This document shows positions 1 to 64,000 of a stretch of 64,000 nucleotides of DNA, one piece after another (positions within the stretch are counted from its first letter, which is position 1; each line of letters opens with the position of its first letter). Under the pieces are notes generated by a model that had not been told where the DNA came from, searched no databases, and worked only from the letters and a program-made list of their open reading frames with translations. The DNA is from Rufibacter sp. LB8 (GTDB taxonomy: Bacteria > Bacteroidota > Bacteroidia > Cytophagales > Hymenobacteraceae). The stretch spans positions 1,550,001 through 1,614,000 of the forward strand of contig NZ_JADALJ010000001.1 in NCBI RefSeq assembly GCF_014876185.1, read 5' to 3'. The position numbers and the translations under genes are program-made.

Positions 1-57
1 TAAGAAATTATGGATTTCATCATCATCAATCAAGAAAACCTTCTGGTACGTGCTCAT
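1..57 (-). CDS. Response regulator, N-terminus only (cut by window edge)
   Basis: Nineteen codons are visible before the window ends. They read MSTYQKVFLIDDDEIHNFL, the beta-1 strand and acidic pocket (DDD) of a CheY-like receiver domain. The ATG overlaps the TGA of the upstream histidine kinase as ATGA, so the two are very probably translationally coupled and form one two-component pair. The output domain, if any, lies outside the window. Receiver identity is well supported by the LIDDDE motif; nothing can be said about the regulated genes. Confidence 0.8.
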   Translation of the reverse strand, partial: MSTYQKVFLIDDDEIHNFL

Positions 58-1934
58 TTCTTTGCTGGTGCTTGAAAAAATATTTTGAATGTGGTGCCTA
101 CGTCTACGCTGCTTTCAATTTCCACCTTGCCGCCTAAGGCTTCTGCCTGCGTTTTGGTCATGTGCAGGCCAACGCCCTTGCCCTCAATATGCGGGTGAAA
201 CCGCTTGTAAAGCCCAAAAACCTTCTGTCCCTGCTTCTCCAGGTCAATGCCAAGACCGTTATCCTGCACCTGCAAACACAGAAAGCCGTTTGAAAATAAA
301 GTTTTTATGTGAATTTCCAAACCACGTTCTGGGGCGCGGTACTTTATAGCATTGGAAATGAGGTTCAAAAAAATACTATCTACATACCCTTTGCGGCCCA
401 ACACGGTAGACCCTTCGCCAAAATCTGTGAAAACCCGGGCATTGGCGGTCACCAGTTGGGGGGAAAGACTGTCATAGACCTCACGGTAGGCTTGCTGCAG
501 GTTCACCAGTTCCAGGTGCTGGTCTGTCTGGCTCCTGATGGTGAGAATGTCATTGAGGTCTTTAATGGTGGTGTCCAGCCGAAGGGTGGTTTTCTCCAGT
601 TTGGAAATGAGCGCCGCGTTGATGGGGTCCCCGGGGTTGCGCCGGTTGAACAGGCTGGTAAGCCCTACAATGTTGGCCACCGGCGCCCGCAGGTTATGGG
701 AGACAATATAAGCGAACTGCTGCAAATGTTCATTCTGCCGCACCGTCTCCTCAATCAACTGGCTGCGCTCTTTCTCAGATTGCTTGCGCTCAGAAATCTC
801 GCGGCAAGAAATGAAACTGAAGCTCTCCCGTTCATAGATAAAGAAGTTCAAATGGATTTCCACTGGGCGCAACTGCCCGTTTTTGTGCTGCAGTTCGGTT
901 TCCAGGGTAATGCTCTCCTGCTGCTGCAGACGTTGCCAGATATCTTGCCAGGATTTGCCTTGCAGCACGGGCGCCAGATGAAAAAGGGTAAGGTCCAGCA
1001 TCTCGCGCTCTGAGTAACCCAAAAGCTGGCAGATGGCTTTGTTCACCCGCAATATTTGGGCATCAGGTCCCGTCCAGAGAAAAGATTCTGAGGCGCGCTC
1101 CAAAGAGAAATCAGCGAATCTCAGGCGCTGCTCGGCCAGCTTGCGTTGGGTGATGTCATTGATGCTGCCATCCATGCGCACCATGCGGCCGTTTTGGTCC
1201 AGTTGCGCGGTGCACCGGGTAATGGCCCACCGCATCTCGCCAGAAAGCGTGAACATACGGCACTCAATCTGAAACTGGTCTGTGGAAGTTCTGATGCGCG
1301 GCAAGGCCTGCTCAAACAAAATCCGGTCTTCCGGATGAATAATTCTGAACCAAAGGGTCTTGTCGGTACAGAGCTGCTCTGGGGTGTACCCAAATGTTGT
1401 GTGACATTGCGGGCTCACATAGATCATCTCCATGTTGCCGTTAAGGGAGAAGACCGTCTCGGCAATGTTGCTCAAGATGGATTGGGCCAGGGTTTCTGCC
1501 TCCTTGAGTTGACGCTCCGCCAGAATTCGGGCAGAAATGTCATTGACTACCACCATGCGGCGCTGGCGGCCGTTCTCTGGCGGCAGCACATGCGACGCCA
1601 CATTCACATACAACTCTGACTTGTCTTTTTTGAGGTGCACCCAGGTGCCGACTTGGTTGAGATTGTTTCTGGGCATCTCCATCATAGACAGCAGCTGGTC
1701 TACTTGTTCCGGAGACCTAATGTCTTTGATGCTCATGCACAGGAATTCTTCCTGGGTATAGCCGTATAACTCTACGGCGGCATTGTTCACCATGAGAAAC
1801 TCCAGGGTGTCTGTGTCAAAGACCCACATGGCCAATGGGTTGTTCTCAAACAATATTCTATAAGACTCCACCCGCTCCGTGTTGGAAGCAGCAGAAAAGG
1901 CGGAATCTACCGGGGAGTTACCCATCTTACTCAT
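54..1934 (-). CDS. Multi-PAS soluble sensor histidine kinase
   Basis: 626 aa without a visible membrane segment, so probably a cytoplasmic sensor. Three PAS/PAC modules are visible at roughly residues 22-140, 146-268 and 273-390. The dimerisation/phosphoacceptor region follows with H413 in VSHNLRAPVANIVGL. The HATPase_c domain has an N-box (N524, N528 in NLISNAIKY), a G1 box DNGLGI and a G2 box GKGVGLHM. Phosphoryl transfer from H413 to the receiver encoded immediately downstream is expected because the genes overlap by 4 nt. The signal is unknown; PAS domains can bind small ligands or redox cofactors. ATG start at 1934; no clear Shine-Dalgarno, as is usual in this phylum. Confidence 0.9.
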   Translation of the reverse strand: MSKMGNSPVDSAFSAASNTERVESYRILFENNPLAMWVFDTDTLEFLMVNNAAVELYGYTQEEFLCMSIKDIRSPEQVDQLLSMMEMPRNNLNQVGTWVHLKKDKSELYVNVASHVLPPENGRQRRMVVVNDISARILAERQLKEAETLAQSILSNIAETVFSLNGNMEMIYVSPQCHTTFGYTPEQLCTDKTLWFRIIHPEDRILFEQALPRIRTSTDQFQIECRMFTLSGEMRWAITRCTAQLDQNGRMVRMDGSINDITQRKLAEQRLRFADFSLERASESFLWTGPDAQILRVNKAICQLLGYSEREMLDLTLFHLAPVLQGKSWQDIWQRLQQQESITLETELQHKNGQLRPVEIHLNFFIYERESFSFISCREISERKQSEKERSQLIEETVRQNEHLQQFAYIVSHNLRAPVANIVGLTSLFNRRNPGDPINAALISKLEKTTLRLDTTIKDLNDILTIRSQTDQHLELVNLQQAYREVYDSLSPQLVTANARVFTDFGEGSTVLGRKGYVDSIFLNLISNAIKYRAPERGLEIHIKTLFSNGFLCLQVQDNGLGIDLEKQGQKVFGLYKRFHPHIEGKGVGLHMTKTQAEALGGKVEIESSVDVGTTFKIFFQAPAKK

Positions 1935-2163
1935 TTTTTCTCTAGGCCCTGGTTGGCTCCAAAACCCACCAACTTCATCAAAATCGCTGGCTTTCTAATC
2001 AAAAATCAAATTTTAACCCGATTTATTACAGAAGAGCAGGAATTCACTTCTAAAATACAGCTTTTTTTCAAAAAGGCAGTTAAGGTTTCCTACAACTTCA
2101 CAGAAATAAAGCGGCAGTTTTTTTTAATCTACCTATCTAACAAAAAAGCAACTGAACAGCTTT

Positions 2164-2205
2164 CCTGTTTTAGGCCTCATTTCTGGAAATGAGGCCTAAA
2201 ACAGG
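2164..2205. repeat. Repeat A copy, GGCCTC variant
   Basis: Near-perfect 42-nt palindrome upstream of the histidine kinase. Arms CCTGTTTTAGGCCTCATTT and its complement; the centre is CTGG. Both arms carry the GGCCTC variant, so this copy kept or regained symmetry. Confidence 0.9.
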
Positions 2206-2550
2206 AGAGATCCCTATGGGAAATAAAGCAGTCCTATATCTTCCGCAGGGAATAAAAAAACGGTGCTGCAAATTACACTATGATTTTTAATTGTTGATTT
2301 TCTATAATTTAAACCATAGCATCATTCATCCTTCGCTTTCTATAGTTTATTAAAGGTGACTCTAGAATTAAAACGAAATGGGAGTCTGTAACCTCCGTTT
2401 CAGCGGAGCAGAGGCATTTGTATCTATGGAACTGGTCTTGCCGCTGCCCCGGAAAGGAGCTCCTGCCGGACCGTGGTCACCTAGGAGTCACCCATCAGAA
2501 GACTACAAAAAACGGGACTTAAGGCAGCATCATCCATTTTATACCATTAT

Positions 2551-2602
2551 AAAAAAAGGCGTTTTCGGGCTCATTTCTGAAAATGAGCCCGAAAACGCCT
2601 TT
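2551..2602 (-). terminator. Repeat A copy acting as paaN terminator
   Basis: Perfect palindrome 2555-2602 (22-bp stem, loop CTGA) lying 22 nt past the paaN stop. Read on the minus strand it is followed by seven T (A-run 2551-2557 on the plus strand), the form of an intrinsic terminator. It is a canonical repeat A copy with AAAGGC/GCCTTT flanks extending the stem. Confidence 0.75.
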
Positions 2603-2623
2603 ACTCTAAGTCTTTGGTCTGCT

Positions 2624-4327
2624 TTACACTGCGGCCGGTTCCCGGAAACCTACCCACGTAAAACGTTTCACCATGAATTCTGGGTTGGTGAATGAAGCGT
2701 TGCCCGCGGGGTTTCCGCCGGTCACGTGGAAGTCTGAGAACGCCGCGTTCTGGTTCACGTAAATGCCGCCGGTCAGGTTAAAGCTCACGGGAGTGCCCGC
2801 CAAGCCCATTTGGTCCATGATTTCGGCCTTTAACGCTGGGTCTGTGGTGTAGGCACCGCAGGAAATAGCACCGTGCTCCATGGCCATCTCCTGGGCCAAT
2901 TTTATTGACTCGTGGGTGTCTTTGGTTTTGATCACTAGGGCAATTGGTCCAAACAGTTCCTGGCTGAACACGTCTTTGTCCCGGCTAGCCACTTCATAGA
3001 GCACCGGCGTACAGATGCGCGCGTTGCTGAAGGCTGGGTTGGCAATCTCACAGGTATCCAGCAGGCTTTTGCCGTTCAGGCTGCCCAGTTCTTTCACCCG
3101 TTGCTGCGTGAGCGGGTTCTGAATGGCGCCCAACACATGCGGACCCGCTTTGGGGTTGTTGACCAAACCGGTCACGGCTTCGGCTAATTTCTGCACCACA
3201 GTTTCATAAGGCACCAATTCACCGGCCACTTTCACGCCAGTTTCCGGAATGAAGAAGTTCTGCGGCGCGGTACACATTTGGCCAGAATACAGCGTAAGCG
3301 AGAAAGCCAGGTTCTGCACTACCTTGTCCAGGTCTTCCACAGAATCCAGCAAGATGGGGTTTACACCGGCTTTCTCTGTGAAAACGGTTTTGCCAGACAA
3401 ACCTTCCAGGTAATTCCCGAAGGTGGAGCCGCCAGTGTAGTCAATCAGTTTCACGGCGGGGTGCTCGGCCAGTTCTTTGGTGATCAATCTATCATCTGGG
3501 TCCAAGGCCAGCTGACAGATAGCGGGGTCAAATCCGTACTCGGCCAGCACTTTCTGCACTTCGGCAATGAAAATGGCAATTGGAAGAACGCCTTTGGGGT
3601 GCGGCTTCACAATCACGGGGTTACCGGTTACCAAACTGGCGTACATGCCAGGCACGGTGTTCCAGGTGGGGAACGTGGAGCAGCCAATTACCAGGGAAAT
3701 TCCCTTTGGCACCGGCGTCCAGATTTTGTTTAGTTTGAGGCTGTATTTGCCCATGGGTTTCTCCCACACCTGTTGCTCCGGAAAGCGGGTAAGCTCCTCA
3801 TACCCGGCGGCAATGGCCTCCAGGGCGCGGTCGGCGGCGTGCGGCCCTGAAGCTTGAAAAGACATCATGAATGCCTGCCCGGTGGTGTGCATGGTGGCGT
3901 GCGCAATCTCAAAGAAACGGGCTTTCACGCGTTCCAGGGTTTCTACCAACACCGCCGCCCGTTGCGCCGGTGATACCTTGCGCCACACATGGAACGCTGC
4001 CTGCGCCCGGGTAATCAAAGTCTCCGTGGAATAATAAGGATACGTGATGCCCAGCTTCTCCTGCTCGTACGGCGACTCCTCCTGCCCGGCCCAGCCTTCG
4101 GACTCCGGCGTGAGCAGTTCTGTGAAGCGCTGGCCCAGGTGTTTTTTATAACTGGCCAGACCATCTTGATCAGCGGTTTCCCCGTATATGGCCGGTGACG
4201 GATTCTCTGGGTATTGGGAAAAAAAAGTACGTTCATGCAGGGCCTGTACCGCCCGGTCAATTATTGGCTGGTGGCGCTGGCTCAAGTCGGCCAAAACCCC
4301 GTTTTCCTGTGAAACAGTTGAAATCAT
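2624..4327 (-). CDS. paaN: PaaN-type aldehyde dehydrogenase (phenylacetate degradation)
   Basis: 567 aa, aldehyde dehydrogenase superfamily, closest by eye to the stand-alone dehydrogenase form of PaaN, which oxidises the ring-cleavage semialdehyde of the phenylacetyl-CoA pathway to the acid. Visible catalytic residues are E318 (TEKAGVNPILL) and nucleophile C352 (SGQMCTAPQN); the NAD-binding region includes VIVKPHPK and TGGSTFG. The PaaN family has an N-terminal extension before the ALDH core, consistent with the first 90 residues here. No other paa genes are in the window, so its pathway assignment is by family only. ATG at 4327; repeat A hairpin follows the stop. Confidence 0.8.
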   Translation of the reverse strand: MISTVSQENGVLADLSQRHQPIIDRAVQALHERTFFSQYPENPSPAIYGETADQDGLASYKKHLGQRFTELLTPESEGWAGQEESPYEQEKLGITYPYYSTETLITRAQAAFHVWRKVSPAQRAAVLVETLERVKARFFEIAHATMHTTGQAFMMSFQASGPHAADRALEAIAAGYEELTRFPEQQVWEKPMGKYSLKLNKIWTPVPKGISLVIGCSTFPTWNTVPGMYASLVTGNPVIVKPHPKGVLPIAIFIAEVQKVLAEYGFDPAICQLALDPDDRLITKELAEHPAVKLIDYTGGSTFGNYLEGLSGKTVFTEKAGVNPILLDSVEDLDKVVQNLAFSLTLYSGQMCTAPQNFFIPETGVKVAGELVPYETVVQKLAEAVTGLVNNPKAGPHVLGAIQNPLTQQRVKELGSLNGKSLLDTCEIANPAFSNARICTPVLYEVASRDKDVFSQELFGPIALVIKTKDTHESIKLAQEMAMEHGAISCGAYTTDPALKAEIMDQMGLAGTPVSFNLTGGIYVNQNAAFSDFHVTGGNPAGNASFTNPEFMVKRFTWVGFREPAAV

Positions 4328-4403
4328 TGCTTATCTTGTTAAGGTATTAGAATGATGGTGGTCAACAAAACTTAAATCTAATCTTAAAGAATCTAAGTAC
4401 CTA

Positions 4404-4417
4404 CTAACGGTTGTTAG
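4404..4417. promoter_or_regulatory. Possible operator between paaN and subtilase gene
   Basis: Inverted repeat CTAAC-N4-GTTAG lies 77 bp upstream of the paaN start and 70 bp upstream of the divergent subtilase start. The size and symmetry fit a TetR-type operator, but no regulator gene is adjacent and it may be chance. Confidence 0.3.
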
Positions 4418-4436
4418 AATTTATTGACCGACATTG

Positions 4437-4467
4437 TTGTTGCACCTTCATCGCGCAACCATTTTTG
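4437..4467 (+). promoter_or_regulatory. Putative promoter of subtilase gene
   Basis: TTG (4437-4439), 20-nt spacer, CATTTTTG (4460-4467): one mismatch from the Bacteroidota TTG-N19-21-TAnnTTTG promoter. The chosen ATG at 4488 is 20 nt downstream, which favours that start over the upstream one at 4434. Confidence 0.4.
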
Positions 4468-4487
4468 TATTCAGAACACATCCTTCA

Positions 4488-7322
4488 ATGAAAAAAATTT
4501 ACTCCTTTTTAGTATACACGGCACTTCTCTGGTTGGTTTTGGCGCCATTTTCAGTTTTGGGCCAAAAAACGCCCAACACCTTGCCCCAAACGCTGGTGTT
4601 TAAATTAAAGCCTGGGTCCGTGCCGCCTGGTGCGCGCAAGGCGCTGCCAGCCAACGTGCAGCAAGTGGTGCAGCGGCTAGCCCCGCAACCGGCTGTCCAG
4701 AAATTCCCGAACGCTGCGCCAGACGCCCGCCTCCGGGCCCGGCAAGCCCAGGCCGTTGACCTTTCGTTGATCTACCAACTGCGGTACAACGCCAACCAAA
4801 CCTTTGAGCAGGTTAAAAAGCAACTGCTGGAAACCAACCAGGTGGAATACGTGGAACCGCTTTACCTCAGGGAACCGCTCCACCAACCCAATGATCCCCG
4901 CGCAGATTCTACCGCGGGCTCCCAACGCGACTACCTTAAGAAAATCATGGCCTTCAAAGCCTGGGACATCAGCAAAGGAGACACCAACGTAGTCATCGGG
5001 ATCCTGGACACCGGCGTGCGGTTAAGCCATGAAGACTTGGTGGACCAAATCAAATACAACTACGCAGACCCAATTGACGGCATAGACAATGACAATGATG
5101 GCTTGGTAGACAATTACTACGGCTGGGATTTCGCGGACGATGATAACAACCCAACTGCGGTCAACGGCCATGGCACCATGGTGACCGGAATTGCGTCTGC
5201 GGAAGTTAACAATGAAAAAGGGATTGCCGGCGTGGGCTACAAATGCAAGTTTCTGCCCTTGAAAGTGTTTGCCTCTACTACCAACAGTGGATCATTTGGC
5301 GGGTATGAGGCCATTGTGTATGCCGCTGACAAAGGGTGTAAAGTCATTAACCTTTCCTGGGGAAGCGTGGGGTTCCCATCGGCGTTTGAACAGGATGTGA
5401 TTACCTACGCCGCCGTGAACAAAGATGCGGTAGTGGTGGCCGCCGCCGGAAATGAGAACGCAGACCTTGATTATTATCCTGCAACCTACTTAAACGTGGT
5501 ATCTGTAGGCGCCCTAACTTCAGCAGATGTCAAGAATAGTTCTAATACTTACAGCTACAACATTGACTTAGGTGCACAAGGGATCAATATTACCAGTACC
5601 GGAAATGCTAATGATAGTAATTACGGCACGGGAGGCGGCTCTTCTTATGCCAGCCCCATGGTGGCCGGGGCAGCCGCTTTGGTAAGGTCCCATTTCCCAG
5701 ACTTGAACGCACAACAGGTGGGTGAGCGCCTGCGGGTAACCGCCGATGATATTTACCACCTGGAGGGCAACGCCAGTTATTTTGAAAAACTGGGCAAAGG
5801 CAGACTGAACGTGTACCGGGCTTTGTCTGAAATCAATGCGAAGGCGGCGCGCGCGACGGCGTGGGAATGGGAGAATAATGCTCTGTTAATGCCTGGGTCT
5901 ACGGTGAACCTGTTTACCACTTTCAAAAATTTCCTGGCACCGTTGAGCTCCCTGACGGTCAAAATCACGTCAACCAGCGAGTACCTGGAAGTGGTGCAGG
6001 GCCAGCGCACTATTGGCAGCATGGCGACGTTGGCCTCGGCTAGTAATTCTTCGGCGCCCTTTGTTTTGCGGGTGAAGGAGAATGCACCTATGAACGCTGC
6101 GGCAGCTATACGGTTTGAGTTCACTGACGGCACGTATTCAGATTTCCAGTACGTAAAACTAATTCTCAATCCCAATTTTGTGGTGACAGATGCCAATGAT
6201 TTGTTTGTCTCTGTGTTTAACCATGGCAACCTGGCCTATGACGGTGTAAATTACCGGGTGGGCCAAGGCGTGAAATACAACGGTAACTCCAACAACCTGT
6301 TGGCCGAGGGCGGCCTGATGCTGGGCTATTCTGCCACTCAGGTATCAGACAACATCCGGAACGAGAAAGGCACCACTGACAAAGATTTTTATGCGGTCAC
6401 GGCGCTGCAGCGCAAATTAACATCGCCGTTTGCCACGTTTGAGGCCAACAACCTGTTTGAAGATTCCCTGAATGTGCGCAAACCCATGAGCATGCGCGTG
6501 CAGCAGAATGTATTGGCCTGGGCCCAAGCTCCGTCTAAAGATGAAGATTTTGTGGTACTGGAATACATTCTGACCAACCGCACCGAAAACGCCATGCCCA
6601 CCACCTACGCCGGCCTGTATGCCGACTGGGACGTGGTACAACCGTCCAAAAACGTGACCGAATGGGACAGCCAACACAAAATGGGCATCATCAGGCCCGT
6701 TTCTGACACGGTGGTGTGGACCGCTATTCAACTCCTCAGTGCTGGTACCGCCAACTTTTACGGTTTGGAGAACAGCACTATTGTACCAGGTACCATTACC
6801 ATAACTGATGGCTTCACTCCCGCCGAGAAGTACCAAGCACTTTCTGGCGGTGTGCAACGAACCAAAGTTGGTGGCACCGATGGTCTGGACGTATCTTATG
6901 TGATTTCCTCATCGGTTAAACCATTGGCACCGGCTGGGCAAGACACGGTGGCTTTCGCGGTCCTGGCGGCGCCTTCGCGGGCGGCTCTTAAACAAACAGC
7001 GGCGGCGGCACTGGCCAAATACCAGCAATTCAAGGCGGCCAGAATTATTACCAGTTCTCCTGCTGAACTACTGGCCAACGGCCTTCAACTTTACCCCAAC
7101 CCCAGTGCCGGCCGCTTCAAGGTGACCCTGCCGGTTGGGTTGCAGGCAAGCGTGGTGGGTTGGCAAGTAGTCAACAGCCAAGGACAGTTTGTAGCACAAG
7201 GCCAAACCCAAGGAACTGCTACTTTAAATATAACGCTGGAGAACCAGGCGGCTGGTCTTTACTTCCTGAAACTCTCTACTCCTACTGGTATAGTGACCCG
7301 GAAGTTCATTCTGCAGAAGTAA
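4488..7322 (+). CDS. Secreted subtilisin-like (S8) peptidase with T9SS sorting tail
   Basis: 944 aa from the ATG at 4488, which puts a typical signal peptide first (MKKIYSFLVYTALLWLVLAP, cleaved near GQ); an in-frame ATG at 4434 would add 18 unlikely residues. An I9-like propeptide region is followed by the S8 domain with catalytic D174 (GILDTGV), H228 (NGHGTMVTG) and S386 (GSSYASPMVAG), plus oxyanion N322 (AAAGNEN). A long beta-rich middle follows. The last 80 residues form a type A T9SS C-terminal domain (LYPNPSAGRFKV ... GLYFLKLST ... RKFILQK), so the protein should cross the outer membrane by T9SS and be anchored or released outside. The codons around 4535-4573 (signal peptide end) resemble repeat A. 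A repeat A terminator follows. Confidence 0.92.
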   Translation: MKKIYSFLVYTALLWLVLAPFSVLGQKTPNTLPQTLVFKLKPGSVPPGARKALPANVQQVVQRLAPQPAVQKFPNAAPDARLRARQAQAVDLSLIYQLRYNANQTFEQVKKQLLETNQVEYVEPLYLREPLHQPNDPRADSTAGSQRDYLKKIMAFKAWDISKGDTNVVIGILDTGVRLSHEDLVDQIKYNYADPIDGIDNDNDGLVDNYYGWDFADDDNNPTAVNGHGTMVTGIASAEVNNEKGIAGVGYKCKFLPLKVFASTTNSGSFGGYEAIVYAADKGCKVINLSWGSVGFPSAFEQDVITYAAVNKDAVVVAAAGNENADLDYYPATYLNVVSVGALTSADVKNSSNTYSYNIDLGAQGINITSTGNANDSNYGTGGGSSYASPMVAGAAALVRSHFPDLNAQQVGERLRVTADDIYHLEGNASYFEKLGKGRLNVYRALSEINAKAARATAWEWENNALLMPGSTVNLFTTFKNFLAPLSSLTVKITSTSEYLEVVQGQRTIGSMATLASASNSSAPFVLRVKENAPMNAAAAIRFEFTDGTYSDFQYVKLILNPNFVVTDANDLFVSVFNHGNLAYDGVNYRVGQGVKYNGNSNNLLAEGGLMLGYSATQVSDNIRNEKGTTDKDFYAVTALQRKLTSPFATFEANNLFEDSLNVRKPMSMRVQQNVLAWAQAPSKDEDFVVLEYILTNRTENAMPTTYAGLYADWDVVQPSKNVTEWDSQHKMGIIRPVSDTVVWTAIQLLSAGTANFYGLENSTIVPGTITITDGFTPAEKYQALSGGVQRTKVGGTDGLDVSYVISSSVKPLAPAGQDTVAFAVLAAPSRAALKQTAAAALAKYQQFKAARIITSSPAELLANGLQLYPNPSAGRFKVTLPVGLQASVVGWQVVNSQGQFVAQGQTQGTATLNITLENQAAGLYFLKLSTPTGIVTRKFILQK

Positions 7323-7342
7323 TCCTCCAATCCTATTTTCCT

Positions 7343-7396
7343 TTCCCGTTTTCGGGCTCATTTCCAGAAATGAGCCCGAAAACGGGAAGTTTTTTT
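7343..7396 (+). terminator. Repeat A copy acting as subtilase terminator
   Basis: Perfect palindrome 7343-7388 (loop CCAG) 20 nt past the stop codon, followed after one G by seven T (7390-7396). This is a textbook intrinsic terminator built from a canonical repeat A. Confidence 0.85.
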
Positions 7397-7521
7397 ACCT
7401 GTCAGTTTTTGAATAACGAAGACATTTACGCTTGAGGGATAGTAGCGGAAACCAGACTATAAATTAAAAATTAGGAATTAAAAGTAAAGAGTACGAGTGC
7501 TGAAGGGTGGATTAAATGACA

Positions 7522-7567
7522 TTTCTGTTTTTGGGCTCATTTCTGGAAACGAAGCCAAAAACAGAAA
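7522..7567. repeat. Repeat A copy with unlike arms
   Basis: Left arm GTTTTTGGGCTCATTT, right arm AAACGAAGCCAAAAAC: one arm of each sequence type, so the inner stem has several mismatches while the outer TTTCTG/CAGAAA pairs perfectly. Confidence 0.85.
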
Positions 7568-7593
7568 GGGCGACCAAATGGTCGCCCTTTCTG
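7562..7593 (-). terminator. Terminator of acn
   Basis: Perfect 14-bp stem, arms CAGAAAGGGCGACC and complement, loop AAAT. Read on the minus strand it runs into TTTTT. Its left arm overlaps the right end of the preceding repeat A, so the terminator may have captured repeat sequence. Confidence 0.8.
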
Positions 7594-7645
7594 TTTTATA
7601 AGTAGAACTTCAGTGAAGGAAGTGCTGCGCTTGGAGCCCTGTTGC

Positions 7646-9922
7646 TTAGGCGCCTGCCTGCTGCAAATTGATTAGGTTCAGGGCAGAGCCGGCTTTAAAC
7701 CACTCAATCTGACCTTGGTTGTAGGTATGGTTGGCCTCAAAGGTGTAGGTAGAACCGTCTTTGTGCGTCAGGCGAACTTGCAATGGAACACCCGGCGTGA
7801 AAGACGTCAACCCGATTACGTCAATGATGTCATCTTCCATCACTTTGTCATAATCTTCTTTGTTGGCGAAGGTGAGGGCCAGCATGCCTTGTTTCTTCAG
7901 GTTGGTCTCATGAATACGGGCGAAGGATTTCACCAGCACCACTTGTACGCCCAAATGACGAGGCTCCATGGCGGCGTGCTCTCTAGAAGAACCTTCTCCG
8001 TAGTTTTCGTCACCCACTACTACTGAACCAACACCGGCGGCTTTGTAGGTACGGGCCACGGTAGGAACTTCGGCGTAGCCGTTGCCTACCACCAGGTGAT
8101 TTTTCACGCTGTTGGTCTCGCCGTTGAACGCGTTGACCGCGCCAATTAACATATTATTAGAGATATTATCTAGGTGACCGCGGTATTTCAACCAAGGACC
8201 AGCCATAGAAATATGGTCAGTAGTGCACTTGCCCTGGGCTTTGATCAACAGACGCAGCCCGGTCATGTCCTGGCCATTCCATTGTTTGAACGGCTCCAGC
8301 AATTGCAGACGGTCTGAGGTGGGCGATACCACTACGCTCACTTGGCTACCGTCTTCTGCGGGCGCTTGGTAACCGGCATCCTCCACGGCAAAACCGTTCA
8401 CTGGGAACGCAATACCAGTTGGCTCATCTAACATCACTTGCTCACCGTTTTTGTTGGTCAGCGTGTCAGTCAATGGGTTAAAGGTCAAATCACCGGCAAT
8501 GGCAAATGCGGTCACAATCTCCGGAGAGGCTACAAACGCGTGGGTGTTCGGGTTGCCATCGTTCCGCTTCGCGAAGTTACGGTTGAACGAGGTGATGATG
8601 GAGTTCTTGCGCTTAGGGTCATCGGTGTGACGGGCCCACTGGCCAATACAAGGTCCGCAAGCGTTGGCTAGCACTACACCACCAATTTCAGAGAACGTCT
8701 CCAGAATACCGTCGCGCTCAGCAGTGAAACGCACCACCTCAGAACCTGGGGTAATGGTGTACTCGGCGTTAACGGCCAGTCCTTTTTCTACCGCTTGTCT
8801 CGCCAAGGAGGCTGCGCGGGTTAAGTCTTCATACGAAGAGTTGGTGCAAGATCCAATCAAACCAACTTCCAGTTTAGCAGGCCAGTTGTGCTCACGCACG
8901 GCAGCGGCAAACTGAGAGATTGGCCAGGCGGCATCTGGCGTGAACGGACCGTTCACGTGCGGCTCCAACTCGTCAAGGTTTATTTCAATTAACTGGTCAT
9001 AGAAGGCCTCTGGGTTGGCATATACCTCATCATCGGCACGCAGGTGCTCGGCCACGGCATCAGCGGCTTCGGCAATCTCACCACGCTCGGTACCGCGCAG
9101 GTACTCGCTCATGGTTGGATCATAGGCAAACACTGAAGTGGTAGCACCAATCTCGGCACCCATGTTACAGATGGTTGATTTACCCGAACAAGAGATGTTG
9201 CGGGCACCTTCCCCAAAATATTCTACAATGGCTCCGGTTCCGCCTTTCACGGTCAGGATTCCGGCCACTTTCAAGATCACGTCTTTGGCTGCTGTCCAAC
9301 CGCTCATTTTGCCGGTCAGTTTCACGCCAATCACTTTCGGGAATTTCAGTTCCCAGGCCATGCCGGCCATCACGTCCACGGCATCTGCACCGCCCACGCC
9401 AATAGCAATCATACCCAGACCACCCGCGTTTGGTGTGTGAGAATCGGTACCGATCATCATGCCGCCCGGGAAGGCGTAGTTTTCAAATACCACGGTGTGG
9501 ATGATACCCGCACCCGGTTTCCAGAACCCGATGCCGTATTTGTTAGACACCGATGCCAGGAAGTCATAAACCTCTTTGTTTTCAGTGTTGGCATCTGCTA
9601 AATCTTGGTCAGCACCTACGCGGGCCTGAATCAAGTGGTCACAATGAACCGATGAAGGCACGGCCACAGTTGGTCTGCCCGCCTGCATGAACTGCAACAA
9701 AGCCATCTGGGCGGTGGCGTCTTGCATGGCCACGCGGTCTGGCGCGAAATCTACATATGATTTGCCCCGCTCATACGCCTCAGTGGCAGCGCCATTGTAC
9801 AAGTGAGCATAAAGGATTTTCTCGGTCTGAGTCAAAGGACGGCCTACTGCCTGACGGGCCGCGTTGATGCGGTCCCCGAATTTGGCGTACACCTCTTTGA
9901 TCATTTCTACATCAAATGCCAT
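7646..9922 (-). CDS. acn: Aconitate hydratase
   Basis: 758 aa, of the mitochondrial-type aconitase class common in Bacteroidota. It interconverts citrate and isocitrate in the TCA cycle in the cytoplasm. The three [4Fe-4S] ligands are visible: C359 in [13 protein letters not shown] and C422/C425 in [10 protein letters not shown]. The swivel domain near the C-terminus carries [15 protein letters not shown], with the substrate-binding serine/arginine segment. Length is near the family's 750-780. It stands alone, flanked by a strong terminator. An adjacent promoter candidate is given separately. TCA partners sdhCAB are 12 kb away. Confidence 0.95.
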
Positions 9923-9968
9923 AGATTTGCTTTAGTATTATTATTTAGTACACTCTTAACGTCGCGCA

Positions 9969-10000
9969 CAAAAGTCGCAAACAAAACACTTTTACACAAA
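9969..10000 (-). promoter_or_regulatory. Putative acn promoter
   Basis: On the minus strand: TTTG (10000-9997), 20-nt spacer, GACTTTTG (9976-9969), one mismatch from TAnnTTTG, 47 nt before the acn ATG. Confidence 0.45.
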
Positions 10001-10066
10001 CTTTTAAATCAACGTATGGTTTCAAGGTTTTGCCCGGCAGAAAGCAGTAATTCAACCGCTGTCCCT

Positions 10067-10074
10067 TACTTTTG
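10067..10074 (+). promoter_or_regulatory. -7 element abutting the TlpA-like gene
   Basis: TACTTTTG matches the Bacteroidota TAnnTTTG -7 element and ends only 4 nt before the ATG at 10079. No TTG stands at the proper distance upstream. If real, the transcript would start at or next to the ATG (leaderless). Confidence 0.3.
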
Positions 10075-10078
10075 AACC

Positions 10079-11335
10079 ATGAAACCAACATTTGCCCTTA
10101 CCCGCTATTTTTCAGCCTTACTTATACCCACTTTTCTTTTCATGACGGCCTGTTCCTCAGAAACTTCCAAAGATAAAACCCTTTTACCGGGCAACTGGCG
10201 CGGGGTGATACAGGTGGCTGGCCAAAACATGCCGTTCAACTTTACCGTGGCTGAGCAGGAAGGCAAGCCGGTGGCTTACTTAGTAAACGGAGAAGAGCGA
10301 ATTTTGATTAACGAAATTTCATACGCCCAGGACAGCGTGCACCTGGAGATGCACATTTTTGACGCCACCTTAATTGCCAAGGCAGACGGCAACCGATTGG
10401 CCGGCCGCTGGGCCCGCCGCGACATGGAGAAACCCTACAACCTGCCCTTCACCGCCGAACACGGCCAAACCACGCGTTTCTCAGAAAACCCAACTGCGCC
10501 GGCGGTGAATGTCTCAGGGAAATGGGAAGTTCAGTTCACCAAAGCAGACGGCAGCACCTACCCCGCCATTGGCGAATTTGTGCAGAACGGCAACGCACTC
10601 ACCGGCACGTTCCTGACCACCACCGGCGATTACCGTTACCTGCAGGGCGAAGTTTCCGGATCCTCCCTCTCCCTTTCTGTGTTTGACGGCGCTCATGCAT
10701 ATTTATTTAACGCCCAGGCCCAGGCCGACAGTACGTTGAAAGGAAATTTTTACGCCGGCCTGGCCACCCATGAAACCTGGACCGCCAAGCGCAACCCAGA
10801 TTTCAAACTAGCTTCCGCCGAAACCCTCACTTACTTGAAACCTGGCTATGACCGCCTCATGTTCTCTTTCCCAGATGTAAACGGCCAGCAAGTGTCTTTA
10901 ACTGATGCCCGTTTTCAGGGGAAGCCCGTGGTGGTGCAGATTTTCGGGTCCTGGTGCCCTAATTGTATGGACGAGACGGCTTTTCTGGCGCCCTGGTACG
11001 CTAAAAACAAAACCCGCGGCGTGGAAGTGATTGGCCTGGGCTACGAGGTAAGCCCCGAGTTTGACAAAGCCAAAGCCCGCATTGAGAAGATGCAGAACCG
11101 ATTAAAGGTGGAATACCCCTTGCTGGTGGCCGGCACCAAAGACAAAGAACTGGTGGCCAAATCCTTGCCGGCCCTTGACAAAGTGGTTTCCTTCCCCACC
11201 ACCATTTTCATTGACAAAAAAGGCAAGGTGCGCAAAATCCACACTGGCTTCTCAGGCCCCGGCACCGGCAAGTATTATGAAGATTTTGTGCGTGATTTCA
11301 ACAAGACCATGGATGAATTGCTGGCAGAGAAGTAA
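10079..11335 (+). CDS. TlpA-like thioredoxin-fold lipoprotein
   Basis: 418 aa. A lipoprotein signal peptide with lipobox FMTAC places lipidated C25 at the mature N-terminus, so the protein is anchored in the periplasm or outer membrane. A beta-rich unknown domain spans about 40-240. The C-terminal 150 residues are an AhpC/TSA/TlpA thioredoxin fold with active-site C293-P-N-C296 (FGSWCPNCMDE) and cis-Pro region FPTTIFIDKKG. Family role: thiol-disulfide reduction or exchange in the envelope; the partner is unknown. The start is fixed by the signal peptide. A GC-rich terminator and a repeat A follow. Confidence 0.88.
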   Translation: MKPTFALTRYFSALLIPTFLFMTACSSETSKDKTLLPGNWRGVIQVAGQNMPFNFTVAEQEGKPVAYLVNGEERILINEISYAQDSVHLEMHIFDATLIAKADGNRLAGRWARRDMEKPYNLPFTAEHGQTTRFSENPTAPAVNVSGKWEVQFTKADGSTYPAIGEFVQNGNALTGTFLTTTGDYRYLQGEVSGSSLSLSVFDGAHAYLFNAQAQADSTLKGNFYAGLATHETWTAKRNPDFKLASAETLTYLKPGYDRLMFSFPDVNGQQVSLTDARFQGKPVVVQIFGSWCPNCMDETAFLAPWYAKNKTRGVEVIGLGYEVSPEFDKAKARIEKMQNRLKVEYPLLVAGTKDKELVAKSLPALDKVVSFPTTIFIDKKGKVRKIHTGFSGPGTGKYYEDFVRDFNKTMDELLAEK

Positions 11336-11353
11336 AAGTTTCTGAAGCATATG

Positions 11354-11399
11354 AAACGGAAGCGGCGCAGTTCTTTTGAGAGCTGCGCCGCTTCCGTTT
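11354..11399 (+). terminator. Terminator after TlpA-like gene
   Basis: Perfect 17-bp stem with arms AAACGGAAGCGGCGCAG and its complement and an 12-nt loop, 18 nt past the stop. The descending arm runs directly into the first bases of the next repeat A copy (CCGTTTT shared). Confidence 0.75.
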
Positions 11400-11433
11400 T
11401 GGGGCTCATTTTCAGAAATGAGCCCCAAAACGG
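11394..11433. repeat. Repeat A copy (GGGGCTC type)
   Basis: Symmetric palindrome, arms CCGTTTTGGGGCTCATTT and complement. It shares its first six bases with the hairpin before it and lies just past the 3' end of the minus-strand SRPBCC gene. Confidence 0.9.
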
Positions 11434-11444
11434 GAAATAGATTT

Positions 11445-11921
11445 CTACCGGACAAGCAAATCTTTCCATTTATCACTTTCAGCTACTTCCTTGAGCACCC
11501 GGTTTCTTTCAGCTAACAACGTGGTCATGTATTTTTTCAGGAAGAGGAAGTCGGCCAGTTTTCCTAGCATTCCGAGAGGCGAGGTGTAATCAAACAAATC
11601 AACCATGAGCGTGCCGTACGGGCTTTCTTGAAAATGATGCTCGTGCCTAAAGCGATTGAAGGCACCGGCCACCATTTCATCCACAAAAAAATGCGGAGGC
11701 TCCATTTCGGTGATGTGGGAGGTGAGCTGCTGGTACACCCCGAAGTGTTTCGCCCGCCACGTGACCCATTCGCCCAACCCCATGAGCCCCTGCGTTTTGC
11801 CCGCTATGGCTTTTTCATGGGTTTGTTGGGTGGAAAGCAGGTGCAGGTCAATGCTCCTGGAAAGGTCAAAGACTATTGGGCGCGGCACCTTGATTTCTGT
11901 CCGCAGTTCAATGACAGGCAT
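11445..11921 (-). CDS. SRPBCC-family (START-like) protein
   Basis: 158 aa. Opening IELRTEIKVPRPIVFDLSR and the following HEKAIAGKTQGLMGLGEWVTWRA match the SRPBCC/polyketide-cyclase-like group often labelled cell-division-inhibitor SulA-like or ligand-binding SRPBCC protein in Bacteroidota. A hydrophobic cavity fold binding an unknown lipid-like ligand is expected; no enzymatic residues can be assigned. Its neighbours on both sides are repeat A copies. ATG at 11921. Confidence 0.75.
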   Translation of the reverse strand: MPVIELRTEIKVPRPIVFDLSRSIDLHLLSTQQTHEKAIAGKTQGLMGLGEWVTWRAKHFGVYQQLTSHITEMEPPHFFVDEMVAGAFNRFRHEHHFQESPYGTLMVDLFDYTSPLGMLGKLADFLFLKKYMTTLLAERNRVLKEVAESDKWKDLLVR

Positions 11922-11954
11922 AAAATTAACTTAACAGAAACTAAAGTACCGGCC

Positions 11955-12002
11955 GCTTCCGTTTTCGGCCTCATTTTCAGAAATGAGCCCGAAAACGGAA
12001 GC
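11955..12002. repeat. Repeat A copy
   Basis: Palindrome with one arm mismatch (GGCCTC opposite GAGCCC), outer stem extended to GCTTCC/GGAAGC. It sits between the SRPBCC start and the FkbM stop. Confidence 0.9.
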
Positions 12003-12031
12003 CGAACGAGCGCTTTTTAAAAGAGCAGTAC

Positions 12032-12751
12032 CTATCTCAGTAAATCTTGGTGCACAAAGACGCCGTCTACCTGCAGCAACTGGCCGGTGGTTTCATCGGC
12101 GAAGCCATTTTCCAGAGAATACAGGTCAAACCCCAGCGCTTTCACGTAGGCCAGCATCTCACTGAAAAGGAATTCATTCTCATACAAGGAAACCAGTGAC
12201 ATCTCCAGTTGCAAAACCCCAATCTTGGCCAAGGAGGCGGTGGCGCCGTCCAGCACGTTTTTCTCGTAACCCTGCGTGTCAATCTTAGCCAGAACGCGGC
12301 TGTTGGGTTGCACCAACTCAGGAAAAACAGAGTCTAACCGCTTGATGTCAATTTCCTGTTTGGCCACATAGCCAGAAGCGGGCGCGCTTTCCTCATGCTT
12401 GGGCATCATGTTCAAAATGGAACTGCTGAAGGAGTTGCCCGCCACATTTATAGCCGATTTCTTGTCAGACTCGCCCAGCGCGTAATTATGAACCTGCCAG
12501 TGGGGGTCTTTGGCAGAAACCGTTTCCAGGGTACTGAAGGCCTGCTGCAAGGGCTCAAAGGAAATAATCTGCCCCTCAAAACCCAGTTCGCGCATTTTTA
12601 AGGCGTATTGCCCAGAATTGGCACCAATGTCAAGAATGGTGTTGACCTGAAACGCCTTAAGAATCTTCATGCGGCGCGCCAAATCATCATCCGGATATCG
12701 TTTTATCTGAACGCCCAGCGGCTTAAGTACATTTTTAATGATTTCCTTCAT
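12032..12751 (-). CDS. FkbM-family methyltransferase
   Basis: 239 aa from the ATG at 12751; an open frame runs further upstream but through repeat A and is rejected. The SAM-binding core shows ILDIGANSGQYALKMRELGF (motif I), then SFEPL and KIDTQGYEKNVLDGA, the signature of FkbM O-methyltransferases. Substrate unknown; in bacteria these often modify glycans or lipids. Repeat A copies lie on both sides. Confidence 0.85.
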   Translation of the reverse strand: MKEIIKNVLKPLGVQIKRYPDDDLARRMKILKAFQVNTILDIGANSGQYALKMRELGFEGQIISFEPLQQAFSTLETVSAKDPHWQVHNYALGESDKKSAINVAGNSFSSSILNMMPKHEESAPASGYVAKQEIDIKRLDSVFPELVQPNSRVLAKIDTQGYEKNVLDGATASLAKIGVLQLEMSLVSLYENEFLFSEMLAYVKALGFDLYSLENGFADETTGQLLQVDGVFVHQDLLR

Positions 12752-12860
12752 GCTGATAGAGTTTGAACTGGCTTTTTCTAAATGGGTCTGGCGCGCCAGG
12801 TAAGAATAAACCGTTGTCACTAGAATTACTTGCTTCTCAGGCCATGCCGCCCCACTTGCC

Positions 12861-12896
12861 GTTTTTGGCCTCATTTTCAGAAATGAGCCCGAAAAC
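12861..12896. repeat. Repeat A copy
   Basis: Left arm GTTTTTGGCCTCATTTT, right arm AAATGAGCCCGAAAAC; two mismatches. Located directly after the stop of the polyprenyl synthase gene and upstream of fkbM. Confidence 0.85.
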
Positions 12897-12901
12897 GCCC
12901 T

Positions 12902-13879
12902 TTACTTCTCCCGCTCTATGGTGTACCGTATTAACTGTTCCAAAGAATCTCTGGACGGCGAGGGCGCGAACGTATGCAGCAGTTGCAGCGCTTCCTGGTG
13001 ATAGGAATTCATGACCTGTATGGAATACTCCAGCCCGCCAGACTGCTTCACGAAGTCAATGACCGCGTTAATTCTCTCTGACTTGCCGTTGTTGTTTTTC
13101 ACGTTGTAGATGATGCGGCGCTTGGTGAGCCAGTCGGCTTGCTGCAGGGCGTGAATGAGCGGGAGCGTCATTTTCTTCTCTTTGATGTCAATGCCCACGG
13201 GTTTGCCAATTTCGGCGGTGCCGTAGTCAAATAAATCATCTTTGATCTGGAAGGCAATGCCCACTTTTTCCCCAAACAACCTGGCGCGCTCAATAGTCTC
13301 CAGATCAGCGCCCACAGAGGCCACGCCCACGGCGCAGCAGGAGGCAATGAGAGAAGCGGTTTTCTGCCGGATGATGTCAAAATACACAGCCTCGGTGATA
13401 TCCATGCGGCGGGCTTTCTCCATCTGCAGGAGTTCGCCCTCGCTCATCTCGCGCACGGCGTTGCTCACAATCTTGAGCAGCTCAAAATCATTGTGGTTCA
13501 AGGAAAGAAGTAGGCCTTTGGAAAGCAGGTAATCGCCTACCAGCACGGCAATCTTGTTTTTCCAGAGGGCGTTCACCGAGAAGAAACCGCGGCGGTAATT
13601 GGCATCGTCCACCACGTCGTCATGCACCAGTGTGGCGGTGTGCAGCAATTCTATCAAGGCCGCCCCGCGGTAGGTGGCGTCTGGAATCTGTTCCTGCACC
13701 AGTTTGGCCGTAAAAAACACGAACATGGGCCGCATCTGCTTGCCCTTGCGCTTGACAATGTAGCCCATGATTTTGTCAAGCAGCAGCACATTAGACTTCA
13801 TAGACTGCCGGAACTTCTTTTCGAACTCCTGCATCTCGGCGGCAATGGGGGCCTGAATCTGGTTTAAAGGACTGCTCAT
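12902..13879 (-). CDS. Polyprenyl diphosphate synthase (long-chain trans type)
   Basis: 325 aa from ATG 13879. First Asp-rich motif D87-D88-V-V-D91-D92 (HDDVVDD) and second motif FQIKDDLFDY bind the Mg-diphosphate substrates; KGKQMRP near residue 46 is the IPP-binding basic segment. It condenses IPP onto an allylic primer to give an all-trans polyprenyl diphosphate, most likely the side chain of menaquinone (IspB/HepT-like role). The chain length cannot be read from sequence by eye. The ATG lies divergently 105 bp from the alpha/beta hydrolase ATG. Confidence 0.9.
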   Translation of the reverse strand: MSSPLNQIQAPIAAEMQEFEKKFRQSMKSNVLLLDKIMGYIVKRKGKQMRPMFVFFTAKLVQEQIPDATYRGAALIELLHTATLVHDDVVDDANYRRGFFSVNALWKNKIAVLVGDYLLSKGLLLSLNHNDFELLKIVSNAVREMSEGELLQMEKARRMDITEAVYFDIIRQKTASLIASCCAVGVASVGADLETIERARLFGEKVGIAFQIKDDLFDYGTAEIGKPVGIDIKEKKMTLPLIHALQQADWLTKRRIIYNVKNNNGKSERINAVIDFVKQSGGLEYSIQVMNSYHQEALQLLHTFAPSPSRDSLEQLIRYTIEREK

Positions 13880-13927
13880 GTGGGTACACAATATTACGAG
13901 CCTGCGCCCTTGAAAGCAAACCGCCCG

Positions 13928-13960
13928 TTTGCATTTCCCCACAATAGGGCGTTACTTTTG
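13928..13960 (+). promoter_or_regulatory. Putative promoter of hydrolase-folK pair
   Basis: TTTG (13928-13931), 21-nt spacer, TACTTTTG (13953-13960); matches the TAnnTTTG consensus. It lies 24 nt before the ATG at 13985 and downstream of the alternative start at 13880, which supports the later start. Confidence 0.55.
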
Positions 13961-13984
13961 TCCAAATCCAGACTTTTGCTTTTT

Positions 13985-14842
13985 ATGGTGCAGAAAACCC
14001 AGTTCCTCCTTCCCTCGCCCCACGGCCGCAACTTCGCCGTGGACGCCCGCTGGCTCCCCGACGGACAGCCCAAACCCGTGGTGGTGTTTGTGCACGGTTT
14101 CAAGGGCTTCAAAGATTGGGGGTATTTCAATCTGCTGGCAGATTACTTCGCGCAGCACGGGTTTGTGTTCGTGAAACTGAACCTCTCGCACAACGGCGTG
14201 GAGCCTGACGGCGATGATTTGACCAACCTGGAAGCCTTCGGGAACAACAACTTCTGCATTGAGTTGGACGATGTCAAAACCGTGCTGGATTATGTGACGT
14301 CGGGCCCAAAAGAAATTCCGGCGGAAGAAATAGACGCTTCTTACCTGTTCTTGATTGGCCACAGCCGCGGCGGTGGATTGGCGGTCTTGAAAGCCGCCGA
14401 AGACGAACGAGTTTCTGGTTTGGCCACTTGGGCCGCCGTTAGTGACTATGACCAGCGCTGGAGCCCAGAAACCATGGAAACCTGGCAGAAAACCGGTGTG
14501 CAATACGTACTCAACGGAAGAACCGGCCAACAGATGCCGCTCTATTACCAACTAGCCGAGAATTTTCTGGCCAACAAACACCGCCTGGACATTCCCAAAG
14601 CCGCCGAGAAACTACAGATGCCCTGGCTCATCATCCACGGCGAAAAAGACGAAACCCTGCCCGTACAAATGGCCCATGACCTACACTTCTGCAACCCATA
14701 TGCTGAACTGTTTCTGATTCCGGAAGGCGACCATTCGTTTGGTGGCCGGCACCCGTTTGCGGGGCAGGAACTTCCTGATTTCACCAAAGCTGCCGCCCAG
14801 AAAACCATTTCCTTCTTCCAGGAAACCATAGAACGCGCCTAA
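13985..14842 (+). CDS. Alpha/beta hydrolase
   Basis: 285 aa. Nucleophile elbow GHSRGGG, acid in HGEKDETLP and His in EGDHSFGG complete the catalytic triad; oxyanion segment VVFVHGFKGFKDWG. It belongs to the dienelactone-hydrolase/BAAT-like serine hydrolases; the natural substrate is unknown. No signal peptide. The stop codon overlaps the folK start (TAATG), so the two are co-translated. The start at 13985 is chosen because a -7 element lies just upstream. Confidence 0.85.
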   Translation: MVQKTQFLLPSPHGRNFAVDARWLPDGQPKPVVVFVHGFKGFKDWGYFNLLADYFAQHGFVFVKLNLSHNGVEPDGDDLTNLEAFGNNNFCIELDDVKTVLDYVTSGPKEIPAEEIDASYLFLIGHSRGGGLAVLKAAEDERVSGLATWAAVSDYDQRWSPETMETWQKTGVQYVLNGRTGQQMPLYYQLAENFLANKHRLDIPKAAEKLQMPWLIIHGEKDETLPVQMAHDLHFCNPYAELFLIPEGDHSFGGRHPFAGQELPDFTKAAAQKTISFFQETIERA

Positions 14843-15330
14843 TGGAAACCTTGATCTTACTTTTAGGCGGCAACCTGGGCGACCGACTTTTCTATCTGCA
14901 GGAAGCCGAATCCCGTTTATCGGCTCTGTTTGGGAAACCGAGCCAAAAATCAAAGGTCTATGAAACCGCCGCCTGGGGCCTCACCGAACAACCGTCTTTT
15001 TACAACCAAGCCCTGGCGTATGAAACCGCTCTTCCCGCGCTGGAAATTCTAGCCCACACGCAGCAGATTGAACTCGACCTGGGCCGGATCAGAAAAGAGC
15101 GCTGGGGTGCCCGCATGATTGACATTGACATTTTGTTTCTGGGCCAGCAAATTTTGAACACGCCAGAACTGCAACTCCCCCACCCGCAACTGCACCTTCG
15201 CCGGTTTGCCTTGGTTCCTTTGGCAGAAATCTTGCTTCACTGGCAGCATCCGGTGTTGGAGAAAAGTGTTCAGGAATTATTGGCCCGGTGCCCAGATTCT
15301 TTAGAGGTGAAAATGTTGGAAGAACAGTAA
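14842..15330 (+). CDS. folK: 6-hydroxymethyl-7,8-dihydropterin pyrophosphokinase
   Basis: 162 aa. It transfers pyrophosphate from ATP to the hydroxymethyl-dihydropterin in folate synthesis. Signatures: LLLGGNLGDR at the N-terminus, ETAAWG, FYNQALAYET, and the RWGARMIDIDILF metal/ATP signature. Overlaps the hydrolase stop by 1 nt. The codons at 14914-14951, encoding a variable part between the first helix and ETAAWG, closely resemble repeat A in its third reading frame (see findings). Length is normal for HPPK. Confidence 0.93.
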   Translation: METLILLLGGNLGDRLFYLQEAESRLSALFGKPSQKSKVYETAAWGLTEQPSFYNQALAYETALPALEILAHTQQIELDLGRIRKERWGARMIDIDILFLGQQILNTPELQLPHPQLHLRRFALVPLAEILLHWQHPVLEKSVQELLARCPDSLEVKMLEEQ

Positions 15331-15342
15331 ATTTTAGAAGTG

Positions 15343-15380
15343 CGTTTTCGGCTTCATTTTTAGAAATGAGCCCGAAAACG
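15343..15380. repeat. Repeat A copy downstream of folK
   Basis: Left arm CGTTTTCGGCTTCATTTTT, right arm AAATGAGCCCGAAAACG, 12 nt after the folK stop. Slightly asymmetric. Confidence 0.88.
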
Positions 15381-15400
15381 GAAAACCCGAATAGAGGTTT

Positions 15401-15530
15401 GTACGGACATGTCGCGACCTGTCCTGAACGGTGGCCGAAGCTAAAAAGTCAGCTATGAATTAAGAACGCAGCCTTTACTCAAAATGCCTAGACCAGGAAT
15501 GCGTCAGGATAGCTCGCGACCTGCCCCTAC
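15401..15530. repeat. Degenerate copy of bipartite repeat B
   Basis: Left arm GTACGGACATGTCGCGACCT at 15401 and a right part with GGAATGCGT and GCGACCTGCCCCTAC ending at 15530. It resembles the two better copies at 46137-46267 and 63328-63457 in length (about 130 bp) and in the CGACCTGTCC core, but here the two arms are direct rather than inverted. It ends on the stop codon of the gene at 15527. Confidence 0.55.
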
Positions 15531-17440
15531 TGCTTCACGTCAAATTTGCGGTAGACAGAATTCTGGCTTACGTACTCGGGCACCAGCTGCTTCATTTTCT
15601 TAATGACGGCCGTACTGTCCTGAGAATCAATCAAATCAATCAGATACTGGATTTCCTGGAGCACTTTTTCACTATCGGGCGCGGGAATGTTGGCCAGTCG
15701 TATTTTAGGATGGGTGGTGGCTTCTACAGCTTCATGCTCATGGAACAGTTCTTCCTCCAGTTTCTCGCCGGGCCTGAGACCGGTGTACACCAGTTGAATG
15801 TCTTTGCCCAGCGTTAAACCAGAAAGCTTGATCATCTTTTTGGCGAGGTCCACAATCTTGATGGAATCGCCCATGTTGAAGATGTAAATCTCACCGCCCT
15901 GGCCCATGGCCGCCGCTTCCAGAACCAACTGACAGGCCTCCTGAATGGACATGAAAAAGCGCGAAATGTCTGGGTGCGTGACTGTGACCGGGCCACCATC
16001 CTGAATCTGCTTTCTGAACCTGGGAATGACAGAGCCCGTGCTGCCCAGCACATTCCCGAAACGAGTGGTCACAAAGCGCGTTCGGTTTTGCCCGGCATCA
16101 CGCAGGTAATGGTCCAGCGCCTGAACGTAAATTTCACACAATCGTTTGGAGGCGCCCATCACGCTGGTGGGGTTCACCGCTTTATCAGTGGAGAGCAGCA
16201 GGAACTTCTGGGTTTGGTATTTCACGGCCAAATCTGCCAAAATTTTGGTACCCAGAATGTTGGTATTCAAGGACTCCGTGGGGTTTTCCTCCATTACGGG
16301 CACGTGTTTGTAAGCAGCGCAATGGAACACCAGTTCGGGTTGGAACGTCTGGAAAACCGCTTCCATGCGGGCGGCATTGCAGATGTCGCCCAGCACAATC
16401 TCGAAGTTGATTTTCACATACAACTCCGTGAGTTCCAGTTCCAGGTCATAGAGGGTGGACTCGGCCTGGTCCAGCAAAATCAGCTGTTTGGGTTTGAACT
16501 GAATCACCTGGCGCACCAATTCGCTGCCAATGGAACCCGCCGCCCCGGTAACCAAAATGGTGCGATTCTGCAGCTCTTTATGCAACAGCGGCGAATCAAT
16601 CTCAGCGGCGGCGCGGCCCAGCACATCCTCAATCCTGATTTCCCTGATCTGCTTGAAACTAAGTTCGCCGTTAATCCATTTATAGGCGGGCGGCACCACC
16701 AGCACCTGCACCCCGGCGTTAAGGCAGGCATCTACCAAGGCTTTTCTTCGGGCAATGGCCAAGCGCTGCACGGCCAAAACCAGCAAGTCAATGTTGAGTT
16801 CTTTGAGTTGGGTTTCCAAGTCCTGGGCAGGCAATTCAATGGCAACGCCGTTGTTCAGCAGGCCCTGTTTGCGAGGATCATCGTCTAAAAAGGAAACAGG
16901 ACGGTAATAGGTGCCCATGTCCTGCTGCAGCGTCTGCAAGGTGATGCTGCCAATCTCGCCGGCGCCAAAAATAGCCACATTCACGCGGTACGAATTGGTA
17001 TGGCTCCATTCATAGGTCACTATCTTGGCCCAAACCCGCAGCAAAGACAAGGCCACCAAGCTCAGCACATAGTCAATGAGCAGCACCGAAAGCGGAATGA
17101 AATTCTGGAACCCGAAGACCTTGTTATACACCAACTGCGCGGCCACCAGCAACAAAGAACCCGTTGACAAGGCCAGGAACAACCGCCGAAGATCGGTTAA
17201 ACTGGTGTACTTGAGAATGCCGGCGTAGGTCCTGAAATAAAAGAATGTGGCCGCCCTGATAGCCAGAACTATGGGCAGCATCTGCAGCGCCGCCAATTCC
17301 CTGAACTTGTGGAGGTCAAAGTTGAACCGCAGCGCATAGGCCGCAAAAAACGTGAGCACACACAGGCATACGTCCAACGCAAACACCACCTGCCGGGGCA
17401 TTTTTTGTTGAAACAATTGCTGTAGTTGTCCTTTGTACAT
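15527..17440 (-). CDS. CapD/FlaA1-type nucleoside-diphosphate-sugar 4,6-dehydratase, membrane-anchored
   Basis: 637 aa. Four or more hydrophobic segments lie in the first 130 residues (inner membrane anchor), then a CoA-binding-like Rossmann domain (AIFGAGEIGSITLQTL), then an extended SDR dehydratase domain with VTGAAGSIGSELVRQ, VFHCAAYKHVPVMEENP and LSTDKAVNPTSVMGASKRL. The SxDK..MG..K arrangement is that of WbpM/CapD enzymes that convert UDP-GlcNAc to 4-keto-6-deoxy sugars for surface polysaccharide. No glycosyltransferase genes adjoin it. The ATG is at 17440; the stop lies in repeat B. Confidence 0.9.
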   Translation of the reverse strand: MYKGQLQQLFQQKMPRQVVFALDVCLCVLTFFAAYALRFNFDLHKFRELAALQMLPIVLAIRAATFFYFRTYAGILKYTSLTDLRRLFLALSTGSLLLVAAQLVYNKVFGFQNFIPLSVLLIDYVLSLVALSLLRVWAKIVTYEWSHTNSYRVNVAIFGAGEIGSITLQTLQQDMGTYYRPVSFLDDDPRKQGLLNNGVAIELPAQDLETQLKELNIDLLVLAVQRLAIARRKALVDACLNAGVQVLVVPPAYKWINGELSFKQIREIRIEDVLGRAAAEIDSPLLHKELQNRTILVTGAAGSIGSELVRQVIQFKPKQLILLDQAESTLYDLELELTELYVKINFEIVLGDICNAARMEAVFQTFQPELVFHCAAYKHVPVMEENPTESLNTNILGTKILADLAVKYQTQKFLLLSTDKAVNPTSVMGASKRLCEIYVQALDHYLRDAGQNRTRFVTTRFGNVLGSTGSVIPRFRKQIQDGGPVTVTHPDISRFFMSIQEACQLVLEAAAMGQGGEIYIFNMGDSIKIVDLAKKMIKLSGLTLGKDIQLVYTGLRPGEKLEEELFHEHEAVEATTHPKIRLANIPAPDSEKVLQEIQYLIDLIDSQDSTAVIKKMKQLVPEYVSQNSVYRKFDVKQ

Positions 17441-17524
17441 GTACTGCGGTGAATTTTCTTTTCAACGGTTAATCTAGGTGAAAAGAAACGAAAGGAATTT
17501 ATAATCAGAATCTGACATACGAAA

Positions 17525-17572
17525 ATTTCCGTTTTAGGGCTCGTTTCTGGAAATGAGCCCCAAAACGGAAAT
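17525..17572. repeat. Repeat A copy
   Basis: 48-nt palindrome with TTTCC/GGAAA ends, left arm GTTTTAGGGCTCGTTT, right arm AAATGAGCCCCAAAAC; two mismatches. Between the fabD stop and the start of the CapD-like gene. Confidence 0.9.
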
Positions 17573-17648
17573 AATCTGCAATTGATTTTAATTGCCACGA
17601 ATGCTGAACACAAGTAGAATTTCTGATCAACTTGATTTCAGGGAAATT

Positions 17649-18524
17649 CTAGCCTACCTGGCTTACTTCGGCGTTTTTGTCTATTTTCTTGACTAAGCCT
17701 TGCAGTACTTTGCCGGGGCCGCATTCTACAAACAAGGTTGCACCGTCAGCGATCATCTGCTGCACCGATTGGGTCCAGCGCACGGGCGCGGTCAACTGCT
17801 TGATCAGGTTCTGCTGAATTTCCTGAGGGTCTGTATGCTGCATGGCGTCAACGTTTTGGTATACCGGGCAAATGCCTTGCTTAAATTCGGTTTCCCGGAT
17901 GGCTTGCTCCAATTCAGCCTCGGCAGATTTCATTAACGGCGAATGGAACGCGCCGCCCACCGGCAATAGTAAGGCGCGTTTGGCACCGGCGGCTTTCATG
18001 CGTTCGCAGGCTTCCTCCACCCCTTTAATAGAGCCCGAAATCACCAATTGCCCGGGGCAGTTGTAGTTGGCGGCTACCACCACCTCGTCTACCTCGGCGC
18101 AGATCTGCTCTACTTTTTCATCGTCTAAACCTAGAATAGCCGCCATGGTTGACGGTTGTTCCTCGCAGGCGGCTTGCATGGCCAAGGCACGCTTGGAAAC
18201 CAGTTTCAAGGCATCTTCAAAGGCCAGCACTTTGTTAGCCACCAAGGCAGAGAATTCGCCCAAGGAGTGACCGGCTACCATCTCTGGCGCGAAATCCTGG
18301 GCCACGGCCGCCTGAATTACGGAATGCAGGAAAATGGCGGGCTGGGTAACTTTGGTTTGTTTCAGTTCCTCGTCGGTTCCGTTGAAGAGAATGTCTGTGA
18401 TTTTGAAGCCCAGGATGTCATTGGCGCGCTCAAACATTTCCTTGGCCAGATCATACTGGTCATACAGGTCTTTGCCCATGCCCACAAACTGCGAGCCCTG
18501 GCCGGGGAATACATATGCTTTCAT
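17649..18524 (-). CDS. fabD: Malonyl-CoA:ACP transacylase
   Basis: 291 aa from ATG 18524 (MKAYVFPGQGSQFVGMG); an open frame extends 33 codons upstream but only through repeat A. It loads malonate onto acyl carrier protein for fatty acid synthesis. Motifs: GQGSQ near the N-terminus, nucleophile Ser in VAGHSLGEFSAL, and catalytic His in VGGAFHSPLM. Length is typical. A repeat A sits in its presumed 5' leader (18539-18578), with TACCTTTG (18607-18600) as a possible -7 element beyond it. Confidence 0.95.
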   Translation of the reverse strand: MKAYVFPGQGSQFVGMGKDLYDQYDLAKEMFERANDILGFKITDILFNGTDEELKQTKVTQPAIFLHSVIQAAVAQDFAPEMVAGHSLGEFSALVANKVLAFEDALKLVSKRALAMQAACEEQPSTMAAILGLDDEKVEQICAEVDEVVVAANYNCPGQLVISGSIKGVEEACERMKAAGAKRALLLPVGGAFHSPLMKSAEAELEQAIRETEFKQGICPVYQNVDAMQHTDPQEIQQNLIKQLTAPVRWTQSVQQMIADGATLFVECGPGKVLQGLVKKIDKNAEVSQVG

Positions 18525-18538
18525 AGTGAAGTTGTTTT

Positions 18539-18578
18539 GCGTTTTCGGCCTCATTTCTGAAAACGAGGCCAAAAACGC
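18539..18578. repeat. Repeat A copy in the fabD 5' region
   Basis: Left arm GCGTTTTCGGCCTCATTT, right arm AAACGAGGCCAAAAACGC; 15 nt upstream of the fabD ATG and therefore probably transcribed in the fabD leader. Confidence 0.88.
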
Positions 18579-18614
18579 ACCTCTGAAACAGACCGGTGGC
18601 AAAGGTATAAAAAA

Positions 18615-18644
18615 GGCGCCCATTCCTGATACGGAATGGGCGCC
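18615..18644 (-). terminator. Terminator of the T9SS cargo gene
   Basis: Perfect 12-bp stem GGCGCCCATTCC/complement, 6-nt loop, followed on the minus strand by TTTTTT (A-run 18609-18614). It lies 24 nt after the stop of the 909-aa gene. Confidence 0.85.
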
Positions 18645-18668
18645 AAACTTATGACTTGTATAGCATGG

Positions 18669-21398
18669 TTAATGGATGATCTCTACCCAGCCTTTGAACG
18701 TGCGGCGGTCTGGGGTGGCGCTTCGGCCGTAAAACTCCACTTCCACCTGGTAGAAATAAGTGCCATCTGCCAAGGCTTTTCCGCTGTTGTCAACGCCGCG
18801 CCAGTTCAGGCCCGGCTCCTGGTTGCCCTCAAACACGCGGTTGCCCCAGCGGTTATACACAATCAGTTTGGCGGTTTTAATGAAGGCGGCACCTTGCTGC
18901 GGCGTGAACACATCGTTTTTGCCGTCACCGTTTGGCGTGAAGATGTTGGGCAGGATGAAGATGATGCAGTTGTCTTTGCAGACTATGTTGCTGCGTTCGC
19001 TTTCATTGCCAAACATGTCAGTGGCCGTTAACACGTAGCACCCCGAGTAGAAGAGCAGGTTCTGGTGTACGTATGACATATCCTCTACGGTGGCGATGGG
19101 TTTGAATTCCTCTTCATCGGTGGCCTTGTAATATAAGGTGTAGAAATCAATAGCCGCAGGATCACACTGCGACCCCGCCGGGAAGGACCAGCTCAAAAGG
19201 TTCTGGAACGGTGGCCCCGTGGCCCTGAAATTCTCATCGCAGACCAGCGGGTCAATGCTCAGCACCGGCACGCAAGGCCTGGTAAAGCACACCACCTGGC
19301 TGTTGTTCACAATGGGGTCGGGCAGTAGAGGATTCTGGAAAGTACCTCTGGTGACTACGTAGGCGCAGTACTGCACTCCTTCTTCCAGGGTCACATCTTG
19401 GGTTAACGTTCCGGCTGTAGCTCCGGCTCCCACACTGTTCACCAAGGTAAACGGACCGCCCGCCCGGCTTAAATACACATCATGCACATAGGGACCGCCC
19501 GCTGCGCTGGCGTTGTTCCAAGGCACATTGTAGGTCCAGTTCAACACCATGGAAGGGCCGTTGGCCATGGCCCGCAGGCGCACGCTGGACGCTGAGGACG
19601 AATCCACCAAAATGGTTGGAGCCCCGGTATTGCCCGCATGATAGAACTCCACGCGGTAGGTATAAGCCTGCTCCTGGGTATTGAGGTTGGTGTCTGTAAA
19701 GACAGTGTCATTCAGGTCTTGGGTTCTGCGAATTTCTGTGAAGGGAACCGTTGCCGCCCTGCTTTGCCCCACAGCGCGTAACAACCGGTATTCCAGCGGG
19801 GCGGTCAGTTGCGCTAATATGGCGCGCGGCTTGCTCCACTCCACGCGCATCTGCCCGGTGGTGGTACTGGTTTCCGTCACACTCACTTTGGTCATAGAAA
19901 TAGATTCCAAAGAGGCGCACAGTTCATTGGAGGCGATGCTTTTTCCGTTGCTTGGGTACGGGAATTCGGCGTAAATGCGATAACAATACGTTCGGTTCCG
20001 GAGGAGGCCCTGCCCGTTGTTGTTATCCAGGAATTCGGTTTGGTCCGCTGACACTTCGCCCACCAAGGTATAGCCCGCCGAGGCTGGTATGCCTACCTCA
20101 CAGGTAGTGGGTTCAAAAGTAGACGGGTTCTCCTTTCTGTAAATATAAATGGTGGTGGCATTGGAGCAGGTATACCGGTCCCAGGTGAGTTTAATGCTGT
20201 TACTGCTCTGCGGAAACGCCGCAGTCAGCACCGGAGGCGGTCCCACCACTGTGATTTGCCAGGGTTGTAAATCCACTAATGGAAAGACACCCGTTGGTGG
20301 AATATCTTCTGCCCTAAACAACACTTGGTAAGGTGCTGTCCTGACATCTTCACACGTAGTGACCCACTCAAATACATAGGTGGTGTCATTCAAGACTTTT
20401 CTGAACACGCCGGGCGGGAGCATCTCCCCAATGGCAGTCACGTTCACCCGGTGCCGGTCTGGGTCGGTGACCCTGATGGTGTCTCGCAGGGTGGTGCCGG
20501 CAATTACGCAGGTGTCCCTTGGTATAAATAGCACCGGTGGCCGGTTGGGGTTGTCAATGACTCGTATCTGCATGTCCCGGATAACAAAACCGATGAGTCG
20601 CCCGTTTCGCCATTCTTCCACTGCGAAGGCAATGTTGTAAATTCCTACGGCAGGCGGCGTGTTCCAGGTGAGTTGGCCCGTTCGTTGGTTTAAGGTGAAA
20701 AAGGCCGTGGGGGTGTTGACAGGCACGCCTAGGAAACGGTCAAGGCTTTGAAAGCCGGGTGCGGTGGCTGGTGAGGGATTTCCGCAGGCGTCTGTCTGCC
20801 CGGCAAATACCCGCACAGGCACTAACTTGAAGGCCAGGCTGTCGCCGTCATCATCATAAGCCCCTGGGTTATGTATGAAAATCTGGTTTCTGGTGGCAAT
20901 GTCCAGCGGGTCATAGAGCAGAATGGGAGACCTGTTAATGCCTAGAAAGGGATCTACCGTTACCTGTGACTGTATCACGAAGGTCTGATCCACGGAGTTC
21001 TGCATGTTGACAATGCCCCCTACCCTGTTTTCGCCAATAAAGGTAACAGTGAACGTGCCGGGACCGGTGTAGGTATGTTCAAAATAATAGACATTGACAT
21101 AGGTGTCGTTCTGCCCGTTGTTGGCCACTACCCTAGAGGTGCGGGGCCGTAATTGGTTCGTACAATCGCCAAAGTACAAAGTAGCCTGTGTGTCTTCAAA
21201 CCCGCCCAGCACACTGTAGGTCACCAATTTAAAGAAAAACCGAAGTGGATTTTTAGCGGCGGTGGTGTCACTTTTGGCATAGATGTTACCGGCCCGTAAG
21301 TGCGTTGCCTGCGTAGTTTCTGGCGCAAGCAAAAAGAACACCAACAGACCCGCAAGCAATGAAAGCCAGGCCTTTGTTTTCGGTAAAGTTAAAGGCAT
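18669..21398 (-). CDS. Large secreted protein with type B T9SS (gliding-associated) C-terminus
   Basis: 909 aa from ATG 21398, which begins a signal peptide (MPLTLPKTKAWLSLLAGLLV, cleavage near TQA); an ATG at 21455 would lie upstream of a TATCTTTG -7 element (21430-21423) and is rejected. An N-terminal beta domain starts THLRAGNIYAKS, followed by PKD/Ig-like and several fibronectin-III-like repeats with paired cysteines. The last 90 residues are the CHU_C/type B sorting domain (NIFTPNGDGKNDVF ... YNRWGNRVFEG ... DGTYFYQVEV). The protein should be exported by T9SS to the cell surface, as an adhesin or structural protein. No enzymatic motif seen. Confidence 0.88.
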   Translation of the reverse strand: MPLTLPKTKAWLSLLAGLLVFFLLAPETTQATHLRAGNIYAKSDTTAAKNPLRFFFKLVTYSVLGGFEDTQATLYFGDCTNQLRPRTSRVVANNGQNDTYVNVYYFEHTYTGPGTFTVTFIGENRVGGIVNMQNSVDQTFVIQSQVTVDPFLGINRSPILLYDPLDIATRNQIFIHNPGAYDDDGDSLAFKLVPVRVFAGQTDACGNPSPATAPGFQSLDRFLGVPVNTPTAFFTLNQRTGQLTWNTPPAVGIYNIAFAVEEWRNGRLIGFVIRDMQIRVIDNPNRPPVLFIPRDTCVIAGTTLRDTIRVTDPDRHRVNVTAIGEMLPPGVFRKVLNDTTYVFEWVTTCEDVRTAPYQVLFRAEDIPPTGVFPLVDLQPWQITVVGPPPVLTAAFPQSSNSIKLTWDRYTCSNATTIYIYRKENPSTFEPTTCEVGIPASAGYTLVGEVSADQTEFLDNNNGQGLLRNRTYCYRIYAEFPYPSNGKSIASNELCASLESISMTKVSVTETSTTTGQMRVEWSKPRAILAQLTAPLEYRLLRAVGQSRAATVPFTEIRRTQDLNDTVFTDTNLNTQEQAYTYRVEFYHAGNTGAPTILVDSSSASSVRLRAMANGPSMVLNWTYNVPWNNASAAGGPYVHDVYLSRAGGPFTLVNSVGAGATAGTLTQDVTLEEGVQYCAYVVTRGTFQNPLLPDPIVNNSQVVCFTRPCVPVLSIDPLVCDENFRATGPPFQNLLSWSFPAGSQCDPAAIDFYTLYYKATDEEEFKPIATVEDMSYVHQNLLFYSGCYVLTATDMFGNESERSNIVCKDNCIIFILPNIFTPNGDGKNDVFTPQQGAAFIKTAKLIVYNRWGNRVFEGNQEPGLNWRGVDNSGKALADGTYFYQVEVEFYGRSATPDRRTFKGWVEIIH

Positions 21399-21736
21399 AT
21401 AGTAGGGGTTATCATGCAAAAACAAAGATAGAAGAATCTTTAAATTGACCATCACCTGGTGAACAACCGGGCGTCAGAATGGTTATATGCACAGTGGCAC
21501 ATGGCTATAACGAATTACAAGGTCCACTGTTGTAGGCTTTCAGGGAAATAATGCCGTAAGGCTATATTATTTCAAACCTGGCGTTTCACCGGGCATCTGC
21601 ACCTGACATGTTTACAAAACAATTTAGATTAATTCAAAATAACTAGATGCATTGCGTGGGAAACCATGGGCATGTACCTTTGAAGAGATTTTTACCATTC
21701 CTTACACACCTTTATTTTCAACCTTAACACAACAAA
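21399..21736. other. Divergent promoter region, T9SS cargo gene / sdhC
   Basis: 338 bp between divergent genes. It contains TATCTTTG on the minus strand (21430-21423), a perfect 11-mer palindrome TCACCTGGTGA at 21452-21462 around the expected -33 position of the leftward promoter, and the sdh promoter described separately. No repeat A copy and no gene. Confidence 0.5.
21652..21682 (+). promoter_or_regulatory. Putative sdhCAB promoter
   Basis: TTG (21652-21654), 20-nt spacer, TACCTTTG (21675-21682): full match to the Bacteroidota housekeeping promoter pattern, giving a leader of about 50 nt before sdhC. Confidence 0.65.
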
Positions 21737-22426
21737 ATGAGTTGGTTTACTAAAACGTTTTCCAGTACCATAGGCCGAAAGGTTTTGGTGGCCGTGACCG
21801 GTCTGTTTCTCATCTCCTTTTTGGTGGTGCACCTGGTGGGCAACCTGCAGCTGTTCAAAGATGACGGTGGCAATGCCTTCAACGTCTATTCACACTTCAT
21901 GGGCACCAACCCCATCATCAGGACCATGGAGATTGTGTTGGTGGTAGGTTTTCTGCTCCATATCTATGAAGCCCTGGTGCTTACCCGGCGCAACAAAAAC
22001 GTGAGACCGGTGGCCTACGCCTATAACCGCCCAGAAGATAACAGCAACTGGTCTAGCCGCAACATGGGCTTGCTGGGCACGGTAATCCTGGTTTTCCTGA
22101 TTGTCCACCTCTGGAATTTCTTTGTGCCGGCCCGTTTTGGCGGTCTTGACGGCGTAGTGGTAGACAATGTGCAGTATGACAACTTGTACATTCGCGTGGT
22201 GGAGTCGTTCCATATCTGGTGGTATGTGGTGCTGTACGTAGTAGCGCAGATTGCTTTAGGCTACCATTTGTACCACGGTTTCCAGAGTGCGTTTCAGACC
22301 CTGGGTCTGAATCACAAGAAATACACGCCGGCTATTCAGATGTTCGGGGCGTTTTTCTCTGTGGTTGTACCTGGTGCGTTTGCCGCCATGCCGCTTTACT
22401 TTTTCATTCAACACATTCTAAACTAA
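21737..22426 (+). CDS. sdhC: Succinate dehydrogenase cytochrome b subunit
   Basis: 229 aa with five hydrophobic segments and histidines suited to ligate two b hemes (HLVGNLQLF, LLHIYEALVL, VESFHIWWYV, GYHLYHGFQS). This is the single-anchor type B family (as in Bacillus and Wolinella), so no sdhD is expected. It anchors SdhAB in the inner membrane and passes electrons to menaquinone. First gene of sdhCAB, 9 nt before sdhA. Confidence 0.93.
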   Translation: MSWFTKTFSSTIGRKVLVAVTGLFLISFLVVHLVGNLQLFKDDGGNAFNVYSHFMGTNPIIRTMEIVLVVGFLLHIYEALVLTRRNKNVRPVAYAYNRPEDNSNWSSRNMGLLGTVILVFLIVHLWNFFVPARFGGLDGVVVDNVQYDNLYIRVVESFHIWWYVVLYVVAQIALGYHLYHGFQSAFQTLGLNHKKYTPAIQMFGAFFSVVVPGAFAAMPLYFFIQHILN

Positions 22427-22435
22427 GCACCTGCT

Positions 22436-24349
22436 ATGATTTTAGATTCTAAGATACCTGAAGGCCCATTAGCCGAAAAGTGGGACAAGCATAAATTCAA
22501 CGTAAAGTTGGTGAACCCATCCAACAAGCGTAAATATGACGTTATTGTGGTAGGAACCGGTTTGGCTGGAGCTTCTGCCGCTGCTACCCTGGCTGAACTG
22601 GGTTATAACGTAAAAGCATTCTGCTACCAAGACAGCCCACGCCGCGCGCACTCCATTGCCGCGCAAGGGGGCATCAATGCCGCCAAAAACTACCAGAACG
22701 ACGGCGACAGCGTGTACCGTTTGTTCTATGACACCATCAAAGGTGGTGACTACCGCGCCCGCGAAGCCAACGTATATCGTCTGGCCCAAGTGAGTGTGAA
22801 TATTATTGACCAGTGCGTGGCCCAAGGTGTTCCCTTCGCCCGCGAGTACGGTGGATTGCTGGCTAACCGCTCCTTTGGGGGTGCGCAGGTAAGCCGCACG
22901 TTCTACGCCCGGGGCCAAACGGGTCAGCAGCTGTTGCTAGGTGCCTATTCTGCCTTGAACCGCCAGATTGCCTACGGGAAAGTGAAAATGTACCCACGTA
23001 CAGAGATGCTGGACCTGGTAATGGTAGATGGTCAGGCAAGAGGTATTGTGACGCGCCATTTAGTAACCGGTAAAATAGAATCACACAGCGCGCACGCGGT
23101 GATTCTGGCCACCGGTGGTTATGGCAACGTGTTCTTCTTGTCTACCAACGCCATGGGCTCCAACGCCACCGCGGCCTGGAGAGCGCATAAGAAAGGTGCT
23201 TTGTTTGCCAACCCATGCTTCACGCAGATTCACCCTACCTGTATTCCAGTTTCCGGCGCTTATCAGTCTAAACTGACCTTGATGTCGGAGTCTCTCCGGA
23301 ACGATGGTCGCGTTTGGGTGCCGAAGGCGGTTGGCGATAACCGTGCGCCGGGCCAGATTCCTGAAGACGAGCGTGACTATTTCCTGGAGCGTAAATATCC
23401 ATCCTTCGGTAACCTGGTACCGCGTGACGTGGCTTCACGCAATGCCAAATTGGCCTGTGACGAAGGACGCGGTGTAGGAACTACAAAGCTGGCCGTGTAT
23501 CTTGATTTCGCTGATGCCATCAAGCGTGAAGGCTTGAACGCCATCAGTCAGAAGTACGGCAATTTGTTTGAGATGTACGAGAAAATCACCGGTGAGAATC
23601 CGTACGAGCAACCTATGCGCATTTACCCGGCCGTGCACTACACCATGGGCGGCCTTTGGGTGGATTACAACTTAATGACCACCATCCCTGGTTTATATGC
23701 TACCGGCGAGTGTAATTTCTCTGACCACGGCGCCAACCGCTTAGGTGCTTCGGCGCTGATGCAAGGCTTGGCTGATGGGTACTTCGTGATTCCTTACACT
23801 GTTGGGGATTATCTGGCGCAGATTCCTTCTACCCGCGTAGAGACCACCCACCCTGCCTTTAAACAAGCAGAAACCGCAGTTAAAGCTGATATTGACAAAT
23901 TACTGAGCATCAACGGTACCCGTACGGTAGATGAATTCCACAAGGCCCTGGGTCTTTTGATGTGGGATTACTGCGGCATGGCCCGTAACGCTGAAGGCCT
24001 GAACTACGCCAAGAAGGAAATCAGAAAACTGCGCGCAGAGTTCTGGAATGATGTCAAGATTGTAGGTACCAATGAGGAACTGAACATCACCCTGGAGAAA
24101 GCGGGCCGTGTGGCCGACTTCCTGGAACTGGGCGAACTGATGGTAGATGACGCCTTGAACCGCAATGAGTCTTGTGGTGGTCACTTCCGGGAAGAGTATC
24201 AGACGCCAGAGAACGAGGCTATGCGTGACGATGAGAACTACACCTATGTGGCGGCCTGGGAATACACCGGTCCTGAACAACAGCCTGTGCTGCACAAGGA
24301 AGAGCTCAAGTTTGAGAACGTGAAGTTGACGCAACGTAGCTACAAGTAA
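22436..24349 (+). CDS. sdhA: Succinate dehydrogenase flavoprotein subunit
   Basis: 637 aa. FAD-binding Rossmann segment [19 protein letters not shown], covalent-FAD histidine in [16 protein letters not shown], active-site region with HPTCIP and [15 protein letters not shown]. Oxidises succinate to fumarate in the TCA cycle, in complex with SdhB and SdhC. Length fits the Bacteroidota/Wolinella-type subunit. After its stop a 77-nt foldback repeat separates it from sdhB. Confidence 0.95.
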
Positions 24350-24350
24350 C

Positions 24351-24427
24351 AATTAAGAATTAGGAATGGAGAATTAAGAATTGCTATGCTGCAATCGTTC
24401 TCCATTCCTAATTCCAAATTCTTAATT
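24351..24427. repeat. AT-rich foldback repeat D inside the sdh operon
   Basis: Left arm AATTAAGAATTAGGAATGGA (24351-24370) pairs with TCCATTCCTAATTCCAAATT and CTTAATT (24401-24427) with a short bulge, around a loop of about 24 nt. The same AATTAGGAATTAAGAATT words recur at 63138-63170 and 63601-63635. It fills nearly the whole 93-nt sdhA-sdhB gap. Confidence 0.8.
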
Positions 24428-24442
24428 CTAAATTAGAAAAAG

Positions 24443-25225
24443 ATGGCTGGCAATAATCCTAACAGCAAACCCATGAACCTGACGCTGAAAGTGTGGAGAC
24501 AGAAAAACTCCCAGGCGGCCGGTAAAATGGAAACCTATCAGGTAAAAGATATTTCCCCGGAGATGTCTTTCCTGGAAATGATGGACGTGCTCAACGAAGA
24601 CCTGCTTCGCAGCGGCGTTGACCCCATCGCGTTTGACCATGACTGCCGCGAAGGTATCTGCGGTATGTGCAGCTTATACATTAACGGCCGCGCCCACGGC
24701 CCCGAAAGAGGAACCACCACGTGCCAATTGCACATGCGCAAGTTCTCAGACGGAGACACCATCACCATTGAGCCTTGGCGCGCCGGTCCGTTCCCCGTGT
24801 TGAAGGACCTTTGCGTGGACCGTTCGGCGTTGGACCGCATTCAGCAGGCCGGTGGCTACATCTCCATTAATACCGGTGGGGTGCCAGATGCCAACGAAAT
24901 CCCTATTCCGAAATCTATTGCTGACAAAGCGTTTGATGCTGCCACCTGTATTGGTTGCGGTGCCTGCGTGGCGGCCTGTAAAAATGGTTCTGCCATGCTG
25001 TTCACCTCGGCCAAGGTGTCGCAGTTGGCCATGTTGCCGCAGGGCAAGGTGGAGCGCAAAACACGCGTGGAGAACATGGTGGCCCAGATGGACATTGAAG
25101 GCTTCGGGGCGTGTACTAACATTGGTTCTTGCGCCGCAGAATGCCCGGTTGGTATTTCTTTGGAGAACATCGCCATGCTGAACCGCGAGTACATCTCTGC
25201 TTCGTTGACTTCAGAGAACGTTTAA
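24443..25225 (+). CDS. sdhB: Succinate dehydrogenase iron-sulfur subunit
   Basis: 260 aa. All three cluster motifs are intact: [2Fe-2S] [15 protein letters not shown] followed by a distal Cys in TTCQLH; and [14 protein letters not shown] plus [15 protein letters not shown] for the [4Fe-4S]/[3Fe-4S] clusters. It relays electrons from SdhA FAD to the heme subunit SdhC. Separated from sdhA by a foldback repeat and closed by a good terminator. Confidence 0.95.
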
Positions 25226-25244
25226 CAATTGCTGAAGAAATAAG

Positions 25245-25276
25245 AAAAGGCGATGCCGTTTGGTGTCGCCTTTTTT
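25245..25276 (+). terminator. Terminator of sdhCAB
   Basis: Stem AAAAGGCGATGCC paired with GGTGTCGCCTTTT (two G-T pairs), loop GTTT, ending in six T, 19 nt after the sdhB stop. Confidence 0.85.
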
Positions 25277-25278
25277 GT

Positions 25279-25306
25279 TCCATTTCCAGTTTAGAGGCCA
25301 AAAACG
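25279..25306. repeat. Degenerate repeat A right half
   Basis: CCATTTCCAGTTTAGAGGCC followed by AAAAACGG: the variant type (TTTCCAGTTTAGAGCC) also seen at 26139, with the left arm missing or lost in the sdh terminator. Confidence 0.5.
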
Positions 25307-25394
25307 GATATTTCATTCTTTATTTCGTGAAGCCTCTGAGCAACCAACGTAACATTCCCCCGCCCTATCTGTTTTAAGAGGAAACCCGCCGCAG

Positions 25395-25919
25395 ATGATT
25401 TTAATAATTTCAGGGACTAATCGGCCCAACTCCATCACACTACAAGTAGCGCAAATCTACCAGCAGACCTTGCAGGCACACGGCCAGGAATCAGAGATTC
25501 TTGACTTACAGGAACTCCCGCTGGACTTCGCCTCCCCGGCACTGTACAAAAGTGAATTGTTCTCCCAGGAATTCATGGCTTTGCGCACACGCGTGGCCCA
25601 GGCTGCCAAAATTGTCTTCATTGTGCCGGAATATAATTGCTCCTTCCCCGGAGTTTTGAAAGCGTTTATTGATGGCTTGGAGTACCCGGCAGCGTTAAAA
25701 GGGAAGAAAGGCGCTTTGGTGGGTCTGTCCACCGGCAGCCAGGGCGGCAACATTGCGCTCAGTCACCTTACCGATGTGTTGCATTACTGCGGCCTGCACG
25801 TGCTCGCCCAAAAGCCGCGGTACCCCTTCATTCACAAACATCTGCAAGACGGCCAATTCACCAATGCCTTGTACCAGCAATTGCTTCAGGAACAGGTAGA
25901 TGCCTTGATTGGGTTTTAG
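25395..25919 (+). CDS. NADPH-dependent FMN reductase-family flavoprotein
   Basis: 174 aa, flavodoxin-like fold. FMN phosphate-binding loop ISGTNRPNSIT at the N-terminus, VPEYNCSFPGVLKAFIDGLE and GLSTGSQGG for the isoalloxazine site: the SsuE/ChrR/azoreductase group of NAD(P)H:quinone or chromate reductases. Substrate unknown. It stands alone; no signal peptide. The following gene-free stretch is full of repeats. Confidence 0.88.
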   Translation: MILIISGTNRPNSITLQVAQIYQQTLQAHGQESEILDLQELPLDFASPALYKSELFSQEFMALRTRVAQAAKIVFIVPEYNCSFPGVLKAFIDGLEYPAALKGKKGALVGLSTGSQGGNIALSHLTDVLHYCGLHVLAQKPRYPFIHKHLQDGQFTNALYQQLLQEQVDALIGF

Positions 25920-25924
25920 AAGAA

Positions 25925-25968
25925 TTCCGTTTTCGGGCTCTGTTTTGGAAATGAGGCCTAAAACAAGG
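25925..25968. repeat. Repeat A copy, diverged
   Basis: Left arm TTCCGTTTTCGGGCTCTGTT, right arm GGAAATGAGGCCTAAAACAA; 5 nt after the FMN reductase stop. Symmetry partly lost. Confidence 0.75.
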
Positions 25969-26040
25969 GTTGGTGGAGTCACTGGTAAGAGCATCACAGG
26001 GTAAGAGGTCTTTTGAGTAACAGCAGTCGGGACCTCAACC

Positions 26041-26069
26041 GTAGAGACAAGGCAGTGCCTTGTCTCTAC
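26041..26069. repeat. Palindrome C
   Basis: 29-nt near-perfect palindrome, GTAGAGACAAGGCA joined to GTGCCTTGTCTCTAC. It occurs once in this window; similar short palindromes are dispersed in other bacterial genomes, so it is probably one member of a family. Confidence 0.6.
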
Positions 26070-26088
26070 CAAGCATTTCTGCATACCT

Positions 26089-26118
26089 GCCGCAAGTTTA
26101 AAGCAGCGTAACTTGTGG
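26089..26118. repeat. Solo arm of the 60.9-kb foldback element
   Basis: GCCGCAAGTTTAAAGCAGCG then TAACTTGTGG, nearly identical to the inner arms of the compound element at 60881-60910 and 60969-60999. No partner arm is present here. Confidence 0.7.
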
Positions 26119-26130
26119 GAAAACTCCAGT

Positions 26131-26165
26131 TTCTGCTCTATTTCCAGTTTAGAGCCCGTAAACGC
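26131..26165. repeat. Degenerate repeat A
   Basis: TTTCTGCTCTATTTCCAGTT followed by TAGAGCCCGTAAACG. It keeps the repeat A skeleton but with a TTTAGAGCCC right arm, a variant shared with 25279, 41918 and 45592. Confidence 0.55.
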
Positions 26166-26196
26166 TTTTTATCTCTCAGTCTAAAGAAATGCTGGC

Positions 26197-26241
26197 AAAA
26201 AAAAATGAGCCCCAAAACAGAATCTGTTTTGGGGCTCGTTT
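26197..26241 (-). terminator. ftsZ terminator made from inside-out repeat A arms
   Basis: AAATGAGCCCCAAAACAG (right arm of a remnant copy) faces CTGTTTTGGGGCTCGTTT (left arm of the next copy) across the loop AAT, 23 nt past the ftsZ stop. On the minus strand the hairpin is followed by nine T (A-run 26197-26205). Arm order is reversed relative to all other copies. Confidence 0.8.
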
Positions 26242-26263
26242 GTAAAATAGAGGTCAAAAACGA

Positions 26264-27763
26264 CTAGTCTACATTGTCATGCAGAAAGCGGTTATCGCCT
26301 AACAGTTCGTTGTCATCATTCAGGTTGAAGCGGGAGATCTGCTGGTCTGTGGACGGTACCACGTTCTCCAGTTGCACTTGCTTGCGCAGATAAGCCGGAA
26401 TCTCCAGTTTCTCTTTGATGGCGGCATCTGAGTTGCTGTCCAGGCTAATGCGACGAAGACGCTCACGGCGCTCAATCATCTTAGCCGAAAGCACATCTTT
26501 CTCAGGTGTGGCTTCCACCAACAGCGCTTCTTCCTCAAAAACCGGCGTGAAAATCTCGTTGTTAGAATCTAAGTCGAAGATGATTTTGCTGGTCTCGGCC
26601 ACCGGGGCAGGTTTTCTAACCGGAACCGGGTCGTTGGCTACCAGTTGCGTGGCAGACACCGGCGGATGCACCGAATACGTAGAAACTGCTGGAGCAACCG
26701 GCGCTGCTGTCATTTCAACCGCCTGAGGCTGAGTAGCCCCAGTTGGCTCAGCCTCCACTTCCTTTTTTGGTTCTGAAAGGTCCATCACGTTGCGGGCGAA
26801 GCCAGTGGCAATCACCGTTACTCTAATGCTGGCCCCCAACGTAGAATCAATACCGTGCCCGAAAATCACTTCAGAATCATCGCCGGCTTTCTCCTGGATG
26901 TAGTCCGTGATTTCGGTCAGTTCATCCATCTCTAACTCTGCCTGATCACCAGACATAATGGAAAGAAGGATTTTCTGAGCGCCATGAATATCTGTGTTAT
27001 TGAGCAATGGTGAAGAAAGTGATTCCTCAGCAGCACGTAAAGCTCTGTTCTCGCCTTCAGTGATGGCAGAGCCCATTACGGCGGCGCCGGAGTCTTTCAT
27101 CACCGTTTTCACGTCTTCAAAATCAACGTTCACCTCGGCGGTTACCGTAATAATCTCGGCGATACTTTTGGCAGCGGTACTCAAGATGTTATCTGCTTTG
27201 GCGAACGCTGCTCTAATAGGCAGGTTCCCGAACATCTCGCGCAGTTTGTCATTGAGAATCACTAGCACGGTGTCACAGTTTTCGCTTAGTTCCTGAATAC
27301 CGTTCTCGGCGGCGGCACGCTTCTTCTTGCCTTCAAAAGCAAAAGGGGCGGTCACAATTCCTACGGTTAAGATATCCAGTTCCTTGGCTACTTTGGCAAT
27401 CACGGGAGCAGCACCGGTACCAGTCCCACCACCCATACCAGCCGTGATGAACACCATTTTGGTATGCGTGCCCAGAAGTTCCCGAATGTCTTCCTTGCTC
27501 TCCAAGGCAGCTTGCTTGCCACGCTCCGGATTGGCACCGGCGCCCAGTCCTTCGGTCAGGTTGGTCCCTATCTGAAGTTTGTTGGGCACGCTGCTGCTTT
27601 TCAACGCCTGTTCATCGGTATTGCACACCACAAACTCCACGTCTTTAATGCCTTGGTTGAACATGTGGTTCACGGCATTACTTCCTCCTCCGCCCACGCC
27701 AATCACTTTAATGATTGACTTGGAGTGTGATGGCACCTCAAACTTGTACGATGAAACACTCAT
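26264..27763 (-). CDS. ftsZ: Cell division protein FtsZ
   Basis: 499 aa. Tubulin-like GTPase forming the Z-ring. Motifs: IGVGGGGSNAVNHM, tubulin signature GGGTGTGAAPVIAKVAKE, T7 loop with NVDFEDVKTVM. After the globular domain (to about residue 320) comes a long low-complexity linker and the conserved C-terminal peptide (EIPAYLRKQVQLE), here followed by about 35 further residues, an arrangement I recall as common in Bacteroidota. Last gene of the dcw cluster, 20 nt after ftsA. An inside-out repeat A terminator follows. Confidence 0.97.
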   Translation of the reverse strand: MSVSSYKFEVPSHSKSIIKVIGVGGGGSNAVNHMFNQGIKDVEFVVCNTDEQALKSSSVPNKLQIGTNLTEGLGAGANPERGKQAALESKEDIRELLGTHTKMVFITAGMGGGTGTGAAPVIAKVAKELDILTVGIVTAPFAFEGKKKRAAAENGIQELSENCDTVLVILNDKLREMFGNLPIRAAFAKADNILSTAAKSIAEIITVTAEVNVDFEDVKTVMKDSGAAVMGSAITEGENRALRAAEESLSSPLLNNTDIHGAQKILLSIMSGDQAELEMDELTEITDYIQEKAGDDSEVIFGHGIDSTLGASIRVTVIATGFARNVMDLSEPKKEVEAEPTGATQPQAVEMTAAPVAPAVSTYSVHPPVSATQLVANDPVPVRKPAPVAETSKIIFDLDSNNEIFTPVFEEEALLVEATPEKDVLSAKMIERRERLRRISLDSNSDAAIKEKLEIPAYLRKQVQLENVVPSTDQQISRFNLNDDNELLGDNRFLHDNVD

Positions 27764-27783
27764 ATTATCTTATCAATTACTCG

Positions 27784-29112
27784 TTAATAGTTCTGTTGCT
27801 TGTCGTCAAAATCGTCAATCAGCATGCTCTTGGTGCGCTCTACTATCTTGCTGAAGAATCCGGCGCCGCTGTTCTGTTTCTGGGCAGGCTTGGCTTCATT
27901 CACGGCTCTTGACGGCTCTGGGTTCTGCATCTCAGTGTAGCGGTTGGCACGCTCATCCAAGGCCTGGTAACCGGCCAGCACCAAACCAACGGTGGTAGCG
28001 TACATTGGGCTCTTCACAGAGTCTATCTTGCTTTTGCCTAAATGCTCATTCGGGTAACCAATGCGGGCATCTAAACCGGTCAAATATTCCACCAGCTGTA
28101 CCAGATTCTGCAATTGGGCGCCACCGCCGGTGATCACCACGCCAGCCGCCAATTGGTTGGCATACCCGCTCCTAACAATTTCTGAATAGACAAGTTCAAC
28201 AATTTCCTCCATTCTAGCTTCAATAATAAAAGCAAGGTTTTTCAAGGAAATTTCTTTAGGCGTACGGTCACGCAAGCCCGGGATAGAGACAATCTCATTT
28301 TCAGAAGCCTCATCGGCAATGGCTTTGCCAAACCGCACTTTTAATTGCTCGGCCTGGTTCTGCATGACCATGCAGCCCTGTTTGATGTCTGAAGTAATAA
28401 TGTTCCCGCCAAACGGCAACACGGCGGTGTGCCGAATAATGTTGTCTTTGAAAATAGCCAAATCAGTAGTTCCACCGCCAATATCAATCAGGGCTACACC
28501 CGCCTCACGCTCTTCTTCGCTGAGCACGCTCATGCACGAGGCCAAAGGCTCCAGAATCAGCTGGTCAATCTCAAGCCCGGCGCGGTGAATGCACTTGTTG
28601 ATGTTGTTGATGGCGTTTGACTGGGCCGTGATAATGTGGAAGTTGCCTTCCAGGCGCACACCTGACATGCCCACTGGGTCCATGATGCCGTCTTCGTAGT
28701 CTACTTTGTAGTCCTGGGGCATGACATGAATGATTTCGCTGCCAGGAGGGGTTACCAAACGGTACATGTCATTGGTGAGGCGGTTCACGTCTTCCACGGT
28801 GATCTCGCTGTCCACAGAGGTGCGCGTGATGCTGCCGTTGTGCTGCAAGCTCTTGATGTGCTGACCGGCAATGCCCACGTTCACTACCTTGATGTCAATG
28901 CCTGACTGCTCCTCTGCCTGACGGATTGCCTTGCGGATGGCCTCAACGGTTTTGTCAATGTTGCTCACCATGCCGCGCACCACCCCTTCAGACACCGCTT
29001 TACCCAATCCAAGGATCTCCAGCTTGCCGTACTCATTCTTTCTACCTACCAGCGCGCAAATCTTGGTTGTCCCAATGTCTAAGCCTACAACAATTTTGTC
29101 GTTCTGAGTCAT
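27784..29112 (-). CDS. ftsA: Cell division protein FtsA
   Basis: 442 aa, actin-fold ATPase that tethers FtsZ to the membrane. Phosphate-1 motif VGLDIGTTKICALVG, phosphate-2 IDIGGGTTDLA, adenosine motif VVITGGGAQLQN. The C-terminal segment FFSKIVERTKSMLIDDF is amphipathic, as expected for the membrane-targeting helix. Located 8 nt after ftsQ and 20 nt before ftsZ. Confidence 0.96.
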   Translation of the reverse strand: MTQNDKIVVGLDIGTTKICALVGRKNEYGKLEILGLGKAVSEGVVRGMVSNIDKTVEAIRKAIRQAEEQSGIDIKVVNVGIAGQHIKSLQHNGSITRTSVDSEITVEDVNRLTNDMYRLVTPPGSEIIHVMPQDYKVDYEDGIMDPVGMSGVRLEGNFHIITAQSNAINNINKCIHRAGLEIDQLILEPLASCMSVLSEEEREAGVALIDIGGGTTDLAIFKDNIIRHTAVLPFGGNIITSDIKQGCMVMQNQAEQLKVRFGKAIADEASENEIVSIPGLRDRTPKEISLKNLAFIIEARMEEIVELVYSEIVRSGYANQLAAGVVITGGGAQLQNLVQLVEYLTGLDARIGYPNEHLGKSKIDSVKSPMYATTVGLVLAGYQALDERANRYTEMQNPEPSRAVNEAKPAQKQNSGAGFFSKIVERTKSMLIDDFDDKQQNY

Positions 29113-29120
29113 ATCAATAT

Positions 29121-29882
29121 CTATTCACAAATAATCTGATCCTTGTATTCCACGTTCAGGCGGCTGTATTTCTCCCAGCCTACCACCGGCAGCACTTCTT
29201 TGTAGAAGACAAACAGTTTCCTGAACTTCTCCTGCACCTGCACCGGTTTCCCGAACTCAATTCGCTGGTCGCCCACCTGGGTCAAAAAACTCACGCTGCC
29301 CTTGCCGTCAATGTGCATGTGGGCCAGCTGCGCGTTCCAGAACTCGTCTTTTTCAATAAACTTCAACAACTCCAGATAGGGCAAACCCACCGAGTCTTGA
29401 AAGAAGGAGCCGGCGGGCTTTTTCAAGACCAATGAGGAGGTCACCGGCAGCACGTGGGCCGTGTACAGAGAAGAGAGGGGCAATTGGTTGCCTTCTTCAT
29501 CTAGATACGCGTCTTTTTCAGTGCTTAGCAAGCGGGCAATGGGCCTGTTTTGCCGTATTGTGACGTTGATGTTCCCTGCCAAATCCCGGGAGACCTCGGC
29601 TTCTTTCACAAATTTATGCGATTTAATCCGCATTTCCAGTCCCTTGAGGTCAATCTCTCCCTTTTTCATTCCGGTGAGTGGTTGCTTCCCATTTCTGGTG
29701 AGCAAGGCCATCACTTCTGAATCACTAAGAAAGTAATTGTTATACTCATTATCAATTTTAATATTGACTTTTTCGCATATTTTTTCGGCCTGCCGGGTAC
29801 CTGAAAACCCAGCCAGAAAAACAAAGCTCGCGGCGCAAAAAACTACGAAAAGCAGGGCTTTTACCTTCCTATTCCAATACAT
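29121..29882 (-). CDS. ftsQ: Cell division protein FtsQ
   Basis: 253 aa. A single N-terminal membrane segment (ALLFVVFCAASFVFLAGF) is followed by a periplasmic domain with a POTRA-like start (VKEAEVSRDLAGNINVTIRQ) and a conserved YLDEEG. It links early and late divisome proteins. Start overlaps the end of murC by 14 nt; identified mainly by motif pattern and position between murC and ftsA. Confidence 0.88.
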   Translation of the reverse strand: MYWNRKVKALLFVVFCAASFVFLAGFSGTRQAEKICEKVNIKIDNEYNNYFLSDSEVMALLTRNGKQPLTGMKKGEIDLKGLEMRIKSHKFVKEAEVSRDLAGNINVTIRQNRPIARLLSTEKDAYLDEEGNQLPLSSLYTAHVLPVTSSLVLKKPAGSFFQDSVGLPYLELLKFIEKDEFWNAQLAHMHIDGKGSVSFLTQVGDQRIEFGKPVQVQEKFRKLFVFYKEVLPVVGWEKYSRLNVEYKDQIICE

Positions 29883-31278
29883 GGTTCTGCTCCTCCATAA
29901 ATGCTTTTATCTCAGGAACAAGCGTGTCAATGTCTCCTGCCCCCACCGTGGCCAACACGGCAAAATCCAACTCTTTTGCTAACGCAGCTAGCACTTCTTC
30001 TTTTTTTAGCAAACGCTTGTTTGCCAAGGGTAACTTGTCAAACAGCAGCTTGGCATTCACGCCTTCAATGGGCAACTCACGGGCTGGGTAAATATCCAGC
30101 AGCCAGACCTCATCTGCCAAACTCAAACTGGTGGCAAAGCCTTCTAAAAAATCACGGGTACGGGTAAACAAATGCGGCTGAAAGACAACACGAAGCTTTT
30201 TCTTTGGATACAGCGCCCTCACGGAAGTCAAAAAAGCCTCAATCTCACGCGGATGGTGCGCATAATCATCTAAATATACCCTTTTTCCGTCAGTCCACAC
30301 CTTTTCAAACCGCCTTTTTACGCCCGTATAAACCGCAAGTCCGTTAGCAATTTCCTGGGCACTCACACCCGCCAGTGACACGGCCTGCACCGCGGCCAGG
30401 GCATTCTCTACATTATGGAAACCGGGTACCTGCAAAGCGGTCTCTGGGAGTTGGAAGTTCCAGCCTTGGGCAAAAAATTTCATACTTCCATCGGCTATTT
30501 TTATCTCGCCTGCCGCTAGCTCCTCACCTTCAAGACCATACCTGATAATCTTCACGGAAGGGTGAACGGCCTCTGCTATGCTCTGGTCAGCAGTATGGTT
30601 CAAGATCAGAAAACCATTGGGTTTAATCTGGCTCACAAACTGCCGGAATGACTCTACTAAGGCCTCCTTTTCGCCATAGATGTCCAGGTGGTCTGGGTCT
30701 GTGGAGGTGACAATGGCAATGTCTGGGTGCAAGGTCAGGAACGAACGGTCATATTCATCGGCTTCCACCACGGCCAGGGCCCGGTCTTCGTCTTTGGCTG
30801 GCAGCAACAAATTAGAACCCAAATCTGTGGAAATGCCACCCAGAAACGCCGACGTGGAGACACCTGCGTGGTGCAACAAATGCGCCACCATGGTAGAGGT
30901 AGTGGTTTTACCATGCGTGCCCGCCACCGCAATCAAATACTGGTCAGCGGTGAGCAAGCCCAACACCTGCGAGCGCTTCATGATGGTAAAACCTTGTTGC
31001 TCTAAATATTGCCGCTGTGTGTGGGTTTTGGGAACGGCGGGCGTCAATACCACCAGCGTTTTTGCCTTCATTTCCAGAAATGAGCCCGGAATCAGGTTTA
31101 CGTCATCTTCGAAATGAATCTGGGCACCTTCTTCCTGCAATTTCTGGGTGAGCGGCGTAGGCGTCTTGTCATAACCCGCCACGGCAAAGCCTTTGGCCAG
31201 AAACCAGCGGGCGATGGCGCTCATGCCAATGCCGCCAATGCCTAAAAAGTAGATATTCTCAAATTGCCGCAGGTTCAT
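29869..31278 (-). CDS. murC: UDP-N-acetylmuramate--L-alanine ligase
   Basis: 469 aa. N-terminal FLGIGGIGMSAIARWF, ATP loop VAGTHGKTTTSTMV, central VVEADEYDRSFLTLHPD and YAHHPREIEAFL identify MurC, which adds the first peptide residue (L-Ala) to UDP-MurNAc. Overlaps murG by 4 nt and ftsQ by 14 nt. The segment encoded by 31056-31092 (IPGSFLEMKAKTLVV) is clear repeat A sequence in frame; the surrounding conserved residues (LVVLTPAVP) are intact, so the enzyme should still work. Confidence 0.96.
   Translation of the reverse strand: MNLRQFENIYFLGIGGIGMSAIARWFLAKGFAVAGYDKTPTPLTQKLQEEGAQIHFEDDVNLIPGSFLEMKAKTLVVLTPAVPKTHTQRQYLEQQGFTIMKRSQVLGLLTADQYLIAVAGTHGKTTTSTMVAHLLHHAGVSTSAFLGGISTDLGSNLLLPAKDEDRALAVVEADEYDRSFLTLHPDIAIVTSTDPDHLDIYGEKEALVESFRQFVSQIKPNGFLILNHTADQSIAEAVHPSVKIIRYGLEGEELAAGEIKIADGSMKFFAQGWNFQLPETALQVPGFHNVENALAAVQAVSLAGVSAQEIANGLAVYTGVKRRFEKVWTDGKRVYLDDYAHHPREIEAFLTSVRALYPKKKLRVVFQPHLFTRTRDFLEGFATSLSLADEVWLLDIYPARELPIEGVNAKLLFDKLPLANKRLLKKEEVLAALAKELDFAVLATVGAGDIDTLVPEIKAFMEEQNHVLE
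31056..31092 (-). repeat. Repeat A sequence inside murC
   Basis: Plus-strand text GCGTTTTTGCCTTCATTTC, loop, AGAAATGAGCCCGGA. The left arm and right arm both match intergenic copies with a few changes. It is translated as GSFLEMKAKT in the TCA-TTT-NNN-GAA-ATG frame. Confidence 0.8.
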
Positions 31279-32378
31279 TTTATTAGTTTAAAAAGTTCCT
31301 GCACAATGGTTTCGGTGGCGAAAGGCCGCGCCAGCAACGCGATGTTGCGGCTCAACTCTGCTTGTTTTTCTTTATTTTGGGCTAAAGCGAAAGCGCTGCT
31401 CCACAATTTGTCTGCTTCTGCGTCTTTCACCAATACGGCCGCTTCTTTATTTACCAAAGCCATGGCGTTTTTGGTTTGATGGTCCTCCGCCACGTTAGGC
31501 GAAGGCACCAGAATAGACGGCTTCTGCGCCAGACACAGTTCTGAAATTGACAAAGCCCCCGCACGGGAAATCACCACATCTGCCGCCGCGTAGGCCAAAT
31601 CCATGCGTTTGATGAAGTCAGAAGCCTTGATTTGGTCTGTAGGAAAATGCTGCACCGTCGCTTCTGCCGTGGAGATAAACGTCTTGCCCGTTTGCCAAAT
31701 CAAGTTGTAGCCTTTCTGCTGGATTTCTGCCAGGGCAGCCTCTGTGGCTTGGTTCAAGGTGCGGGCGCCCAAACTTCCGCCTATTACCAGAAATGTAGTT
31801 CTGGCAGGGTTCAACTCGAAGTAAGCCATGGCTTCTTCGCGTTTCCCCTTTAGTTCAGTAATGTCACGGCGTACGGGATTGCCGGTGTGAATCAGTTTTT
31901 CCTTCGGGAAGTACTTCTCCATGCCGTCATAGGCCACACAAATCTTTTCTACCTTGTTAGCCAACAACTTATTGGTGATACCGGCGTGCCCGTTCTGTTC
32001 CTGAATCAAGGAAGGAATTCCCATTTTGGTAGCCGCATACAACAACGGACCGCTGGCGTAACCGCCCACGCCTACCACCGCATCGGGTTTAAAGTCTTTG
32101 ATGATTTTATACGCTTTCCGGACGCTGGAAATGACTTTTAGCGGAAAAGAAAGATTGTCTAAAGTCAGTCTTCGTTGCAAACCACTAATCCAGAGACCAA
32201 TGATTTTATAGCCTGCTTCGGGCACACGTGTCATTTCCATGCGGCCTTCGGCGCCCACAAACAGAATTTCAGCCGTTGGGTGCAACCGCTTAATCTCATT
32301 GGCGATGGCCACCGCCGGATAGATGTGCCCGCCGGTGCCGCCCCCACTAATAATGAATCTGTAGGTTTTCTCAGGCAT
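31275..32378 (-). CDS. murG: UDP-GlcNAc:lipid I N-acetylglucosaminyltransferase
   Basis: 367 aa, GT28 family. Donor/acceptor motifs ISGGGTGGHIYPAVAIA, GVGGYASGPLLYAA, QEQNGHAGITNK, VIGGSLGART and SRAGALSISELCLAQKPSILVPSP. Makes lipid II at the cytoplasmic face of the inner membrane. Four-nt overlap with murC, 8-nt overlap with ftsW. Confidence 0.96.
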   Translation of the reverse strand: MPEKTYRFIISGGGTGGHIYPAVAIANEIKRLHPTAEILFVGAEGRMEMTRVPEAGYKIIGLWISGLQRRLTLDNLSFPLKVISSVRKAYKIIKDFKPDAVVGVGGYASGPLLYAATKMGIPSLIQEQNGHAGITNKLLANKVEKICVAYDGMEKYFPKEKLIHTGNPVRRDITELKGKREEAMAYFELNPARTTFLVIGGSLGARTLNQATEAALAEIQQKGYNLIWQTGKTFISTAEATVQHFPTDQIKASDFIKRMDLAYAAADVVISRAGALSISELCLAQKPSILVPSPNVAEDHQTKNAMALVNKEAAVLVKDAEADKLWSSAFALAQNKEKQAELSRNIALLARPFATETIVQELFKLIK

Positions 32379-33534
32379 GGCTCAAGGCTGGTTTGTTCAC
32401 GGCCCCAATTGCCTGCTGGCGCGCCTCATATTCGCTTCGGCTCACACTCAGGATAATGCCAATGGAAATACCGGTGAAAATAAGCGAGGTTCCGCCCATA
32501 CTCAATAGCGGCAACGGCAAACCGGTAATCGGACCCAAGCCCACGGCCACGCCCATGTTCACCATTGCCTGAATGACAAGACTAAAACTCAGGCCCGCCG
32601 ACAGCAATCCCCCGAAGGCGCCCAAACTGTTGGTCACCGCCACCATGCCGCGGTAGAGAAAGGCCAGGTAGAGCATCAACACGGTGGCCCCTCCTATTAA
32701 CCCGTATTCCTCAATAATGATGGCGTAAATAAAGTCTGAATACGGGTGCGGCAACACATTGCGTTGGTCTGAATTACCCGGCCCTTTGCCCACAATTCCG
32801 CCCGTGGCAATGGCGATGTAGGATTGCTCCAGTTGGAAAACAGTTTCCTCAGAATCAAGGAAATTCTCAATCCTGGAGATAGCCGTCTGCATCCGCTGCC
32901 CTATGGTCAAAGCAATGGTCCCGAAGATGGCCCCGACTATAATCATGGTGAAAATGGGTTTCATGGGCACCCGTCCGATGAACATCAGCAGAATACAGGT
33001 CATGAAAAGCAAAAAGCCCGTGGAGATATTACTCATGGCAATCAAGCCGCAAATCAAGCCACTCCAGAGAAACAACGGAATCAAGGTTTGTTTGTGCGCG
33101 ATGTTCATCTGGCGCTTGCTCAGTATGCTGGCCAAATAAGAAATCAAGGCCAGCTTGGCCAAATCTGAGGGCTGAAACGTCTGGTTGATGATGGGAATAG
33201 TGAGCCAGCGCGACGCCTCGTTAATGTTAGAGCCTTTCAAATAAGTGTAAATCAGCAAGGGTACCGAAAACATTAGCGCCACTTGGCTCATCTTGGCGTA
33301 ATAGCGGTAGTTGACTTTATGCGCCAGCCACACAAAGGCCAAACCAATGAAAATCAGTGCCGAGTGCTTGAACAGGTAATATTCCGTGTTCCCCGACATC
33401 ATTTTGTAGGCGAGCGTGCCCGTGGCCGAGTACACCACCGCAATACTGATCAACCCGAAAGTGAGCACAATACCCCACAGAATAGGGTCGCCTTTAAGGT
33501 TCTCGCGGAGCCAATCTTTCGCTGCTGTCATCAT
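32371..33534 (-). CDS. ftsW: Lipid II polymerase FtsW (SEDS family)
   Basis: 387 aa with about ten membrane segments. SEDS signatures include the region RWLTIPIINQTFQPSDLAKLAL (split: RWLTIP, then FQPSDLAKL), IIEEYGLIGG and the C-terminal GLPLPLLSMGGTSLIF. Polymerises septal glycan together with FtsI encoded in the same cluster. Overlapping starts ATGATG (33534/33531) coincide with the murD stop. Confidence 0.93.
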   Translation of the reverse strand: MMTAAKDWLRENLKGDPILWGIVLTFGLISIAVVYSATGTLAYKMMSGNTEYYLFKHSALIFIGLAFVWLAHKVNYRYYAKMSQVALMFSVPLLIYTYLKGSNINEASRWLTIPIINQTFQPSDLAKLALISYLASILSKRQMNIAHKQTLIPLFLWSGLICGLIAMSNISTGFLLFMTCILLMFIGRVPMKPIFTMIIVGAIFGTIALTIGQRMQTAISRIENFLDSEETVFQLEQSYIAIATGGIVGKGPGNSDQRNVLPHPYSDFIYAIIIEEYGLIGGATVLMLYLAFLYRGMVAVTNSLGAFGGLLSAGLSFSLVIQAMVNMGVAVGLGPITGLPLPLLSMGGTSLIFTGISIGIILSVSRSEYEARQQAIGAVNKPALSHA

Positions 33535-34883
33535 ACCCGAGTGTTTTTTAGCGCGGCCACTGCTTCTGCAAACGCGCGGCCCCGGTGTTCATAATTGTTG
33601 AATAAATCAAAACTTGCGCAAGCCGGCGAGAGCAACACCACATCGCCTTTCTCAGCGAAATCAAAAGCTAGCTTTACTGCCTCCTTCACATCCTGCGTTT
33701 CTACCGTTTTCGGGCTCATTTCTGAAAATGAAGCCAAAATCTTGCTGTTATCTAGGCCCAGGCAGACAATGGCTTTCACTTTGTCCTGCACCAAAGGCAG
33801 CAGCGTGGAATAATCATTGCCTTTGTCTTTGCCGCCCACTACCCACACAATAGGTTCTTTGATGCCGTCCAGCGCGTACCAAACGGCTTCCACATTGGTG
33901 GCTTTGGAATCATTGATAAAGCGCACGCCGTCAATCTCGCCTACCGGCTGTAATCTATGCTCCGCGTTCTGGAAAGTGGCAAGTGCGGTTTCTATTTGCT
34001 CTGGTGAAATACCGACCAGCAAGGCGCCGCCCACGGCAGCCATGGTATTGTATTGGTTGTGCTGGCCAATCAAATTAGAACCCGTTGTGTCCAGTTTTGT
34101 CTTCATTTCACAAACAGAGGCCAAAATCGACTTCTCTTCAAAATTGATGGCTAATGTTTCTGACTCTTTCAGGCCGAAAGGAACCGGTTTGCCCGGCACC
34201 TGGTGGGTTGCCAGATATTTTTGAATCTCCGCGTCATCCAGGTTGAAGAGGAAGAAATCTTCGGAAGTCATGTTCTGCGTGATTCTAAACTTGGCCGCAG
34301 CATAGCTTTCCATTTGGTAGTTGTAGCGGTCCAGATGGTCTGGCGTGATGTTGAGCAAAATGCTTATGTGCGCCTTGAACGCATACATGTTGTCCAGCTG
34401 AAAACTGCTTAGTTCCACCACGTAGTAGTCGTAACCGCCTTCCAATACTTTGCCGGCCAGACTTTCGCCCACATTACCGGCCAGAGCCACTTTCAAACCC
34501 GCGCTTTTCAGCAGGTGGTAGGTAAGCAGCGTGGTGGTGGTTTTGCCATTGGTACCCGTGATGCAGATGAACTTTCCTCCAGCATACCGCCCCGCGAACT
34601 CAATCTCAGAAATCACCGGAATTCCTTTTTCCAACGCCCCTTGAATCACAGCCACAGAATCTGGAATGCCCGGGCTCTTGATAATTTCCGCAACTGCGTA
34701 GATTTGTTCCAGCGTGTGCGTTCCTTCCTCAAAAGGAATCTTGGCTTGCTGCAACTGGATTTTGTATTTCTCAGAAATTTCGCCTCGGTCAGACACGAAC
34801 ACATCATAACCTTTGGCCTGCGCCAGCAAGGCCGCGCCAACGCCGCTTTCCCCCGCTCCTAGTATGGCTATTTGTTTGTTCAT
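33531..34883 (-). CDS. murD: UDP-N-acetylmuramoylalanine--D-glutamate ligase
   Basis: 450 aa. N-terminal AILGAGESGVGAALLA, ATP loop ITGTNGKTTTTLLT, FINDSKATNVEAVWYALD, VGGKDKGNDY and the C-terminal SPACASFDLFNNYEHRG are diagnostic for MurD. Adds D-Glu to UDP-MurNAc-Ala. Two internal stretches match repeat A in the same reading frame: 33703-33741 (ILASFSEMSPKTVE, an essentially unchanged copy) and 34092-34130 (ILASVCEMKTKL, weaker). Both are in loops between conserved blocks. ATG at 34883. Confidence 0.96.
   Translation of the reverse strand: MNKQIAILGAGESGVGAALLAQAKGYDVFVSDRGEISEKYKIQLQQAKIPFEEGTHTLEQIYAVAEIIKSPGIPDSVAVIQGALEKGIPVISEIEFAGRYAGGKFICITGTNGKTTTTLLTYHLLKSAGLKVALAGNVGESLAGKVLEGGYDYYVVELSSFQLDNMYAFKAHISILLNITPDHLDRYNYQMESYAAAKFRITQNMTSEDFFLFNLDDAEIQKYLATHQVPGKPVPFGLKESETLAINFEEKSILASVCEMKTKLDTTGSNLIGQHNQYNTMAAVGGALLVGISPEQIETALATFQNAEHRLQPVGEIDGVRFINDSKATNVEAVWYALDGIKEPIVWVVGGKDKGNDYSTLLPLVQDKVKAIVCLGLDNSKILASFSEMSPKTVETQDVKEAVKLAFDFAEKGDVVLLSPACASFDLFNNYEHRGRAFAEAVAALKNTRV
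33703..33741 (-). repeat. Repeat A copy inside murD
   Basis: ACCGTTTTCGGGCTCATTT, loop CTGA, AAATGAAGCCAAAATC: as good as many intergenic copies. Translated as ILASFSEMSPKT within an otherwise normal MurD. Confidence 0.9.
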
Positions 34884-34929
34884 TTTTTGTTCAAGCGTTC
34901 TGTGCAGTGTAATTTATTCTGAAACTGAA

Positions 34930-34975
34930 TTTCCATTTTTGGCTTCATTTCTGAAAATGAGCCCCAAAACGGAAA
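34930..34975. repeat. Repeat A copy between murD and mraY
   Basis: 46-nt imperfect palindrome, ends TTTCC/GGAAA, arms CATTTTTGGCTTCATTT and AAATGAGCCCCAAAACG. The only intergenic repeat inside the dcw operon; it lies 5 nt after the mraY stop and 46 nt before the murD start. Confidence 0.9.
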
Positions 34976-34981
34976 ATCTTC

Positions 34982-36199
34982 CTACCTCAATTTCAAAGTC
35001 ACCAAAGTCAAAATGGCCAGCATGATGCCCACGGTCCAGAAGCGGGTGACAATCTTAGATTCATGGTAACCTAGTTTCTGGTAGTGATGGTGCAGCGGTG
35101 ACATCTTGAAAATTCGTCGGCCTTCGCCGTATTTGCGTTTGGTGTATTTGAAGTAGCTCACCTGAATCATAACCGATAGGTTTTCCACTAAAAAGATGCC
35201 GCAGAGAATTGGGATTAGGAGCTCTTTTCTCAAAATGAGCGCCAAAACGGCAATGATGCCGCCAATGGAAAGGGAACCGGTGTCACCCATGAACACTTGC
35301 GCCGGGTACGAGTTGTACCACAAAAAACCCACGCAGGCGCCCACAAAGGCGGTACAGAAAATCACCAACTCGCCGGTGTTGGGAATGTACATGATGTCAA
35401 AGTAATCGGCGAAGATGGCGTTACCAGACACCCAGGCAAACACCGCCAAGGTAGTACCAATAATAGCTGAAGTCCCAGCGGCTAGGCCGTCAATGCCGTC
35501 GGTGATGTTGGCGCCGTTTGATACGGCCGTGATGATGATAATCACCAACGGGATGTACAGGAAGCGGGCGTAAGAGCCCAAAACGGGACTCGCAAAGCTG
35601 AAGAAATGGTGGTAATCCAGTTCGTTGTTTTTGGTGAACGGCACGGTGGTAATCATCTTGCGAACGTCTTCAAAGGAACCACCCACGTCAATGGCCGAGA
35701 TACCTTTTTCTGTGAGGTATTGGCGTACCACCACGTCTTCGTTGAAAAACAACACCACGCCTACAATCAACCCCAAACCCACCTGCCCAATGATTTTGAA
35801 CTTGCCGGCCAGACCTTCTTTGTTCTTCTTGAAGACTTTAATATAATCATCCAGAAACCCGATGGCGCCCAGCCACAGCGTAGACACCAGCATTAAAATA
35901 ATATAGATATTGCTCAGTCGTGCCAGCAGAAGCGTAGGCAGCACAATGGCCAACAGAATGATTAGACCGCCCATGGTTGGCGTGCCTTTCTTCTCCATCT
36001 GGCCTTCCAGACCCAAGTCTCTGATGGATTCGCCTACTTGTTTGCGATGCAGCATTCTTATCAAGCGTCCGCCGAAAATCATGGCAATCAAGAGAGATAG
36101 CAGCGCCGCCAAGCCAGCCCTGAACGAAATGTATTGGAATACACCCGCGCCCAGCACGTCAAATTCTTGGTCTAAGTATCTAAAAAGGTAATACAGCAT
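34982..36199 (-). CDS. mraY: Phospho-N-acetylmuramoyl-pentapeptide transferase
   Basis: 405 aa, about ten membrane segments. Transfers phospho-MurNAc-pentapeptide to undecaprenyl phosphate (lipid I). Signatures: [59 protein letters not shown] and PLHHHYQ. A hydrophilic insert around residues 165-200 before the HFF segment looks like the family's Bacteroidota version. The codons 35219-35250 (ALILRKELL) look like repeat A although the peptide itself is native to MraY. Confidence 0.96.
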
Positions 36200-36255
36200 C
36201 TTATAATGTTTAGGATGTAGGCATTTTCTGCCTTGCCTTCCCTGCTATCCGTCGG

Positions 36256-37722
36256 TTATTTCTGGAGGAGCGCGAAGGCTTCCTGTAGAATCAATTTATC
36301 GTCAAACGGCGACCGCTCGCCTTTCACTTCCTGGTAGGTTTCATGTCCCTTGCCCGCCACCAGAATAATATCATCAGGTTCGGCCAGCATGACGGCGGTT
36401 TTAATGGCTTCGCGGCGGTCAATCACCGAAAGCGCTTTTTTCAAATCCACTTGTTTCACGCCTACCTGCATCTGGTTCAAAATCTCCTGCGGGTCTTCAT
36501 CCCTAGGGTTGTCTGAGGTCAGAATCACGCGGTCGCTTAAACGAGCCGCGATGTCGGCCATGACCGGGCGCTTGGCCGCATCACGGTTGCCGCCGCAGCC
36601 TACCACGGTAATCACCTTCTGTTCTGGTTTCCTGATTTGCTGAATGGTTTGCAGCACGTTCTCCAGCGCGTCTGGCGTGTGGGCGTAATCTACAATGGCC
36701 GTAATCTGGTCCTCGGGCGACACCACATAGTCAAACCGTCCGGCTGCCGATGATAAATCTGATAAGCTGGCCAAAACTTCGGGAGAATCTTCTCCCAGCA
36801 AAATGGCCGCGCCATACACCGCCATTAAATTATAAGCATTGAACGTCCCGATTAACCTGAACCAGACCTCCTGCCCTTCCAGCTCCAGCTGCAAACCCTG
36901 AATGGAATTGTCTATCAGCTTGGCTTTGAAATCGGCTTCCTTGCGCAGCGCGTAGGTGTATTTGCTGGCTTTGGTGTTCTGCAACATAACCATGGCGCGC
37001 TTGTCATCGGAGTTTACCAACGCAAACGCTTTTCTAGAAAGGAAATCGAAGAATAGTTTCTTGGCCTTAATGTACTCGTCAAAGGTGCCGTGGTAATCCA
37101 GGTGGTCATGCGAAATATTGGTAAAAACCGCCCCAGTAAATTCCACCCCGGTCACGCGGTGCTGCACCAGGGCGTGCGAACTCACTTCCATGAAGGCGTG
37201 CGTACAACCAGCTTTCACCATTTGGGCCAGCAAGCCCTGCAACGTGATGGCGTCGGGCGTGGTGTGCGTGGCCGGAATAACGGTTTCATTGATTTGGTTT
37301 TGTACCGTGGAGAGCAAACCGGCATTGTAGCCCAGCTCGCGGTACAGTTTGTGCAGCAAGGTCACGCAGGTGGTTTTGCCGTTGGTGCCGGTGACGCCCA
37401 CCAGCTTAAGTTTTCTAGACGGATAGTCATAAAACGCCGCGGCCATGTGGCCCATGGCCGCGGCGGCGTCTGGCACCACCACCACCGTTACTCCGGCTGG
37501 GGCGTTTTTGGGCTCTGTTTCGCAAATGACCGCCGAAACGCCCTGCGCCATGGCGGCTTCTATGAAATCATGCCCATCGCGGAGCGTGCCTTTGATGGCG
37601 AAAAACGCCACGCCCGGCCCCGCCTGGCGAGAATCCATGGTTAACGCAGAAAGCTCGGGGTTAGAAGGCCCGAGCAATTGCGTTGGCTGGAGGGCCTGCA
37701 GCAGGTTTTGTAGTTGTGCCAT
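36256..37722 (-). CDS. murE: UDP-MurNAc-L-Ala-D-Glu--meso-diaminopimelate ligase
   Basis: 488 aa from ATG 37722 (MAQLQNLLQALQ); three codons upstream is a TTG that I do not prefer. Motifs: VGVTGTNGKTTCVTLLHKLY, HTTPDAITLQGLL, SSHALVQHR, and DNPRDEDPQEIL, the DAP-type (not Lys-type) specificity loop carrying the DNPR sequence. The reading frame overlaps the 3' end of ftsI by 62 nt. Codons 37502-37541 (SAVICETEPKNA) resemble repeat A in its second frame. Confidence 0.95.
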   Translation of the reverse strand: MAQLQNLLQALQPTQLLGPSNPELSALTMDSRQAGPGVAFFAIKGTLRDGHDFIEAAMAQGVSAVICETEPKNAPAGVTVVVVPDAAAAMGHMAAAFYDYPSRKLKLVGVTGTNGKTTCVTLLHKLYRELGYNAGLLSTVQNQINETVIPATHTTPDAITLQGLLAQMVKAGCTHAFMEVSSHALVQHRVTGVEFTGAVFTNISHDHLDYHGTFDEYIKAKKLFFDFLSRKAFALVNSDDKRAMVMLQNTKASKYTYALRKEADFKAKLIDNSIQGLQLELEGQEVWFRLIGTFNAYNLMAVYGAAILLGEDSPEVLASLSDLSSAAGRFDYVVSPEDQITAIVDYAHTPDALENVLQTIQQIRKPEQKVITVVGCGGNRDAAKRPVMADIAARLSDRVILTSDNPRDEDPQEILNQMQVGVKQVDLKKALSVIDRREAIKTAVMLAEPDDIILVAGKGHETYQEVKGERSPFDDKLILQEAFALLQK

Positions 37723-39814
37723 TTTTTCCAAGGGTAAGGGTAATGATTGCGCCTTTCTGAACAGGTTCGCCGGGCGTAAGACTCTGGCTTTGCACTCTGC
37801 CTAGCCCCACAATGCGTACGCGCAGGCCGTGGTTTCCTAAGAGATACAGGGCGTCTTTCAAGGTCATGTCCGTCACGTCGGGCACTTTGCCCATCTTCAC
37901 GGGAACCGGTTTCAAGGCCACCGAGTGTTTTTGCGTGTCTACCCTAATCCAGTCTTCCTCGGGGTTGATGGGGTGGGCGCTGATGCCCAGTTTGTCACAG
38001 AGTAATTTGATTTCCTCCTGGCTTCCGGCGTGGAGCGTGGGCAGTTTAGGCTGAACGCCGGCTGGTTTGCGCGCCATGGGTTTATGGATGGCTAGATCCT
38101 GGGCATAAGCCTTATCTGCCAATTCTCTGAACACCGGCGCGGCCACATCACCGCCGTACTGTGCACCTTTCTGCGGATTGTCAATAATCACAATGCAGCT
38201 GTACTTGGGCTTGTCAGCCGGGAAATACCCCACAAACGAGGTGGAATATTTACGGGTGTACTGGCCGTTTATTACTTTACGGGCAGTACCGGTTTTGCCG
38301 GCCACTTTGTAGTCTTCGCTGCGCACGTTCTTGCCAGTTCCGTTCTCTACCACACCTTCCATCATGGCCCTTAGTTGCGCCAAGGTTTCGTCTGAACAGA
38401 TTTTTGGGTTCAGAACCTTGGTCTCAAACTGTTCCAGCACGTTGTCTGCGCGCTTGATGCTCTTCACAATCATGGGCTGCACTTTCACGCCGTTGTTGGC
38501 CACCGCATTGTAAAAGGCCAAAGTCTGCAGCGGCGAAAGCTTTAATTCATAGCCAATGGCCATGGTGGACAAAGACGGACGGCTCCAGCTGCGGTCTTTC
38601 GGCGATTTGATGTACGGAATGGCCTCGCCGTTCATCTGGAAACCAAGCGGCTGGTGCAACCCGAACTTGTGCAGGTAGTCTACATATTTCTGCGGCTGGC
38701 TTTCAAAGGTTTTCTGAATCAGCTTGGCCACGCCCACGTTAGACGATTTCTCAAACACTTGCTGCAGCGTGATTTTGCCGTAGCCATGCGTGTCTGTTTT
38801 CACTGCGCCGCCAATGCGTTCTGACCCGTAGCCGGTTTCCACGGTGTCGGTGAGTTTCATGTCGGTTTCCTCCAAGAGGGCCATCATAGACGCCAGTTTG
38901 AACGTAGAACCGGGCTCCGTGCGGCCTTGGTTACCCACCGCGTAGTTATAGTCTTCCTCGTAATACCCCGGGCCGGCCTTGCCTAGATTGGCGATTGCTT
39001 TAATCCGGCCGGTGCTTACCTCCATCAGAATCACACAACCGTGAGCGGCGTCATTGATGGTGAGCACGCGGCGCAGCGCACTTTCGGCTACGTCCTGCAG
39101 GTTGATGTCAATGGTGGTTTGAATGTCGAAGCCCGGCATGGGTTTCACCTCGGTTCCGTCATTGATGGGCTTGTTGCCACCGGCCATGCGTTCAAACAGA
39201 GCTTCGCCATCTTTGCCGGCCAAATGGCGGTTAAAGCTAAACTCCAGACCGGCGCCTTTGCGGTCTTCGTTGATGAAGCCAATGGTGCGCTTGGCCAAGG
39301 ACCCGAACGGCAGGAACCGACGGTCAATCTTCTCAAATATCACCCCGCCTTTGTTTTTCCCGGCCCTGAAAATCGGCCATTTGGCCATCAGTTTTTTGTC
39401 CTGGTAATTAATCAGGCGACCGTTGATACGCACGTATTTTCGGTTCTTGGCGCGGGCGCCCTTGATTTTTCGCTTGTAATACTCCGGAGATTGGTCCCCG
39501 AAAAACCGCGACAGCATCATGCCCAAGGAGTCAATGCCTTTGTTGAAGACTTCGTCTTTGGGAATGGATGGGTCAAAGGCCACGCGGTAAAAGGGCAATG
39601 ACGTAGCCATGATACGCTCGTCATCTGAGTAGATGTTGCCGCGCGTGGCGTAAATGGGCTGGTAATGGAACCGCTTCTCGTTGGCAATTTCGCGCCAGCG
39701 GTCCCCGTCCTTGAACTGAATGTAGGCCACCTTGTACATAATGGCGAACGCGAACAGGCAGATAGCCAAAAAGGCCAACCGTACGCGCGTAACGATGGAC
39801 CTCTTAATATTCAT
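37661..39814 (-). CDS. ftsI: Septal transpeptidase (class B PBP) with PASTA domain
   Basis: 717 aa. N-terminal membrane segment (VRLAFLAICLFAFAIMYKVA), PBP dimerisation domain, transpeptidase domain with SxxK (GSTFKLASMMALL), SSNVGVAKL and KTGTARKV, then a single C-terminal PASTA-like domain (VPDVTDMTLKDALYLLGN). Cross-links septal peptidoglycan in complex with FtsW. Start overlaps the ftsL-like gene by 11 nt; the last 62 nt are shared with murE. Confidence 0.95.
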   Translation of the reverse strand: MNIKRSIVTRVRLAFLAICLFAFAIMYKVAYIQFKDGDRWREIANEKRFHYQPIYATRGNIYSDDERIMATSLPFYRVAFDPSIPKDEVFNKGIDSLGMMLSRFFGDQSPEYYKRKIKGARAKNRKYVRINGRLINYQDKKLMAKWPIFRAGKNKGGVIFEKIDRRFLPFGSLAKRTIGFINEDRKGAGLEFSFNRHLAGKDGEALFERMAGGNKPINDGTEVKPMPGFDIQTTIDINLQDVAESALRRVLTINDAAHGCVILMEVSTGRIKAIANLGKAGPGYYEEDYNYAVGNQGRTEPGSTFKLASMMALLEETDMKLTDTVETGYGSERIGGAVKTDTHGYGKITLQQVFEKSSNVGVAKLIQKTFESQPQKYVDYLHKFGLHQPLGFQMNGEAIPYIKSPKDRSWSRPSLSTMAIGYELKLSPLQTLAFYNAVANNGVKVQPMIVKSIKRADNVLEQFETKVLNPKICSDETLAQLRAMMEGVVENGTGKNVRSEDYKVAGKTGTARKVINGQYTRKYSTSFVGYFPADKPKYSCIVIIDNPQKGAQYGGDVAAPVFRELADKAYAQDLAIHKPMARKPAGVQPKLPTLHAGSQEEIKLLCDKLGISAHPINPEEDWIRVDTQKHSVALKPVPVKMGKVPDVTDMTLKDALYLLGNHGLRVRIVGLGRVQSQSLTPGEPVQKGAIITLTLGKNGTTTKPAAGPPANAIARAF

Positions 39815-40244
39815 TTTTACCTACAATTACTTGAATGGGCGGCGAAGAACTTTCTACCAAACCGCTGGGCGCCACGTTGCGAGCAACCTCGCTCTGCTTG
39901 CTGGCCTCCATGTAGTCAGACTTGAGCGTGGTATAGTCAGCGCGCAGGTCCTCGGTTTCAGACTTGGTTTTGTCAATCTGCCGCAAAGTACGCTCTGCGT
40001 AGTGGGTGTTGCCAATGTAGAACAAGACTACGCCCATAAGAAACAAAACCTTGGGCAGGTACCGCACAGGCAGGCCATCGGCGAAGAAGAAATCAACTTT
40101 GGTGTAGCGGTCCAGCAGCTCAAAAAGGCTGGTGCCTTTCTGCCGGGGCTTGCGGGGTGCGCGCGGCGGTTCCACCTGGGGCACCTCGCGCAGGGTGTTG
40201 GCCTTGGGCCGGATGTTTTGCGGACGTACAGTGTTGACTGCCAT
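39804..40244 (-). CDS. ftsL: FtsL-like division protein
   Basis: 146 aa. A Pro/Arg-rich cytoplasmic N-terminus is followed by one membrane segment (VLFLMGVVLFYIGNTHYAER) and a predicted coiled coil (RTLRQIDKTKSETEDLRADY). Sequence is poorly conserved, as for FtsL generally; the call rests on size, topology and position between rsmH and ftsI. Overlaps ftsI by 11 nt. Confidence 0.8.
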   Translation of the reverse strand: MAVNTVRPQNIRPKANTLREVPQVEPPRAPRKPRQKGTSLFELLDRYTKVDFFFADGLPVRYLPKVLFLMGVVLFYIGNTHYAERTLRQIDKTKSETEDLRADYTTLKSDYMEASKQSEVARNVAPSGLVESSSPPIQVIVGKNEY

Positions 40245-40282
40245 GGTACGGTTGGTAAAATTTCTCTATCCCTGCTTCCTCT

Positions 40283-41209
40283 CTACTTTTTAGCCAAATC
40301 CTGGGCCTCTCGCTTCACGGCCACGCGCAACTTGGCGCTGCGGCTTCTGTTGTTTTCCTGTAATTCCTGCGCGCCGGGCACAATAGGCTTGCGCGTGACA
40401 GAATCAAGGGGTTTTATCTCGTTCCCGAAGAAGTCTTTCTCTACTTCCCCAAAAAACTTGCCTTTGCTGATGTAGTTCTTAACCAGGCGGTCTTCCAGGC
40501 TGTGGTAGGAAATCACGGACAATCTTCCGCCAGGCTTGAGCACTTCCACGGCCTGCTCCAACATCTCCTCCAGCGCTTTCAGTTCATCGTTCACCTCAAT
40601 TCTGAGGGCCTGAAACACCTGGGCTAGGTACTTATTTTCCTTACCCCTTGGGGTACAGCCCTGTATGGCTTTCTTAAAATCTGCGATGGTCTCAATTTCC
40701 TGCACGTTGCGCGCCGACACAATCTCTCGGGCCAGCGTTTTGGCGTTTTTCACTTCGCCATACAGCCCGAAGATTTTGTGCAGTTGCTCTTCTTCATAGG
40801 TCATAATGACCTGCTGCGCAGTGAGCGGACTTTCTTTGTCCATGCGCATGTCAAGCGGGCCGTCAAAACGGGTGGAGAAGCCGCGCTCAGCGGTGTTGAA
40901 CTGGTGTGAGGAAACGCCCAGGTCAGCTAGAATGCCGTCTACCTGTTTCACGCCGTACAGTCTCAGGTATTTTTTGAGGTACCGGAAATTTGCTTTCACA
41001 AACGTGAAGGTGTCTGAGATTAGTTTCTCTGACTGCAGTTCGGCATCTGTGTCCTGGTCAAAGGAATAGAGCTGCCCGCCCTTCATCTGTGACAAGATGT
41101 GCGCGGAGTGACCGCCACCGCCAAAGGTGACGTCTACGTAAATACCGCCGGGCTTTATGGCCAGCGCATCTACCGATTCCTGTAATAAAACGGGTTGGTG
41201 ATAGCTCAT
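40283..41209 (-). CDS. rsmH: 16S rRNA m4C1402 methyltransferase
   Basis: 308 aa (MraW). HQPVLLQESVDAL at the N-terminus, SAM motif VDVTFGGGGHSAHIL, DGILADLGVSSHQFN, RGFSTRFDGPLDMRMD and SYHSLEDRLVK. Methylates N4 of C1402 in 16S rRNA using SAM. Follows mraZ by 7 nt in the usual mraZ-rsmH order. Confidence 0.96.
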   Translation of the reverse strand: MSYHQPVLLQESVDALAIKPGGIYVDVTFGGGGHSAHILSQMKGGQLYSFDQDTDAELQSEKLISDTFTFVKANFRYLKKYLRLYGVKQVDGILADLGVSSHQFNTAERGFSTRFDGPLDMRMDKESPLTAQQVIMTYEEEQLHKIFGLYGEVKNAKTLAREIVSARNVQEIETIADFKKAIQGCTPRGKENKYLAQVFQALRIEVNDELKALEEMLEQAVEVLKPGGRLSVISYHSLEDRLVKNYISKGKFFGEVEKDFFGNEIKPLDSVTRKPIVPGAQELQENNRSRSAKLRVAVKREAQDLAKK

Positions 41210-41216
41210 GGCCTGG

Positions 41217-41693
41217 TTACTCGCTTAAAATAGTTGTAGTGGCTGTGGTTTCGTCTCCCAAAAATTTCTGGGCCATTTGGGAGAAGTTCTGCTGGTCTTT
41301 AATTAAGAAGGCGTCATACTTCTCTGGGTTCCAGATTTCTACCCGGTTGCCTAACCCCACCACAATGGCTTCTTTCTCAATTTCCGCGTAGCGTACCATG
41401 GTGCGGGGCAGAATAAAGCGGCCTGCGCCATCCAACTCTACCTCAGTGTTGCCCCTGAAGAAATTCCGCTGGAAATGGCGGTACTCCTCATTGAATTCGT
41501 TGAGCCCGGAAACCCGGTCATAGATGACCTTCCACTCCGTTTTGGGGTACAACACCAAACACGGCTCAAACCCGCGGGTCAAAACCACCTGGTTTCCAGA
41601 ATCTTCGGGAAGGTTGGCTTTGATTTTGGCAGGCAGCACCAATCGTCCCTTCGGGTCTAGCTTACATTCATATTCGCCGGAGAGGAAGTTCAT
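41217..41693 (-). CDS. mraZ: Transcriptional regulator MraZ
   Basis: 158 aa with the two AbrB/SpoVT-like half-domains of MraZ: GEYECKLDPKGRLVLPAKIK and VELDGAGRFILPRTM. MraZ binds repeated GTGGG-type sites in its own promoter and controls the dcw operon. Three such sites in 10-bp phase lie directly upstream of its -33 element (described separately), supporting autoregulation. First gene of the cluster; ATG at 41693. Confidence 0.96.
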   Translation of the reverse strand: MNFLSGEYECKLDPKGRLVLPAKIKANLPEDSGNQVVLTRGFEPCLVLYPKTEWKVIYDRVSGLNEFNEEYRHFQRNFFRGNTEVELDGAGRFILPRTMVRYAEIEKEAIVVGLGNRVEIWNPEKYDAFLIKDQQNFSQMAQKFLGDETTATTTILSE

Positions 41694-41730
41694 GATAAGT
41701 GGTGTGGTGACTGCGGTCTTTGGTACAAAA

Positions 41731-41760
41731 CAAAAGTAGTAAAGCCGCCCGCAAAGTCAA
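41731..41760 (-). promoter_or_regulatory. mraZ / dcw operon promoter
   Basis: Minus strand TTG (41760-41758), 19-nt spacer, TACTTTTG (41738-41731): exact match to the Bacteroidota promoter pattern, leader about 30 nt. Confidence 0.7.
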
Positions 41761-41784
41761 CCACACTCTCCCACTTTTTCCCAC
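41761..41784 (-). promoter_or_regulatory. MraZ operator: three GTGG sites in 10-bp phase
   Basis: On the minus strand GTGGG, GTGGG and GTGG recur exactly every 10 bp (plus-strand CCAC at 41761, 41771 and 41781). This is the known MraZ-box arrangement, and it abuts the -33 element of the mraZ promoter. Confidence 0.75.
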
Positions 41785-41786
41785 TT

Positions 41787-41868
41787 TGTGGATAAATCAT
41801 GGTTATCCACCCCACTTATGCACATTATCCACATTTTTTCTGGCCTGGTTGGGAAAACTTTTGGATAA
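41787..41868. promoter_or_regulatory. Cluster of five DnaA-box-like 9-mers
   Basis: TTATCCACA on minus at 41787-41795; TTATCCACC plus at 41803-41811; TTATGCACA plus at 41816-41824; TTATCCACA plus at 41825-41833 (the last two exactly adjacent); TTATCCAAA minus at 41860-41868. Three match TTATNCACA exactly and two have one mismatch, all within 82 bp. Confidence 0.7.
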
Positions 41869-41917
41869 CATTTGCCGGAAATCTAGTAGACTATTGCGCA
41901 AAAAGTGCCAACGCGCT

Positions 41918-41955
41918 GTTTTAGAGCACATTTCAGATTTAGAGCCCAAAAACGG
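41918..41955. repeat. Degenerate repeat A
   Basis: GTTTTAGAGCACATTTCAGA followed by TTTAGAGCCCAAAAACGG: the TTTAGAGCC variant type. Confidence 0.6.
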
Positions 41956-42008
41956 AAGTCAAATATGAAGCGTGGCGCGAAAGTGGTGGAAAGTGGCGCG
42001 TTTTTCCG

Positions 42009-42016
42009 TAACTTTG
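42009..42016 (+). promoter_or_regulatory. -7-like element abutting the Cys-rich gene
   Basis: TAACTTTG ends 4 nt before the ATG at 42021, the same spacing as at 10067-10079. No TTG at the right distance. Would imply a leaderless transcript if functional. Confidence 0.3.
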
Positions 42017-42020
42017 GGGC

Positions 42021-42461
42021 ATGCACCGGAAAACCAGGCATATTCTCCTTTTACTGCTCGCCTTCAACGTGCTCACGGGCTCGGTGGGGATGGCGGCCAC
42101 GCAGCGCTTCTGCGCCATGCTGGGCATGGCCCCGTCGGCAGCGGCGGCGGAGAAGATGGAGAAGATGGGCTGTTGCAAGGCCAAGAAGAAAACACCAGTT
42201 TGCCCAACTGCGGAAACAACTACCCTAGACAAAACGCCTTGCTGCACGGTTGCCACCACGTTCCATACAGTTGACGTAGCGCCAACGAACAAGCTGCCCA
42301 AAGTTGAGTTTGCCGTTTTGGCCGCAGTGCCAGAAACGTCTTTTTTAGTTCCTTTTCTGGGTGCTCAGTCAGTAAGTAAAGGCTGGCCGCTGTACTCAGA
42401 TTCTTCTCCCCCGCTGGCCGGTATTGACCTGCTGCACCGCTTGCACATCCTCAACATTTAG
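42021..42461 (+). CDS. Exported Cys-rich HYC_CC_PP-like protein
   Basis: 146 aa. Signal peptide HILLLLLAFNVLTGSVGMAA, then paired cysteines (GCCKAKKK, CPTAE, TPCCTV) and a C-terminal SSPPLAG near the end. The order of features fits the Bacteroidota HYC_CC_PP family (a C-x, then CC, then PP pattern), small periplasmic or surface proteins often beside metal-linked TonB receptors. Metal binding by the CC pairs is inference. It precedes the TonB receptor by 94 bp and is probably co-transcribed with it. Confidence 0.7.
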   Translation: MHRKTRHILLLLLAFNVLTGSVGMAATQRFCAMLGMAPSAAAAEKMEKMGCCKAKKKTPVCPTAETTTLDKTPCCTVATTFHTVDVAPTNKLPKVEFAVLAAVPETSFLVPFLGAQSVSKGWPLYSDSSPPLAGIDLLHRLHILNI

Positions 42462-42555
42462 TTCTGCAATTTCCCACTTTGGCGCACGCGCCGAAGCAAA
42501 GGCTTTCTATGGCCTATCCCCTTTGGAAATTTGTTTTACTAAATGAATCACACCT

Positions 42556-44769
42556 ATGTTTTTTTCTAAACGTCAGACCGCTCTGGTTTTGACTCTGTTT
42601 GCGTTTTTGGGCTCCTTTTCCGGAATGGCGCAAAATCTGACGGGCCGCGTGGTAGACGCGGCCAATAACCAAGGATTAATTGGCGCCTCTATTTCTTGGC
42701 TGGGTACTACTGAAGCCACTTCCACTCTGGCCAACGGCATCTTCTCTTTAAAACCCAGCACCACGGGCGTAACGGCTATTCTGGTTTCCTATGTGGGCTA
42801 CTATCCTGACACTATTCAAGTCAATGGCCAAACCAATATAACGGTCAAGCTGAAGTCTTTCTCAGATTTGCAGGAAGTGACCGTGACCGGCAAACAAGAC
42901 CGTTACTCGGCGCTCACGCCCACCAACACGCAGGTCATTACGTCCATGGATTTGCTTAAATCGGCGTGCTGCAACCTGGCCGAGAGCTTTGAGACCAACG
43001 CCTCGGTGGAAGTGACTACCTCAGACGCCGTCTCAGGGGCCAAGCAGATTCAAATGCTGGGGCTGGATGGTTCCTACACATTGCTTACTACCGAAAATGT
43101 GCCGGCTTTGCGCGGATTGGCCACGCCATATAGACTCAATTATTTGTCTGGCACCTACATTGAGGCAATTGACATCATCAAAGGAACCGGCTCGGTGCTG
43201 AACGGCTATGAATCCATCTCGGGTCAGGTGAACGTGCGCCTGAAAGACCCGGAGAAAACCGACCGCCTGCACCTGAACCTTTACGGCAACAGCCTGGCCA
43301 AATGGGATGCCAACCTCAACACCTCGTTCACAGTTGCGCCAAAACTAACCACGGTCTTAATGTTGCACACGGACCAGTTGAGCAACCGCGTGGACGGCAA
43401 CAAAGATGGTTTTCTGGATTTGCCCTTGGGCAAGCACTACAATGTGTTCAACAAGTGGAAATACAACACCGGCAAGCAATGGGTGGCGGAGATTGGGCTG
43501 CAGGCCTTAAATGAAACCCGCACCGGCGGACAGGTGAACTACCGCCGCGGCATGCCCCAGCAAGAAGGCAGTTTCTATGGCATTGAATCTGAGACCGACC
43601 GCGTGAGTGCGTATTCCAAAACCTCGTATACGTTCAAAAACAAACCTTATCAGAGCATCGGGTTGATTTTGTCTGGGTCTAACCATGAATTTGACTCGCA
43701 GTACGGGCCCAGAATGTATGACGGCCAGCAGAAAAGCGGTTTGGCGAATCTGATTTTCCAGTCGGCGTTTGGGAATACGTCGCACACCTATAAAACCGGA
43801 CTGAGTTACCAGCTGGAAGACCTGGACGAAACCTTGGCGGGCAAACGCTACACCCGCAAAGAGTTAGTGCCGGGCGCTTTCTTTGAATATGTGTACCAGA
43901 ACAGCACCAACCTGACCTTAGTAGGCGGTATTCGGGCGGACCATCATAACCTGTAAGGCATGGTGTACACGCCGCGCTTCAACGTGAAATATGATTTCAA
44001 CCCTAATTCCATCTTGCGTCTAGCGGCCGGAAAAGGATTCAGAGTAGCGAACCCTATCGCCGAGAACGTGGCTTCCTTAATCAGTAACCGTGATTTTGTA
44101 CTGCCTAACAACTTAGAACCAGAGAAAGCCTGGAACCTGGGCGGAAGCTTCACGCAGTACTTTGAGGTGGGCAACCGCAAGGGCGCGTTCATCACTGATT
44201 ACTACTACACCACGTTCCAAAACCAGGTAGTGCCTGACATGTACACCAACCCCAACCAGGTACAGTTTTCCAACCTGGTGGGACGGTCCTTCTCCAAAAG
44301 CTTTCAGGCAGAATTGCAGTATGAACTCACCGAAATGCTGGACGTGAAAGCGGCCTACAAGTATTTTGACGTGAAAACCAGCTACAACGGCCAACTCCTG
44401 CAGCGCCCCTTTATCCCCAATCACCGGGCGTTTGTGAACCTGGGCTTCGCGACGCCTTTTGACAAGTGGCGGGCAGACTTGACGGCGCAGTGGTTCGGGA
44501 AACGGTTAGTGCCTTTGATGGAACACCAGCACGAAGGCGAAATAAGAACCAGGTCGGTGAGTCCGTATGCCGCGTTCAACGGGCAAATCACGCGCGCGTT
44601 CAAACGCTGGGAAGTGTATGTGGGCGGCGAAAACCTGCTGGGCTACACTCAAAAGAACCCTATTCTAGGCGCAGACCAACCGTTCAGCCAACACTTTGAC
44701 GTCAGCATGATTTATGCGCCCATCATTGGTCGCGTGATTTATGCAGGTCTCAGAATCACCATCAAATAG
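42556..44769 (+). pseudogene. TonB-dependent receptor interrupted by one in-frame stop
   Basis: 738 codons in one frame, broken only by TAA at 43954-43956. Upstream part: signal peptide, carboxypeptidase-like barrel-plug extension (LTGRVVDAANNQGLIGASI), plug domain (LQEVTVTGKQDRYS ... ALRGLATPYRLNYLSGTYIEAIDIIKG). Downstream part: remaining barrel to a normal end (GRVIYAGLRITIK). Around the stop the text is RADHHNL-stop-GMVYTPRFNVKY, where related receptors have an aromatic residue, so one base change (TAC/TAT to TAA) explains it. Neighbours suggest a metal-complex (perhaps copper) substrate. Could be a recent nonsense mutation, a sequencing error or readthrough. Confidence 0.85.
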
Positions 44770-44789
44770 GTTTTGTAAAACACATCAAT

Positions 44790-45503
44790 ATGAAAACGAA
44801 AACCACTCTGGCATTTTGCCTTCTGGCCCTTTTGACAACCAGTCAATCAAGGGCGCAGAAGCAAAGCCCCGTAAAGATTGTGGGCGCCATGAAAAATGTG
44901 ATGATGCGCGGCCAACTCCAGGGCACCATTGCGTTAGACACCATCGCGCAGAAAACGCATTTGTACGGCTTGGGGCCCATGGAAAACCTGGCCGGTGAAA
45001 TCTTGATTCTGGACGGCAAAGCCTACAAAGCAACGGTTCAGCCAGATTCTTCCATGCGTGTGGAAGCGACCTTTGAGCTGAAAGCGCCGTTTTTTGGCTA
45101 CACCACCGTGACCCAATGGAAAGAACACGCCTTGCCTGCTAAGATTCAGACGCTCGCGCAGCTGGAAACCTACCTTGACCAGCAGACCAAGAAGGCAACC
45201 CGTCCGTTTCTGTTTAAATTGGCGGGCGAAATAAACCAGGCCACCATTCATGTGGTGAATTTGCCCCCGGGCACCAAGGTAAATTCGCCCAAAGAGGCGC
45301 ACCAGGGCCAGGTAGATTATCAGCTGCAAAACGAACAGGTAGAGATTCTAGGCTTCTTTTCCACGGAACATAAAACCATCTTCACCCACCATGACACCTT
45401 TTTGCATCTGCACCTAATCACCGCTAACCGGCAGAAAATGGGACATTTGGATAACGTTCAATTCAAGCCAGGAACCATTAAATTGTACCTGCCCGTGAAC
45501 TAA
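44790..45503 (+). CDS. Exported alpha-acetolactate decarboxylase-like protein
   Basis: 237 aa. A signal peptide (ALLTTSQSRAQ) precedes an ALDC-type domain: THLYGLGPMENLAGEILILD carries the conserved Glu, RPFLFKLAGEI and GFFSTEHK follow, and HLHLI plus GHLDNVQF supply the three His that bind zinc in the family. Classical ALDC is cytoplasmic and makes acetoin from acetolactate; a secreted version 20 nt behind a TonB receptor and ahead of an HMA protein is unexpected. Either a true exported enzyme or the fold reused for metal binding. Confidence 0.75.
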   Translation: MKTKTTLAFCLLALLTTSQSRAQKQSPVKIVGAMKNVMMRGQLQGTIALDTIAQKTHLYGLGPMENLAGEILILDGKAYKATVQPDSSMRVEATFELKAPFFGYTTVTQWKEHALPAKIQTLAQLETYLDQQTKKATRPFLFKLAGEINQATIHVVNLPPGTKVNSPKEAHQGQVDYQLQNEQVEILGFFSTEHKTIFTHHDTFLHLHLITANRQKMGHLDNVQFKPGTIKLYLPVN

Positions 45504-45591
45504 TATGGCGTTCTGGAAATTTAGAAGGTAGTTTTTGCCAGGAAGCAGAACTTTAACAGAAAATAACTTCCTGCTACTTCCGCTAAATTTC

Positions 45592-45630
45592 TATTTTTGG
45601 CCTGATTTTGGATTTAGAGCCTGAAAACGG
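45592..45630. repeat. Degenerate repeat A
   Basis: TATTTTTGGCCTGATTTTGG followed by ATTTAGAGCCTGAAAACGG: TTTAGAGCC variant type. It lies between the ALDC-like and HMA genes; its first eight bases also fit TAnnTTTG. Confidence 0.6.
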
Positions 45631-45675
45631 CCAGCTTTGAAATAATTTTTAACACACAATCATACACCATAACCC

Positions 45676-46029
45676 ATGAAAAGCTTAAAAACCCTATTAT
45701 TCTCTTTGGTATTTGTTGGTCTTGCTACGTTCGGCTTTGCGCAGGGCGGTAAGAAAGGCGAGGAAGTTAAATTCAAAACCTCTGCCGTGTGCGGCATGTG
45801 CAAAGCCACGTTAGAGAAAGGCCTGGCCTACGAGAAAGGCGTGGAGAAAGCCACCCTGGACGAAAATACCAAAGTGCTCACCGTGCAGTTCAACAGCACC
45901 AAAACCTCTGCTGACAAATTGAGAAAAGCCGTGAATGACCTGGGCTATGACGCTGATGATTCTAAAGCCACGCCTCGCGCTTATGACCGTTTAGACGCCT
46001 GCTGCAAAAAAGACAACGGCGTGCACTAA
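45676..46029 (+). CDS. Exported heavy-metal-associated (HMA) domain protein
   Basis: 117 aa. Signal peptide (LLFSLVFVGLATFGFAQ), then an HMA/ferredoxin-like fold with metal-binding C-x-x-C in SAVCGMCKATLEKGL and conserved VEKATLDENTKVLTV, KLRKAVNDLGYDA. A C-terminal DACCKK adds a second thiol pair. Periplasmic metal (probably copper) binding or delivery is expected from the family. Last gene of the metal module; a terminator follows 21 nt later. Confidence 0.85.
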   Translation: MKSLKTLLFSLVFVGLATFGFAQGGKKGEEVKFKTSAVCGMCKATLEKGLAYEKGVEKATLDENTKVLTVQFNSTKTSADKLRKAVNDLGYDADDSKATPRAYDRLDACCKKDNGVH

Positions 46030-46050
46030 GCATTATCAAATATCAAGTGT

Positions 46051-46085
46051 AAGAAAGGCTCCCAATTGGAAGCCTTTCTTTGTTT
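46051..46085 (+). terminator. Terminator of the metal module
   Basis: Perfect 10-bp stem AAGAAAGGCT/AGCCTTTCTT, 10-nt loop, then a T-rich tract. Confidence 0.8.
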
Positions 46086-46136
46086 AGGCGTTGATGTATT
46101 TAGAAACCCCTTTGATTGATGTAGAGTATTTTGCAC

Positions 46137-46267
46137 GTAGGGACAGGGCTTGACCTGTCCGCCCACGCATTCCTGATACCAGCAGCCCCGACTACTCTCT
46201 GCTCTAATCCAAAGAAACAACCATGATGTACGGCCACCGCATTGGACAGGTCAAGCCCTGTCCATAC
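46137..46267. repeat. Bipartite inverted repeat B
   Basis: Left arm GTAGGGACAGGGCTTGACCT then GTCCGC; right arm GGACAGGTCAAGCCCTGTCC then ATAC. The arms are inverted copies about 82 bp apart, with GCATTCCTG inside. A second copy of the same length lies at 63328-63457. MITE-like, no coding capacity. Confidence 0.8.
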
Positions 46268-46324
46268 CAGTAGACTCACCTTAAATAATTTGTAAACCAT
46301 CTAAACGCCCTCCTACCCCCCCAG

Positions 46325-46361
46325 CTTTTGGCTTCATTTTCAGAAACGAGGCCAAAAACAG
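46325..46361. repeat. Repeat A copy upstream of TetR gene
   Basis: Arms CTTTTGGCTTCATTTT and AAACGAGGCCAAAAACAG; two-type asymmetric copy. Confidence 0.85.
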
Positions 46362-46456
46362 AAACTCAAAACGCTTGCTTAGTATTTCGGTTATTTAGGA
46401 GTTTGGGTAAACCTCTTGGGGCTCTGGTTTGTTGTGAGGGTATACCAGCAATAGCC

Positions 46457-47122
46457 ATGGAAACAACCACACCTATACAAATCCAGTCAGAAAACATCAG
46501 AGAAAGAATTATTCAGGAATACGTGCACCATGTGTTGGAACATGGCCGTGAACCTGCCTCCGTTTATAAATTCGCGCAGAGTTTGGGCATTAGTGAAGAA
46601 GAGTTCTACAACTACTTCTCCTCGTTCCAGGGCGTGAAAGAAGGTTTGTGGGAACAAATCTTCGACCAGACCTACAGCAGCATGCACGCGCAGGCGGTGT
46701 ACACCCAATACAATTCCAAAGAGAAGCTGCTGGCCTTTTATTACACCTGGCTGGAAGTGCTCAAGAAACACCGCAGCTTTCTGTTGGTCGCCTATCCGTT
46801 GCCAGAGAGCCTGAGAAAAATGCCTAGCCCAGAGTTGAAGGCGTTCAAGACCAAGTTCCAGGCTTTTGTGCAGGAACTAGTGCTCCAGGGCAAAGAAGCC
46901 GGCCTGCTCGCCGACCGTAAATTCTTCTCTGACCGCTACCCAGACGCGCTGTGGCTGGAGACGCTGTTCATCTTCCAGTTCTGGTTGCGTGATACCTCCC
47001 AGGGCTTTGAGAAAACCGATGCCGCCATTGAAAAATCAGTGACCCTGGCCTTTGACCTGATGGGCAGAACCGCCGTGGACAGTCTGGTTGACTTCGCTAA
47101 ATTCCTTTATCAGTCTAAATAA
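46457..47122 (+). CDS. TetR-family regulator
   Basis: 221 aa from ATG 46457. N-terminal helices with RERIIQEYVHHVLEHG and SVYKFAQSLGISEEEFYNYF form a TetR-type helix-turn-helix in which the recognition part is unusually acidic (SEEEF). The C-terminal helical domain is ligand-binding. It stands 5 nt ahead of an ABC1/UbiB-family kinase gene and probably is co-transcribed with it. Ligand and targets unknown. Confidence 0.75.
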   Translation: METTTPIQIQSENIRERIIQEYVHHVLEHGREPASVYKFAQSLGISEEEFYNYFSSFQGVKEGLWEQIFDQTYSSMHAQAVYTQYNSKEKLLAFYYTWLEVLKKHRSFLLVAYPLPESLRKMPSPELKAFKTKFQAFVQELVLQGKEAGLLADRKFFSDRYPDALWLETLFIFQFWLRDTSQGFEKTDAAIEKSVTLAFDLMGRTAVDSLVDFAKFLYQSK

Positions 47123-47127
47123 ATTTC

Positions 47128-48447
47128 ATGGACAATAGCCCGCAAGAGCAAGACCATATTCCTACCTCCAAAGTGCAGCGCGCTTCCAAGTTTATTGGGG
47201 CCGGGGCCAAAGTGGGAGGCAATTATATTAAGCATTACGCTAAAAAGATAGTGAACCCCAGCCTGGGCAAAGAAGCCTTGCACACTGAAAATGCCCAGGA
47301 CATTTACGCCTCTTTGAGCCAGTTGAAAGGCAGCGCGCTCAAGATGGCCCAAATGCTGTCTATGGACAAAAGCGTGATGCCCCAGGCCTACCAAGATAAG
47401 TTTGCGCAGGCGCAATACAGCGCGCCGCCGCTTTCTTACCCGCTGGTGGTGCGCACGTTTCAGAAATCCTTCGGGAAGACGCCGGAGCAGCTATTTGATA
47501 CGTTTTCCACCTCGGCGGTGAACGCGGCCTCTATTGGCCAGGTGCACCAGGCCACCAAAGGCGGCAAGACCTATGCCGTGAAAGTGCAGTACCCTGGCGT
47601 GGCCGAAAGCGTGAGTTCAGACCTGCGCATGGTGCGGCCCTTCGCGTACCGGTTGCTCAACATGAACGAGCGCGACATGGACCATTATCTGCAGGAAGTG
47701 GAGGAGAAACTGCTGGAAGAGACAGATTATGAACTTGAGGTTCGCCGCTCCGCGGAAATCTCTGCCGCCTGCCAGCACCTGCCCCATCTCACGTTCCCTA
47801 ATTATTACCCAGAACTCAGCAGTTCGCGCATTATTACCATGGACTGGCTGCCCGGCGCGCACCTGCGTGAATGGCTGGACACCAAACCCACCCAGGAAGA
47901 ACGCAACCGCATTGGCCAGGCCCTCTGGGATTTCTATGATTTTCAGGTACACCACCTCAAGCAAGTACACGCCGACCCCCACCCCGGCAACTTTATTGTG
48001 CAGCCCGGCCCGGTGTTGGGTGTGATTGACTTCGGCTGCATTAAAGTGATTCCGGAGGATTTTTACCTAGGCTATTTCTCCCTGATCAAGAAAGACTCTC
48101 TGCTGAAGGAAGCCGAATTGAACCAGATTTTCTTTGACCTGGAGTTCATCAATAACCAGGACACCGCGGCGGAACAGGCGTATTTCAAAGGTGTTTTCAA
48201 GGAAATGATTTCGTTGCTGGGCCAACCGTTCCATGCGCCGTCGTTTGACTTTGCCGATGACCAATACTTTCAGCAGATTTACATGCTGGGCGATAGAATC
48301 TCACAGGACAAAATGTTCCGGAATTCCCGAATGGCGCGCGGGTCCCGCCACGGGCTTTTCGTGAACCGGACATATTTTGGCTTGTACAGTTTGTTGAACC
48401 AGTTGAAAGCGAACATCACCACCACCAAACCGGCCTGGCTCAGCTAA
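47128..48447 (+). CDS. ABC1/AarF/UbiB-family protein kinase-like protein
   Basis: 439 aa. The family signatures are KGSALKMAQMLSMD (variant of the KxGQ motif), ASIGQVHQA (Ala-rich nucleotide loop), a conserved E in EETDYELEVRR, VHADPHPGNF and GVIDFGCIK (DFG metal site). Family members act as atypical ATPases in quinone or isoprenoid lipid metabolism. No C-terminal membrane helices are apparent. Its partner is the TetR gene just upstream. A hairpin at 48476 terminates the unit. Confidence 0.88.
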   Translation: MDNSPQEQDHIPTSKVQRASKFIGAGAKVGGNYIKHYAKKIVNPSLGKEALHTENAQDIYASLSQLKGSALKMAQMLSMDKSVMPQAYQDKFAQAQYSAPPLSYPLVVRTFQKSFGKTPEQLFDTFSTSAVNAASIGQVHQATKGGKTYAVKVQYPGVAESVSSDLRMVRPFAYRLLNMNERDMDHYLQEVEEKLLEETDYELEVRRSAEISAACQHLPHLTFPNYYPELSSSRIITMDWLPGAHLREWLDTKPTQEERNRIGQALWDFYDFQVHHLKQVHADPHPGNFIVQPGPVLGVIDFGCIKVIPEDFYLGYFSLIKKDSLLKEAELNQIFFDLEFINNQDTAAEQAYFKGVFKEMISLLGQPFHAPSFDFADDQYFQQIYMLGDRISQDKMFRNSRMARGSRHGLFVNRTYFGLYSLLNQLKANITTTKPAWLS

Positions 48448-48456
48448 GCAAATTTC

Positions 48457-48508
48457 TGGTTTTGCCCTCAAATAGAAAATGGAAGCCAAAAACGGCTTCC
48501 ATTTTTAT
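48457..48508. terminator. Bidirectional terminator with repeat A remnant
   Basis: Stem AAAATGGAAGCC/GGCTTCCATTTT (48476-48508), loop AAAAAC, T-tracts on both strands. It serves the UbiB-like gene (+) and overlaps the 3' end of crtW (-). The text from 48457 (TTTTGCCCTCAAATAG ... GAAGCCAAAAACGG) is a degenerate repeat A. Confidence 0.75.
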
Positions 48509-49218
48509 GGATGCAACAGGCGGTCTTTTTCTTGATACAATTTCCACCAGGGCAGATACGGTTTGTCATGGTGCTCGTAGTGGTAGCCAAAGAAATAGCA
48601 GCTCAGGAACGCCCACACATGATTTCGCTGTTGCGTGCCAGATTTATGCTTGTTTTCCGGTTCATGCTCACCCCTATGCGGCAAGTATGTCCCGAAATAA
48701 AACAGTTGGAACGTAGCCGTCACGGCGGGTATCATCCAAAACAGCACCACGTTTTCCACTGGAAACCAAAGCTGTAGCACATGGTAGGTGCCCGCCATCA
48801 GCAAGACTTGCACCACGGTAATGTACTGCCGCGCAAAGCTGAAAAACCACAGAAAGAAATTGCCGCCATGGTAATCTGGGTCATGTTCGGTGGCTACGTG
48901 TTGGTGGTGCTGGTGGTGCTTTGGCAGCAGCCGAAAATAATAGTTATAGGCAAATAACCCCGCTGCCACCGTACCAATAACCATGTTCAACTTTTTCTTG
49001 CCGGGCGCCACCACGCCGTGCATGGCATCATGGGCGGTAATGAACAGGCCGGTGTATAAATGTGACATCACCAACACCGCCACGTACGTCAACGGCGACG
49101 CAAAATCCACTTCCCAGTTGAGCAGAAACCACAGCACGCTTGCCCAGGCCACCAGAATAGTGAGCGCAATCAGCACGCCGGCGTTTTTTTCCAGGAAAGT
49201 AGTAGGTTGGTTTTTCAT
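48505..49218 (-). CDS. crtW: Beta-carotene ketolase
   Basis: 237 aa, membrane di-iron fatty-acid-desaturase superfamily. His boxes HDAMHG, HHQHHQH and HYEHH, together with FGTYLPHR, are the CrtW pattern. It adds 4-keto groups to beta-ionone rings. Four membrane segments. It lies 120 bp after ispH, with a repeat A and a TACTTTTG element (49282-49275) in the gap, so it may also be transcribed on its own. Confidence 0.9.
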   Translation of the reverse strand: MKNQPTTFLEKNAGVLIALTILVAWASVLWFLLNWEVDFASPLTYVAVLVMSHLYTGLFITAHDAMHGVVAPGKKKLNMVIGTVAAGLFAYNYYFRLLPKHHQHHQHVATEHDPDYHGGNFFLWFFSFARQYITVVQVLLMAGTYHVLQLWFPVENVVLFWMIPAVTATFQLFYFGTYLPHRGEHEPENKHKSGTQQRNHVWAFLSCYFFGYHYEHHDKPYLPWWKLYQEKDRLLHP

Positions 49219-49274
49219 GGTTTAACTCCTACACGTAGTGGGCGAAGGTAGTTCCGTTGGCAGGTGGCAAGATA

Positions 49275-49282
49275 CAAAAGTA
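49275..49282 (-). promoter_or_regulatory. Possible -7 element of crtW
   Basis: TACTTTTG on the minus strand, 56 nt before the crtW ATG; no clear -33 element. Confidence 0.35.
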
Positions 49283-49292
49283 CAGACAATCC

Positions 49293-49330
49293 CGTTTTTG
49301 GCTTCGTTTTCAGAAATGAGCCCGAATACG
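49293..49330. repeat. Repeat A copy between ispH and crtW
   Basis: Arms CGTTTTTGGCTTCGTTTT and AAATGAGCCCGAATACG; asymmetric, followed on the plus strand by eight T. Confidence 0.85.
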
Positions 49331-49338
49331 CATTTTTT

Positions 49339-50184
49339 TTAAAACGCTGACAGCGCGTTGCGCACTTCCTCCATCAGCCACATGGGCGTAGACGTGGCCC
49401 CGCAAATGCCCACCGATTCGCCGGCCGTGAACCAGTCGGGTTGCAGTTCCTCTACTTTAGAAACGAAGAATGTGTTGGGATTGGTGTCTTTGCAGACCTG
49501 GTACAGCACGCGCCCGTTAGAAGACTTGGTACCCGACACGAAGATAATCTTGTCAAAGCGCAGCGCGAAATTGCGGAGTTCTTTGTCACGGTTAGAAACT
49601 TGCCTACAAATGGTGTCATTGGCGTTCACGGCATACCCACGGCCTTCCAGTTCGCCTTTAATGCGGTAGAAGCTGTCGGTGCTTTTGGTGGTTTGGCTGT
49701 AAAGCGTGATGTTCTCCGGCAATTCATGCCGAAGCAGTTCCTCTAGGTTCTCAAATACCACCGCCTCGCCGCTGGTCTGGCCTAACAACCCCAAAACTTC
49801 GGCGTGGCCGTGTTTGCCGTAAATGAAAATCTGCTCTTTTTTATCGAAGGAAGTCTTAATGCGGTTCTGGAGTTTGAGCACCACCGGGCACGAGGCATCA
49901 ATCAGGCGCAAATTATTTTCCATCGCCATCTGGTACGTAGAAGGTGGCTCGCCGTGGGCTCTGATTAAAACGCTTTCATCGCGGAGCGTGGCGAGGGTAT
50001 CATAATTGATGATGCGCAGGCCTTTGTGCTGCAGGCGCTCCACTTCTTCGTCGTTGTGCACAATATCGCCCAGGCAATACAGGTAGCCCTGCTCTTCCAG
50101 AATATCCTCAGCCATCTGTATGGCATAGATTACCCCAAAGCAAAAGCCCGAATTGTTGTCAATATGTACCTGAAGTTGACGCAT
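49339..50184 (-). CDS. ispH: 4-hydroxy-3-methylbut-2-enyl diphosphate reductase
   Basis: 281 aa, LytB/IspH. The three conserved [4Fe-4S] cysteines are in SGFCFGV, DASCPVV and GICGATSTP; HGEPPSTY and the E of the active-site loop are present. Last step of the MEP pathway, giving IPP and DMAPP. It sits 5 nt after crtYcd in the carotenoid operon, so precursor supply is coupled to pigment synthesis. Confidence 0.94.
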   Translation of the reverse strand: MRQLQVHIDNNSGFCFGVIYAIQMAEDILEEQGYLYCLGDIVHNDEEVERLQHKGLRIINYDTLATLRDESVLIRAHGEPPSTYQMAMENNLRLIDASCPVVLKLQNRIKTSFDKKEQIFIYGKHGHAEVLGLLGQTSGEAVVFENLEELLRHELPENITLYSQTTKSTDSFYRIKGELEGRGYAVNANDTICRQVSNRDKELRNFALRFDKIIFVSGTKSSNGRVLYQVCKDTNPNTFFVSKVEELQPDWFTAGESVGICGATSTPMWLMEEVRNALSAF

Positions 50185-50189
50185 AGAAC

Positions 50190-50897
50190 CTAAACAGTTT
50201 CAAGAACGGGAATGTTTGCGAGGCGCTCGGCTTTTTGTTTGAAGCCTTCATATAAGATAATGACAAGCAGCAGCATCAGCATAGAATACATGGTATCTTC
50301 CACCGGAATAGTGCTGATGCGCAGGCCCACGTTATGGGCATTGTTGTACCACACCACCGGCAGCGCCGTGAGCACGCCGTTCACCAGCAGAAATGGCACC
50401 AAGTGCACCACATAGGCCAGATAAAACCGACCCATTTTCTTGTACCGGAAGCGCCAATAATAGATTAAGAGCAAAATAGGAACCAGCAGACAGGTGAGCA
50501 TGGTGTACCAACGCCCCCAGAAAACCACGGCTACTATTAAATTCAGCACCACCAAGATCCAGGTGATGTACGGCGAATAGGGTTGCAGCCACTCTTTGCG
50601 CACATATTCATTCAGGCATTCATAAATGAACACGCAGGCATAGGGCACGGTAATGAAGAACAATACTTCCTCCAGCGGAAGGTTGAAAAAGTAAATGCCC
50701 ACCAGATAATCAGGATTAAAGCCCCAGACGCCGTGGTCTGTAAAGGCAATGTCCCAGGAAATAAAGCAGAACGCCGAAATGGCCATGGCCGGAAACAGGT
50801 GCCGCCAGTTGGTATAGAAATGGACGCGGCGGTCAAACGAGAGCGCCAGTGGAAAAAAAATGGTAAAAATGTTTAAATAGAGATAAACGTAGGTCAT
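50190..50897 (-). CDS. crtYcd: Lycopene beta-cyclase, fused CrtYc-CrtYd type
   Basis: 235 aa, six or seven membrane segments. Two halves each carry the domain signature: FNLPLEEVLFF and STIPVEDTMYSML. This heterodimer-derived cyclase type (as in Actinobacteria, fused in archaea and Bacteroidota) converts lycopene to beta-carotene. The ATG overlaps the stop of the upstream unknown gene (ATGA). Confidence 0.9.
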   Translation of the reverse strand: MTYVYLYLNIFTIFFPLALSFDRRVHFYTNWRHLFPAMAISAFCFISWDIAFTDHGVWGFNPDYLVGIYFFNLPLEEVLFFITVPYACVFIYECLNEYVRKEWLQPYSPYITWILVVLNLIVAVVFWGRWYTMLTCLLVPILLLIYYWRFRYKKMGRFYLAYVVHLVPFLLVNGVLTALPVVWYNNAHNVGLRISTIPVEDTMYSMLMLLLVIILYEGFKQKAERLANIPVLETV

Positions 50898-51427
50898 AGT
50901 TTCAATTTTTCCACCTGCTCTTTTTCCTGAGCGGTGAGCAATTCTTTGCGAAGCAGGAATTCCCGCATGATCTTCACAGACTCACTGGGCATGCCCGAGC
51001 GTGGGTGCTTTAAAATGGCCGCCATGAACACCCGCTTGTCTTCTTCCAGGTGGCTGCTCATGTTCAAATAGCGTGGTATGTAATTTTCTATAGAGTAGCG
51101 CAAAAACCTAACTTCTGGGTCAGTGTTGTCTAAGGCCACGGCCTGGTCAAAAATCTGCGAACTCTGTTTTAAATACTTCAGCTTGGAATAAGGGCTCCAA
51201 GTATGTTTGGCCATAATGGCATTGGAAACGGCCTTATAGCCCATCTTGAGCGGATCTTTGCCCTGATATTTGTGCATCAGGGAGTGGAACTGCTCGGCAA
51301 TCTTTTCGTCTTTAGAGGCCGTCTGGTAAAAATTCAGCAGCTTTTGATGCGCGTACGGGTCAGTGGCCTGCCAGGTGGTGGGGGCAACTACTAGGCAAAG
51401 AGTAAACAAAAGTGCGATCAGGTACAT
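50894..51427 (-). CDS. Unknown exported helical protein in carotenoid operon
   Basis: 177 aa. Signal peptide MYLIALLFTLCLVVAPTTWQ, then a helical soluble domain with YSKLKYLKQSSQIFDQAVAL and PEVRFLRYSIENYIPRYLN, somewhat TPR-like. I do not recognise a named family. It is locked in the operon by TAATG overlap with crtB and ATGA overlap with crtYcd, so a role in pigment synthesis, transport or membrane placement is plausible but unproven. Confidence 0.8.
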   Translation of the reverse strand: MYLIALLFTLCLVVAPTTWQATDPYAHQKLLNFYQTASKDEKIAEQFHSLMHKYQGKDPLKMGYKAVSNAIMAKHTWSPYSKLKYLKQSSQIFDQAVALDNTDPEVRFLRYSIENYIPRYLNMSSHLEEDKRVFMAAILKHPRSGMPSESVKIMREFLLRKELLTAQEKEQVEKLKL

Positions 51428-52272
51428 TAGATGGTATTTAGCCGGTACTTAATATACGAACTTACCAGCAGGGCGAGTTTCGTATTATCAGGCACTCTTA
51501 CGCGTTCTGCCATAATTTGGGCAGCAGGAACCGCCTTTATTTTCTTAAATAGCTTTAAATAATAGATATACGCCAGGTAAACGCCCATTCTTGCACCCTT
51601 GGGCAAGGCTAAAATTCCCTGATAAGCCAGGTCAAAATCATGTTGAATGTCCTGCTCAATTTCCTCTTTGTCTTTGTTGCAGAAAGACAGGAAACTCACC
51701 TTAGGGAAGTACACGCGACCGCGGTCATGGTAATCGCTTTTGATGTCTCTCAAGAAATTCACTTTCTGGAAAGCGGCCCCTAAAGAGCAGGCCGGCGCCT
51801 TGAGGCGGGCAAACATGTCGTCATCACCTTCGCAAAAGACTTTCAGGCACATCAATCCTACCACTTCAGCGGAACCGTAGATGTATTCCTGGTACAGGTC
51901 ACTGTCATATTGGTGGTCGTCCAGGTCCATGGCCATGCTCCTGAGAAAGGCATCAATAAAGGAATGGTCTATGTTATGTTGCCGCACCACCATTTGGAAC
52001 GCGTGCAGCACAGGGTTCAGGCTAATCTGTTCTTCAATGGCTTGGTAGGTTTCCTGTTTGAACCGCTCCAGCAAAGCCGCTTTGTTGTGCCCGTGAAAGG
52101 TGTCTACTATTTCATCCGCGAAGCGCACAAACCCATAAATGGCATAAATAGCGTCATGAAACTTAGGGTGCAAGGTTTTGATACCCAAGGTAAAGGAGGT
52201 GCTGTAGCGCTGCGTGATCAGCTTGCTGCACTCCAGGGTGGTGGTATCAAACAGGTTCATGGGGGTTTGCAT
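51427..52272 (-). CDS. crtB: Phytoene synthase
   Basis: 281 aa, squalene/phytoene synthase family. Two Asp-rich motifs: FVRFADEIVDTF (first DxxxD) and FQKVNFLRDIKSDYHDRGR (second). Condenses two GGPP to phytoene. Six nt after crtI. An alternative ATG lies at 52260. Confidence 0.94.
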   Translation of the reverse strand: MQTPMNLFDTTTLECSKLITQRYSTSFTLGIKTLHPKFHDAIYAIYGFVRFADEIVDTFHGHNKAALLERFKQETYQAIEEQISLNPVLHAFQMVVRQHNIDHSFIDAFLRSMAMDLDDHQYDSDLYQEYIYGSAEVVGLMCLKVFCEGDDDMFARLKAPACSLGAAFQKVNFLRDIKSDYHDRGRVYFPKVSFLSFCNKDKEEIEQDIQHDFDLAYQGILALPKGARMGVYLAYIYYLKLFKKIKAVPAAQIMAERVRVPDNTKLALLVSSYIKYRLNTI

Positions 52273-52278
52273 GGCAGA

Positions 52279-53787
52279 TCAGGCGGTTAAGGGTACTGGG
52301 CGCGGCGCAAATTCTTTCACCACTTCTGCGGCCACCACTTGCCCGGAGATTAACGACGGCGGCACGCCCGGGCCGGGCACCGTCAATTGCCCGGTGTAAA
52401 ACAGGTTCTTTACTTTCTTGCTTTTGAGGCTGGGCTTCAAAATAGCCGTTTGCGTGAGCGTGTTGGCCAAGCCGTAAGCATTGCCCTTGAAGGCGTGGTA
52501 ATCTGCGATGAAATCACGGTGCGCATAGCTTCGGTTATAAACCACGTGGGAGCGTACGTCTTGACCCGTGAGCCGCTCCAAACGCTCCATGACCAAGTGG
52601 TAGTAATAGTCACGGGTTTCAGCTTTGTCTTCCAGGTCTGGGGCCACGGGAATCAGCACAAACAGATTTTCCATGCCTTCTGGCGCCACCGTGTCATCTG
52701 TCTTAGACGGCATCGACACGTAGAAAAGCGGTCTTTTAGGCCAGGCCGGATTGGTGTAAATCTCCTGGCCGTGCGGCCCGAAGTCTTCGTCAAAAAACAG
52801 GTTATGGTGCAGCAGGCCGGTCAGTTTCTTATTCACGCCCAAATAGAAAATCAACGAGGACGGGGCCATTACGCGGCTTTGCCAGTATTTCTCAGTATAG
52901 CTTTGTAAGGCAGGCGGCAGAAGCTTGGTCTCAAAATGGTGGTAATCGGCACCGCCAATTACTACATCAGCTGCATATTCGCCTTTGCTGGTAATGACTT
53001 TGGAAATGCTTTCGCCCTCAAACTCCAGGCGCGTGACCTCTTCGCCCAGTTTCATTTCAACGCCTAATTCCTGCGCCAATTTCACCATGCCTTCCACAAT
53101 CTTGTGCATGCCGCCTTTGGGGTACCAGGTGCCTAAACTTAAATCTGCGTAGTTCATAAGGCTGTAAAGCGCCGGCGTGTTCTCTGGCAACGCGCCCAGG
53201 AACAACACCGGGAACTCCATCAACTGAATCAGCTTGGGGTGCCTGAAATACTTGCGCACGTGTTTAGACATGCTCTGAAACACATCCAATCGCAGCACAT
53301 CTACCATCAACTTCACGTTGGCGAACTCCGTCACCGACCGGCTGGGTTTGTACACCAGTTGGTTGATACCCACCTCGTATTTATAAGCGGCCTGTTTCAG
53401 GAATTTACGAAGTTGCAAAGCTACCCCAGGTTCCAGTTCCTCAAACATGGCTTCCAACTCCGCCATTTGGGCCGGAATAGGCAATACATCGCCTTCGCCG
53501 AACAAAACCTGATAAGATGGGTCCAGGCGTACCAAATCATAATAGTCAGACACCTTCTTCCCGAATTTCTGGAAGTAATGCTCAAACACGTCGGGCATCC
53601 AATACCAACTGGGGCCCATGTCAAAGGTGAAGCCTTGGGCGCTGAAAACCCGGGCGCGGCCACCAGCTACCTCGTTTTTCTCCAGGCAAGTCACGGCATA
53701 CCCGGCCTGGGCCAGGCTAGACGCCGCCGAAAGGCCGGCAAAGCCCGCCCCAATCACCACTGCATTTTTCCCGGGAAGTTTGGACAT
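52279..53787 (-). CDS. crtI: Phytoene desaturase (CrtI type)
   Basis: 502 aa from ATG 53787 (MSKLPGKNAVVIGAGFAGL); the upstream extension to 53844 would use TTG. FAD-binding N-terminus VVIGAGFAGLSAASSLAQAG with EKNEVAGGRA; C-terminal GQLTVPGPGVPPSLISGQVV is the CrtI signature. Converts phytoene to lycopene. First structural gene after the sigma factor, 125 bp downstream of it. Confidence 0.95.
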   Translation of the reverse strand: MSKLPGKNAVVIGAGFAGLSAASSLAQAGYAVTCLEKNEVAGGRARVFSAQGFTFDMGPSWYWMPDVFEHYFQKFGKKVSDYYDLVRLDPSYQVLFGEGDVLPIPAQMAELEAMFEELEPGVALQLRKFLKQAAYKYEVGINQLVYKPSRSVTEFANVKLMVDVLRLDVFQSMSKHVRKYFRHPKLIQLMEFPVLFLGALPENTPALYSLMNYADLSLGTWYPKGGMHKIVEGMVKLAQELGVEMKLGEEVTRLEFEGESISKVITSKGEYAADVVIGGADYHHFETKLLPPALQSYTEKYWQSRVMAPSSLIFYLGVNKKLTGLLHHNLFFDEDFGPHGQEIYTNPAWPKRPLFYVSMPSKTDDTVAPEGMENLFVLIPVAPDLEDKAETRDYYYHLVMERLERLTGQDVRSHVVYNRSYAHRDFIADYHAFKGNAYGLANTLTQTAILKPSLKSKKVKNLFYTGQLTVPGPGVPPSLISGQVVAAEVVKEFAPRPVPLTA

Positions 53788-53912
53788 GTAAAGGTATAAT
53801 GGAATTAGAAAGCCACCTCTTGGCAAAAAATGGCTTTGGGTCAAAATATAGCTGAAACAATATACGCATATTTCTGGGATATTGGTTCAGGAAGCGGGGC
53901 GTTCTGCTTAAA

Positions 53913-54425
53913 TCAATCGCCGTAGGCGTAGACGTGCAATTGGCCTTTGAGTTCTTTGCGGGCCAGGTGAATGCGGTTCTTCACGGTTCCTATGGGCAAT
54001 TGCAGCTGCTCGGCAATCTCCAGGTACTTGTAGCCCACGTAGTACATCATAAACGGAATCCGGAATTCTTCCTGCAGGTTTTCAATGGCGGCGTAAATAT
54101 CATTGAGGGCGAAATCACCGGAGGCACGGTTGGAGGTGACCATGCGGTCATCTTTGGAATATTGAATGTACTCCGTGGTGTCTAAGGTGCTGGTTCGTTT
54201 GGTGACCTTGTTGTAGTTGTTGATGAAGGTGTTGCGCATGATGGTGTATAACCACGCCTTTAGATTGGTGCCCGCCCTGAATTTCTCACGGTTCACAAAC
54301 GCCTTCAGCAGCGTTTCCTGAACCAAATCCTTGGCATCGTCCGCATCGCGGGTAAGGTTATAGGCAGCTGGCCGAAGGGTGGGCGCCATTTTCTCTACAA
54401 CGGAAGTAAAATCTAAGGCTGTCAT
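53913..54425 (-). CDS. ECF-type RNA polymerase sigma factor
   Basis: 170 aa from ATG 54425; an upstream TTG extension (54458) runs through an inverted repeat and is not preferred. Region 2 shows [18 protein letters not shown] and [19 protein letters not shown]; region 4 shows [20 protein letters not shown] and [14 protein letters not shown]. Its place between a CarH-like regulator and crtI suggests control of the carotenoid genes, like CarQ-type regulation in myxobacteria. No anti-sigma gene is adjacent. Confidence 0.9.
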
Positions 54426-54459
54426 ATTGTTTAACGTTTGGTGTAAAACATTAAACAAT
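54426..54459. promoter_or_regulatory. Inverted repeat at the sigma factor start
   Basis: ATTGTTTAA (54426-54434) and TTAAACAAT (54451-54459) are perfect inverted arms 16 nt apart, ending exactly at the sigma-factor ATG. An operator for the neighbouring MerR-type regulator, or an RNA hairpin covering the translation start, is possible. Confidence 0.45.
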
Positions 54460-54519
54460 AGTACGGGCTATTTTAAATAAACGCTAATTTCTGTTTAACT
54501 TTTTTACACAAATCTTTAT

Positions 54520-54552
54520 CAAAATTATTTATCAGACTTAAAGCTGGCTCAA
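54520..54552 (-). promoter_or_regulatory. Putative promoter of sigma factor gene
   Basis: Minus strand TTG (54552-54550), 22-nt spacer, TAATTTTG (54527-54520); leader about 90 nt before the sigma ATG at 54425. Confidence 0.45.
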
Positions 54553-54609
54553 TAATCATTTACTCAAGATTACAGAAGGCCTTTTAAAAGATAAAGGGCG
54601 AAATAAAAA

Positions 54610-54655
54610 TTCCCGTTTTCGGGCTCATTTCTGAAAATGAGCCCGAAAACGGGAA
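54610..54655. repeat. Repeat A copy, perfect
   Basis: 46-nt perfect palindrome, TTCCCGTTTTCGGGCTCATT plus T and complement, loop CTGA. It lies between the MerR stop and the sigma promoter and could terminate merR. Confidence 0.92.
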
Positions 54656-54726
54656 GTAAGTTACGGATGCTGCTCCAGCTTTGTAGAAGGTTTCTCTTTA
54701 TAAGTTAAACAGAAGAACCTTTGCTG

Positions 54727-55608
54727 TTATTTCACCAACCAGGCATCTAAGGCATCCAGGGTTTTTAAATAGTGGGTGGTTTTGGGGAACGCGCCTTCCG
54801 GGTAATATTGCAGAATGGCACCGGTGATCAAAATTTCTTTCACGTTCACGGTTTCATTGAGCTGCTCCAAATATTCCACCACCGTCATTTTCTGCATGGC
54901 TGAAGTGAACACGGTGAACAGAAATTCGGCTTTGAATTGATTGGCGGCGCGTTGCACATCTACCAACGGCAAGTGCTGCCCCAGATACAAAGTCTGGTAG
55001 CCTTTGGCCCGAAACAAGTAATGCCCATACAACAAAGCCAGTTCATGCAATTCGCCTTCTGGCAAAAATAAAATCACGCGCGGGGCCGCCTGGTTTTGCG
55101 GCAGGGGCAGTGCGTCAATGGCCACCAGCATTTTCTGCCTGATCAACTGACTCATGAAATGCTCATGCGCCGGCGTAATGTTGGCGGTTTGCCACAGCAG
55201 CCCAATCTTGTGCAGAAACGGGTAAATCACGGTTCTCACCGCGCCCGTGAAACCCAAGGTCAGAATCACCCGGCTCAGCACGCGTTCAAACAGGGCTTCG
55301 TCCAATTCCACCATGGCCACAATGAGCTGATTGATGAACTGCTCCTGCCCTAGCTCGTTTTCAGTGAGTTTGAGTACTTCCTCGGCTACCTGGCTGGGCG
55401 GCAGTTGGGCTATCTTGGAGATTTTATAGCCTTCTTGGTATAAAAGCGCTACGTTGAGCAGGTTCTTGAGGTCGGCGTCATCATAGTACCTGATGTTGGT
55501 ATCAGTGCGTTTGGGTTGCAGCAGGTTGTAGCGCTGTTCCCAGATGCGTAAGGTATGGGCCTTTATGCCCGAAAGATGTTCCAACTCCTTGATAGAGTAA
55601 TGCGCCAC
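54727..55608 (-). CDS. MerR-type regulator with cobalamin-binding (CarH/LitR-like) domain
   Basis: 293 aa. N-terminal MerR HTH (YSIKELEHLSGIKAHTLRIW, then EQRYNLL) followed by a helical cap and a Rossmann B12-binding fold. The cap has W139-x9-E149-H150, the motif that caps the adenosyl group in CarH; H188 in PEGELHEL is at the place of the lower axial ligand. The residue after W139 is Gln, where Thermus CarH has the His that forms the light-state adduct (numbering from memory). Together with the ECF sigma gene and crt genes this points to light- or B12-dependent control of carotenoid synthesis. Confidence 0.85.
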   Translation of the reverse strand: MAHYSIKELEHLSGIKAHTLRIWEQRYNLLQPKRTDTNIRYYDDADLKNLLNVALLYQEGYKISKIAQLPPSQVAEEVLKLTENELGQEQFINQLIVAMVELDEALFERVLSRVILTLGFTGAVRTVIYPFLHKIGLLWQTANITPAHEHFMSQLIRQKMLVAIDALPLPQNQAAPRVILFLPEGELHELALLYGHYLFRAKGYQTLYLGQHLPLVDVQRAANQFKAEFLFTVFTSAMQKMTVVEYLEQLNETVNVKEILITGAILQYYPEGAFPKTTHYLKTLDALDAWLVK

Positions 55609-55637
55609 AGCAGAGATTTTAAATAGAACGGGTAAAA

Positions 55638-56090
55638 TTAACGTTTCCGGCGGGCTATGCGAAAGAATTTAGGATGGACCCAGAGCATCCCGAAGGACTC
55701 TGACCCATCTCTGCCTTTGGTTTTGTGGTGTACCTTGTGCGCAATGTCTAAGGCTCTCAAGTAGGTGCTGGACGCTTTCCCAAACAACTTGATCCGGCGG
55801 TGAATCAGCAGATCATGAATGAAGAAATACGCCAACCCGTAGAGCGAAATACCGGTACCAATCCAGAACCGGTAATCCAGCTGCTCAGAGCCGTAAATAA
55901 AACAAAGCGCCGCAATGACCCCGTAGAAAGCAAAAGACAGATCATTGCGCTCAAAGGCGTGGTCATGCGGCTTGTGGTGACTTTCATGTATGTTCCACAG
56001 AAAACCATGCAACACGTATTTGTGCACCGCCCAGGCCACCACCTCCATCACTGCAAAGGTCCCTAACACTATCGCCGCGTTCGTCAGCAT
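55638..56090 (-). CDS. crtZ: Beta-carotene hydroxylase
   Basis: 150 aa, membrane di-iron hydroxylase. Histidine pattern HKYVLH, HESHH, HDLLIHRR and HKVHHK is that of CrtZ, which adds 3-hydroxy groups to beta-ionone rings. With CrtW this predicts zeaxanthin/astaxanthin-like xanthophylls, unless other enzymes outside the window divert lycopene. First gene of the cluster, 29 nt before the regulator. Confidence 0.9.
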   Translation of the reverse strand: MLTNAAIVLGTFAVMEVVAWAVHKYVLHGFLWNIHESHHKPHDHAFERNDLSFAFYGVIAALCFIYGSEQLDYRFWIGTGISLYGLAYFFIHDLLIHRRIKLFGKASSTYLRALDIAHKVHHKTKGRDGSESFGMLWVHPKFFRIARRKR

Positions 56091-56239
56091 ATCTCTGTAA
56101 CCTAGTGGAGTCGGTTTTGTTTTAAAATTAAAATGTGAGGCAGGACTATTTTATTTTAGGCTCAATAATCCAAATAATAAATCATTTGAAAAGGATTTTC
56201 CCCTTGAACTCTAATATCCAAGGCCCCCTTAAAGTTGTC

Positions 56240-56575
56240 CTAAAGCAAACTCAACTTCTTCATTTCAAGCTTTAGCGGTTGCAGGTGACTTTCCAGAATC
56301 GCCCAAACAATGGAATTGTCTAAACTATCATACGCATGAACCAGTCTGTTTCTGAACCCTACAATCTGCCTATCATTCTTAATTTCAATGGCAGGTTCTA
56401 ACTTTCTGAATTTGTTGATGGCTTCACCGATAATCACCAACTGTCTTACAACAGCACTCTGAGTTTTTCGGTCTGCTTCATACATGCTGAAGTCTGGCGT
56501 GTCTTTCGTGAAGTCCTCAATTAATTCAATAGCCATCAACACATCAGATAGATATTTCCTGCTTCTGTCCGTCAT
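56240..56575 (-). CDS. hepT: HepT-like toxin (DUF86, HEPN)
   Basis: 111 aa, all-helical. The HEPN RNase signature R-x4-H-x-Y is seen in FRNRLVHAYDSL near residues 75-82; RQLVIIGEAINK is the other family motif. Partner of the nucleotidyltransferase encoded upstream with a 32-nt overlap. Known pairs act as a toxin silenced by AMPylation of the Tyr. Confidence 0.88.
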   Translation of the reverse strand: MTDRSRKYLSDVLMAIELIEDFTKDTPDFSMYEADRKTQSAVVRQLVIIGEAINKFRKLEPAIEIKNDRQIVGFRNRLVHAYDSLDNSIVWAILESHLQPLKLEMKKLSLL

Positions 56576-56879
56576 ATATCAATTGCTTGGAAGCGTCAAT
56601 ACTTTTCCTGAGAATTGGGTTTTTAATAGAAGCATTGGTTAATAGATCCACTTTCCGTTGGAAAAACACCTCAAATTTTTCCCATAAATCCATAAGGTGT
56701 TCGCCCCTTTGCACCGGATCCTGGGTATTGAGTTCCACCAACAAATCAATATCACTGGAGCTTTCATCAAAATCATTTGTAGTGACAGACCCAAAAGCAT
56801 ACAGTGTTTTAACCTGATGCGATTTGCACAAGTCTAAAAACGCTGGTGTATTTCCTTTTATAGACTCCTTTAAATTCAT
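56544..56879 (-). CDS. mntA: MntA-like nucleotidyltransferase antitoxin
   Basis: 111 aa, minimal nucleotidyltransferase. LYAFGSVTTNDFDESSSDID gives the GS...DxD metal/nucleotide site, with 11 rather than 10 residues between GS and D. In studied HepT-MntA systems this enzyme adds AMP to the toxin's R-x4-H-x-Y tyrosine. It overlaps hepT by 32 nt. Confidence 0.88.
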   Translation of the reverse strand: MNLKESIKGNTPAFLDLCKSHQVKTLYAFGSVTTNDFDESSSDIDLLVELNTQDPVQRGEHLMDLWEKFEVFFQRKVDLLTNASIKNPILRKSIDASKQLIYDGQKQEISI

Positions 56880-56918
56880 GCCTTGAAAATATATAGTATA
56901 AATCTATTCCGGGTCCTC

Positions 56919-56958
56919 GCGTTTTCGGGCTCATGTCTGAAAACGAAGCCAAAAACAG
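56919..56958. repeat. Repeat A copy upstream of mntA
   Basis: Arms GCGTTTTCGGGCTCATGT and AAACGAAGCCAAAAACAG, one arm of each type. Confidence 0.85.
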
Positions 56959-57008
56959 AAACCCAAATCCCCTCAAAAAACTAACCACCAACAACTAATA
57001 ACCACTTT

Positions 57009-57827
57009 CTACCAACTCAGCGGTTGCTTGTCCAGGAACGACTGGATACCGCGCTGGCAGTCTTCGGTGGCGCGGGCGAGGGCGTTGCGTTCTGCGGCGT
57101 AGTTCAGGGCATCTTTCAAAGGCATTTCCTGCACCATGGCAATCATTTCCTTGGTCACTTCCATGGACTGGCCCGAGTTCTGCGTGCAAAGCCGTTCTGC
57201 CAACTGACGCACGGTGGTGGCCAGGTCTTCGTCGGGGATCACGTCATTCACCAACCCAATCTCCTTGGCCCTTACCGCCGAAATCAAGTCTCCGGTCAAG
57301 AGCAGTTCCTTGGCACGGGCCTCCCCTATTTTTCGGAGCAGAAATATTTTGACAATGGCGGGCAGAAACCCAATCTTCACTTCTGTGTACCCAAACCGGG
57401 CACCGGGCACGGCATAGGTAAAATCACAGACCGTGGCCAGACCGCTTCCGCCGGCAATGGCGTGCCCGTGCACCTGCGCAATCACCACTTTTTTGAGCGT
57501 GTAAATCTGGTAGAAGAGCTGCATCAAGTGCGTAGAGTCTTCCAGGTTTTCCTGAAAGCTGTTGTGTTGCAGCTGTTGCAGGTATTCAAGGTCAGCGCCC
57601 GCGCAGAAAACAGCCCCGTTGGCCCGCAGCACAATCACCTTGCAGGCCTCGTCATTCTCCGCGAAGTCAAAGGCTTTTTTCAGTTCCGTCACCACTTCGG
57701 CGTTCAGCGCGTTTCGTTTCTCGGGCCGGTTCAAGGTGATGTAGGCCACGCGGTCCACGCATTCATATAAAATATAGGTAAGGGCGAGGGTTTCTTCAGT
57801 GGACGTATTCATGTCAGATAAATTCAT
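57009..57827 (-). CDS. Enoyl-CoA hydratase/isomerase family protein
   Basis: 272 aa from ATG 57827; ATG 57812 (MNTSTEETLALTY) is an equally likely start and the frame to 57914 is rejected. Crotonase fold: ITLNRPEKRNALN, the CoA oxyanion loop region GAVFCAGADLEYL and HGHAIAGGSGLATVCDFTYA; GYTEVKIGFLPAIV has Glu at one catalytic position. It resembles methylglutaconyl-CoA hydratase-like members more than FadB. Stand-alone gene; exact substrate unknown. Confidence 0.88.
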   Translation of the reverse strand: MNLSDMNTSTEETLALTYILYECVDRVAYITLNRPEKRNALNAEVVTELKKAFDFAENDEACKVIVLRANGAVFCAGADLEYLQQLQHNSFQENLEDSTHLMQLFYQIYTLKKVVIAQVHGHAIAGGSGLATVCDFTYAVPGARFGYTEVKIGFLPAIVKIFLLRKIGEARAKELLLTGDLISAVRAKEIGLVNDVIPDEDLATTVRQLAERLCTQNSGQSMEVTKEMIAMVQEMPLKDALNYAAERNALARATEDCQRGIQSFLDKQPLSW

Positions 57828-57966
57828 AGCAGTATGTACGGCAGTGCACGGGGGAAAGATAAAGAAAAAATACCCGCTTTCGGCAGCAGAAACACGGTGT
57901 TTTAGCGCAGGCACCTGAGGTCAGCCGCTCCAGCAAATTGTCGGGCGCCCGTTCAGAACATGGTTT

Positions 57967-58006
57967 CCGTTTTTGGCTCCGTTTTCAGAAATGAACCCGA
58001 AAACGG
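57967..58006. repeat. Repeat A copy at the comEC 3' end
   Basis: Arms CCGTTTTTGGCTCCGTTTT and AAATGAACCCGAAAACGG, 4 nt after the comEC stop codon. Confidence 0.85.
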
Positions 58007-58010
58007 GTTT

Positions 58011-60122
58011 TCACAGCCTGATGTGCCAGGCGCCATCTTCCTCCAGCAAATGCACAGTATAACCGGCTTGCTGCAGTTCTTGTTTTTTGCGCTGCACGTA
58101 CCACCTGGCATTGGTCTGGTCCAGCACCACCAAGCGCGTAGAAAACATTGATTTCAACTTGTCCGGAGTTGTCCATACGTTCTGCTGCAGCACAATAGCG
58201 TCTACCTGCAGCGGTTTCTGCACTGCGCGCGGCAGTCGCTTCAGCCAGAGCAGTCGCTTGCCGCGCCAGACCAGAATTCGGTTTCCCTGATCGGTTTCAT
58301 GCTGCGCGATTTCCTGTTTTTGGGCTCCGTTTTGGAAATGGGCCCCAAACCAAGCGTCTTCGTTTTTAATATCCTTCGCCCACCAGTACGGCTGCACGTT
58401 GTAGGTGAAATTCTGGGGCTGCGCCCGAAAGGCGGAGTCGGCCATGAAATGCACGCTCCTTCCTTGCACTAAACTCACCGCGCTGCTTTTCCGAACGCTA
58501 TGAAGCACTAATTCCTGGGTTCGGCGCAGCCGCTGTGCCTCCGCCAATTCAGTGCCCGACAAAAAGGCCAGGCACATCACTGAAAAGGTGAGCCACGCCA
58601 ACTTCCTGTAAACTAAGAACATGATGGCTGCGCCGATGAACAAGTACAGCGCCACCGTTTGGCCCGGCGTGATCACAAAACCATCTAGCACCGCGCCCGG
58701 CCAAAACTCCACTAGCAGCAGGAACTCATTCAAAATCCAGAGTAAGCCTTGCAAGACTTTCGCCAAGATAACATTTAACCCCGGCACCCAGAAAAACGCC
58801 ATGAACGCCAGGCCCACATACAACCCAAGCGAAGTAGCCGGCACCGCCAACAAATTAGCCGCCCAGAAATACACCGGAAACTGATGGAAATAAAAGAGAC
58901 TCAGCGGAAACGTGGCCAATTGCGCGGCCACAGAAATGGCGAACAATTCCCAGACCCAGCGCACCATGCGCCGCTCAGGGTTCCAGACTTGCAGGAATAA
59001 TGGCTGCAGCAGCACAATGCCCGCCACCGCCAAAAATGACAGCTGAAACCCGACATCGAACAGGAAATTGGGCTCGTACAGCAGTAAAACCATGGCCACC
59101 ACCGCCAGCGTGTTCAGAATAGACGCCTTCCGGCGAAGCACTTTGCCCAATTCCAGCAACGAAAACATGGTCACCGACCGCAGCACCGACGCCGACATCC
59201 CAGTCACGAACGCGTAAAACCAGACCACGCCCACAATCACCAGAAACACCAGCAATTTGCCTTTCCTGCCGCGGGCCATTGGTTTCAAGAACAAGAGCAG
59301 CGCCCCGTACAGCAACCCCACGTGCATACCACTCACTGCCAGCACGTGCATGGTGCCGGTTCGGGCGTAGGCGTTTCTTGTGGCGGCGTCTAAATCATCC
59401 TGCACGCCCAGAATCAATGCCTGGGCAATGGTCAGTTCGCGTTTGGTTGGAATTTGGGCCTTAAATGCCCGCTCCAATTTCTTTCTGACTTGTAGGCTGA
59501 GCGACACCAGAAGGCTGGGCGGTTCATAGCCAATGGCTTGCCACGTGCCGTCATTCAGGTAGACTTGCCATTGAATGTGTTGCAGGCCCAGGTAGCGTTT
59601 GTAATTAAATTGATAAGGGTTGGCGGGCTCTGCGGGAGTTTGCAAGCTTCCTTTGACTAAAAGTTGCTGCCCGTATTTCAAAGAATCAGCAGACTCAGAC
59701 CTGGGCAGAAACACCGCTACTTTGCCGCTGGCCTTGTACCATTTCCCGTTGGCGCGCACGGCCTGTACCTGGCCCACTGAACTCACCGAGGTCGGTTTTA
59801 AGGCCACGGATTTGCTAAACGTGATTTGATAATGCGTGATTTCCGCCAGCGGCACCGGCAGGTTAGCGGGTTTATTTTTGAGAGAAGTGCCCCAGAAAGA
59901 AACCGCCGCCACGGCTGCCAGGCCCGCTACTCCTGCCCGCGTTCTGTTTCTAGCCAACGGTTTCTGGAACGCCCGCCAGGCCAGCAGTCCAAATAGTAGC
60001 ATAAAAAAAGCCGCAGCTTCCCAGGCAAATGGGAAACCGCGGCCTATGCTATGATACAGGAGAATGCCTACCACAAAACTGCCCACCAGGCGCAAGGTGC
60101 CGGTGATGACCAGTTTAGGCAT
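58011..60122 (-). CDS. comEC: ComEC/Rec2-family DNA uptake channel
   Basis: 703 aa from ATG 60122 (MPKLVITGTLRL). N-terminal membrane pair, a DUF4131 soluble region, then the competence domain (LTIAQALILGVQDDLDAATR; TGTMHVLAVSGMHVGLLY; GMSASVLRSVTMF) with many membrane segments. The C-terminal metallo-beta-lactamase-like domain of long ComEC proteins is not apparent; about 150 residues of unclear fold remain. Codons 58313-58352 in that tail (AWFGAHFQNGAQKQE) are repeat A sequence. Start overlaps the GNAT gene stop by 8 nt. Confidence 0.88.
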   Translation of the reverse strand: MPKLVITGTLRLVGSFVVGILLYHSIGRGFPFAWEAAAFFMLLFGLLAWRAFQKPLARNRTRAGVAGLAAVAAVSFWGTSLKNKPANLPVPLAEITHYQITFSKSVALKPTSVSSVGQVQAVRANGKWYKASGKVAVFLPRSESADSLKYGQQLLVKGSLQTPAEPANPYQFNYKRYLGLQHIQWQVYLNDGTWQAIGYEPPSLLVSLSLQVRKKLERAFKAQIPTKRELTIAQALILGVQDDLDAATRNAYARTGTMHVLAVSGMHVGLLYGALLLFLKPMARGRKGKLLVFLVIVGVVWFYAFVTGMSASVLRSVTMFSLLELGKVLRRKASILNTLAVVAMVLLLYEPNFLFDVGFQLSFLAVAGIVLLQPLFLQVWNPERRMVRWVWELFAISVAAQLATFPLSLFYFHQFPVYFWAANLLAVPATSLGLYVGLAFMAFFWVPGLNVILAKVLQGLLWILNEFLLLVEFWPGAVLDGFVITPGQTVALYLFIGAAIMFLVYRKLAWLTFSVMCLAFLSGTELAEAQRLRRTQELVLHSVRKSSAVSLVQGRSVHFMADSAFRAQPQNFTYNVQPYWWAKDIKNEDAWFGAHFQNGAQKQEIAQHETDQGNRILVWRGKRLLWLKRLPRAVQKPLQVDAIVLQQNVWTTPDKLKSMFSTRLVVLDQTNARWYVQRKKQELQQAGYTVHLLEEDGAWHIRL
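58313..58352 (-). repeat. Repeat A sequence inside comEC
   Basis: CCTGTTTTTGGGCTCCGTTT, then TGGAAATGGGCCCCAAACC: both arms recognisable, read in a different frame from the murC/murD copies. Confidence 0.7.
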
Positions 60123-60546
60123 ATTTCTCCATTTTATAATGGTCAATGTCACATTCAGAGAACAGCTCGCCTACCTTCGTGAACCCGTGGCGGCCATAAA
60201 ACGGAATGGCGTGCACCTGCGCGTGCATGTACATTTTCTTACCAGGGTGCGCGGCCTGCACGTCGGCCATCACTTTCTGCAGAATGGCGCTGCCAACTTG
60301 CTGGCTTCTGTATTCCTGAAGCACGGCAAACCGTTCCAGCTTCACGCCTTTGTCTGTGACGCGCCAGCGGGCGGTACCGCAGGGAATGCCATTGGCAGTG
60401 GCCAGGTAATGCGTGGAAGATTTTTCAAACTCGTCATACTCCTCCTCGGCGGGCACGTTCTGCTCCACCACAAACACGGTTTCTCTGATTTTGAAGGCAG
60501 CCTCCAAGTCTTGCTGGTTCTCTATCTTATGCGCGGAAATAGTCAT
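60115..60546 (-). CDS. GNAT-family N-acetyltransferase
   Basis: 143 aa. FKIRETVFVVEQNVPAEEEYDEF and LERFAVLQEYRSQQVGSAIL (acetyl-CoA P-loop Q-x-x-x-G variant) place it near the ElaA/GNAT group; the end HGFTKVGELFSECDIDHYKM is typical. Acceptor substrate unknown. ATG 60546; TACTTTTG at 60577-60570 (minus) is a possible -7 element. Confidence 0.85.
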   Translation of the reverse strand: MTISAHKIENQQDLEAAFKIRETVFVVEQNVPAEEEYDEFEKSSTHYLATANGIPCGTARWRVTDKGVKLERFAVLQEYRSQQVGSAILQKVMADVQAAHPGKKMYMHAQVHAIPFYGRHGFTKVGELFSECDIDHYKMEKYA

Positions 60547-60663
60547 TGGTTCTCTTTATGGAAAGGCTGCAAAAGTACGCGTTCCCTTTCTAATTCTCAG
60601 CGTCTGCGGCTTTTTCTGGCATACGCGTTTTTAGGTTTTGGGATGTGTGGTGTTGTGCATTTG

Positions 60664-60700
60664 CGTTTTCGGGCTCATTTCTGGAAACGAAGCCAAAAAC
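60664..60700. repeat. Repeat A copy
   Basis: Arms GCGTTTTCGGGCTCATTT and AAACGAAGCCAAAAAC, one of each type, 11 nt before the foldback element. Confidence 0.85.
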
Positions 60701-60711
60701 AAGTCAATGTC

Positions 60712-61071
60712 TCACGCATTTCGTCCCCCTTTGAAGGGGGTTGGGGGATGATGGCTAGTGCTGATTTCATTACACTTGGCCAGTTCACAGAGAAGCCAAC
60801 TTATTTGAGTAAAGGTACGGCTTACCTTTCGGTCTGTCAGGGGACCGACCAAGGGAGTGAAATGCTTTTTTTGTTTCTCTGCCGCAAGTTTAGCGAAGCG
60901 TAACTTGTGGTTTTGCAAGTTGTAAGTTTATAAACTTACGTGAGTTGATAAACTCACCAAGTGGGTAGCCACAAGTTACGCTGCCGTTAAACTTGCGGCA
61001 GATCTGTACTTGTGTAACTAAGCAATCTTTATCATCCCCCTACCCCCTTCAAAGGGGGACGGAATGCGTGA
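60712..61071. mobile_element. Nested foldback (MITE-like) element without transposase
   Basis: Outer arms 60712-60752 and 61031-61071 are 41-nt inverted copies with two or three mismatches (TCACGCATTTCGTCCCCCTT ... GGGGGATGAT), each itself containing CCCCCTTTGAAGGGGG. Inner arms 60881-60910 and 60969-60999 (GCCGCAAGTTTAGCGAAGCG ...) are inverted again. The centre holds perfect palindrome GTAAGTTTATAAACTTAC (60922-60939) and hairpin TGAGTTGATAAACTCA. A solo inner arm occurs at 26089. No coding capacity. Confidence 0.75.
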
Positions 61072-61110
61072 ATCAACGTTGAAATTAGAAAATTTCAGCA
61101 AAACCAAGAC

Positions 61111-61167
61111 AAACAAAAAAGAGCGTTTTCAGGCTCATTTCTGAAAATGAGGCCGAAAACGCTCTTT
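61111..61167 (-). terminator. Repeat A copy acting as phoH terminator
   Basis: Stem AAAGAGCGTTTTCAGGCTCA against TGAGGCCGAAAACGCTCTTT (61118-61167, a few inner mismatches), followed on the minus strand by TTTTTTGTTT. It ends 36 nt after the phoH stop. Confidence 0.8.
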
Positions 61168-61203
61168 GTGAAATTTCCCTTAAACAGGGAAATAAAAACT
61201 CAG

Positions 61204-62247
61204 TTAATCATCATAGCGCCGGAAGTTCTGGCGGCGGCGCGGGGCGTCCTGGTTGTCGGTGTCGCCGGACTTTTCGCGCTCTTCACGGTCTTTCTGGCGT
61301 TTCTCGTCAAATTTGGTGTAGGCTTCCACAATGTTTTTCACCAGGCGGTGACGCACCACGTCTTCAGACGCCATTTCTACGAAACCGATACCTTTGATGT
61401 CTTTGAGCACGGTCATCGCCTCAATCAGGCCGGAGCGTTGGTTGCGCGGCAAGTCAATCTGGGTGCGGTCGCCGTTGATCATCACTTTAGACGTAGGGCC
61501 CATACGGGTCATGAACATCTTGATTTGCATGGGCGTAGTGTTTTGGGCTTCGTCTAGCAAAACAAACGCGTTGTTCAAGGTACGGCCGCGCATGTAGGCC
61601 AAAGGGGCTATTTCTATGATTTTGTTTTCATAGTAATACTTCAGCTTTTCTACCGGAATCATTTCTTCCAGGGCGTCATAGATGGGCCGTAGATACGGGT
61701 CAATCTTGTCTTTCATGTCGCCGGGCAAGAAACCCAGGCTTTCACCGGCTTCCACCACGGGGCGCGAAATGATGATTTTCTTGACTTCTTTGTTTTTGAG
61801 TGCGCGCACGGCCATGGCCACCGAGATAAACGTTTTACCGGTACCGGCGGGGCCCATGGCAAAGATTAAATCGTTCTTGGCGATGGCTTCTACCAAACGG
61901 TGCTGGCTGGGGTTTTTGGCCTTGATCACGCCGCCCTTGCTGCCGTACACAATCACATCTGGGCTGGTGATGACCACATCGTCCTCAAAGTCATTGTCGG
62001 CGGCCAGGAATTTATGCACGCTCTTATCTGTGATTTTGCCGTACTGGTGGTAATGCTCAATCAAAGAAGACAGGATTTCGTGGATTTTGGTGATCTCGGG
62101 GGTTTGGCCCTGGATTTTGATCTCGTTGCCGCGCGAGATGATTTTGCTGCTGGGGAACGCGGCGGCCAATTGTTTGATGTTCTGATTTTCGAGGCCCAGG
62201 AAATCTATAAGTGAGATATTCTCCAGGGTAATAGTTTTTTCTACCAA
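61204..62247 (-). CDS. PhoH-family ATPase
   Basis: 347 aa. Walker A MGPAGTGKTFISVAMAV, then IIISRPVVEAGESLGFLPG, Walker B VLLDEAQNTTPMQIKMFMTR and GDRTQIDLP: PhoH/YbeZ type, linked in other bacteria to RNA metabolism (YbeY/YbeZ). An N-terminal KH-like segment precedes the ATPase and the tail is basic and disordered (RRRQNFRRYDD). The start must be TTG at 62247: an in-frame stop lies three codons upstream, and no earlier in-frame ATG than the Walker A Met exists. Confidence 0.93.
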   Translation of the reverse strand: MVEKTITLENISLIDFLGLENQNIKQLAAAFPSSKIISRGNEIKIQGQTPEITKIHEILSSLIEHYHQYGKITDKSVHKFLAADNDFEDDVVITSPDVIVYGSKGGVIKAKNPSQHRLVEAIAKNDLIFAMGPAGTGKTFISVAMAVRALKNKEVKKIIISRPVVEAGESLGFLPGDMKDKIDPYLRPIYDALEEMIPVEKLKYYYENKIIEIAPLAYMRGRTLNNAFVLLDEAQNTTPMQIKMFMTRMGPTSKVMINGDRTQIDLPRNQRSGLIEAMTVLKDIKGIGFVEMASEDVVRHRLVKNIVEAYTKFDEKRQKDREEREKSGDTDNQDAPRRRQNFRRYDD

Positions 62248-62300
62248 AGGCTATATCAGGTTTAAAAGTAGGTTTATGCGTGCTTCTACTGAAAATGTAG

Positions 62301-62324
62301 TAGTTTTGTTTTAAGACAAATATA
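62301..62324. promoter_or_regulatory. Divergent -7 elements, phoH / SAM hydrolase
   Basis: TAGTTTTG on plus (62301-62308, for the gene at 62358) and TATATTTG on minus (62324-62317, for phoH). Neither has a clear TTG at the usual spacing. Confidence 0.35.
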
Positions 62325-62357
62325 GGAATATTTAAGTTCTTCTCACCGACCGCCACC

Positions 62358-63137
62358 ATGGGTTTTCTCACGTTTTTATCAGACTTCGGCACTACTGACC
62401 ACTACGTAGCCGCCGTAAAAGCTAAAATACTGACGCTCAACCCAGAGCAAGTGATTGTAGACATTTCGCACCACGTGGAGCCCTTCAATATTGCCCACGC
62501 GCTGCACGTGATCAACTCCGTGTACCAAGACTTCCCGGAGGGCACGGTGCACCTCCTGGCGGTGGACACGCACGGCACCAAGAACGGCCGCTACCAGGCC
62601 GCGCTCTACAAAGGCCATTATTTTGTCTGCGCCGACAACGGTTTGCTTTCCTTGATCACCGAGAACGACCCGCGCCAGTTGGTGGATTTGCCGGCCCAAC
62701 CAGATTCCTCGTCGCCCTGCCGTGATATTATGGCCCCCGCAGCGGTGGGCCTGGCCAACGGCGCCAACATGGCCGAGGTAGGCGAACTGGCCGAAGACAT
62801 GGTGCAGCGCATTAACCGCCAGCTTCGGCTTAACGACCACTCCATTATTGGCCATGTGGTACACGTAGACCACTACGGCAACCTGATCACCGACATAAGC
62901 CAGGACAGCGTAGACGCCATTGGCCACGGCCGCCCCTACACCATCCAGTTCAACCGCGAAGTTATTGACCGCGTGAGCCGCCGCTACAACCAACCTGGCG
63001 AAGGCGATTGCGTGGCGCTGTTCAACCGCCAGGGTTTCCTGACCATTGGCATCAACAAAGGCCACGCCTCTGAACTGCTGGGCATGTACTTTGACTCCCG
63101 CGTAGAAGTCCATTTCACCCCAGACCCCGCTGAATAA
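62358..63137 (+). CDS. SAM hydroxide adenosyltransferase (DUF62 / chlorinase-like)
   Basis: 259 aa. MGFLTFLSDFGTTDHYVAAVK, DISHHVEPFNI, FVCADNGLLS, and HVVHVDHYGNLITDI are the DUF62 signatures (D in SDFG, H in the DHYGN segment). Most bacterial members hydrolyse SAM to adenosine and methionine using an activated water; a halogenase role is unlikely, since the specific halide loop cannot be recognised. Repeat D begins directly at the stop codon. Confidence 0.9.
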   Translation: MGFLTFLSDFGTTDHYVAAVKAKILTLNPEQVIVDISHHVEPFNIAHALHVINSVYQDFPEGTVHLLAVDTHGTKNGRYQAALYKGHYFVCADNGLLSLITENDPRQLVDLPAQPDSSSPCRDIMAPAAVGLANGANMAEVGELAEDMVQRINRQLRLNDHSIIGHVVHVDHYGNLITDISQDSVDAIGHGRPYTIQFNREVIDRVSRRYNQPGEGDCVALFNRQGFLTIGINKGHASELLGMYFDSRVEVHFTPDPAE

Positions 63138-63170
63138 TTAATAATTGAGAATTAGGAATTAAGAATTAAT
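63138..63170. repeat. Repeat D piece after SAM hydrolase gene
   Basis: TTAATAATTGAGAATTAGGA then ATTAAGAATTAAT, starting at the base after the stop codon; same words as at 24351 and, inverted, at 63601. Confidence 0.7.
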
Positions 63171-63218
63171 TCGAAGACTGGTCCCAACGCCAATTAGACT
63201 GAAGCCATTAATGCCCAA

Positions 63219-63240
63219 TCCCTTCTCCCGCTGGGAGAAG
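63219..63240. repeat. CCTTCTCCC hairpin repeat
   Basis: CCCTTCTCCCGCTGGGAGAAGG, written here as arms CCTTCTCCC and GGGAGAAGG around GCT, continuing as TTAGGTTGAGGGCGAG. Similar sequences are widespread dispersed repeats in bacteria. Confidence 0.5.
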
Positions 63241-63327
63241 GTTAGGTTGAGGGCGAGTTTCTAAGCGTTTTGTTTTGATATACGCTTCTTATGCGTTTCT
63301 TAAACCTATGGTGAGAAATACCAACCC

Positions 63328-63457
63328 GTAGGGACAGGGCTCGACCTGTCCGCTGCGGTTGAGGTTGTCCTTTCGCTTTTTTGCCAACAAATTAGGATGA
63401 TTCTCGGGAATGCTTTATAAGGAATGCGTGGTGGACAGGTCAAGCCCTGTCCCTACG
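63328..63457. repeat. Bipartite inverted repeat B
   Basis: Left arm GTAGGGACAGGGCTCGACCT then GTCCGC; right arm GGACAGGTCAAGCCCTGTCC then CTACG. Arms inverted, 130 bp overall, with GGAATGCGTGG before the right arm: same plan as 46137-46267. Confidence 0.8.
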
Positions 63458-63537
63458 AGGCTAAACTTTCCTAAACTTTACCTTTAGTTAATTTTTAGAA
63501 TCCTTCGGTTCCCAAAGGGAGAGGGAATTTCACCTTC

Positions 63538-63575
63538 CGTTTTTGGCTTCATTTCCCGAAATGGAGCCAAAAACG
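63538..63575. repeat. Repeat A copy
   Basis: Nearly perfect palindrome of the second arm type: CGTTTTTGGCTTCATTT, loop CCCG, AAATGGAGCCAAAAACG. It shows that the TGGCTTC type also exists in symmetric form. Confidence 0.88.
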
Positions 63576-63600
63576 CATTCTCTTCTTACCTTCGCCCTAC

Positions 63601-63635
63601 CAATTCTTAATTCCTAATTCTTAATTTCTAATTAA
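63601..63635. repeat. Repeat D piece before monooxygenase-like gene
   Basis: CAATTCTTAATTCCTAATTC then TTAATTTCTAATTAA, inverted relative to 63138-63170, ending one base before the ATG at 63637. Confidence 0.7.
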
Positions 63636-63636
63636 A

Positions 63637-63927
63637 ATGTTGATACGGCTAGTGCGCATGACCTTTACCGAAGAAAACGTGCCGGCGTTCCTGGAGATTT
63701 TTAAGGCGTCTAGAGACAAGATTGCGGCGTTCCCGGGTTGCAGAAGCGTGGAATTGCTGCAGGATTACCATTTGCCCCACGTGTACAGCACCTACAGCCA
63801 CTGGGACTCTGACGAAGCCTTGAACCATTACCGGAAATCTGAGTTTTTCGGGAGCGTCTGGAAACCCACCAAGGCCTTGTTTTCTGAGCCCGCGCAGGCA
63901 TTTTCCTTCAAGCTTGCTATGGTCTAA
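63637..63927 (+). CDS. Antibiotic biosynthesis monooxygenase (ABM) domain protein
   Basis: 96 aa, dimeric ferredoxin-like fold. LIRLVRMTFTEENVPAFLEIF, IAAFPGCRSVELLQDY and YSTYSHWDSDEALNHYRKS match the ABM/YgiN family (quinol monooxygenase or heme-degrading types). Heme-ligand residues cannot be assigned, so function is open. The ATG directly follows an AT-rich repeat D. Nothing further is seen in the last 73 bases of the window. Confidence 0.8.
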   Translation: MLIRLVRMTFTEENVPAFLEIFKASRDKIAAFPGCRSVELLQDYHLPHVYSTYSHWDSDEALNHYRKSEFFGSVWKPTKALFSEPAQAFSFKLAMV

Positions 63928-64000
63928 TTTCCTTGTACTGTATCTTTCCAGTTGCAAGGCCGTGTATGTGCTTTACACACTCTGCATAACCAACGGTTAG

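Follow-up and report, generated by a model that had tools for sequence, protein, structure and literature searches.

A Rufibacter-restricted palindromic word found between genes and, at unchanged length, inside essential cell-wall genes

Results

Here we show that a 36-bp palindromic word, present at more than 1000 mostly intergenic sites in the genome of Rufibacter sp. LB8, is restricted to Rufibacter among the 59 genomes searched, and that a DNA-level pressure writes this word into coding DNA within protein limits, often at or near the synonymous optimum. That essential cell-wall genes spell it at unchanged length and largely with synonymous codons points to a force that acts directly on the DNA text.

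The motif spans about 36 bp, or 48 bp counting weaker outer arms. Its exact skeleton occurs 1416 times in the LB8 genome, 51–1120 times in each of 15 Rufibacter sisters and 0–1 times in the 43 other genomes; the reversed skeleton, used as a control, has 0 sites across the genus. Likewise, a motif model at E 1e-4 found matches in 16/16 Rufibacter genomes and 0/43 others. The consensus ends GTTTT...AAAAC and has no GTAG/CGTC tag; a separate GTAG-type repeat is also present. Of the strong copies, 160/168 (about 95%) are intergenic, and among spacers of at least 50 nt the word occupies 38/48 convergent, 85/178 tandem and 16/55 divergent ones. Density is uneven, with 5 copies in 155 kb on a sparse second contig versus 172 in 464 kb. 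Coding copies number 7/172 by gene-caller count and 11 in the set used for the seed and spacing analyses, both lower bounds because the gene caller skipped murE under its overlap rule. At least 127 copies among the matches listed share the top score of 59.8–59.9 bits, a likeness in score rather than in individually compared sequences; such uniformity exceeds the needs of recognition and suggests copying or conversion between genes. The 48-nt consensus had no match in plasmid and phage collections. In the open-access literature, searched by partial matching that falls short of proving absence, Rufibacter and "palindromic" were co-mentioned just in passing, under titles on other subjects.

We then scored the window, that is, the whole 64,000-nt stretch analysed, with a PWM built from 18 other copies, the murC and murD copies being excluded (own PWM). 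The best match in 10 Markov-shuffled windows scored 8.4. Every matrix combines the two strands, which makes it symmetric by design; the genus matrix possibly contains one or two coding copies (comEC), and a run of Ns in one fetched stretch was treated as A. The cell-wall genes and the coding sites are:

29869..31278, minus strand: murC (TIGR01082)
33531..34883, minus strand: murD (TIGR01087)
34982..36199, minus strand: mraY (TIGR00445)
36256..37731, minus strand: murE (TIGR01085 / NF001126)
14915..14950, plus strand: copy in folK (HPPK family), own PWM 17.2
31058..31093, minus strand: copy in murC, peptide LIPGSFLEMKAKT, own PWM 42.1, recoding z 2.9
33706..33741, minus strand: copy in murD (site a), peptide KILASFSEMSPKT, own PWM 51.4, z 2.9, the best-preserved mur copy
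34093..34128, minus strand: copy in murD (site b), peptide SILASVCEMKTKL, own PWM 19.0, z 4.1, weak here and stronger in some sisters
35213..35248, minus strand: copy in mraY, 12-residue peptide, own PWM 26.4, synonymous codons
37504..37539, minus strand: copy in murE, peptide VSAVICETEPKN, own PWM 29.4, own z 3.0
53554..53589, minus strand: site in an amine-oxidoreductase gene (crtI-like), word-like in most sisters and not in LB8
58316..58351, minus strand: copy in a comEC-like gene (second site), own PWM 38.3

The intergenic copies, listed without strand, are:

2167..2202: intergenic copy, PWM 55.7
2561..2596: intergenic copy, PWM 59.2
7348..7383: intergenic copy, PWM 60.1
7527..7562: intergenic copy, PWM 55.4
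11396..11431: intergenic copy, PWM 55.1
11961..11996: intergenic copy, PWM 58.9
12861..12896: intergenic copy abutting the start of an ORF in the ORF list, PWM 58.3
15344..15379: intergenic copy, PWM 57.0
17531..17566: intergenic copy, PWM 54.1
18541..18576: copy in the called spacer 18524-18669, PWM 56.6
25929..25964: intergenic copy, PWM 50.6
26226..26261: weaker intergenic copy, PWM 36.6
34935..34970: intergenic copy, murD-mraY spacer, PWM 51.4
46324..46359: intergenic copy, PWM 49.3
49294..49329: intergenic copy, PWM 50.1
54615..54650: intergenic copy, PWM 59.2
56921..56956: intergenic copy, PWM 51.8
57969..58004: intergenic copy, PWM 48.4
60665..60700: intergenic copy, PWM 56.2
61125..61160: intergenic copy, PWM 55.4
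63539..63574: intergenic copy, PWM 46.5

The original prediction had placed two copies in murD and one in murC, all in one codon phase. These copies are real (51.4, 19.0 and 42.1, respectively, versus a best chance score of 8.4) and do share a phase; those in mraY, murE, folK and the comEC-like gene had gone unmentioned. Across coding copies, mraY, murE and crtI are in phase 0, folK, the kinase and comEC in phase 1 and the outer-membrane protein in phase 2, the gene names crtI, sensor kinase and outer-membrane protein being presumed. All three phases are thus occupied, and the shared frame of the murC and murD copies is no rule.

It had also been proposed that codons were replaced without added length, and this holds. 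The murC site has equal length in 20/20 orthologs. For murD, 27 other-genome loci were read of 29 fetched: site a is equal in 27/27 and site b in 24/27, the other 3, from other genera, being 5–6 residues longer and none shorter. In murE, 15/15 genus sequences score 19–38 and 5 outgroups −21 to +7, with gaps in none; in mraY, 11/15 genus sequences score 21–30 and 5 outgroups −13 to +4. The alignments for mraY and murE, like those for the recoding and species-averaged analyses, omit columns missing from the LB8 gene, so that longer orthologs are invisible there. As no aligned ortholog at murC, murD, murE or mraY is shorter, the words arose by substitution, and insertion at the mur sites was rejected. 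Sisters across the genus carry the word at the same sites in the same register, and the outside orthologs compared for murC, murD, mraY and murE are without it. Sites have been lost in individual species: murC in G005, murD site a in G007 and G013, and mraY in G001, G005, G008 and G013. The mraY peptide is identical in 15/15 genus sequences and 2/5 outgroups, and 11 of the 15 spell the word; a non-coding constraint is here legible through an invariant peptide whose codons spell 36 bp.

The folK, crtI and comEC sites were compared within the genus. The folK site exceeds 20 with the genus matrix in 7/11 genomes. The second site of the comEC-like gene (a Pfam Competence match) is present in 4/4 sequences compared, LB8 having one extra adjacent codon, while the first, near the gene start, is clear in 3 sisters and weak in LB8. 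At the outer-membrane-protein site, the outgroups spanning it are 2–7 residues shorter, and this site may have begun as an insertion.

Genes of the genus, 562 kb in total, yielded 67 matches in a scan of coding DNA; none of 20 column-permuted controls gave any, and 68 kb of outgroup genes likewise held none. Of 47 block-permuted controls, one gave 48 matches because it nearly reproduces the real matrix (correlation 0.91); the other 46 gave 35 in total and 14 at most. Moreover, the codons in use fit the word far more closely than random synonymous recodings do, and about half of the species-site cases lie at most 3 bits below the best attainable score. Recoding z was 3.8–5.6 in 11/15 genus mraY sequences and near 0 in the other 4 (outgroups −1.1 to 0.7), 2.5–3.8 in 15/16 for murC (reaching the synonymous maximum in 4), 2.2–3.8 in 15/15 for murE (at the maximum in 3) and 2.8–5.4 in 10/10 tested for folK; murD site b equals the synonymous maximum of the genus matrix, 21.0. 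These species values share descent and hence are not independent, and a lone z of 2.5–3.5 lies within the range of the null (2684 windows, sd 0.96, 0.07% above 3, maximum 3.65). In a species-averaged scan six coding sites peak, whilst 6 permuted controls give 0–2 weak peaks each; for three of the nine peaks listed the mean score is under 1, and these may have arisen by chance. Outgroup orthologs of murC, murD site a and mraY resemble the word (13/15 rank no lower than the 96.5th percentile among outgroup windows), as though capture had started from chance seeds. No clear seed is seen at murD site b (59.5th–96.9th percentile).

Dialects of the word could be defined in the 11/16 genomes with enough copies, and dialect shifts alter both arms, as seen in single copies. 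Several coding sites follow the dialect of their species. The fit at folK, murC and murD site a lies above all 7519 control windows, that at mraY at the 0.1% level and that at murD site b at the 0.5% level, the control windows being without the word and so less variable; some presumed intergenic training copies may sit in uncalled genes such as murE. Leaving out the LB8 genome lowers the fit from 4.18 to 3.27 (folK), 3.76 to 1.69 (murC), 4.10 to 1.62 (murD site a), 2.68 to 1.55 (mraY) and 2.12 to 1.23 (murD site b). Tracking fails at the crtI site (T −0.84). The LB8 murC and murD site a copies show the LB8 dialect on both arms, and of the 4 positions at which murC differs from G007, 3 are clearly toward the LB8 dialect and none away.

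Regular spacing was rejected (gap CV 1.18, compared with 1.34 ± 0.11 when copies are placed at random in intergenic DNA). The spacer-free tracts that hold coding sites are longer (median 3666 versus 1746 nt, p 0.003), a tendency that is suggestive only, as 4/11 sites come from the mur cluster that prompted the analysis; neither the span from one flanking intergenic copy to the other (p 0.07) nor nearest-copy distance (p 0.18) was significant. A fixed orientation of the central TG/CA with respect to genes was rejected, the bias being weak (46 opposite and 34 same among tandem cases, 25 opposite and 13 same among convergent ones).

Discussion

We think it fairly probable that the word is the motif of a putative sequence-specific DNA-binding or DNA-processing factor and has been improved stepwise in coding DNA. 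Such a factor would recognise the motif, and its preference, via selection or drive in recombination, would favour better-matching alleles; chance look-alikes in coding DNA would be captured and then improved step by step. A shift in preference would carry along the intergenic and many of the coding sites. Dialects offer a route to finding the factor, and a DNA-level drive becomes measurable in essential genes. A caution follows for such genes: DNA words, rather than protein, can set codon and residue patterns.

Put more broadly, a DNA-level drive might spread the word through essential genes by neither transposition nor pilus-based uptake, a proposal to which we give somewhat less than even weight. 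In one variant, short templated patches would come from dispersed copies; in another, a chromosome-organising protein would need a site every few kilobases, also within long spacer-free operons.

Piecemeal templated overwriting, in which intergenic donor strands anneal to genic look-alikes and replace short patches that purifying selection then filters, seems unlikely to us. The many top-scoring copies, change without length gain, the LB8 dialect on both arms of murC and murD site a and the murC differences from G007 all fit it. However, coding matches stop where codons forbid, graded states occur in every species and the donor tracts stay hypothetical. A partial identity of 36 bp is short for RecA-type exchange. 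The original prediction had envisaged conversion by a palindrome overwriting genes; overwriting as a single block is contradicted by graded, largely synonymous, codon-level substitutions, often at or near the best score that the peptide permits. In piecemeal form conversion stays a candidate driver, although point substitution under drive or selection for a recognised word explains the data no less well.

A strict DNA uptake sequence, whereby transformation favours word-bearing DNA and matching alleles build up, is more doubtful still. In the portions of the literature consulted, the words of Haemophilus (USS) and Neisseria (DUS) are likewise genome-wide and many-copy, with in-place point substitution, intragenic copies and dialects (PMC1939737, PMC3630211). 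We found over-representation, in-place substitution including in coding DNA, and lineage dialects here too; the sparse second contig and the comEC-like gene also fit. By contrast, the Rufibacter word is a 36–48 bp palindrome rather than a 9–10 bp core word, and is mostly intergenic, whereas PMC1939737 places 65% and 35% of classic uptake words within open reading frames in two classic species. Moreover, the T2SSE/PilB-type ATPase (PF00437), the one pilus gene sought, was over cut-off in 0/15 genus genomes (8 had weak sub-cut-off matches), compared with 2/6 other genomes and 13/14 control genomes. Given its length, palindromy, intergenic placement and the lack of an over-cut-off pilus-type ATPase, we do not class the word as an uptake sequence. 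HIP1 of cyanobacteria is similarly a highly iterated palindrome of unsettled function, for which a repair-driven origin is proposed in the part of PMC4390886 consulted; unlike the 36–48 bp Rufibacter word, it is an 8-mer. HIP1 is linked to DNA methyltransferases.

Insertion of a REP-like mobile palindrome into genes, offset by compensating deletions, is very improbable, and at the mur sites it is already disfavoured. Intergenic placement close to gene ends and in many copies is REP- or BIME-like, RAYT-type genes occur in 15/16 genus genomes and an insertion may account for the outer-membrane-protein site. Yet length is unchanged at murC, both murD sites, murE and mraY, the mraY word is all-synonymous and the GTAG/CGTC tag is lacking. 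The word lies within 150 nt of 3/13 RAYT-like genes (L180, L182, L185) and is absent there from 10/13, a raw count; by eye, flanks of 8 lacking it show other palindromes. G007 has 592 sites yet no Y1 match at E 0.001. Known intragenic REPs are described as inserts encoding extra residues, and Rickettsia palindromic elements, which are also palindromes read within genes, as in-frame insertions (PMC3733652), unlike the Rufibacter mur sites.

Hairpin selection or quasipalindrome correction, which would perfect inverted repeats, is more improbable again. The word is palindromic, and pairing is in excess at core position 6 (own 51% versus 35%), at the first six outer positions and at a few positions in G006. 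The remaining core arms, however, pair little above what independent columns predict, a pattern as for a recognised sequence, and mraY copies in word-carrying sisters form 7–11 of 18 pairs. Template switching at inverted repeats changes coding DNA in place (PMC8604942, in part) and makes arms alike, whereas Rufibacter coding copies match the family skeleton instead of being better palindromes. A hairpin or RNA function was rejected on this core pairing and on the window having no Rfam match at gathering score. Chance or codon bias, which accounts for nothing beyond short A/T tracts, can be practically dismissed, being contradicted by the shuffled, permuted, recoding and outgroup-window controls.

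Distribution of the word in Rufibacter

The 36-bp palindromic word has, in Rufibacter sp. LB8 itself (own genome), the core GTTTTcGGGCTCATTTC-NN-GAAATGAGCCCgAAAAC, which weaker outer arms extend to about 48 bp. Rufibacter is the genus that carries it: its exact skeleton was counted 1416 times in the own genome and between 51 and 1120 times in each of the 15 other members, and 37 of 43 genomes from outside the genus lack it, the other six having one site each. A covariance model gave matches at E 1e-4 in 16/16 genus genomes and 0/43 others.

Over 464 kb of the own chromosome, 172 copies score 25 bits or more; where a gene end adjoins, their median distance from the stop codon is 53 nt. Convergent spacers hold the word in 38/48 cases, tandem spacers in 85/178 and divergent spacers in 16/55. 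At 30 bits or more (n = 168), 160 copies are intergenic, six lie inside called genes and two overlap one; murE was overlooked by the gene caller and its copy, at 25 bits, is one more coding copy. The second contig has five copies in 155 kb. Across 30 kb of the own contig C1, from about 1456050 to 1486200 (94 to 64 kb before the window), no copy reaches 25 bits and G+C is lower (0.449); this stretch is possibly a recent island.

Copies inside the cell-wall gene cluster

The cluster comprises murC, murG, an ftsW-like gene, murD, mraY and murE. The original prediction placed a palindromic repeat within murC and murD, and all three sites were confirmed with scores of 51.4 (murD-a), 42.1 (murC) and 19.0 (murD-b), using a matrix built from 18 other copies whose top chance score across 10 shuffled windows was 8.4. 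Two further matches turned out to be coding sites in mraY (26.4) and murE (29.4).

Coding copies and weaker matches in the window
31058-31093, in murC
33706-33741, in murD (murD-a)
34093-34128, in murD (murD-b)
35213-35248, in mraY
37504-37539, in murE
14915-14950, in folK
58316-58351, in a comEC-like gene
4535, 25270, 26128, 41918, 42603, 45593 and 48458, weaker matches (8-22 bits, same matrix)

The prediction that length is unchanged at the murC and murD sites also held. Length is the same in 20/20 murC orthologs and, at murD-a, in all 27 other-genome murD loci; at murD-b it is equal in 24 and longer in three. One murD (genome G007) is split across both ends of its contig C1 and matches in three pieces, through a genuine break in the gene or a fault of the assembly. 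No gap was seen at the mraY and murE sites in 20 sequences each, in alignments unable to reveal longer orthologs. Outgroups score -58 to +7 at these sites (own or genus matrix); most genus members score there in the same register and in graded states. REP transposition is disfavoured at the mur sites by the absence of length change, and the RAYT evidence on that reading is mixed. PMC3733652 describes REPs and RPEs inside genes as insertions.

Outside the window, a sensor-kinase-like gene carries the word in 16/16 species (scores 13.0-44.6), and since the eight outgroups are longer at the site, by 1-2 residues, this is no insertion. An outer-membrane-protein-like gene also carries it in 16/16 (20.6-46.5); this site may have originated as an insertion, because the five outgroups that cover it are 2-7 residues shorter (three do not cover it).

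Writing at the DNA level

Genus coding DNA totalling 562 kb gave 67 genus-matrix matches above 20, and 20 column-permuted controls on the same DNA gave zero. Outgroup genes (68 kb) also gave zero. Within the own 464 kb, 11 coding sites pass, against zero for 12 permuted controls. Each coding site listed below was scored against random synonymous codings of its own peptide; the resulting z values are not independent trials across species, owing to common descent, and these sites also peak when scores are averaged over species.

Recoding z at coding sites
mraY: 3.8-5.6 in 11/15 genus sequences, about 0 in four; five outgroups -1.1 to 0.7
murC: 2.5-3.8 in 15/16, four at the synonymous maximum; the remaining one -0.9
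murD-a: 2.3-3.6 in 14/16, two at 0
murD-b: 2.1-4.5 in 16/16
murC and murD outgroups: -1.2 to 1.7
murE: 2.2-3.8 in 15/15, three at maximum; outgroups 0.3-1.3
folK: 2.8-5.4 in 10/10
crtI-like gene (crtI): at least 2.2 in 8/11; own genome -1.2
Null windows (n = 2684): sd 0.96, 0.07% above 3, maximum 3.65

The 12-residue peptide at the mraY site is identical in 15/15 genus sequences and two outgroups.

Species dialects

Species-specific versions of the word, drawn from copies outside called genes, could be built for 11/16 genomes. The own dialect is CTCATTTC and that of another Rufibacter genome (G005) is GTTTAGGGGCT; seven genomes have GGCCTG, and G002 and G011 have GGGCTG. When each species' coding site was compared with that species' own dialect by a double-centred score, folK, murC and murD-a lay above all 7519 control windows, mraY reached the 0.1% level and murD-b the 0.5% level, and the fit was negative at crtI, with the own genome contributing much of the signal. 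The EM common to the three mur peptides is an own-dialect effect, because GAAATG of that dialect supplies the ATG; ATG at these three positions is absent from all 15 sister species. In the reading phase that would give TGA with the own dialect, the kinase and comEC copies depart from it at exactly that point.

Mechanism

The comparisons show in-place substitution, filtered by the protein, towards a species-specific DNA word. A putative factor recognising the word would act through drive or selection. Alternatively, the many near-uniform intergenic copies may have served as donors for conversion. At murC, murD-a and mraY, 13/15 outgroup sequences rank within the top few percent for resemblance to the word, unlike the outgroup sequences at murD-b; both drivers, recognition and conversion, are compatible with the capture of chance seeds. 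Selection for a hairpin is disfavoured: the core arms pair mostly as independent columns would, with more pairing than that at position 6 and in the outer arms.

Uptake sequences evolve through point substitution and have dialects, according to PMC1939737 and PMC3630211. The Rufibacter word behaves alike, but one tested uptake feature does not hold for it, and it is therefore not counted as an uptake sequence; it is placed here with the molecular-drive kind. A classical DNA uptake sequence is disfavoured, with a T2SSE-type ATPase above cut-off in 0/15 genus genomes searched. HIP1 is also an iterated palindrome, a short one whose role is unsettled (PMC4390886).

Other repeats

The RAYT genes at L183 (in genome G013) and L179 (own genome) are nearly identical by eye over most of their length, and the former is separated by 280 nt from a copy that follows the dialect of the window species. 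This near-identity and neighbouring copy suggest that a block with the RAYT gene may have been transferred retaining its dialect. A second, sparse, GTAG-REP-like family is present in the window, and five copies of its type lie within or around a Y1-transposase-like gene (L182).

Other repeats in the window
46136-46162, 63327-63353, 15400-15426, 46243-46270 and 63432-63459, GTAGGGACAGG...CCTGTCC type
26076-26118 and 60868-60910, CCGCAAGTTTA...GTAACTTGTGG palindrome
7455-7515, 24344-24377, 63136-63169, 24404-24438 and 63603-63637, AT-rich AATTAAGAATTAGGAATT type

By eye, the CCGCAAGTTTA...GTAACTTGTGG palindrome is found beside a RAYT gene at another place in the genome (L180) as well.
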